From IMG/VR virus record IMGVR_UViG_3300014720_004370, positions 1 through 26,320 of that record: a stretch of DNA of 26,320 bases. One strand, written 5' to 3'. A program made the position numbers and the translations under genes. Below the pieces are notes generated by a model, which did no database searches, was not told the DNA's origin, and was given only the letters and a program-made list of their open reading frames with translations. Positions 1 to 26,320 of the stretch are shown in pieces (the stretch's first letter is position 1; each line of letters starts with the position of its first letter). Source of the DNA: a virus.

Positions 1-1108
1 ATCTGTCTATTATTCTATAATGAATATGAATTTCCTCAACCTGTTGTTCTAATTTTATGAATCTTGATAAAAGATCGACATTGTTTATCAATTCTTTCTG
101 TTTATTGGATACCTGATCTAAGCACTGATCTATTTGTCCTATAATATCAACTTCGGGCAGGGTAATGGGAGAAGCCTCTTTTTCCCTGGTTGGAAAATCA
201 ACAGGTTCGACGCATGTTTCCTCCTTGATTCTTTCGAGATCCTCTATATTAAACAATGGTTCACCCGTTAAAGGGTCCTGAGGGTATGGAGGATCACAAT
301 CTCTTTCATCTATTAATGGTGGCTCGTCTATAGTAAAATCTCTTCCTGAATCTGGGTAGTCGCTATCGAGATCAGAGAATTCTCTTTCCTGTGCCTCTAG
401 ATCATCCGGGTAAATAGAGACATCATCAGGAAGCTCCCCCTCATTGGTGTCTTCATTTTCACACGGCTTTCTTCCTGATTTTCTTTTGGATAATATTTCT
501 TTTATTTCCCTCGATGCTTCAGAAGCAGATTTTCCACTAGATTTTAAAGAAAAATGAACGGGCTGATTGCCACTCATTATTATATCAAAAGAGATAGGTA
601 GACCTAAAACATTTACGGTTCTGGATTTTTTATTGGCGTAATTAAAAGGTTTACCTAAAACGGATGGACTTATATTATCAAATATTTCCTCCTTAATTTC
701 CTGTAAAATATCAGGGGAATCCGTCGCAATTTTTCTTTCGGCCTGTTTAGAATTGGTAAATCCTGATAGGGTTTTTCCAGGGTTCTTTTTCTCGTATATT
801 TGCTTTAATATCTCAGAGTATAACTCATCCCCCTGCATTTTACAAGAAAGATCCTCAACTTTTTCTATTGGTATAGATAAAGGCTTGGGCTTTAATGATT
901 CAACCATTGCATTTATGGCGGTTTCAAATATTTCCGTTTCTTTTTGTATTTCTACTTCAGGATCAACGTCAGTAATTTCAGGAATTTGATAGTCAGGACC
1001 AAATATAGTCTTCAAAACGAATGAGTTGTTAAGCTGTGTTGGGTCGGCGCTTAACAACGCTTCCATTATGGTATCAATAGATCCGTTTATTTTTGGCGGT
1101 TCGTTCAT
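1..1108 (-). CDS. Acidic virion-associated protein of unknown function, 3' end missing
   Basis: An open frame of 369 codons begins at the ATG at 1108 and stays open to the left edge, so the C-terminus is outside the window. It starts 4 nt after the stop of the OB-fold spike gene, which makes it part of the same transcription unit. I do not recognise a family. Residues 1 to about 150 are ordinary mixed sequence. A short hydrophobic, beta-prone stretch (VLGLPISFDIIM) follows near residue 180. The region from about 225 to 290 is rich in Asp, Glu and Pro, and the visible end (roughly 320-369) looks helical and could form a coiled coil. Its place directly behind hub and spike genes suggests a baseplate or tail role; that is inference from position only. 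Confidence 0.8.
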   Translation of the reverse strand, partial: MNEPPKINGSIDTIMEALLSADPTQLNNSFVLKTIFGPDYQIPEITDVDPEVEIQKETEIFETAINAMVESLKPKPLSIPIEKVEDLSCKMQGDELYSEILKQIYEKKNPGKTLSGFTNSKQAERKIATDSPDILQEIKEEIFDNISPSVLGKPFNYANKKSRTVNVLGLPISFDIIMSGNQPVHFSLKSSGKSASEASREIKEILSKRKSGRKPCENEDTNEGELPDDVSIYPDDLEAQEREFSDLDSDYPDSGRDFTIDEPPLIDERDCDPPYPQDPLTGEPLFNIEDLERIKEETCVEPVDFPTREKEASPITLPEVDIIGQIDQCLDQVSNKQKELINNVDLLSRFIKLEQQVEEIHIHYRIIDR

Positions 1109-1112
1109 TTAA

Positions 1113-1976
1113 TTAAAATACGCAGCTACCATCATCTATAGTGGCATCTGGGTTAAAGTTTTTAGCATCAGGATCTGTACATCCATAAATATCGTTTTCC
1201 CTTGTTACCCTGACAGTCTTGCTGGTTGACAAGGATTCATACAATGAAGCTAGCGTGGAATTAACACCAGGGGTTGCAGGCTGCTTTGAATCAACTGCTG
1301 ACGAAAGCTTCTTTAAAAAGTCCCAAAGTGGTTCGGCACAAATAGCAGAGAAAACTGGGTTGTGACCCAGATTAGTAGTTTTACCGTCAACATGAACCTC
1401 TTCAGAGGAATATTTAATTTTATTGACACCTACTGCGTTAATCTCCTGGTCCGCATATTTAGTAATTACTCCCCCACGAAATTCCATTGCACTAGTATCT
1501 TCTGCATGGGATATTAAAATTGAATTGTCATTTCTTATTATTATTCTAGATTCCTTAAGATCTATAACCAACCCCTTTTCAACGGTGTAATATATTTTTA
1601 GTTTCTCTATCCCGTCATAGATTAAAGAATGAGCACCATCATAGCTTCTACTTATCTCGGTAACTAAGTCGGGGGAAAGCTCCTGAATAGCTTTATATTC
1701 AGGGCTATAATAGTTTTTATTGTTGAATTGGACATGCACAACAGATCCTAATTTTGGAATAGAAACTCTTCCACTTCCTCCCCCGTCTCCATACGACATT
1801 TCGAATCTTTGATGAGCCCACGGAATTTCTTTATCATTAAGATCATCAAATACTCCAAAAACTTTAACCTTGGCCCTGCCCTTAAATTCGGGGTCCTTGT
1901 TATCAACAACAACGCCTAAATAATGTGTTACTTCAGCATTGGATTTTTTAAGATTTTCTCTGGTTACTAGTGCCAT
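1113..1976 (-). CDS. gp5-like baseplate central spike protein with OB-fold and C-terminal GCTDP motif
   Basis: This 287-aa protein probably forms the central spike below the baseplate hub. Residues about 17-115 match the N-terminal OB-fold of T4 gp5 and related phage spikes: YLGVVVDNKDPEFKGRAKVK, then IPWA, then a Gly-rich loop and IPKLGSVVHVQF. No lysozyme domain follows, unlike T4 gp5. Residues about 115-200 are short alternating beta strands (for example SRIIIRNDNSILI) that could form the start of a beta-helix needle. Residues 265-285 carry a single GCTDP...DDGSC motif with two cysteines, a motif often found in secreted Bacteroidota and marine proteins. It lies 19 nt after the repeat protein gene and close behind the hub gene, the usual partnership for a spike. 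The OB-fold call is firm; the needle structure is inferred. Confidence 0.85.
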   Translation of the reverse strand: MALVTRENLKKSNAEVTHYLGVVVDNKDPEFKGRAKVKVFGVFDDLNDKEIPWAHQRFEMSYGDGGGSGRVSIPKLGSVVHVQFNNKNYYSPEYKAIQELSPDLVTEISRSYDGAHSLIYDGIEKLKIYYTVEKGLVIDLKESRIIIRNDNSILISHAEDTSAMEFRGGVITKYADQEINAVGVNKIKYSSEEVHVDGKTTNLGHNPVFSAICAEPLWDFLKKLSSAVDSKQPATPGVNSTLASLYESLSTSKTVRVTRENDIYGCTDPDAKNFNPDATIDDGSCVF

Positions 1977-1995
1977 ATAGATTATACAGGATTTA

Positions 1996-4959
1996 TCAGA
2001 TCAAGTTCCCAAATTGATCAGTGGTAGGATAAACCCTTCCCAGCTGTTTTTGAGTAGTCTGCGGTTCCTGTATATACTCATCCCCGTTACTATCCATATA
2101 ATTTCTCTCTGGAGGACCTAATGATTCACCGGGTACCTTCGGGTAAACATCTCCTAGTGTCGACGGGTTTTGCGAAGCATTTATGGATGATGTTCCGGAT
2201 TGTACGCTGTTGTTATAAACTGGATCCTTAGATGCTAATGGATCGGGGGGCGGAACACTATTTTGTGTGTAATTCAATTCTCTTGGAAGCCTACTTCTGG
2301 TAGTTATGCTTCCGGGTAATGAATTATCCATATAAACATCCTCGTTTGGCTCTGGGTATATTCTATCTGGTACCCCAAGATTTACTCCTGGGTTATTTTC
2401 ATATTCATCACCTCCTGAAGGTGGATATGTTCTATTAGGTAGACCCAGATCCCGTCCAGGGACGTCGCTATATTCATCCAGAGAAGGCTGCGGATAGATT
2501 CTATTTGGGGCACCTAAATCTGTTCCTGGAACATTAGTATATTCATCACCTCCTGAAGGTGGATATGTTCTATTAGGTAGACCCAAATCTTGACCGGGTG
2601 TGTCTGGGTATTCATCCAATATTGGCTGTGGATAAATTCTATTCGGAACTCCTAAATCAGATCCTGGAACATTAGAATATTCATCTCCCCCTGCGGCTGG
2701 ATAAGCTCTGTTAGGTAGACCCAAATCTTGACCAGGTGTGTCTGGGTATTCATCTCCATTTGGCTGTGGATATACTCTGCCAGGGGTTCCTAAATCTTGA
2801 CCCGGAACATCTGGAAATTCGTCACCATTCACGGGTGGATATGATCTATTAGGAAGCCCAAGGTCTGATCCAGGAACATCCAAATATTCATCCCCGTTTG
2901 GTGTGCTATAAACTCTTCCAGGTACGCCTAACTCCTGTCCAGGAACATTAGAGTATTCATCCCCATTTGCCGGGGGGTAAGCTCTATTAGGAAGTCCAAG
3001 GTCTGATCCAGGAACATCCGGATACGAATCAGAATTAACGGGCGTATAAACTCTTCCAGGAACACCCAGATCTGCTCCAGGTACTCCGCTGTATTGATCA
3101 TCATTATTCGTTTGGTATGTCCTATCGGGAAGTCCCAGATCGGATCCAGGAACATTTCCATAAACATCGTCCGTCGGCTGAACATAAACTCTTCCGGGTA
3201 GGCCTAAATCCTGTCCGGGAACCGTACTATATTGGTCGTTATTATTAGATGGATATGATCTATTAGGAAGTCCTAGATCAGATCCAGGAACGTTTCCATA
3301 AACATCATTAGGACCAAGGGATCCTGAAGGAGCTCCTGGACCAAGAACATTACCAAGATTCTGAGCTGGGTTTTCAGGTACAGTTAAATACACATCTTCA
3401 TTAACTCTTGGGTACTGTCTTTGCCCTGGTCCTCCCAATCCAGTAGATTGGGGATCAGCTTTTTTAAACGGATTTGGTATTCCAGACTTTAGTGAATTTA
3501 CCAAACTGAAAGCATCGTTAGTTGCTTGAGCTAACTGGGAAGGCTGAAATCCGTATATGTTTCCCAAAAGTTTAGACTCTATAAACGAAACGGCTTCATT
3601 TTTAATGGTCGCCACTGTGTTAGTAACGAAATTTGAAGCAAGCTGAGCAAAATAATCTCCTGCACTAGGTTTATCATCAAAAGTTAATTTTTCAAGACCC
3701 GATGTTAAATCATAATCCATCGCAGTATAATTTTCAACCCCTCCCCAGGTGTCGCTTATGATCATGCCCTTGATTCCATTATCGTCCTTATATTCATTCA
3801 ATTCTGTGAATTGCAATTTATAATCTTTAACCCTTCCCACTTGGATTTTAAATGACGTTGAAACCATTTGTCCTCCGGTGTTATTGATTGTATCGAAAGA
3901 TGGATATGTTGAATCAAAATCAAATTCACATTGATCAAGCTGATAAATGTATACATAGGGCTGTAGATTATAAAGTCCCGATTGGACATCACCTGGTCCT
4001 CCAGCTTTTAAGTCCGGTCTAGTAGATCTGTTAAGAAATTTTTCTGTGCTGTCAAGCAATCCAGTCTGTGAATTAAAATCAGATAAAACATTGGCCACTT
4101 TTGCCACTGCAGGCACGGAAAATGGATTTAAAACATCACTCATATTAAAATCCAATTGAATATTTCTCATCTCCGTTACAACGATCCACATTCTAAATTT
4201 TCTTAGGTTTTCGGGGAGCATCACTCTATGGTGGGTATAATCATAAACTGCTTTTCTATATAGTTCAGCAAGTGCAGAAACCCTCATATCGATAGATTCC
4301 AAACAATTTATAGTGAGTTCTCCAGCTCTCTGCGGTTTTCCAGCAGCTTTCCCATATCTAGGTATCGAAGATGCAACTAAATTGTTTAGCCCGGAAACGG
4401 TTTGAAAATACCATGGAGAATTTTTATTCAAATACTCTATCCCGTTACCAAAAGCTTTAAGCATTTGATATCTTTTTTCGGATCTAGTTCTTAAGAAAGC
4501 TTGTGCGCCTAAATAGCCAACACCCCCCTGCATATTAAAAAGATTTCTTCTTCCGTTTTCAGATTTTAATTTTGATCCATAGAAGAAATCAGTATTTGTT
4601 TTATATGCTCCATCGACGTTTAATTGATAATCAACAAATAGATTTTTTGATCCCATTTCTCTGGATAATTGCTGTTTGATTCTATCAGCCATATCGTCAT
4701 CCCCTCCTACTCCTTCCATTTTTTTAAATAGTGGAGATATAGGAAGAAATGTTTCTTCCTCCAATAGACTGGAATTTCCAAAATCAAAAATAAATCTGAA
4801 AGAGATATATGTGGGGTCCTCTTTTTTTCCAGATCTAGTTGTTTTTAGTCCCTTAAGAAATTTTTCCCTCTGAAAGTCTATCTTCCTGTCAAGTGCAGAT
4901 TCGTCAGGAACTAATCTATTTTTAAGGCCAGAGCCTAATTCGCTTCCAAAGTTTGCCAT
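1996..4959 (-). CDS. Large baseplate/tail structural protein with 14 C-terminal 23-residue repeats
   Basis: The protein has 987 residues. The N-terminal half (about 1-520) is a folded domain of unknown exact family. Its stretch around residues 335-385 (YQLDQCEFDFDSTYPSFDT, then STSFKIQVGRVKDYKLQF) recalls the tube-like domains of phage tail and baseplate tube proteins, a weak resemblance. Residues 551-872 are fourteen tandem 23-residue units with the core D-x-Y-x-x-V-P-G-x-D-L-G-x-P-x-R-x-Y-P. A partial fifteenth unit and two degenerate copies follow before the C-terminus. The repeats are rich in Pro, Gly, Asp and Tyr, so an extended fibrous shape is likely. The gene sits 2 nt after the hub gene and 19 nt before the spike gene, which supports a baseplate role. 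Nothing in it suggests an enzyme. Confidence 0.85.
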   Translation of the reverse strand: MANFGSELGSGLKNRLVPDESALDRKIDFQREKFLKGLKTTRSGKKEDPTYISFRFIFDFGNSSLLEEETFLPISPLFKKMEGVGGDDDMADRIKQQLSREMGSKNLFVDYQLNVDGAYKTNTDFFYGSKLKSENGRRNLFNMQGGVGYLGAQAFLRTRSEKRYQMLKAFGNGIEYLNKNSPWYFQTVSGLNNLVASSIPRYGKAAGKPQRAGELTINCLESIDMRVSALAELYRKAVYDYTHHRVMLPENLRKFRMWIVVTEMRNIQLDFNMSDVLNPFSVPAVAKVANVLSDFNSQTGLLDSTEKFLNRSTRPDLKAGGPGDVQSGLYNLQPYVYIYQLDQCEFDFDSTYPSFDTINNTGGQMVSTSFKIQVGRVKDYKLQFTELNEYKDDNGIKGMIISDTWGGVENYTAMDYDLTSGLEKLTFDDKPSAGDYFAQLASNFVTNTVATIKNEAVSFIESKLLGNIYGFQPSQLAQATNDAFSLVNSLKSGIPNPFKKADPQSTGLGGPGQRQYPRVNEDVYLTVPENPAQNLGNVLGPGAPSGSLGPNDVYGNVPGSDLGLPNRSYPSNNNDQYSTVPGQDLGLPGRVYVQPTDDVYGNVPGSDLGLPDRTYQTNNDDQYSGVPGADLGVPGRVYTPVNSDSYPDVPGSDLGLPNRAYPPANGDEYSNVPGQELGVPGRVYSTPNGDEYLDVPGSDLGLPNRSYPPVNGDEFPDVPGQDLGTPGRVYPQPNGDEYPDTPGQDLGLPNRAYPAAGGDEYSNVPGSDLGVPNRIYPQPILDEYPDTPGQDLGLPNRTYPPSGGDEYTNVPGTDLGAPNRIYPQPSLDEYSDVPGRDLGLPNRTYPPSGGDEYENNPGVNLGVPDRIYPEPNEDVYMDNSLPGSITTRSRLPRELNYTQNSVPPPDPLASKDPVYNNSVQSGTSSINASQNPSTLGDVYPKVPGESLGPPERNYMDSNGDEYIQEPQTTQKQLGRVYPTTDQFGNLI
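2344..3309 (-). repeat. Fourteen in-frame 69-bp tandem repeats arranged as 138-bp pairs
   Basis: The repeats encode residues 551-872 of the 987-aa structural protein with no indels: every unit is exactly 69 bp. Odd and even units differ. Odd units read DLGLP(N/D)R(S/T/A)Y; even units mostly read DLG(V/L/T/A)P(G/N/D)R(V/I)Y. The working unit of duplication is therefore two repeats, 138 bp. The most recent copies are units 11 and 13, whose DNA around 2541-2584 and 2403-2446 is almost identical at exactly 138-bp spacing. Older units towards 3300 have diverged mainly at third codon positions and in the spacer residues. Confidence 0.95.
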
Positions 4960-4961
4960 TT

Positions 4962-6491
4962 TTATTCTTCGTTAATTCCGTCTAGAATGTCGGGATCCGA
5001 TGCAAGACCAGCATTCAATGACCATTCTTTTTTTCCAAGTACTAATGTTTGATATATTCCCTCGCTTTTTCTATAATTTATTTCGATTCCCAAAACAACA
5101 TAATTTCCAGAGAGAAAGAGATTATTTTTTCTCGACTCCGAATCCTTCATAGAATTTGCAACCGGATCTTTACTAAAAGAATTTTTAGAGTCCGCAGTGA
5201 CAGTGGAACTTCCCTCGTGAACTATGTTTACCACAATATTTTGTCCTCTATATATGAAAGGAGTCCATGCTCTGTTTTTTATCTTCAATAGCATTTTATA
5301 ATTATCATTCTTATTCAGAATGTTTTGAACCATTGCCTGTTGGATGTTTTCATGAGCATTTTCGTGGTAAACAGTACCAATGTATGTTTTTTTGATTTCC
5401 TCCTTGTAAATGTCTTCACCCAATCTTCCTTTGTTTATAGTTGCTCTTGCACCCAATCTTTTATTTGTTATGCTTTCTATTGGATAGGTAACAAATTTAT
5501 TTTTAGGCTTATCAGATTCAAGCTTAGAATCATAAAACTGTATATTTTGAAAGTATCCAAGGTCATTGTTAATTCTTCCCGCATTATGTTCCACAGAGAA
5601 AGCGGTAATAAATGTTGGGTATTTTTTAAAATTATTGGAATTAGAAAACATCAGGGGAAAGTCTCCTTCAAATGGTTTAGTTCCGCCCATAATAGATTTA
5701 TTTTCATCTACCCCATAGGGAAGCTTTAAAGTCTCCATCTCGTTTTTATCATCGAATTGCTTTCTCATATTGACAAAGTTCAGATTATAATATTGATCTA
5801 TCCAGCAGTCGAAATAATCCTCGTCAGAAAGCCAAGAAGCATTAGATACATTTTTTATAAATGAATAGTAGTCAAGGTTGGGGGAAATCCAAGTCATCTG
5901 GTCTGATGTTTTCTTCTCGTTACATGCAAATCCTAACCCCAGATCATTAGATATTTGTAATAAAGCATCGTATGAAGAACCGTTTATAGCCTTACAGATA
6001 TGCTTGTATATTTTGGGAATTCTCGTTTCTCCCCTAATAGTAAAACTTATATATTTTCCAGTTGACCCGTCACTATCATTTCCTCCCAAATTACTAGAAA
6101 AGGTAGAAATTACCTCGGTAACTATAAAGTCCATTCTGATTGGCTTATATTCCTCTCCTAGTGCTCTTATATACAGCGAAATTATATCTCCGTCTTTGGG
6201 ATATGATGTATAAATAAATCTTTCATCCAACGTCTGAAATCTAAATATAATAGTGGGTAAAAAAGTGCTTAGATCAAGAGTAAATGTTTGTATTCCGCTA
6301 ACAAAAATATTATTTATTTTAATCAGCGGTTGATCCAATCCAGATGAGTTTTTCTGTGTGTTATTGGAAGCAAGATCTTGTTCCCCCTGATCCCCTTCCC
6401 CTTTGGATGTGTTGACTGTGGAGAGTTCATCCAATATTATTTCAGGCTTGGTGATTTGCAGTATGGTCTTATTTAGATTTATGTCCGCCAT
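4962..6491 (-). CDS. gp27-like baseplate hub protein
   Basis: This 509-aa protein is the likely baseplate hub subunit, the ring that links the tail tube to the spike. From residue about 57 it shows the pattern of hub proteins of the gp27 / phage late control D group: PLIKINNIFVSGIQTFTLDL, then LPTIIFRFQTLDERF, then PKDGDIISLYIR and MDFIVTEV. The central part (YDALLQISNDLGLGFACN, then the SFIKNVSNASWLSDEDYFDCW stretch) is typical of the second hub domain, and the C-terminal region (WTPFIYRGQNIVVNIV, then YVVLGIEINYR) matches the closing beta domain. The first 55 residues are polar and probably disordered. Its start ATG shares one base with the stop of the LysM gene (TAATG), and it lies 2 nt upstream of the repeat protein gene, so the three are translated from one message. 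Confidence 0.85.
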   Translation of the reverse strand: MADINLNKTILQITKPEIILDELSTVNTSKGEGDQGEQDLASNNTQKNSSGLDQPLIKINNIFVSGIQTFTLDLSTFLPTIIFRFQTLDERFIYTSYPKDGDIISLYIRALGEEYKPIRMDFIVTEVISTFSSNLGGNDSDGSTGKYISFTIRGETRIPKIYKHICKAINGSSYDALLQISNDLGLGFACNEKKTSDQMTWISPNLDYYSFIKNVSNASWLSDEDYFDCWIDQYYNLNFVNMRKQFDDKNEMETLKLPYGVDENKSIMGGTKPFEGDFPLMFSNSNNFKKYPTFITAFSVEHNAGRINNDLGYFQNIQFYDSKLESDKPKNKFVTYPIESITNKRLGARATINKGRLGEDIYKEEIKKTYIGTVYHENAHENIQQAMVQNILNKNDNYKMLLKIKNRAWTPFIYRGQNIVVNIVHEGSSTVTADSKNSFSKDPVANSMKDSESRKNNLFLSGNYVVLGIEINYRKSEGIYQTLVLGKKEWSLNAGLASDPDILDGINEE

Positions 6492-7084
6492 TATCTAAAA
6501 ATGTTTTTTTGAGCTAATTTAGATTTCAATTGGGTCAAAGATACGTTTCTATTGGATTTAGTTCGACATTGACCTATATCAGGGCCAAAAATTAATTTGC
6601 CATCCCCAATTTGTATTTGTTGCTCTCCATCCGCAAGAATATTAGGAGGTAAAGCTTGAGCTGCATTGGATATATTTTTTGAGTTTAAATACTCCAATCT
6701 ATCATTACTGATCTTAGATATCTTATCTTGTAGCTCCTTTCTAAAAGTCTTGGATTTATTGTTCTCCTTAATTCTTCCGCTATTGGAAAGATCAGTAACT
6801 GTTTGATCTCCCGGTATTGCTAATATTTCTCCTCTTTCCAAACTTAATGGATTGGAGATATTATTGATTTTCAGCATTGTTCCCAGGCTTGCTTGGGATT
6901 TCATATAAAGAAGAGCAACCAAATCTGCTCTCATCTCGGTTTCTTCAGTCACTAGAGCTATGGATCTGAGGGTAAATCTAACTCTTCTTGGATCCCATTC
7001 AGCGGGAACAAGGTCTATCATTTTAGCACCAGTTCTTGGATCTATTCTCTCTAGTTTTTTTTCTATGATATCTATACCTAACAT
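6491..7084 (-). CDS. LysM-like baseplate protein, T4 gp53 type
   Basis: The protein has 197 residues. Residues about 45-95 hold the signature seen in gp53-like baseplate wedge proteins: EMRADLVALLYMKSQASLGT, then ML-K-I-N-N-I-S-N-P-L-S-L-E-R-G-E-I-L-A-I-P, which is a LysM-like fold with its NPLSL...G..L.IP ending. In other phages this domain recognises peptidoglycan-like surfaces or simply serves as a structural adaptor. The C-terminal 100 residues are polar and partly helical with no family I recognise. It is wedged between the 616-aa structural gene and the hub gene, with overlapping stop and start at 6491, as expected for a baseplate component. There is no signal peptide, so a secreted cell-wall enzyme is unlikely. 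Confidence 0.75.
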   Translation of the reverse strand: MLGIDIIEKKLERIDPRTGAKMIDLVPAEWDPRRVRFTLRSIALVTEETEMRADLVALLYMKSQASLGTMLKINNISNPLSLERGEILAIPGDQTVTDLSNSGRIKENNKSKTFRKELQDKISKISNDRLEYLNSKNISNAAQALPPNILADGEQQIQIGDGKLIFGPDIGQCRTKSNRNVSLTQLKSKLAQKNIFR

Positions 7085-7099
7085 CTTTTAATTTTTTTA

Positions 7100-8950
7100 T
7101 TAATTACCAGGAAGATTTTCACCCGCAATTTGTCCCTGAACAACAGAAAGGGTTCCGTTTCCAGTTTTTCCTTCGGCAGTGATTTCAGCAAGGGATTTTC
7201 CGGTGATATCCTGGAATGCTCTAAGAGCTTCTTCCGATGTCGGGAGATTACCAAGGTACATCCTTCCATTTCCCCTATTAAGCTGGGACTCAAAGTCTCC
7301 TTTGTGTCTTTGCCTAGCGTGTTGCATTTGGAAAGTTGCTTTAAATCCTATCGGGAAATCATCAGGACCTAATGTTTCATCAAAATCTATAGTGACACTG
7401 GAGCAAATTAGATTTCCGACCATTGCAATTGGATTCAAAGGATTTCCCACAACCATATGCCAATCTCCGGTTGGATATCCGCTTAACATCATAGGTTTAA
7501 AGTAGATTGTTCTTAGAAACTGGTCCGAAATAAAAACAGAAAGGGATTTCATAAATTTAGAATTAGGATCAACCCCTTTGGATGGATCCTCTATAAATCT
7601 TTTCAAGTCATCTGCAGCCTCCTTGGCGTATTTTTCAAACTCCTGTAGTCTATTCACCGTATTTTGGCTTAGTACACCGCTGACCGCTTCCCTAATATAT
7701 TGTAATGGATTTGTTAGAAGTTTAGCGTACCCCTCTCCTCCTCCAGGAAATCCGATTCCCACATTGGTCTGTTCAAGCCTAACCTCAGGAGATAAAAAGG
7801 TGCCATAATCTGATCCTAGCACTAAAATATTGGTCATTAAATCCAGAAATAAAAGCTTGGTGTTCATCTGACCAACGGAGGTTAAATTGTAATCAAACGC
7901 AAGAGTAAATGTCTCCATACCTCCGCTAAATCCTCTTCCTCTAACCATCATTTTATCTACAGTATTAAGATTAACAAATATTTTTTTAGATAACGGTCCA
8001 CCAGCACTCGTTTCAAGATCTAGAAAGAATCTTCTCAATCTGTTAATCTGCCTCTCCGGATTCTCCAATGTTCCTAAAATTTTATCTATATCAGATGATG
8101 CCTGGGCAAGAGGATCAGAAAGTGCAGATTTTAAAACGTCTCCAAATGGTGTATTCATTAATCCTATGTCACCCGTTTTCATGTTAAGCATGTCGGGCTG
8201 ACTTTCTGGATTAAAATTTAAACCAGTGGTAAATTTTAATATTCCTCCTAGAGTGTTTCCCGTTCCCTCGCCAAAGTATGTTACAGCTTGGGCAACGGGT
8301 AAAGCTACGTTCAGTTCCCCTTTATCACTTATGATTTTTTGGATATGGTCTTTGGGTCCTTGATCCATAGACACGCTTTGTCCCGAAACATCAACTCTAA
8401 GATTTGATGTTGGAACTCTTAATGAGTCTAAAACAGGACTTGGAAATCTTCTTAAAGTAATCATTCTATTATTAGGAATAACACCATAATGCTTGCAAAA
8501 TATAAAGTCCTTAACATTATAAGGCTGGGATCTATATTGGCTGTTCTGAAAGTCCATAAATGCTGGAACCCCTTGTGAATTAGGTTCAGAAACAGCTTTG
8601 ATGATATTAGCAGCAGTGGGATTTCTAGAAATTGCCGGGGTTATAATTCTGGCTGCGCTGGTTGTTTCGGATTTATGATATCTGACTCCGCTTTTTCCAA
8701 GAACATAATAAGCAAAAAGTCCAGTCAGTGGATTATTAGCTGAAGAAGCTTCATAAAACAAACTTTTAGGAAGTTTATCTCTTTCACTAAGCTCAAATGT
8801 GCCAAAAACTTTATCACCAGCATTCTGAAAAGTAGGAGAATTAGTAGATTGTATTCCAGGTTCAATTACTGATCCTCCAGATCCAGCATTTGATACCGAA
8901 GGTGGATTTAATACCTGTCCCGTTTGATTTACTGGATTTTCGCCTGCCAT
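7100..8950 (-). CDS. Tail/baseplate structural protein, 616 aa
   Basis: This is a large virion protein of a kind found in large myoviruses; I recognise the style but not a numbered T4 homologue. Residues 1-45 are polar and Asn/Gly-rich. Around residue 150-175 it reads VKDFIFCKHYGVIPNNRMIT. The C-terminal third has the run YPTGDWHMVVGNPLNPIAMV, then SSVTIDFDETLGPDDFPIGF, then QHARQRHKGDFESQLNRGNG, which resembles the closing region of tail proteins in other large phages. A lone coiled-coil-like helix lies near 440-470 (LQEFEKYAKEAADDLKRFI). It is the first gene of the structural block, separated from the small genes by 35 nt that contain a TATATAAA box. AAAGG lies about 10-15 nt before its ATG, one of the few recognisable Shine-Dalgarno-like sites in the window. 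Confidence 0.8.
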   Translation of the reverse strand: MAGENPVNQTGQVLNPPSVSNAGSGGSVIEPGIQSTNSPTFQNAGDKVFGTFELSERDKLPKSLFYEASSANNPLTGLFAYYVLGKSGVRYHKSETTSAARIITPAISRNPTAANIIKAVSEPNSQGVPAFMDFQNSQYRSQPYNVKDFIFCKHYGVIPNNRMITLRRFPSPVLDSLRVPTSNLRVDVSGQSVSMDQGPKDHIQKIISDKGELNVALPVAQAVTYFGEGTGNTLGGILKFTTGLNFNPESQPDMLNMKTGDIGLMNTPFGDVLKSALSDPLAQASSDIDKILGTLENPERQINRLRRFFLDLETSAGGPLSKKIFVNLNTVDKMMVRGRGFSGGMETFTLAFDYNLTSVGQMNTKLLFLDLMTNILVLGSDYGTFLSPEVRLEQTNVGIGFPGGGEGYAKLLTNPLQYIREAVSGVLSQNTVNRLQEFEKYAKEAADDLKRFIEDPSKGVDPNSKFMKSLSVFISDQFLRTIYFKPMMLSGYPTGDWHMVVGNPLNPIAMVGNLICSSVTIDFDETLGPDDFPIGFKATFQMQHARQRHKGDFESQLNRGNGRMYLGNLPTSEEALRAFQDITGKSLAEITAEGKTGNGTLSVVQGQIAGENLPGN

Positions 8951-8985
8951 CTAATAAAACCTTTCTTTTATATATTTAGATTCGA
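8951..8985 (-). promoter_or_regulatory. Candidate promoter before the structural block
   Basis: The 35-nt gap before the 616-aa gene holds TATATAAA at 8974-8967 on the minus strand, 16 nt before the ATG, followed by AAAGG. It is one of the few true gaps in a train of overlapping genes and sits where the small accessory genes end and virion genes begin. It resembles T4-type late promoters (TATAAATA) in base content, but no -35 element or experimental start is visible. In AT-rich DNA such a box can arise by chance. Confidence 0.35.
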
Positions 8986-9300
8986 TTACTGGACGTAAAT
9001 GAACTCCAGATTGTCTCTCTCAAAATGTATAGAAAGATTTTTTCCTAAATTCCTGATGGATGCCTGAGTGGAATCAGTAAATATCATGCAAACGTACTCT
9101 TCTTTGCACTTTTTTGATGTGTAGGATGCTATTTTTTTATTTACCCACTCCACAAAGATCCATTCCCTTACGGGGTTCATTTCTTTATGGGTAAATCCGT
9201 TTGCTTCAAACCAACTATTCACATCGATAAGATAAGTAGGACCCGAATTGGGATTCAGGCTTTTCATCGATTCTATTGATTTGACAACATATACGGTCAT
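8986..9300 (-). CDS. Small phage protein of unknown function, 104 aa
   Basis: I do not recognise a family. The protein alternates short predicted strands and helices (TVYVVKSIESM, TYLIDVNSWF, EWIFVEWVNKKIASY, EYVCMIFTD, NLEFIYVQ), so it is probably a small alpha/beta fold. There is no signal peptide, membrane segment or nucleic-acid-binding motif. It lies 7 nt after the 60-aa basic gene and is the last gene before the gap that precedes the virion genes. Its even codon composition and its place in a gapless train argue that it is real. No role can be given. Confidence 0.7.
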   Translation of the reverse strand: MTVYVVKSIESMKSLNPNSGPTYLIDVNSWFEANGFTHKEMNPVREWIFVEWVNKKIASYTSKKCKEEYVCMIFTDSTQASIRNLGKNLSIHFERDNLEFIYVQ

Positions 9301-9307
9301 CCAGATA

Positions 9308-9490
9308 TTAATCGTTTTGTTTTTCGGAGTTTTGGTTCGCCTGACGTGTTAAATGCTGTAGATGCAACATTTCTCCATATTCTTTAGCCCTTCTGGTTCT
9401 TTCCAGTGTTTGATTCAGGGTTTCTTTTTTTCCAAGAAGTCCCATTTGTTTGGCCAGCTTTCTTCTTTCTCTTCTAGATTGAGATTGCAT
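9308..9490 (-). CDS. Very small basic phage protein, 60 aa
   Basis: A 60-residue, strongly basic and Gln-rich protein that opens with SRRERRKLAKQMGLLGKK. Short phage proteins with an R-R-x-x-R-R-x-x-A-K-x-x-G segment near the N-terminus are common in large phages and generally of unknown function; I make this comparison from memory. The whole chain is predicted helical, with no hydrophobic segment. It lies 5 nt after the Nudix gene and 7 nt before the 104-aa gene, in the same train, which supports it being translated. Nucleic-acid binding would fit the charge but is only a guess. Confidence 0.65.
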   Translation of the reverse strand: MQSQSRRERRKLAKQMGLLGKKETLNQTLERTRRAKEYGEMLHLQHLTRQANQNSEKQND

Positions 9491-9495
9491 ATAAA

Positions 9496-10026
9496 TTAAA
9501 AATTATTCTTGAAGTGTTTAATAAAAAGGGTAGACACTAAAGCATCGTCCAATGATAAAGCATCTGAAACGCTCAGCATTTCAAAATTTGTGTCTCTCTC
9601 GTTTTCTGAACCGTCAGTTGTTTTTTCTTCTTTTGCTAGTCCGGTCACATCAACAGAAAAACATGGATTAGGGGTTGAGATCATCTTTGATGTGTAGATG
9701 TTACCTAAAAACTTCCATCTTTTAACATCTTCTGCCGATATTCCAGATTCTTCTTTTAGTTCTCTTATAGCAGTTTGTAAAATATTGGCATCATGATCAT
9801 CTGGGGATCCAGTAATTAGGGTTTTTGTTATCCCTCCTGGTCTTGCTGAGCTAATTTCAGATATTATACCAATCATAGTTGGATTTGAATCTTCGTCCAT
9901 GATATATGGCATGATCACAACAGAAGGCTCTCTCTGCTCTAAATAAATAGATCCGTTGTTCTCAATTACATTGAGATATCCATTACTGTGAATCGTCTTC
10001 TTGGATTGATTGTCTATTGTCTGCAT
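9496..10026 (-). CDS. Nudix family hydrolase
   Basis: This 176-aa protein probably hydrolyses a nucleoside diphosphate linked to another group (X); the substrate cannot be read from sequence. The Nudix box lies at residues 73-96. Its second half, RELKEESGI (88-96), is perfect and includes the metal-binding glutamates. The first half is irregular: there is one extra residue between the leading Gly and the Arg, and the usual first Glu is replaced by Asp79 or Ala80. A beta strand before the box (SVVIMPYIMDEDSN) fits the fold. The start overlaps the end of the upstream gene by 44 nt; no later Met occurs before residue 39, so this start is kept. In phages such enzymes have been linked to nucleotide clean-up, RNA decapping or sugar-nucleotide turnover. 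With sugar-nucleotide genes upstream, the last is possible. Confidence 0.8.
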   Translation of the reverse strand: MQTIDNQSKKTIHSNGYLNVIENNGSIYLEQREPSVVIMPYIMDEDSNPTMIGIISEISSARPGGITKTLITGSPDDHDANILQTAIRELKEESGISAEDVKRWKFLGNIYTSKMISTPNPCFSVDVTGLAKEEKTTDGSENERDTNFEMLSVSDALSLDDALVSTLFIKHFKNNF

Positions 10027-10630
10027 TCTTCTTATATATCTCCCTAATATTTTTTCTTAGGGCCTCCTTAATTAGTTCCAAATCCATATCATCAACCACA
10101 AAATTTATTATTTCTTTTTCAGCATCTTCAAAAGAACTATTCAGAACATCATATAAACTTTTTGGAGGAAGATTAAGTTTCAATTTAAAATTCACATCAA
10201 CCCAGTTGGGCTTCTGCTTTTGTAACAGGGATCTAATAGGAGAATCTATTATATACTGAGAATTCCCGGATGTATCGTCTATCAATTGTATATTTCGGCT
10301 TCTTCTGGAAGTTTCCCTTTCTCCAGGCGGATTTAATTCTCTTTCCCTGATTTCCCTGGCTTCGCTTCCATCCAATCTGAGCATAAACTCATCAATAATG
10401 GAGTAGTTTATTCTGGACCCATCTGTGAAATAAACCCAGAATATTCCTGTGGTTTCATCGAATATAACATCTTGAAGATCAGTTATTGATCCTTTCTGCT
10501 CCCCTTTTAACCATTTAAAAGAAAATCCCTGGAGATCTTCTTTAGCCTTAATTAAATCTTGGTTTATCGCTTCAATTTGTTCTTCCATATTATTGCTTTT
10601 TTTTAGAAGATTTTTTATCCATTTTATCAT
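9983..10630 (-). CDS. Phage protein of unknown function, 215 aa
   Basis: I do not recognise a family. The first 14 residues (MIKWIKNLLKKSNN) are amphipathic and basic. A helical stretch of about 30 residues follows, then a beta-rich part (DVIFDETTGIFWVYFTDGSR), a charged middle with RE repeats, and a helical C-terminus (about 165-205). Two starts are possible. The ATG at 10630 overlaps the upstream gene by 41 nt. The ATG at 10588 begins one base after that gene's TAA stop and would give 201 aa. I keep the longer form because MIKWIKNLLKK is a typical real N-terminus, but this is not settled. Its 3' end overlaps the Nudix gene by 44 nt. Confidence 0.7.
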   Translation of the reverse strand: MIKWIKNLLKKSNNMEEQIEAINQDLIKAKEDLQGFSFKWLKGEQKGSITDLQDVIFDETTGIFWVYFTDGSRINYSIIDEFMLRLDGSEAREIRERELNPPGERETSRRSRNIQLIDDTSGNSQYIIDSPIRSLLQKQKPNWVDVNFKLKLNLPPKSLYDVLNSSFEDAEKEIINFVVDDMDLELIKEALRKNIREIYKKNADNRQSIQEDDSQ

Positions 10631-10877
10631 TATCTTCTATTATTTTAATTTCAGTGAATCCGTCATTGGAATGGTAGCTAAGGTGGTCCTCGAGATCCTT
10701 CTCAATAATCCAGTGCTCCTCTTTTTTCTCTTTACCCTTGCCCTTTGGTATTATTCTTTCCCATATAATTATGTTATCCATAATCGGGTCAGGATGTCTA
10801 TAAAATCTGTGATATGATTTCATAGATGTTCCTGGGGCTCTAACCTCTATAATTTGTCCATATTGCAACTTTTCCAT
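10590..10877 (-). CDS. Small phage protein with lysine-rich tail, 95 aa
   Basis: No family is recognised. Residues 1-65 look like a small beta-rich domain (LQYGQIIEVRAPGTSMKSYH, then NIIIWERIIP and EHWIIEKD). The C-terminus is a short run of Lys, Asp and Ser (DKKSSKKKQ), probably unstructured. It is the first gene below the glycan cluster, after a 37-nt gap from the GT2 gene that holds a possible promoter. The end overlaps the following 215-aa gene by 41 nt if that gene uses its upstream start. No function can be assigned. Confidence 0.7.
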   Translation of the reverse strand: MEKLQYGQIIEVRAPGTSMKSYHRFYRHPDPIMDNIIIWERIIPKGKGKEKKEEHWIIEKDLEDHLSYHSNDGFTEIKIIEDNDKMDKKSSKKKQ

Positions 10878-10914
10878 TTTACTCTATTTTATAGGGCAAA
10901 TATATGGGATTATT
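10878..10914 (-). promoter_or_regulatory. Possible promoter between glycan cluster and small genes
   Basis: This 37-nt gap is the first real gap on the minus strand after the glycan genes. Read on the minus strand it contains TATATTTG at 10904-10897, matching the Bacteroidota -7 consensus TAnnTTTG, and CTATAAAATAG closer to the ATG. No TTTG sits at the expected 19-21 bp further upstream, so a complete Bacteroidota promoter is not shown. The call rests on location plus a half-site. Confidence 0.25.
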
Positions 10915-11619
10915 TCAAATTCCATTTATCACTAAAAATTTTTCTTCTCCGTATGTTATTCTATCGAGCTCTTCTCTGTTTTCTATAACAACCTCAGTTG
11001 TTCTTCCAAGTGTATTACTATGATGCTCAACTATGGAATTAGTCACAAGAAAATGATTGATCCCCTTTTTATTTAAAGTCATTACATAATCATTGTCGCT
11101 ATACCAATGTGTGTATCTTTCATCCAAATCCCCTATAATATCGTAAATTTTTCTTTTCTGTACTATACACCAGCCGGATATAGTTTCACGAATAACAAGT
11201 CCCGCATAAATACCGGTATTGATCCCGATTCCAATTTTAGGCTGGGTCATAGGACAAATCGGGTAAAAAGACATAAAATCAGGATTGGAATCTCCAAATT
11301 CCATTATATTAGAGATCCAATTCTCCTTAAAGATCAGGTCGTTATTACAAAGAGCAACATATTCCGATTTTCCATGTTTTCTGCCAAAATTTAAAAATTT
11401 ATGGTAACTATATGGCATTGGAGATTTTAAAGTCTCTATATTTTCATACTGAGTAAACTCTCTCTTCCAATCTATGCCCTCCTGAGATTCAACCACTATT
11501 GCATTAATATTGACATCAGATTCGGATTTAAAAAGGGAATCCAAACAATTACGGGTCAGACTAAAACATTCATCGTTCTTTGCGTAACTGACTATGATAA
11601 CGTCTACATTTCTCATCAT
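10915..11619 (-). CDS. Family 2-like glycosyltransferase (GT-A fold)
   Basis: This 234-aa protein is a GT-A sugar transferase. It begins VDVIIVSYAKNDE (the first strand and P-loop-like turn of GT2), with NN-D at residues 92-94 in the place of the metal-binding DxD (VALCNNDLIF). The acceptor-side block near 165-180 reads THWYSDNDYVM, where the S-D-N-D acidic residues would include the catalytic base, followed by a late HHSNTLGR. Donor and acceptor are unknown. It starts with ATGATG overlapping the kdsA stop by 4 nt (ATGA), so translation is coupled to kdsA. That places it functionally with the KDO genes, and a KDO-linked glycan is a reasonable but unproven guess. It is the last gene of the glycan cluster. 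Confidence 0.8.
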   Translation of the reverse strand: MMRNVDVIIVSYAKNDECFSLTRNCLDSLFKSESDVNINAIVVESQEGIDWKREFTQYENIETLKSPMPYSYHKFLNFGRKHGKSEYVALCNNDLIFKENWISNIMEFGDSNPDFMSFYPICPMTQPKIGIGINTGIYAGLVIRETISGWCIVQKRKIYDIIGDLDERYTHWYSDNDYVMTLNKKGINHFLVTNSIVEHHSNTLGRTTEVVIENREELDRITYGEEKFLVINGI

Positions 11620-12422
11620 GATTGGTATGCGTCTCTGATTCTAGAGGATTGTTCAAGAAAAGGTCCAAGCCTATCCAACTGCAGAATTGATTCGCTGTCG
11701 GATGCGGACATAGATGGAACTGGATGGACTTCAACAAATATTCCGTCTGCACCTGTTGCCATAGCAAAATTCATCATAGTTGAGACTAGGTCAGGATCTC
11801 CTCCTGTTGTACCAGAGCTTCTGTTAGGTTTTTGAAGACTGTGGGTGCAGTCAATAATGACCTTAGTGCCAATTGATCTTTTTATTCTGGGTACCACAGT
11901 GGCGTCGACTATTAATTCATTATATCCAAACGTTGTTCCTCTTTCACAGATCATATCTCCAATACCTCCAAAAGCCCTATATTTTTCAATCACATGAGCA
12001 CACGATTCAGGCGAAAGGAATTGTCCTTTCTTGATATTTGTTGGTTTGCCAGATTGGGCACAAGCTTTAATCAATTCAGTCTGTCTGCATAAAAAAGCAG
12101 GGATTTGGAGATGTGTGACGTACGGATCTACTAATTCAACATCAGTGGTTTCATGCACATCGGTCATCACAGGAATCTGATATTTTTTACCTATTTCATG
12201 TAGAATGCGCAGTGCTTCTCTCTCGTCTATGCCGGTAAAGCTCTTAGAAGATGTTCGGTTAGCCTTCTTATAGCTTCCCTTAAAAATGAGATCGAATCCG
12301 AATTGATTGGATTTTTTAATCAGATATTCTGCAATGATTGAAGAGGTGAAATAATCCTCAATCACACATGGACCTGCTATTAAAATTTTAGCCTCTTGAG
12401 ACCTCGCCGAGATATCCTCCAT
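11616..12422 (-). CDS. kdsA: 3-deoxy-8-phosphooctulonate (KDO-8-P) synthase, metal-dependent class
   Basis: The enzyme condenses phosphoenolpyruvate with D-arabinose 5-phosphate to KDO-8-phosphate, the precursor of the inner-core lipopolysaccharide sugar KDO. The 268-aa chain is full length and holds the family blocks in order: IAGPCVIE (15-22), FKGSYKKANRTSS (47-59), MTDVHE (86-91), LQIPAFLCRQTEL (105-117), NIKKGQFL (129-136), ERGTTFGYNELIVD (160-173), DCTHSLQKPN (191-200) and VEVHPVP (230-236). Cys19, His194, Glu231 and Asp242 line up with the four metal ligands of the Aquifex enzyme (C11, H185, E222, D233), so this is the metal-dependent class rather than the E. coli type, which has Asn at the Cys position. 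It overlaps kdsD by 35 nt. Later pathway steps (phosphatase KdsC, CMP-KDO synthetase KdsB) are not in the window. Confidence 0.95.
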   Translation of the reverse strand: MEDISARSQEAKILIAGPCVIEDYFTSSIIAEYLIKKSNQFGFDLIFKGSYKKANRTSSKSFTGIDEREALRILHEIGKKYQIPVMTDVHETTDVELVDPYVTHLQIPAFLCRQTELIKACAQSGKPTNIKKGQFLSPESCAHVIEKYRAFGGIGDMICERGTTFGYNELIVDATVVPRIKRSIGTKVIIDCTHSLQKPNRSSGTTGGDPDLVSTMMNFAMATGADGIFVEVHPVPSMSASDSESILQLDRLGPFLEQSSRIRDAYQS

Positions 12423-12972
12423 GGTGAAATTTGCTATATTGTTCTTTAGTGAATTTTCTTTTTTCTATGAGTCCTGCAACTATCATATCACAGATCACTG
12501 ACATACACGTGGTTGATGTTGTTGGGGTTAATCCTAAAGGACACACTTCCTCAACTGGCCCAAACTGAACGACTTCGGCGCACTTAATTTCAAAATGATA
12601 ACTCCTATTTCCAACTATGGCAACAATCAGATTTTTATATTCAAGGTTTTGCTGGATTAGCTCCACCAGCTGAATTATTTCGGTGGTTTTTCCTGAGTTT
12701 GAAAATACAAACACTATATCACCTGGCTGAATAATTCCAAGATCCCCATGCTGTGCTTCTGAAGGGTGCATGAAGGATGCAGATATTCCGGTTGAACATA
12801 AAGTTGTTGCAAAAGCATGTGCGACCTGTCCAGCCTTTCCCATACCAGAAGTTATTATTCTAGTTCTCTGGGTCATTCTTAAATCCAGCCAGTGCACTAG
12901 TTCGTCTATTCTTCTGACTGGTATCTTACTTATTGCATCAATTTCTTTCTGAATTATCTCGTGGTAGTTCAT
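12388..12972 (-). CDS. kdsD: D-arabinose-5-phosphate isomerase, SIS domain only
   Basis: This SIS-fold isomerase converts D-ribulose 5-phosphate to D-arabinose 5-phosphate, the substrate of KdsA next door. The 194 residues cover only the SIS domain; the two CBS domains of the E. coli enzyme are absent, as in other short forms. Visible blocks are SGMGKAGQVAHAFA (42-55), HPSEAQHGDLG (69-79), SNSGKTTEII (91-100), EEVCPLGLTPTTSTT (141-155) and FHHGGYLG (182-189). Lys46, His75, Glu98, Glu141/142 and His183/184 correspond to the active-site residues of E. coli KdsD. The CPLGLTPTTSTT block separates it from GmhA, the sedoheptulose-7-phosphate isomerase. It overlaps kdsA by 35 nt and gmd by 4 nt. The pairing of isomerase and synthase strengthens both calls. 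Confidence 0.9.
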   Translation of the reverse strand: MNYHEIIQKEIDAISKIPVRRIDELVHWLDLRMTQRTRIITSGMGKAGQVAHAFATTLCSTGISASFMHPSEAQHGDLGIIQPGDIVFVFSNSGKTTEIIQLVELIQQNLEYKNLIVAIVGNRSYHFEIKCAEVVQFGPVEEVCPLGLTPTTSTTCMSVICDMIVAGLIEKRKFTKEQYSKFHHGGYLGEVSRG

Positions 12973-13979
12973 GCTTTTCTTTTATTAATTTGAAAATCAA
13001 TCATCTCCTTTAGAATATCATATATCGTCATTTTAGATTCCCAGCCTAGATCATTCAGGGCTTTTGTGGAATCGCCGATTAAAAGGTCGACTTCCGCGGG
13101 CCTAAAATATTTTGGATCTATTGATATTATTGTTTTTCCCTGGTATAAGCATATTTCTGTAGCACCTTCTCCCTCCCATTCGATGTCCATACCTAATAAG
13201 AAAGCAGTTTTGTTCACTATTTCCCTAACAGTGTGGGTTTTTCCAGTGGATAGAACATAATCTTCAGGGGTTTCCCTCTGTAGCATTCTCCACATACCTT
13301 CGACATATTCTCTGGCGTGTCCAATATCCCTCTGCGCATCAAGATTGCCCAGCTGGAATGAATCCAATAGTCCAAGAGAAACATCGACCATGGAATCAAC
13401 TATTTTCTTCTCCATGAAGTTTTCACCTCTTCTGGGTGAAGTGTGATTAAACAGAATTCCATTACAAGCAAAAAGACCGTAGGATTCTTTATAATTCTTG
13501 ATAATCCAATATCCATAGAGTTTTGCAACTCCGTAAGGGGATCTGGGATAGAATGGGGTCTTCTCCGTCTGGGGAACCTCCTGAACCATCCCGAAAAGTT
13601 CAGATGTTGAAGCCTGATACAATTTAGTTTTTGGGGAATGAGTTTTAATAGCCTCTAGAATATTTAGTGTTCCTATTGCATCAACCTGTCCAGTATAATA
13701 TGGAATCTCAAAAGAGATCTTCACATGACTCTGTGCAGCTAAATTATATAATTCATCAGGTTGTAAATTGGAGACAAGATTGGATATGCTTACAGGATCC
13801 GTAATATCTGCATAGTGCCAATAAAAATTGGGATGTTCTCTAAGATGATCTATTCTCCATGTATTAAATGATGACGATCTACGAATTGTACCATGAACCT
13901 CGTAGCCTTTTTTAAGGAGAAGTTCCGCTAAATAACTACCATCCTGACCGTTAATTCCCGTGACTAAAGCTACTTTCAT
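12969..13979 (-). CDS. gmd: GDP-mannose 4,6-dehydratase
   Basis: The enzyme converts GDP-D-mannose to GDP-4-keto-6-deoxymannose with bound NADP, the first step to GDP-L-fucose. I start it at the ATG at 13979 (MKVALVTGINGQDG), which gives 336 aa, the usual length. The frame is open 30 codons further, but that extension lies inside fcl and has no counterpart in the family. The Rossmann motif G8-x-x-G11-x-x-G14 is intact, the catalytic STSE lies at 124-127 and Y149-x-x-x-K153 (YGVAK) follows. RRSSSFNT (33-40) and NHTSPRRGENF (178-188) are further family blocks. It overlaps the end of fcl by 29 nt and kdsD by 4 nt. The product feeds Fcl, encoded directly upstream. Confidence 0.95.
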   Translation of the reverse strand: MKVALVTGINGQDGSYLAELLLKKGYEVHGTIRRSSSFNTWRIDHLREHPNFYWHYADITDPVSISNLVSNLQPDELYNLAAQSHVKISFEIPYYTGQVDAIGTLNILEAIKTHSPKTKLYQASTSELFGMVQEVPQTEKTPFYPRSPYGVAKLYGYWIIKNYKESYGLFACNGILFNHTSPRRGENFMEKKIVDSMVDVSLGLLDSFQLGNLDAQRDIGHAREYVEGMWRMLQRETPEDYVLSTGKTHTVREIVNKTAFLLGMDIEWEGEGATEICLYQGKTIISIDPKYFRPAEVDLLIGDSTKALNDLGWESKMTIYDILKEMIDFQINKRKA

Positions 13980-14892
13980 ACATTTTTTTATAGAATTCAT
14001 ATGTGCTTTTAATTCCGTTTTCCAAAGAAATTTTTGGAAACCATCCGGTGGAAAATATTCTACTAACATCCATAACCTTTCTCATTGTTCCGTCGGGATA
14101 TGCAGGGTTAAATCTAATGCTGCCTTCATATCCGATTATTTCCTGGATTTTATATGCTAACTCTCTAATCGAAATGTCCTCGCCAGGACCAACATTGATT
14201 ATTTCAGATCCTGAGTAATTTTCGGAGAGAAATATTAGGGCATCCGCTAAATCATCAACATGTAGAAATTCTCTCATTGGCGTTCCTGTGCCCCAAATTT
14301 CAACTTCAGGTGATCCTGAGATTTTTGCCTCATGAAATTTTCGGATTAAAGCGGGGAAAACATGACTAGTATTAAGATCGAAATTATCTCCAGGTCCATA
14401 TAAATTAGATGGCATTACTGAGATAAAGTCGCATCCATATTGTTGATTGTATGATTGACACATTTTTATTCCAGCAATCTTGGCAATTGCGTAAGCATCA
14501 TTTGTGGTTTCTAATGGTCCAGTTAAAAGGTATTCCTCCTTGATAGGTTGGGGACATTCGCGAGGATAAATGCAAGACGATCCAAGAAATACCAATTTTT
14601 TGATTTCGTATCTATGACAGGCTTCTATGACATTAGTCTGTATACGAAGATTCTGTGTGATGTAGTCAGCCTTATAGTCATTGTTAGCCTTAATTCCACC
14701 AACTTTTGCTGCACAAAGAAATACCAGATCTGGCCTAAAATTTCTGAAATATTCGAAGACCCTTTCCCTCTTGGTTAGATCCAAATCATTTCTAACCGGA
14801 TGGAGAATCTCATGATTGGACCTTGTATTTTTATATTTTGCGAGTAGATTTGATCCAACTAAACCCCTAGATCCTAAAATTAATGTCCTCAT
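13951..14892 (-). CDS. fcl: GDP-L-fucose synthase
   Basis: The enzyme epimerises and reduces GDP-4-keto-6-deoxymannose to GDP-L-fucose with NADPH. Its 313 residues show the short-chain dehydrogenase layout: G7SRG10LVG13 near the N-terminus, KVGGI at 63-67, the catalytic Ser106 and Cys107 in GSSCIYPRECPQP, and Y134-A-I-A-K138. NLYGPGDNFD and MREFLHVDDLADA are also typical of the family. It lies immediately upstream of gmd with a 29-nt overlap and downstream of an FkbM-like gene with a 26-nt overlap. A GT10 fucosyltransferase, the expected user of its product, is encoded about 4 kb upstream in the same train. Nothing suggests inactivation. Confidence 0.95.
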   Translation of the reverse strand: MRTLILGSRGLVGSNLLAKYKNTRSNHEILHPVRNDLDLTKRERVFEYFRNFRPDLVFLCAAKVGGIKANNDYKADYITQNLRIQTNVIEACHRYEIKKLVFLGSSCIYPRECPQPIKEEYLLTGPLETTNDAYAIAKIAGIKMCQSYNQQYGCDFISVMPSNLYGPGDNFDLNTSHVFPALIRKFHEAKISGSPEVEIWGTGTPMREFLHVDDLADALIFLSENYSGSEIINVGPGEDISIRELAYKIQEIIGYEGSIRFNPAYPDGTMRKVMDVSRIFSTGWFPKISLENGIKSTYEFYKKMYESSFSHGN

Positions 14893-15667
14893 ACATCTTA
14901 ATTAAAATTTCATCCGGGATTATTATACTCTCGTCTTTTTTTCCAATATCAATTGTCATTTTGGGTAGATCTGGACTGCTGGCAACTATAATCCCGTCAC
15001 AACAATACGTGTTATCTAGATCCACTTCGGATATGATGTGATAATTATTATTCAGCAATCTATCTATACAAGAATAATGTATTTGATTGGAATGCGTTGA
15101 TATAAAAAAATAGTCTATAATACATTTTTTCATTGAATCCATGGATCCATCTAACATCTCTACTTCATTTCCTTGTATATCCGAATGTAGTATATCAACT
15201 CTTTCTATTTTTTGTTCATTTAAAAATTTATCTATAATTATCCCATCTTTGCCAACATGTGAATTAACGAAATTTCCTTTAAAATGATTAAGATCAAAGT
15301 TTCTTATACCACTTTCTATTTCTTCTTTGCCAGGTTCTATCATTATAGATTTTCCCTTGTTAAATTTTTTCAAAAAAAGCATTGAATAAAAAGCCCAATA
15401 AGATCCCAGTTCTATCATTATAGGATTTTCTTTCTTAATATTTTCTAGTATAACGGAAAAAAGATACTCCTCCTGCGGCTCATGAACCCCCCTGTTTAAT
15501 AAAAATATCTCAGAGAATTCATCATAGTAACAATTCTTGTATACCTTTAATCCATTATACATATGGACTATATCTTTCTCGCAGAATCCGGATATTTTAT
15601 CCCTTACAATCTTTTTATTTATAGGGTCCGAAATAATCTCCTTAAATCTGTTAAAATAAGCATTCAT
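14867..15667 (-). CDS. FkbM-like SAM-dependent methyltransferase (divergent)
   Basis: This 266-aa protein probably O-methylates a sugar hydroxyl with S-adenosylmethionine. The SAM site is IMIELGSYWAFYSM (about 83-96), where the usual D-x-G-A-N-x-G of FkbM enzymes is replaced by E-L-G-S-Y-W. The later block VDILHSDIQGNEVEMLDG (near 157-174) is a clear FkbM hallmark, and FFISTHS follows. The N-terminal 60 residues and the C-terminal 40 are not recognised. Its end overlaps fcl by 26 nt; it lies 1 nt from the next methyltransferase gene. Substrate is unknown, and the neighbours suggest a fucosylated glycan. A lack of methylation activity cannot be excluded because of the altered motif. Confidence 0.75.
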   Translation of the reverse strand: MNAYFNRFKEIISDPINKKIVRDKISGFCEKDIVHMYNGLKVYKNCYYDEFSEIFLLNRGVHEPQEEYLFSVILENIKKENPIMIELGSYWAFYSMLFLKKFNKGKSIMIEPGKEEIESGIRNFDLNHFKGNFVNSHVGKDGIIIDKFLNEQKIERVDILHSDIQGNEVEMLDGSMDSMKKCIIDYFFISTHSNQIHYSCIDRLLNNNYHIISEVDLDNTYCCDGIIVASSPDLPKMTIDIGKKDESIIIPDEILIKMYEDINFRI

Positions 15668-16294
15668 CTAATATGAAGGATATTTGGCATAAATTAAATT
15701 TATAGAATTCTTATGAATAAGTTCTAGAGAATAATTTTTGCAATAATCACTAAAAAATATTTCTCTTTCGGGCTCAGAATTCCATTCAATACAAACGATC
15801 CACGTTTTTTCTAAATTTATATGGGGAAGTATAATTTCGTCCATTCCTTCTGCATCCATGCTGATGAAATCAAAATTAATATCGGTAAATGGGTACTTTT
15901 TAACAGCGACATCTATTACTTCCCATTTTTCGTCTCCCCATCTTTTTGTTTCTTTTTCTAATATTGTAGATAAAAGTCCAGTGTCGTTGGATGATAGGTG
16001 GCTCCCGTTGCAATACATTTTAGAAATTCCATCTATATCTCCTATTGCAAAATTAAAAAGCATGTGGTTCTCTGGATAGAGTAGGCTAAGTTTTTTATAA
16101 CATGCTGGGTTCGGTTCAATGAAATATCCGGTTATATCCGGATATTTAACAATCAATGCCCGGGAATTAGATATCGTTTCGCCGTCATTTGCTCCTATAT
16201 CTAATATTTTATTAGAAAGAAATTGTGGATATTTATTTTTTAGCTCCTCATAAAATTTAAGGATAATCTCATCTTCGTCTAATTGGCTGTACAT
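15668..16294 (-). CDS. FkbM family methyltransferase
   Basis: A 208-aa SAM-dependent methyltransferase with the standard motif I, ILDIGANDGETISNS (about 30-44), and the post-motif acidic residue in GYFIEPNPACYKKL that binds the SAM ribose. The FkbM block FDFISMDAEGMDEIIL lies near 140-155. Family members methylate hydroxyls of sugars or polyketides. The chain is a bare catalytic domain with no extensions. Together with the two flanking methyltransferases it forms a three-gene run between the GT17 gene and fcl. It shares little obvious sequence with the 266-aa FkbM-like neighbour beyond the hallmark block, so the two may act on different positions. Confidence 0.85.
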   Translation of the reverse strand: MYSQLDEDEIILKFYEELKNKYPQFLSNKILDIGANDGETISNSRALIVKYPDITGYFIEPNPACYKKLSLLYPENHMLFNFAIGDIDGISKMYCNGSHLSSNDTGLLSTILEKETKRWGDEKWEVIDVAVKKYPFTDINFDFISMDAEGMDEIILPHINLEKTWIVCIEWNSEPEREIFFSDYCKNYSLELIHKNSINLIYAKYPSY

Positions 16295-16300
16295 AATTTA

Positions 16301-16957
16301 TTAAATTTTTATTATTCCCATACCACACGTATTACCGTAGATGAAATCTTCGCTTTTATGGGTATTTTTGATTTCATTCCAAAATTGGACAACACCAGGT
16401 GCACCTATCGATGCTATATCATGAAATATCATAATACCATCCTTATTAAGAAGAGGAATAGAATTTATATAATCAGATTTTACACCTTCGTAACTATGAT
16501 CCCCATCTATAAATATAACGTCATATTTTGTTTTACATCCTAATAAATATTGATCGGAATTCATATTAAAAAATTTTACATCCTCTATATCTTTAGATAG
16601 AAAATCTTTTATAAATTCTATCTCTTCTATTTTCTGTCCTATTGCTTGATAGTAAGAAAGATTATCTACAGCATGACTTACCAGTAAAGATTTTTTATTT
16701 ATATGGGAAAAGGTCATCCATGATCCGCCGTTTCCTATTCCAATCTCTAAATAAGACTTAGGCTGTTTCTCCAGTATTTTTAGAATCACATTAGAATACT
16801 CCTCCGGAACTTGCTGAAGTTTAAGATCCCCTGATTTTTCACATTTAAAATAATCCTTGTTGGAAGATCCCGCTTTATTTCTTACCCAATCAATTAGAAA
16901 TTCAGAATTAATATTTTCTGGAATCTCATTTAAGATATTTACACATTTCTGATTCAT
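16301..16957 (-). CDS. Class I methyltransferase, Methyltransf_24-like
   Basis: The 218-aa protein has SAM motif I as SYLEIGIGNGGSWMT (68-82) and the strongly conserved block YDVIFIDGDHSYEGVKSDYI (near 139-158) that marks Methyltransf_24 and cephalosporin-hydroxylase-like sugar methyltransferases. DGIMIFHDIA and GVVQFWNEI follow in the usual order. Acceptor is unknown; the surrounding genes make a sugar the best guess. The first 60 residues are probably a helical cap. It lies 4 nt after the GT17 gene and 6 nt before the FkbM gene. The motif match is clear, the substrate call is inference. Confidence 0.85.
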   Translation of the reverse strand: MNQKCVNILNEIPENINSEFLIDWVRNKAGSSNKDYFKCEKSGDLKLQQVPEEYSNVILKILEKQPKSYLEIGIGNGGSWMTFSHINKKSLLVSHAVDNLSYYQAIGQKIEEIEFIKDFLSKDIEDVKFFNMNSDQYLLGCKTKYDVIFIDGDHSYEGVKSDYINSIPLLNKDGIMIFHDIASIGAPGVVQFWNEIKNTHKSEDFIYGNTCGMGIIKI

Positions 16958-16961
16958 ATTT

Positions 16962-17720
16962 TTAATTTTTTATTAGATGCTGATATTTTTCGATATTGTT
17001 AATTATGTATTCAGGAAAAGATTCATCTATTTCAACTATGTGGTATTTAATATAATCTCTTCCAAATATATCTTTAAGATCGTCTACATTTTTTTCTATA
17101 GTAGCGTTGTTAATCTTCTCTGGGTCATTCATATCTTGGTGAGCATAAGCATCTACTTTATCCTTGATTTTTTGAGCCCCTCCTAAAAAACTCCAGTGCC
17201 ATCCAGCATCTCTTATTATTGTTTTTTGCATGCCAGCACAGGCTCTCATTCTATAAGTTTCTATTTTTTTTAATTCGCTAATTTTAAACATAGAAACAAT
17301 TTGAAAATCTATACTTTGTTTACAATTAAGATAATAGTAATATCCCTTAGTTTCTATGATAGCTGGTAATTCCTCGGTAAAGGTGACTTTTCTATAGTCC
17401 GGTATTTCGTCGCAATCAGCAAGAATCATTATATCATTATTCGAGAAATTGGATAAAACATATCTACCTAAACTATTTCTCGATTCAAACTCGTTGTGCC
17501 AAGCACTTGTGCCACAATTATATTCTACTATTTTTATTCTATCCCTGTATTTAGAAAATCTACTTTCTAAATTTTCACTTAGATATAAGGGTTTATCCTT
17601 GCCAGAAAATGTTTTTCTGGATTCACTTATCACCCAATAATCAATATAAGGAGAAGTTATCTCCAGTCTAATTTCTAATAAATCCAGTTCATTGAAAAAA
17701 GGGAAACATTCTATTTTCAT
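16962..17720 (-). CDS. Glycosyltransferase family 17-like protein
   Basis: This 252-aa protein matches GT17, the family of the eukaryotic bisecting GlcNAc transferase, which also has bacterial and phage members. The opening block CFPFFNELDLLEIRL (5-19) and SRKTFSGKDKPLY (34-46) are the family's most recognisable segments. ILADCDEIPD (99-108) supplies the metal-binding acidic cluster, YYYYLNCKQS follows, and DAGWHWSFLGGAQKIKDKVD (about 165-185) with YAHQD closes the catalytic domain. The usual family role is transfer of N-acetylglucosamine, but donors of phage members are unknown. It is 1 nt from the DUF5672 gene. The family call is firm, the donor is not. Confidence 0.85.
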   Translation of the reverse strand: MKIECFPFFNELDLLEIRLEITSPYIDYWVISESRKTFSGKDKPLYLSENLESRFSKYRDRIKIVEYNCGTSAWHNEFESRNSLGRYVLSNFSNNDIMILADCDEIPDYRKVTFTEELPAIIETKGYYYYLNCKQSIDFQIVSMFKISELKKIETYRMRACAGMQKTIIRDAGWHWSFLGGAQKIKDKVDAYAHQDMNDPEKINNATIEKNVDDLKDIFGRDYIKYHIVEIDESFPEYIINNIEKYQHLIKN

Positions 17721-17721
17721 A

Positions 17722-18381
17722 TTATTTACAATTATTTATATAATTAACAGCGTTATCCAAAAGTGATTTTGCATGGAAGCCAAAACAATTATTTATATTA
17801 TGCTGATCGTCGAGGGGAAATTCTATTGCAAATTTTCTAGCAACTTCCACTGGAGCTATCTTTATGCCTTGGGATTCGAGAATATGTCTATTAGTACAAA
17901 CTAGGTAGGTGTCTTCATTAGACATAGTTCTTGGAAGTTTACTGGAGGCTTCTAAAAACTTTTTGCTTCTCAAAGAGAATCCGCCGTTTCCAACCTGTTG
18001 TCCCTCCTTGGGCCACCCGATATAAAGAGGCCATGGGGCTCCAATATAATCATAATCATAAAAAGAATCTTCCCATAGATATGGATTTAGAATAAATCCA
18101 TCATCTTGAAAAACAAGACAGTAATCACTATCTATGTGATTATTTAATTCGGTAACGCAAAAATTGGAGTATTGTCCAATTCCCATTGGATCTATTAAGG
18201 TATTTTTAATTCCATCAATATTAAGATCAAATGTAGTAAAAACTTTTACATCATAGAAATTTACCCGGTTAATCATAAAATCAATGATTTTTTGGTATCT
18301 TAGGGTTCTTTCAGAATCTTCTATCCTGCCATCCAAGCAGAATAGTGTTACATTACTAAGATCTATTTTTGAGAAATCCAT
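17722..18381 (-). CDS. DUF5672-type glycosyltransferase-like protein
   Basis: A 219-aa protein that carries the DUF5672 blocks: YSNFCVTELNNHIDSDYCLV, then FQDDGFILNP (the acidic pair fits a GT-A metal site), YDYIGAPWP, GNGGFSLRSKKFLEAS, NEDTYLV and CFGFHAKSLL. DUF5672 proteins are found in glycan clusters and fold like glycosyltransferases, though biochemical data are sparse. There is no membrane segment or signal peptide. The start overlaps the end of the GT2-like gene by 19 nt. Function as a sugar transferase is inferred from fold signatures and context. Confidence 0.8.
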   Translation of the reverse strand: MDFSKIDLSNVTLFCLDGRIEDSERTLRYQKIIDFMINRVNFYDVKVFTTFDLNIDGIKNTLIDPMGIGQYSNFCVTELNNHIDSDYCLVFQDDGFILNPYLWEDSFYDYDYIGAPWPLYIGWPKEGQQVGNGGFSLRSKKFLEASSKLPRTMSNEDTYLVCTNRHILESQGIKIAPVEVARKFAIEFPLDDQHNINNCFGFHAKSLLDNAVNYINNCK

Positions 18382-19085
18382 TCTATTATTTTTTTAGGAA
18401 CTTCCCCTCTAAAATCCTCGGGGGATAGATCAAAATTATTCTGCAATCTGCCTTTAAAAACATCCATTCCTCTATAAAAAGTAGATTGATTTTTATCATC
18501 AATGGCATCCTTATCGTGATAAAGCTTAGTATAATGAAGATGAGCAAATTCCACATCTGATGCCTCAACAACACATCCTAAAATACTGGCAACGCATGTG
18601 AGTTCGGTATCACAGAACATATGTTCATAGGATGGATTATATATGTAGGGAAAGCTATCAAGATATTCCCTCGAAAATATAGGCATTGTGATAAGGTCAT
18701 TACTCATCCCATCCGATGTTTTAATTACATATTTTCCCGACAATTCAGAAGCAATATCTCTCAGTTTATCATCCCAGTATTCAAAGCAATCTGTATCATC
18801 GGAAAAAACCAAAATTAAATCTCCATCTATATGTGGTTTAATAGAATTTATAGCCTCTACCGTACATGTATTAGGATTAATTACTACATCGATTCTCGTA
18901 TTATATTCAACTGATAATTTATCCATTAACTCCAAATATTGATTAGTGGTAGGATCGCTGTTATCTATGGATATAATCACTCTTATAGATTCCGTGTTAT
19001 TTGCATTTTCCAGCCATTTCTTAACAACCCTATACATTCTTACGGGCCTTTGCCTGGATGCAGCAACTATGTTTATTTTAATCAT
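18363..19085 (-). CDS. GT2-like glycosyltransferase (GT-A fold)
   Basis: This 240-aa protein opens with INIVAASRQRPVRMYRVVKK, a GT-A first strand and loop. A second strand (IRVIISIDNSDP) and ILVFSDDTD with D96-D97-T98-D99 as metal-binding acids follow. A stretch FCDTELTCVASILGC (near 155-170) may hold the catalytic acidic residue, and the closing region is polar. Donor and acceptor are not readable. It overlaps the GT10 gene by 8 nt and the DUF5672 gene by 19 nt, so the three are probably made in a fixed ratio. The glycosyltransferase call rests on fold motifs and neighbours. Confidence 0.75.
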   Translation of the reverse strand: MIKINIVAASRQRPVRMYRVVKKWLENANNTESIRVIISIDNSDPTTNQYLELMDKLSVEYNTRIDVVINPNTCTVEAINSIKPHIDGDLILVFSDDTDCFEYWDDKLRDIASELSGKYVIKTSDGMSNDLITMPIFSREYLDSFPYIYNPSYEHMFCDTELTCVASILGCVVEASDVEFAHLHYTKLYHDKDAIDDKNQSTFYRGMDVFKGRLQNNFDLSPEDFRGEVPKKIIEWISQK

Positions 19086-19923
19086 AATTTTTCACTTTAT
19101 TAAAAATCAAAGAATCCGCAGAATGTAATTTAGTAACAATCTCCAGGTTTTCCCTGATATATTCGATTTTTGAATCGTAAAGATCTTTATTGAGAAGACT
19201 CAAATTAAAATTATCACTCCATTTAATTATTCCGTTAATATTAAAGTCTTCCTCTATTTTATCAGTTCCCCAGTATATCGGAATTACACCCAAAGCAAAG
19301 CAATCGGTTATTTTTTCGGTATAATACTTATCAATTTTTGCATTCTCAAAAACTATAGAGAACATATACGGAGCAAGGGCTTCTTCCTTGGATCTCCACC
19401 AGTCTCCGTTAGGCCCTATTCCCGTTCCTATCCTTGTAGTTCCAGCTGCTCCCCCAAAAACATCTGCAGAATTTTTTAATCTCGATGCTATCTCCAGTCT
19501 TTTTTTATGCCCCGTGGTCATATTCTTGGAGCTGGCTATCATTGAGCAAATCCTACTCTTCTCTGGTATTCTATAATTTTCCGGTCTAGTCCAAGGAAGA
19601 TTAGAGCCAGGAGGATTAAAGATAAAAAAGCTAGGATCCCTAGATATGATCTCGTGATCACAGGTAAAAATAGCAGTATAATGATTTTTATATCTTGGGT
19701 AATTATGTATTAGATCATTTTTAAGAGATGGAAGGACCTCAGAAGATTCGCAGAACCATCCAAAATTACCTCTGGCTGGACCTGTGTGATTCGTCATATT
19801 ATTATCAATCCATACCGTTGCTATTCCTTCTCCTTTTGACCATTCAAAATTGCTAGGTTTAAAAGATGAGCAGGACGAGTACTCAACAGGAAATGGAGAC
19901 CACGTTGTTTTTAGTTTATTCAT
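19078..19923 (-). CDS. GT10-like alpha-fucosyltransferase
   Basis: The 281-aa protein has the signature C-terminal motif of family GT10: MFSIVFENAKIDKYYTEKIT (187-206), then DCFALGVIPIYWG (207-219) and FNINGII. This region binds GDP-fucose in Helicobacter and human alpha-1,3/4-fucosyltransferases. The N-terminal acceptor half is variable as usual; FTCDHEI and SMIASSKNMTTGHKKRLEIA are recognisable family-like blocks. The donor, GDP-L-fucose, would be supplied by gmd and fcl in the same operon, which makes the call unusually well supported by context. There is no membrane anchor or heptad-repeat tail like those in H. pylori enzymes. Linkage (alpha-1,2, 1,3 or 1,4) and acceptor cannot be read. 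Confidence 0.85.
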   Translation of the reverse strand: MNKLKTTWSPFPVEYSSCSSFKPSNFEWSKGEGIATVWIDNNMTNHTGPARGNFGWFCESSEVLPSLKNDLIHNYPRYKNHYTAIFTCDHEIISRDPSFFIFNPPGSNLPWTRPENYRIPEKSRICSMIASSKNMTTGHKKRLEIASRLKNSADVFGGAAGTTRIGTGIGPNGDWWRSKEEALAPYMFSIVFENAKIDKYYTEKITDCFALGVIPIYWGTDKIEEDFNINGIIKWSDNFNLSLLNKDLYDSKIEYIRENLEIVTKLHSADSLIFNKVKNYD

Positions 19924-20750
19924 ACGATTATAAAATCTTTATTAGTGTAATTAAATGGGCGATGGGGATTAAGTTCCTTCATTATATTCATTATAGATCT
20001 CTTATTAGGGGCTTCTGAATTGATATTTTCTAAAAATCTTCCATTATGAAAATCAGATCCGCTAAGTTTAATTTTGACAGTGGATCTAAATTGGGGTATT
20101 ATTGAATGCTTTATGGCATCATGATCTAATTCCGGCTGTCCAGTTTCAACTTTTTCTGTGCAATGATCAGCCCATGCAGTTATAACTCTAAAAGCTTCAC
20201 TAGTGTTTCTTATAAATATAGGGGATGCAACAAATCCATTTATATCGTTAGTATACGACACAAGACCAAGATCAAATTCATCTGATAAATTACAAAAGGA
20301 AGCTAGGGATTCTTTTAAATTTGTGTCTCCGTCCACCCAAACAACGTCTTTTGAATATTTTTTGATTATCTCTTGTATGAAAACGGGTTTGTAACAGCAA
20401 TTCTGAAAATATTCCCTATCTGATTCATATTGTCTAATTAGATAATTTAATCCAAAAAAATGAACTTTTCTTACCAGTTCTGTTATGCGGGAGGAATAGA
20501 AATTTGATCCTATAGGATCAGATATAAATGATATGATCATAGGTCCATCATTGTCTATCCTACTCCATTCATTCAATATATTTCTATCCCTTGAATTTTT
20601 TAAGGGCGGAAATAAACTCATGTTTTCTTTTTTATTTGTTAAGGAATTTGGGAGTTCATTATTTGGGACGTTAGAAATATTTCTGTGATTTTTATTTGAA
20701 ATTTCCCTGGTTACCCTCATTCTTCTTCTTGATTCAAAATCCATAATCAT
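19920..20750 (-). CDS. GT-A nucleotide-diphospho-sugar transferase-like protein, paralogue with 70-aa N-terminal extension
   Basis: The catalytic part (residues 71-276) is a paralogue of the next gene upstream. Both have ...KDVVW(V/I)D-x-D near the donor site (here D140-G-D142), INGxxASP, a W-A-D/G-D segment and L/F-DHD followed by K-x-x-I-(I/M)P. The pattern fits the PF03407 nucleotide-diphospho-sugar transferase group. Residues 1-70 (MDFESRRRMRVTREIS and a long Asn-rich, polar stretch) have no counterpart in the two paralogues and look disordered. The start overlaps the upstream gene by 17 nt, and the end overlaps GT10 by 4 nt (ATGA). Sugar and acceptor are unknown. Confidence 0.75.
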   Translation of the reverse strand: MIMDFESRRRMRVTREISNKNHRNISNVPNNELPNSLTNKKENMSLFPPLKNSRDRNILNEWSRIDNDGPMIISFISDPIGSNFYSSRITELVRKVHFFGLNYLIRQYESDREYFQNCCYKPVFIQEIIKKYSKDVVWVDGDTNLKESLASFCNLSDEFDLGLVSYTNDINGFVASPIFIRNTSEAFRVITAWADHCTEKVETGQPELDHDAIKHSIIPQFRSTVKIKLSGSDFHNGRFLENINSEAPNKRSIMNIMKELNPHRPFNYTNKDFIIV

Positions 20751-21375
20751 TAATGTTTAATTTGTTAAAATTTAAGCTTCTAGAACTATTTTTATTAATT
20801 ACCACTCTCATCTGGACATCTTTATCGGGAATTCTTGATATTCCATTCATAATAATAGATCCATCCGTATAGTCTATATACCTCTCCCCGCTACCAAGGA
20901 TCTGCGCGGAAATTTTTCCAGCATATTTAGGCATGATCTCATACTTTAGAACGTCATGATCGAAATCTATTTCTCCTCCTCTAATTTTACTAGAACACAC
21001 ATCGCCCCAATCTTTTAGAAATTCCAAACACTTGCCATTATACTTGAATCCCAATGGTGATGCCTTTATTCCATTTATTTCACCTGTGTGAGAGGCAAAA
21101 AGAATATCAGAGTCCCACTTTTTTAGATTATTGGGAGCTGAGAAAATTTGTGTATCAACATCTATCCAAACAACGTCTCTATTAAACTCCATGATTTTTT
21201 CAAGTATGTATAGGGGCTTATAAAGAGTGTTCTTCCAGTATGCACCTAAATCCTTTACATTTTCAATATGAATATTTAAACCTAATGATTCACATGATTT
21301 TTTTAGTGATTCTGATGCTGTCTTATAATATTGGTTCCCAGTATAATAAGAGATGCAAATAGCATTATTCTCCAT
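20734..21375 (-). CDS. GT-A nucleotide-diphospho-sugar transferase-like protein, paralogue 2
   Basis: A compact 213-aa GT-A protein. It opens ICISYYTGNQYYKTASESL; KDLGAYWKNTLYKP (41-54) and D72-V-D74 in VVWIDVDTQIF follow. INGIKASPLGF and FDHDVLKYEIMPKY are shared with the 276-aa neighbour. The DVD sits at the same residue numbers as in the 204-aa protein at the head of the operon, and YYT-x-N and DLG-x-x-x-KNT-x-YK are shared with it as well. The three therefore descend from one ancestor. No membrane segment is present. A sugar-transfer role follows from the DxD and fold pattern; specificity is unknown. Confidence 0.75.
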   Translation of the reverse strand: MENNAICISYYTGNQYYKTASESLKKSCESLGLNIHIENVKDLGAYWKNTLYKPLYILEKIMEFNRDVVWIDVDTQIFSAPNNLKKWDSDILFASHTGEINGIKASPLGFKYNGKCLEFLKDWGDVCSSKIRGGEIDFDHDVLKYEIMPKYAGKISAQILGSGERYIDYTDGSIIMNGISRIPDKDVQMRVVINKNSSRSLNFNKLNINDYGF

Positions 21376-21622
21376 CGATAATAGTTTTTAAATATTCATC
21401 CAAGCTCATCTCAGCTCCCATGAATAGAACTCTATGTAGCATTTCTCCCCTGTCCATCATTTCGGGTGTAGTGACATCAATTAGTCTTGGAAAAGCTGAT
21501 ATATCTATAAGATATTGATTTATATCAGACAAAATTGATTTTCTGGTATCATCATTATTAGTCTCGAAGGCATAACCACTTAGTATGTCATTGATGTCCT
21601 GATAAATTTTAAATTTTTCCAT
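21365..21622 (-). CDS. Small protein of unknown function, faintly like a tail-sheath C-terminal segment, 85 aa
   Basis: The protein sits between two glycosyltransferase genes, overlapping the downstream one by 11 nt and following the upstream one by 15 nt. It has no glycosyltransferase motif. The order ILSGYAFETNNDDTRKSILS, then TTPEMMDRGEML resembles the end of contractile-tail sheath proteins, which often read F-E-x-N-x-x-x-T-R-x-x-I followed by N-T-P-x-x-I-D-R/N-x-E-L. The resemblance is short and judged by eye. If genuine it would be a detached copy of that segment. If not, it is simply a small unknown helical protein. Translation is supported by its fit in the overlapping gene train. Confidence 0.6.
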   Translation of the reverse strand: MEKFKIYQDINDILSGYAFETNNDDTRKSILSDINQYLIDISAFPRLIDVTTPEMMDRGEMLHRVLFMGAEMSLDEYLKTIIDGE

Positions 21623-21637
21623 TATATTGGTTTTTTA

Positions 21638-22369
21638 TTATAGTCCTAATCTTCTGAAAAGATCCCCGCAAATTTCCCTATTGTTTGAAAGGGGTCTGGG
21701 AATATGACAGTCAATATAATCATATGGATTATAATCACCCTTCGGCCAGATAGCCTTATCCAGTCTCCTAGTAGCATATTTTTCTTCGATCCAGCCCCTT
21801 TCAAGATGTTTGATTTGTATACCCGGTTTAATTCTGGATTGGTTATAAAAAAACTTTTGATCCGTACCAAACCTGATATTCATTCTCATTAATCTCCTGA
21901 GAAAAACCTTATGATCCGAATCACTAAGATCCAGCAAATCAGTAAAACTCCGTGGATCACCAGCGAGATAACACATGGGGTACTGTGGATTAGTTCTGTA
22001 CCATCTATATTGAATAACATCAGAGCTGTATGACACTATACCCCTATCTCCTATCTGGCTCGCACCATTTTCATAATACTCCCGAGATATAGGAAGCATA
22101 TCCATATCTGAAATGATAAAAGGTGCATCTAATATTCTTGCACCCCAAAATCTTATGCACTGAGCTTGTTGGGCAATATTCCATTCTGGGATCGATTCCA
22201 GATAAATTGTTCTACCATATTCCGTCACATTTTGGGAAGGACCTTGGGAATCAATATAAATTAGAACTGGTTCTATTCCAAGCTTCTGCCACATAGCTGC
22301 CACATAGGGCCAAAAATCCAGATACTCGGGATTAGCATTAGAACTCACTACGGCGTACTTAATCTTCAT
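21638..22369 (-). CDS. GT-A glycosyltransferase-like protein, 243 aa
   Basis: The protein begins KIKYAVVSSNANPEYLDFWP and has IEPVLIYID as its second strand. It then shows RFWGARILDAPFIISDMDML, where D88-M-D90 fits the GT-A metal-binding DxD. FGTDQKFFY (near residue 167) and the later H-I-P-R are further conserved-looking points. It is not an obvious paralogue of the three PF03407-like neighbours but has the same overall fold pattern. Its start overlaps the 204-aa gene by 4 nt (ATGA), so translation is coupled. No substrate can be given. Confidence 0.75.
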   Translation of the reverse strand: MKIKYAVVSSNANPEYLDFWPYVAAMWQKLGIEPVLIYIDSQGPSQNVTEYGRTIYLESIPEWNIAQQAQCIRFWGARILDAPFIISDMDMLPISREYYENGASQIGDRGIVSYSSDVIQYRWYRTNPQYPMCYLAGDPRSFTDLLDLSDSDHKVFLRRLMRMNIRFGTDQKFFYNQSRIKPGIQIKHLERGWIEEKYATRRLDKAIWPKGDYNPYDYIDCHIPRPLSNNREICGDLFRRLGL

Positions 22370-22980
22370 CTACGGATTATATTTCTGGCAGGTCTTTTAT
22401 GAACGTTACGGCTCTCCTGAAAGTGTTCTATGATAGGTTTAAGCCCAGGGTACATATTTCGTGTGTGATCGAAGATATAAGTGTACTCCGGAGGAAGATT
22501 ACAATAAACTAGATCTGGATTCTCCCGAACAGCAGTTTGCATGTGTTTTTGCTCCCATGTTTCGGGTTTAGATCTCTCGGCGGGTATTTTTGAGTTGATC
22601 TCTATCCACCTTTTTACCAGTGACACAGTCTTAAGATTGTTTCTTAAAAAAATTGTCCCTGATAATGCTTCGTCCTTTCTCCATCTAAAATCTTCCGTCC
22701 TATATGCTATATCACAATCTAGAGAATTAAAAAGATCTGGAAAGCTTCTAAAGGCAGCGTCAACATCCACATAGACTAAATTTTGATCTAGCTTCTCGAG
22801 ACACTCCAGAATGAAATGTGCTTTATAATGTGTGTTCTTTTCCCAGCTTCCAAGGTCTCCTATGGGTTTAATGTAATGCGGAATTGAAAAGTTTTGGAGA
22901 GATTCCCGTAGTCTACCAGCTAAACTTTGGTAGTTTGAGTTTTGGGTGTAATAAGCTATAACTAAAAATTGGGGGCTCAC
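22366..22980 (-). CDS. GT-A nucleotide-diphospho-sugar transferase-like protein, paralogue 1, GTG start
   Basis: This 204-aa protein is the first gene of the minus-strand train. It starts with GTG at 22980; no ATG lies nearby in frame, and the first residues (SPQFLVIAYYTQNSNYQSLA) align with the start of the 213-aa paralogue, which supports this start. GDLGSWEKNTHYKAHFILE and D72-V-D74 (LVYVDVDAAF) are shared with that protein. ALSGTIFLRNN and WEQKHMQ are distinctive. The C-terminus is basic (HKRPARNIIRR). A TATATAAT box ends only 9 nt before the GTG. The fold and DxD support sugar transfer; donor and acceptor are unknown. Confidence 0.75.
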   Translation of the reverse strand: MSPQFLVIAYYTQNSNYQSLAGRLRESLQNFSIPHYIKPIGDLGSWEKNTHYKAHFILECLEKLDQNLVYVDVDAAFRSFPDLFNSLDCDIAYRTEDFRWRKDEALSGTIFLRNNLKTVSLVKRWIEINSKIPAERSKPETWEQKHMQTAVRENPDLVYCNLPPEYTYIFDHTRNMYPGLKPIIEHFQESRNVHKRPARNIIRR

Positions 22981-23134
22981 AAGTAATATATTATATAATA
23001 GAATTCATCCCCGGGATTTACTTCGTAAAAATTTTAGTCTGCCCTGGGTGGAAAGTTTCAGTTTCTTGAAAATTTTTTTTAGAAAGAAATAAAACCGCTC
23101 TTTCTATATATAATACGTATCATCCTAATGAACA
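22981..23134. promoter_or_regulatory. Divergent intergenic region with a TATATAAT box for each direction
   Basis: This is the longest gene-free stretch in the window (154 nt) and must hold the start of the minus-strand train and of the plus-strand 242-aa gene. On the plus strand TATATAAT lies at 23107-23114, 20 nt before the ATG. On the minus strand TATATAAT lies at 22997-22990, 9 nt before the GTG. The middle (about 23010-23060) is less AT-rich, with CCCCGGG at 23009-23015. No inverted repeat long enough for a terminator or riboswitch was seen. The boxes resemble -10 or late-promoter elements; no -35 element is obvious. Confidence 0.5.
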
Positions 23135-23863
23135 ATGAAAATACTAAAGCCTTATTGGTTTCTAGAGAAGCCGGTCGATAAAGAACACAAATATTATGTG
23201 TTAATGGCTTATTTGCAATCCATTGAAAAGGACTTCTCCAATGGAGAATATGTTAAACAGCTAACTAATGTACTTAGAATTCAAAAGGATCTTTGGAGCT
23301 TTAAGAACAAGGGTGTGCTATCAGTGAAATCAAATTCACATTTAACCGAAAGGGAATTGGAAAAAACCCACGATCTCATAGATGATTTTTTACTTTCAGA
23401 TGAAAGAGATGAAATAATAGAGGAGTCATTATCCACTATAGAAAAGTTTCTAGGAAAACATGACTCAGTAATTAGAGAATATGATCAAATGGTAGAGGTA
23501 ACTCATTCAGGATCTATAAATCAGACATGGGATAGGGGATTTCTCATTATCAGAAAAAACCTGGAGAGTATGCTTAGAATATTTTCTTGGAGTTTTTCTA
23601 TTATTAAGATAGACGGGAATGAAAGCGTAGCCCTATTAATGACCGAGCTTCTTGATCCTGTGTGTGGATTTACCGAGGATGACAGAGAAGTTAAGAAGTT
23701 TTTAATACAGAATTTAAAATCTTCTATAATTAGTCCCAATGATGCTATTCTTTTTGGAAAAATCACTGAAGAGCTAGAACTGGATCTTGGTGTGGATCTA
23801 TCCAAAGAAAAAGCTGTTGATATAATAGTGAAAAACTATAAGAAATCAATCGATCTCCTTTAG
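23135..23863 (+). CDS. Phage protein of unknown function, 242 aa
   Basis: I recognise no family. The protein is mostly helical and charged, with a tryptophan-containing N-terminal part (KPYWFLEKP, LWSFKNKG), a Glu/Asp-rich helical centre (DLIDDFLLSDERDEIIEESL) and a helical C-terminus. There is no membrane segment or catalytic motif I can point to. It is a single-gene plus-strand unit behind its own candidate promoter. Its last 18 nt overlap the 3' end of the minus-strand 180-aa gene, so the two are tail to tail with no terminator between them. Confidence 0.75.
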   Translation: MKILKPYWFLEKPVDKEHKYYVLMAYLQSIEKDFSNGEYVKQLTNVLRIQKDLWSFKNKGVLSVKSNSHLTERELEKTHDLIDDFLLSDERDEIIEESLSTIEKFLGKHDSVIREYDQMVEVTHSGSINQTWDRGFLIIRKNLESMLRIFSWSFSIIKIDGNESVALLMTELLDPVCGFTEDDREVKKFLIQNLKSSIISPNDAILFGKITEELELDLGVDLSKEKAVDIIVKNYKKSIDLL

Positions 23864-24388
23864 CAGTAGGAATTTTTCTAAATTTTCCCCCTCAATACCG
23901 AAGCTCCCTGGATTGAACTGATCAATCTTAAAGATTAGACTTTCTTCTTCCCCTCCCGCTTCTGTTGTCACAACCTCTATCTTAGTTTTCTTTCTGTTTA
24001 TGTAAAAGTCGCACGATTTACCATCCGGCGAAATGTGGTCTCTAAGAAATAAAAAAGATCCGCTAGGCATTTCTATCAATTCTGGAGCTCCCCCCGTTTC
24101 TATTACTTTTTCCACCTTAGATATAAATTCTTTTAGTGCTGTTGAATCTAGATCCCTTATCGAAGAAGCACCAAACGATTCTGCATATTTACTTATTATC
24201 TGAGAGATCATTTTCTTTATTTGTGGGGTTTTATCTCCATAAAAATGAATGTCATTTATCAGATCATCTATAAAATATCCATCCCTAAGATCTTTCTTAG
24301 CAAATTTGAATGATATGGACTCCTTAAATTTTGACCCTGCACTGGAGCTTTCCAAAATAAATTTTGAGAAGTTGGAGATTCTATTCAT
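23846..24388 (-). CDS. Phage protein of unknown function with capsid-targeting-like N-terminus, 180 aa
   Basis: The family is not recognised. The first 17 residues, MNRISNFSKFILESSSA, resemble the leader of T4 internal head proteins: aromatic-x-x-Phe followed by I-L-E before small residues, which would fit a prohead protease site of the (I/L)-x-E type after Glu13. A helical domain (about 25-100) is followed by a beta-rich C-terminal domain (GSFLFLRDHIS, CDFYINRKKTKIEVVTTE, SLIFKID). It overlaps the 138-aa gene upstream by 8 nt and the convergent 242-aa gene by 18 nt. A head-internal role is a hypothesis from the leader only. Confidence 0.75.
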   Translation of the reverse strand: MNRISNFSKFILESSSAGSKFKESISFKFAKKDLRDGYFIDDLINDIHFYGDKTPQIKKMISQIISKYAESFGASSIRDLDSTALKEFISKVEKVIETGGAPELIEMPSGSFLFLRDHISPDGKSCDFYINRKKTKIEVVTTEAGGEEESLIFKIDQFNPGSFGIEGENLEKFLLLKEID

Positions 24389-24797
24389 GATTTGATTTCT
24401 TTTTTTGTAATTTTTGCGCCTCGGTATATGAAGAAAATCTAAAATCTTGAATATTCAGCGGCATTTCTATTTGTTCTAATAAATCTGGACCAAATTCAGG
24501 CCTATCCAAATTAGATATTCTGATTAAATTGGGATCAAATGCTGGCTCATAGGGCTTACATTCCACTAATATTTCATCCTCTAGAGTTGAAAAAAATAGG
24601 CCATTTTTTAGAATAAAAAGATAATCTCCCAGATTTGCTGAAATTTTATTCCATACGGGTCTAAGAATTTTATATCCTCTATAAACAAAAGTTGTATCCT
24701 CATCACCTGTTCTTATCCACACATCAGTTTTGTGTGTGAATTTGTAATAGGATGGAGATTCATAGGATTCCCCCGATAGCGATGAAAAATTACTCAT
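24381..24797 (-). CDS. Phage protein of unknown function, 138 aa
   Basis: No family is recognised. After a polar Ser-rich start, residues about 18-90 look like a small beta domain (KTDVWIRTGDEDTTFVYRGY, then YLFILKNGLFFST, EILVECKPY). The C-terminus is helical and basic (EAQKLQKKKSNHE). It is the first gene of a two-gene minus-strand unit that opens in the divergent gap at 24798-24849, and its end overlaps the 180-aa gene by 8 nt, so the two probably act together. TATATATC lies 3 nt before its ATG. No function can be assigned. Confidence 0.7.
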   Translation of the reverse strand: MSNFSSLSGESYESPSYYKFTHKTDVWIRTGDEDTTFVYRGYKILRPVWNKISANLGDYLFILKNGLFFSTLEDEILVECKPYEPAFDPNLIRISNLDRPEFGPDLLEQIEMPLNIQDFRFSSYTEAQKLQKKKSNHE

Positions 24798-24849
24798 TAG
24801 GATATATATTCAATGACAGAATCTGTTAAATAGATATATATAAAGACAA
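24798..24849. promoter_or_regulatory. Short divergent intergenic region with palindrome and two GATATATAT copies
   Basis: Only 52 nt separate two divergent starts. GATATATAT occurs at 24801-24809 and again, in the same orientation, at 24833-24841, 32 bp apart. Between them is a perfect short inverted repeat ACAGA-A-TCTGT at 24816-24826. On the plus strand TATATAAA lies 5 nt before the ATG at 24850. The space is too small for two separate full promoters with untranslated leaders, so starts may be close to leaderless or the promoters may overlap. The palindrome is a candidate operator; its short arms make chance possible. Confidence 0.4.
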
Positions 24850-25572
24850 ATGATAGAAATAATCAAATTTGAGGAATTTAGATCAAAAAACGCTCCTATA
24901 GACAGGGAGGTTTTTGAACATCAGGTCGAGTTCATAGAAAGCGAGATCAGAAGAATGCGCAGGGAGGGATTAAGTGCAGATGAAATTAACGAAAACGTAT
25001 TTTCCGATATTCTTTCCGGACTAGGAGGGGGTTTTTCCGATATTGTTAAGGATTACGTTATAGATTGGGCAGCTCAAAAAATGGGAGTCCAAACCCATGA
25101 CGAAGCTGGTCAACCAACCATATTTTATCAGATGATACGTAATATCATAGAAAAAATGGAATGGACCAAAATAGGATCGTATTTCGGAAAAGGATCATGT
25201 TCTCATTGGGCTAAAGCTATCGTTTTGGGTCTTGCTGATACCATAGAAGAAAAAGCCATAGCTGCTATTCTTGGTGCTTTAGGTATGCAAATAGATGAAA
25301 GGGGGGGATTAGCTACAACACTAGCATTGTCTATAAGACAAGGATTACAGAACGCGGTTAATAACACAGATTTCATGAAGAATATAGAAAAAATGATATC
25401 AGGTAAATTGTGTGGAGCTAATTTTGGTGACATACTAAGTGGTATAACCAGATCTGATCAAGATAAAGTGACTGACCAGATTCAGAGAGCTGCAGAAGAT
25501 GACCCAAATATACTTAAAAAAGTAGCAACATCCGGGATAATGGATGTATTAACAAAAACAGTTGCACCATGA
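24850..25572 (+). CDS. Phage protein of unknown function, Gly-rich helical core, 240 aa
   Basis: The protein opens with MIEIIKFEEFRSKN, a leader with the aromatic-x-x-Phe pattern shared by three nearby genes. A charged coiled-coil-like helix follows (about 20-45), then ILSGLGGGFSDIVKDYVIDW, a central helix-rich part, and KAIAAILGALGMQI, a small-residue hydrophobic helix. Two cysteines (CSHWAKA and KLCGANFG) are isolated. The hydrophobic stretches are short and contain charges nearby, so a true membrane protein is unlikely. It is coupled to the 83-aa gene by a 4-nt overlap (ATGA). No family is recognised; a head or internal virion role is conceivable from the leader and neighbours. Confidence 0.75.
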   Translation: MIEIIKFEEFRSKNAPIDREVFEHQVEFIESEIRRMRREGLSADEINENVFSDILSGLGGGFSDIVKDYVIDWAAQKMGVQTHDEAGQPTIFYQMIRNIIEKMEWTKIGSYFGKGSCSHWAKAIVLGLADTIEEKAIAAILGALGMQIDERGGLATTLALSIRQGLQNAVNNTDFMKNIEKMISGKLCGANFGDILSGITRSDQDKVTDQIQRAAEDDPNILKKVATSGIMDVLTKTVAP

Positions 25573-25820
25573 ACGTAAAAAACGTAAAAAAAAGAGAAAT
25601 TCTAGATTACAAGCAATTCATTAAGGTTGCTTCGGATCCATTCAATAAACAAAACTTGAGCAAGGAGGACAGAACGGGTTTTAATAAAATTAAACCGGAA
25701 AAGCCATATGCTTATGTTGGATTTCAAGACCCTATATTTAATAAGGTATCAAAAATAGATTATCCAGGGAAAGGAGCTACAGAAAGCGGGATCACTGCTG
25801 AATTTGGAACTAGCGAATAA
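25569..25820 (+). CDS. Small phage protein of unknown function, 83 aa
   Basis: The start overlaps the stop of the 240-aa gene by 4 nt, so translation is coupled. The N-terminal part (KREILDYKQFIKVASDPFNK) is basic and again carries aromatic-x-x-Phe. The rest (KPYAYVGFQDPIFNKVSKID) lacks regular predicted structure and ends in a Gly/Ser/Thr-rich tail. There are no motifs I can name. It lies 16 nt before the acidic repeat gene, in an A-rich gap without a Shine-Dalgarno sequence. Confidence 0.65.
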   Translation: MNVKNVKKREILDYKQFIKVASDPFNKQNLSKEDRTGFNKIKPEKPYAYVGFQDPIFNKVSKIDYPGKGATESGITAEFGTSE

Positions 25821-25836
25821 AAAATAAAAAATAAAA

Positions 25837-26320
25837 ATGGGAACTAAAATATTATCATGGGAGGAATTCAGTAAGGAAAAAAAACAGCCTGATGTACCTC
25901 TTTTTAGCGACGATAACATGGCTAAAATACCTACTGAAGAAATCGATGGAATTGAAGAGGAGGAGGACGAGGATGCCATAGATTCTGAAGAAGTAAAGAC
26001 GTTAAAGAATCAAACCGATGTCCAATCGGACGAGGACGATACTGAGGAAGAAGATACTGAGGAAGAAGATACTGAGGAAGAAGATACTGAAGAGGAAGAC
26101 GAGGACGATACTGAGGAGGAAGATACTGAGGAAGAAGATACTGAAGAGGAAGACGAGGACGATACTGAGGAAGAAGACGATACTGAGGAAGAAGACGAGG
26201 ACGATACTGAGGAAGAAGATACTGAGGAAGAAGACGAGGACGATACTGAGGAAGAAGATACTGAGGAAGAAGACGAGGACGATACTGAGGAAGAAGATAC
26301 TGAGGAAGAAGACGAGGACG
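25837..26320 (+). CDS. Acidic repeat protein, 3' end missing; possibly prohead-core-like
   Basis: The frame opens at the ATG at 25837 and is still open at the right edge (161 codons seen). Residues 1-16 (MGTKILSWEEFSKEKK) carry the shared aromatic-x-x-Phe leader. Residues 17-64 are increasingly acidic. From residue 65 on the chain is only Asp, Thr and Glu, built from DTEEE and DED blocks. Very acidic tails occur in T4 gp67, a small prohead core protein cleaved during head maturation, and together with the leader this makes a prohead-core role plausible. No enzymatic motif exists. Low-complexity acidic proteins have many other roles, so the functional idea is weak; the coding call is good. Confidence 0.7.
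   Translation, partial: MGTKILSWEEFSKEKKQPDVPLFSDDNMAKIPTEEIDGIEEEEDEDAIDSEEVKTLKNQTDVQSDEDDTEEEDTEEEDTEEEDTEEEDEDDTEEEDTEEEDTEEEDEDDTEEEDDTEEEDEDDTEEEDTEEEDEDDTEEEDTEEEDEDDTEEEDTEEEDED
26029..26320 (+). repeat. In-frame acidic tandem repeat of 15-bp and 9-bp blocks, reaching the window edge
   Basis: The stretch is built from GATACTGAGGAAGAA (DTEEE, 15 bp) and GACGAGGAC (DED, 9 bp). It is irregular at first (four DTEEE, then three, then one), then settles into a 39-bp unit of two DTEEE and one DED. Three such units in a row (26203-26319) are identical at the DNA level. All blocks are multiples of three, so copy changes keep the frame. DNA identity without silent differences points to recent slippage or unequal recombination. 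Confidence 0.95.

Follow-up and report, generated by a model that had tools for sequence, protein, structure and literature searches.

Bacterial capsule and O-antigen loci have conserved flanks and a variable middle, and whole loci are exchanged by flank recombination, as the sections available of one account describe (PMC6249986). P-SSM2-type cyanophages, which are T4-like myoviruses, carry 'LPS' clusters with many glycosyltransferases and NAD-dependent epimerases, and the clusters of jumbo cyanophages are described as polymorphic between related viruses (PMC7824862, in part). In cyanophage S-SCSM2R, kdsA and kdsB are surrounded by genes for oxygenases, glycosyltransferases and photosynthesis, and none of the genes in the 24.7 kb inspected is annotated as a tail gene. 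Sugar/lipopolysaccharide genes or core glycosyltransferases have been reported for freshwater jumbo phages with predicted Bacteroidota hosts, namely the bS21 phages (Chen et al. 2022) and the moraphages (2025). The giant viruses PBCV-1, Mimivirus and CroV encode GMD/GMER, transferases and methyltransferases; the same source, in its available part, gives the Mimivirus clusters as clade-specific, a Kdo pathway as predicted in CroV and Fadolivirus, and capsid glycans as established for PBCV-1 (PMC9614988).

The 26,320-nt stretch of viral DNA analysed here (the window) is part of a T4-like phage with a 119,741-bp sister contig (G001, incomplete). Tail sheath, portal and terminase families are present in the parent contig, and the host is probably a member of the Bacteroidota. 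The window carries an O-antigen-like, cassette-switching glycan locus. Like the jumbo cyanophage clusters, the locus groups many glycosyltransferases with nucleotide-sugar enzymes in a tailed phage and is polymorphic within its lineage; however, the host differs, and the single w26 homologue among 50,697 phage records at 1e-5 (uncultured LR756511) is not from a cyanophage. G001 has a bS21-family match; this match and the terminase of G001 share a strand, which is not so in the bS21 phages as published in the sections available; neither a constant-border locus nor cassette exchange is described in the corresponding sections on bS21 phages and moraphages. In contrast to bacterial capsule and O-antigen loci, this one is phage-borne, its borders are themselves sugar genes, and no flippase, polymerase or ligase was recognised in it. 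The giant viruses, in turn, share virus-encoded sugar-nucleotide synthesis and transferases with this phage, but they infect eukaryotes, and the virion glycan established for PBCV-1 is only a proposal here.

Composition of the locus

The coordinates, strand and dense packing given in the original prediction were right, with the 16 junctions among the locus ORFs ranging from -119 to +15 nt (window ORF coordinates; Table 1). The first tail-side gene lies 37 nt beyond the locus, and on the other side w28 is 154 nt away. The expected gene content was found as well, except that the ORFs number 17 and not sixteen, the extra one being w25, which has no Pfam or PHROG family. All nine genes called glycosyltransferase-like stand as known or putative ones, but only w19, w22 (30.2 bits against a GT10 cut-off of 23.9) and w27 (24.7 bits against 22) pass a Pfam glycosyltransferase-type cut-off. 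w22 also matches the alpha1,3-fucosyltransferase PDB 2nzw (E 2.7e-9 over 66 residues). For w11 and w21, which miss the Pfam cut-off, there are matches to glycosyltransferase families of PHROG (22332 at 6.6e-18 and 14945 at 6.3e-13, respectively). HMM matches place w23, w24 and w27 in one family, and w23, w24 and w26 have no Pfam match at 0.01. In w26 the D88/D90 pair is invariant in 13 alignment rows, and its predicted structure (AF2 pLDDT 72.6) has GT-A-like fold matches. We infer that w20, whose family function is unnamed in Pfam, is a probable glycosyltransferase.

Table 1. Features of the window, with occurrence among the 14 other complete loci and median identity where available.
Feature	Coordinates	Strand	Assignment	Other loci (of 14)	Median identity (%)
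Tail/baseplate block	1..10877	-	Downstream; includes w1, repeat protein w2, NUDIX w8, w10		
w1	1113-1976	-	gp5-like baseplate hub; PHROG 430; Phage_base_V just at cut-off		75
Promoter-like motif	10885..10916	-	Between sugar genes and tail gene w10; GAAATAAT...TATAAAATA		
Sugar locus	10915-22980	-	12 kb, 17 consecutive ORFs		
w11	10915..11619	-	GT2-like glycosyltransferase; constant back border, adjoins tail genes	14	52
w12 KdsA	11616..12422	-	KDO-8-phosphate synthase	11	50
w13 KdsD	12388..12972	-	Single-SIS-domain arabinose-5-phosphate isomerase-like; constant back border	14	60
w14 gmd	12969..14069	-	GDP-mannose 4,6-dehydratase	12 (at least 40% identity)	73
w15 fcl	13951..14892	-	GDP-L-fucose synthase-like; back-border edge in part of lineage	8 (at least 40% identity)	
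w16	14867..15667	-	FkbM-type methyltransferase (Pfam, 30.8 bits)		
w17	15668..16294	-	FkbM-type methyltransferase (Pfam, 40.2 bits)		
w18	16301..16957	-	Methyltransf_24 (Pfam, 52.8 bits)		
w19	16962..17720	-	GT17 glycosyltransferase (Pfam, 83.3 bits)	0	
w20	17722..18381	-	DUF5672 protein (Pfam, 77 bits)		
w21	18363..19085	-	GT2-like glycosyltransferase		
w22	19078..19923	-	GT10 fucosyltransferase-like		
w23	19920..20750	-	Glycosyltransferase-like, same family as w24/w27	7	
w24	20734..21375	-	Glycosyltransferase-like, same family as w27	7 (at least 40% identity)	
w25	21365..21622	-	85-aa orphan ORF	0	
w26	21638..22369	-	Putative GT-A glycosyltransferase, invariant DxD; constant front border	14	72.5
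w27	22366..22980	-	First gene; PF03407 nucleotide-diphospho-sugar transferase; constant front border	14	65.5
Conserved non-coding element	23001..23060	-	Upstream of w27; core CTAAAATTTTTAC-GAA-GTAAATCCC at 23013-23037		
w28	23135..23863	+	Divergent conserved gene upstream of locus	14	41

Family matches support enzymes for the predicted supply of GDP-L-fucose and KDO-8-phosphate, the GT10 fucosyltransferase-like gene and the three methyltransferases (two FkbM, one Methyltransf_24). Among the two proposed GDP-fucose genes, Gmd exceeds its NCBIfam cut-off (TIGR01472, 477 bits against 415); Fcl falls below its own (NF047922, 443 against 500), yet matches the GDP-fucose synthetase PDB 1bsv at 4.2e-99. 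The gmd ORF as called overlaps fcl by 119 nt, and the true start of Gmd is probably Met31. As for the two KDO-8-phosphate genes, KdsA is supported by NF003543 (294.8 bits, above 242) and is below the cut-offs of TIGR01362 (276.5 against 314) and NF009109 (457), whereas KdsD has a SIS domain only, is below the KpsF/KdsD/GutQ cut-offs and resembles the single-domain PDB 3etn (1e-50). The description of the locus as a nearly self-contained program is not supported: neither KdsB (CTP_transf_3) nor KdsC has a match in the incomplete contig G001, and GDP-mannose would be host-derived. Of six contigs searched, three have CTP_transf_3 (two of these three do not differ in the regions compared), and one has a KdsC match below the cut-off.

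Constant border enzymes enclose an exchanged interior

A synteny search in related phages, suggested with the original prediction, recovered the same architecture in other contigs, which indicates that this architecture is more than chance. Fifteen complete loci (14 distinct) were compared, and presence was counted in the 14 other than the window's. The front genes w27 and w26 and the back genes KdsD and w11 are in all of them, whereas w16 to w21 each occur in 0-5, and w19 is confined to the window's locus. Comparison of these loci shows that the border enzymes stay constant and that the transferases and modifying enzymes between them are swapped as blocks between related phages. This exchange between constant borders is the main point of the analysis and lies beyond the reach of a single-sequence reading.

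Two pairs of contigs illustrate the exchange. On either flank, G020 matches G021 in blocks of 94-97%; the similarity stops where w26 ends (25030) and resumes where fcl starts (34521), and a blastn comparison of the two interiors gives no match at 1e-5. Conversely, 3300032220 and 3300032238 have 10,370 bp in common at 98.0%, with flanks averaging 72-73%; since this block has its start within the interior, beyond the w24-w23-GT10 part, exchange is not always border-to-border. The G020 core is also found in 3300035670 (79% over 99%) and the G021 core in 3300010885 (73% over 92%). As each exchanged interior occurs elsewhere too, chimaeric assembly is an unlikely cause.

In keeping with exchange, the interior has a GC content of 0.295-0.358, against 0.366-0.405 for w26, w27 and w12-w15 (w11, 0.336). 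A mosaic, low-GC interior would also fit a hotspot in which sugar genes accumulate by chance and do not work towards one product. We regard such neutral patchwork as very improbable, given that the median identities of w26, w27 and Gmd exceed those of 10 of the 11 tail-side genes w0-w10, that donor-sugar genes are retained and that 271 of 291 gaps across the compared loci are <=20 nt. The sole exception on the tail side is w1; KdsD, w11 and KdsA do not rise above the tail-side genes.

Among the matches listed, further cassette enzymes include WbqC, PhyH, hexapeptide transferases, carbamoyltransferase, GT6, PIG-L and CmcI, as well as GT11, GT25 and DegT; this repertoire fits sugar decoration. 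In T4-like phages of the RB69 type, KdsD-like isomerases may serve DNA arabinosylation, and the locus transferases might likewise decorate phage DNA. It is in line with this idea that KdsD is in 15/15 complete loci and KdsA, missing from three, in 12/15, that 268 phage records match KdsD, several of them from genomes of T4 size and carrying the annotation arabinose 5-phosphate isomerase, and that G020 has a match to the thymidylate-synthase family at its end. However, that family was found in 1 of 14 incomplete contigs and TET/JBP in none of the 14 (the TET search had no match in control genomes either), and KdsA and the acyl-, carbamoyl- and deacetylase-type enzymes better suit a surface glycan. 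DNA hypermodification is thus unlikely.

Linkage to the tail genes

The locus continues directly into tail genes, as had been predicted, with a gp5-like baseplate hub downstream. The tail/baseplate block is kept in relatives, and the linkage is maintained through the lineage: the gene preceding w10 is w11, or a methyltransferase (MT42) lying between w11 and w10, in 27 of the 30 contigs with w10. The original prediction took collinearity with the virion genes to suggest late expression, but this arrangement does not establish a late transcript common to sugar and tail genes. GAAATWAT-N8-20-TATA stands just before w10 in 28/30 contigs (19/21 distinct sequences), compared with a mean of 0.10 and a maximum of 3 in shuffles and with 14/274 other spaced ORFs, which argues against a single transcript. 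Another element, ahead of w27, is conserved in an alignment of 14 contigs, and its degenerate core is present in 12 IMG/VR records. Both are consensus motifs and putative promoters. Upstream of that element, w28 has no Pfam or PHROG match at 0.01 and no Foldseek match at E<=0.001. In the 462-kb uncultured phage LR756500, homologues of w27, KdsA and KdsD lie together ~198 kb from the w3 homologue, indicating that sugar-tail linkage is not universal.

Candidate acceptors of the glycan

Both options of the original prediction, glycosylation of virion proteins and remodelling of host lipopolysaccharide, are retained. KDO is a classic lipopolysaccharide sugar; the lipopolysaccharide core can also be extended by soluble transferases, and core-type extension requires no phage flippase. 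CroV is a protist virus. Its predicted Kdo cluster with methyltransferase domains (PMC9614988, in part) implies that Kdo supply need not mean lipopolysaccharide.

It is possible, at less than even odds, that the locus serves to lengthen or cap the host's lipopolysaccharide or capsule while infection proceeds, which would block superinfection by rival phages and stop progeny sticking to debris; cassette variety would then track host surface types. The KDO supply genes and the likely Bacteroidota host are consistent with such remodelling, which is also the reading published, in the sections available, for similar bS21 phages (PMC9723584) and for the polymorphic clusters of related jumbo cyanophages (PMC7824862). 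The position of the locus beside the tail block in 27/30 contigs speaks against it, as does the lack of a recognised polymerase, flippase or ligase in the loci, though host ones could serve. Hydropathy exceeds 1.6 in 7 of 306 locus proteins (maximum 1.80) and reaches 1.47 among the window's 17; by this crude method, run without a positive control set, and among the 25 listed of 37 Pfam families matched, no flippase, polymerase, ligase or ABC/membrane export protein was recognised in the loci, so assembly is probably cytosolic.

Taken together, we propose that the best explanation is a phage-encoded type-switching glycan locus with a virion protein as the likeliest acceptor, at a probability of about 0.5. 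Two observations favour a cytosol-made virion protein over host lipopolysaccharide: the locus stays with the tail/baseplate block, and neither an export protein nor a ligase was recognised. To our knowledge, no glycosylation has been described for virions of this lineage. Host GDP-mannose would be converted to GDP-L-fucose by Gmd and Fcl, and host ribulose-5-phosphate to KDO-8-phosphate by KdsD and KdsA, to be completed by host KdsC/KdsB. Soluble glycosyltransferases would build the oligosaccharide in the cytosol: the constant w27, w26 and w11 may join the glycan, by a linkage that does not vary, to an acceptor that stays the same, and the exchangeable enzymes would add the part that sets the type, which in this phage is probably fucosylated and methylated. 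Recombination would change the surface-sugar type of the phage, giving escape from particle-sugar recognition, or tail shielding.

A serotype reading is more tentative. Particles would be coated with a KDO- and deoxysugar-containing glycan, homologous cassette exchange between the constant borders would alter it, like O-antigen switching, and the variety would be maintained by some environmental or host-borne factor that recognises particle sugars.

Glycan clusters in phages are often classed as accessory metabolic genes; the present comparison gives them a testable architecture of constant, perhaps acceptor-side, enzymes and exchangeable type-specific ones. Phage pairs whose flanks are almost identical but whose cassettes differ provide natural experiments on phage-made sugars, bearing on host range, superinfection exclusion and particle recognition. 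Should the virion carry the glycan, these phages would have serotypes built by the same logic as bacterial antigens.

Constant borders of the sugar locus

The sugar locus of the window comprises 17 ORFs separated by junctions of -119 to +15 nt. In the order of transcription these are w27 (PF03407), w26, w25 (an orphan), w24, w23, w22 (GT10), w21 (GT2-like), w20 (DUF5672), w19 (GT17), w18 (methyltransferase), w17 and w16 (both FkbM), w15 (Fcl), w14 (Gmd), w13 (KdsD, single domain), w12 (KdsA) and w11 (GT2-like). HMMs built from relatives placed w23, w24 and w27 in a single family. The alignments of KdsA with solved KdsA, and of Fcl with solved GDP-fucose synthetase, covered most of each protein, and KdsD resembled the single-domain protein 3etn, with w13 matching the KdsD/GutQ models in their first part only. 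No family matched w26; its predicted model (pLDDT 72.6) matched GT-A nucleotide-sugar enzymes. The VIA-align rows for w26 included the PBCV-1 capsid glycosyltransferase 2p72 and the fucosyltransferase WrtF, and because these were tied with many GT-A folds, we dropped a closer kinship with either and call the modelled protein simply GT-A-like. For the ORF w28, a structure search (AlphaFold/Foldseek) gave no match at E<=0.001.

Scans of viral contigs with alignments of w11, w26 and the NUDIX protein w8 yielded 36, 15 and 33 loci, respectively. Both borders, w27 with w26 at the front and KdsD with w11 at the back, were found on 13 contigs, which together with the related contigs G020 and G021 gave 15 complete loci (14 distinct, 3300042863 being equal to 3300042446 in the compared regions). 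Four contigs that have only a distant w11 homologue in the part examined (G024, G034, G036 and G037) were left out of this count. The complete loci hold 15-27 genes (>=80 aa) in 11.6-22.4 kb, a total of 306 genes with nine on the opposite strand. Each of w27, w26, KdsD, w11 and w28 was present in all 14 other loci, and KdsA was present in 11. Counted at >=40% identity, Gmd occurs in 12 of them, Fcl in 8 and GT10 in 7; w19 and w25 were found in none of the 14. Five loci have no close Fcl, and a DegT-type aminotransferase adjoins Gmd in four of them (two of the four identical). Interiors of the type seen in the related contig G003 additionally carry GT11, GT25, UDP-glucose dehydrogenase-type, CTP_transf_3-cupin and class-III aminotransferase genes. 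Unlabelled cassette proteins (49, dereplicated from 76) matched 37 Pfam families, of which 25 are listed.

Exchange of the interior

The flank blocks of G020 and G021 are 94-97% identical, and their interiors, from the end of w26 to the start of fcl, gave no blastn match at 1e-5. The flank blocks of 3300035670 and 3300044953 stand at 80-91%, with interiors that share little except the fcl-gmd end. The flanks of 3300032220 and 3300032238 average 72-73%, yet the two contigs share a 10.4-kb block at 98.0% that starts inside the interior. This pair and G020/G021 are mirror-image cases, which together show block transfer at the sequence level, and the former shows that the exchange breakpoints need not coincide with the borders. 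At the locus start of 3300032313_001910 and 3300044953_000377, one or more extra ORFs with an ending that by eye looks HNH-like lie between a w27-like 5' fragment and the full w27; a homing nuclease at the cassette border could promote the exchange.

Bacteroidetes lake phages carry lipopolysaccharide-type genes, for which prevention of superinfection was suggested (Chen et al. 2022, PMC9723584), and four glycosyltransferase orthogroups are among the common genes of moraphages (PMC12619734). Polymorphic cyanophage clusters (PMC7824862), glycan pathways of giant viruses (PMC9614988) and exchange of bacterial loci (PMC6249986) have also been treated. The consulted sections of these five papers describe no constant-border cassette locus in a phage, and searches among open-licence papers turned up no previous description of glycan loci in phages exchanging cassettes.

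Parent phage, host group and the KDO genes

The window, an IMG/VR virus record of 26,320 bp, aligned at 100% and 99.995% with IMGVR_UViG_3300013132_005385 (G001, 119,741 bp, the contig of its parent phage), from position 14,544 on; its last 0.9 kb, which contains an acidic repeat, stood at 98%. The two records have different repeat arrays there (98%, 878 alignment columns for 863 bases). Among the family matches listed for G001 (25 of 78; 68 proteins scanned) are portal, tail sheath, terminase, UvsX and DnaB. G001 also matches the ribosomal protein S21 family at 37.6 bits, which is above the cut-off; such a match was present in 3 of 18 contigs searched. A near-identity search with window positions 1-25000 matched no phage record. 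The G001 terminase matched 2,501 phage records, the best being the uncultured huge phages LR745206, LR756502, LR756500 and LR756504 (36-39%), followed by Tenacibaculum phage PTm1 and Sphingomonas phage PAU (33%). The tail protein w3 matched 28 records (Prevotella 15, uncultured 6, Tenacibaculum 5, Flavobacterium 1, Chryseobacterium 1). These terminase and w3 matches make Bacteroidota the most likely host group.

Features with coordinates in the window and related records
Record	Positions	Strand	Feature
Window	1996-4959		w2, tail-block protein of 987 aa carrying 23-aa tandem repeats (DEYxxVPGxDLGxPNR-like)
Window	10915-22980	minus	Sugar locus
Window	23846-24388		M-x-I-x-F-x-x-F-x-x-E N-terminus
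Window	24850-25572		M-x-I-x-F-x-x-F-x-x-E N-terminus
Window	25569-25820		M-x-I-x-F-x-x-F-x-x-E N-terminus
Window	25837-26319		Acidic EEEDT repeat protein; M-x-I-x-F-x-x-F-x-x-E N-terminus
G001	105196-105348	minus	Ribosomal protein S21 family match
G013 (3300010885_070871)	36816-37613		kdsA match interrupted by one TGA
LR756500.1 (L243)	121091-141849		Homologues of w27, KdsA and KdsD, grouped in about 9 kb

Among 503 relatives of KdsD in bacteria, the best 80, a selection biased toward near kin, were all titled as Bacteroidota lineages, and kdsA was present in 5 of these 80 loci. In L162, a locus of an uncultured Bacteroidetes (isolate Umea3_bin-1751, by its name presumably from a lake), kdsD and kdsA overlap in the same order as in the window. 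A quick KdsD tree with 23 sequences from phages and 79 from bacteria placed the phage rows on one side of a branch with an SH-aLRT of 87, which is not strong, and grouped the phages with L162 at 100, L162 and the window's row both being long branches. One old acquisition of the KDO genes from a Bacteroidota host would fit this picture. KdsA matched 14 records in the phage collection, most at 26-37% on contigs labelled Listeria, Staphylococcus, Enterococcus or Acinetobacter, which may be bacterial contigs; LR756500 and S-SCSM2R were counted as clear. Among 45 contigs, many of them truncated, 23 carry KdsA. The sugar-gene group of LR756500.1, a 462-kb uncultured huge phage, lies about 198 kb away from its w3 homologue. 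The TGA inside the kdsA match of the related contig G013 could reflect gene decay, the end of a frame or an error in sequencing.

Candidate transcription signals and the proposed glycan acceptor

Upstream of w27, at a distance of 21-80 nt, is a conserved element, TGAAACT...CTAAAATTTTTAC-NNN-GTAAATCCC...TATGAAT. By eye it has a palindromic TTTAC-NNN-GTAAA core, whose degenerate pattern occurred in 12 IMG/VR records, all contigs of the present lineage. Because Rfam returned nothing for the window or the element and RNAalifold predicted zero pairs within it, we dropped its reading as an RNA and call it an element.

The original prediction inferred late expression of the glycan genes from their collinearity with the tail genes. 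A single late transcript is opposed by the motif GAAATWAT-N8-20-TATA, found before w10, the first tail-side gene, in 28 of 30 contigs (19/21 distinct sequences); when the letters of these stretches were shuffled, the mean was 0.10 and the maximum 3, and other spaced ORFs carried it in 14 of 274 cases. With this motif in place, a separate start or processing site of the tail block at w10 is plausible. A stricter form occurred once in G001 and four times in G003, one of these before an ORF. Neither G001 nor G003 showed an enrichment of T4-late-promoter motifs ahead of spaced genes, and sigma-70-like sites in window 7000-26320 stood at chance level (84 vs 79.8). Of 41 upstream regions in G001, 5 contained the Bacteroidota-like motif TANNTTTG (mean of 0.9 and maximum of 4 in shuffles), but G003 had it in 4 of 51 (mean of 2.5 and maximum of 8). 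In 16 of its 22 occurrences in G001 and 23 of 30 in G003, GATATATA is followed within 60 nt by an ORF start, and it is likely a phage promoter or start signal.

M-x-I-x-F-x-x-F-x-x-E N-termini occur in the window and in G003 (L036-L043) and resemble T4 capsid-targeting sequences. In G003 the loose pattern was found in 21 of 152 N-termini (2.7 expected from internal Met; shuffles mean 5.1, maximum 16 of 500) and the strict one in 6 (mean 1.3, maximum 6); G001, where 6 of 128 N-termini fit the loose pattern and 1 the strict one, was not above shuffles. These proteins are possibly packaged internal proteins. The repeat protein w2 is a possible candidate for an extended fibre or glycan acceptor.

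Comparison of the loci establishes, as far as sequence goes, their gene content, constancy and exchange; the enzyme activities, cytosolic assembly and acceptor are what we infer, and the acceptor is the weakest step of the proposed mechanism. Attachment to DNA is improbable: TET/JBP and thymidylate-synthase searches gave little, the TET search being without a match even in its control. That the sugar genes have no common product is more improbable still, as is any other explanation. A host-surface acceptor is a tentative second reading. We favour an acceptor on the virion, at a probability of about 0.5.
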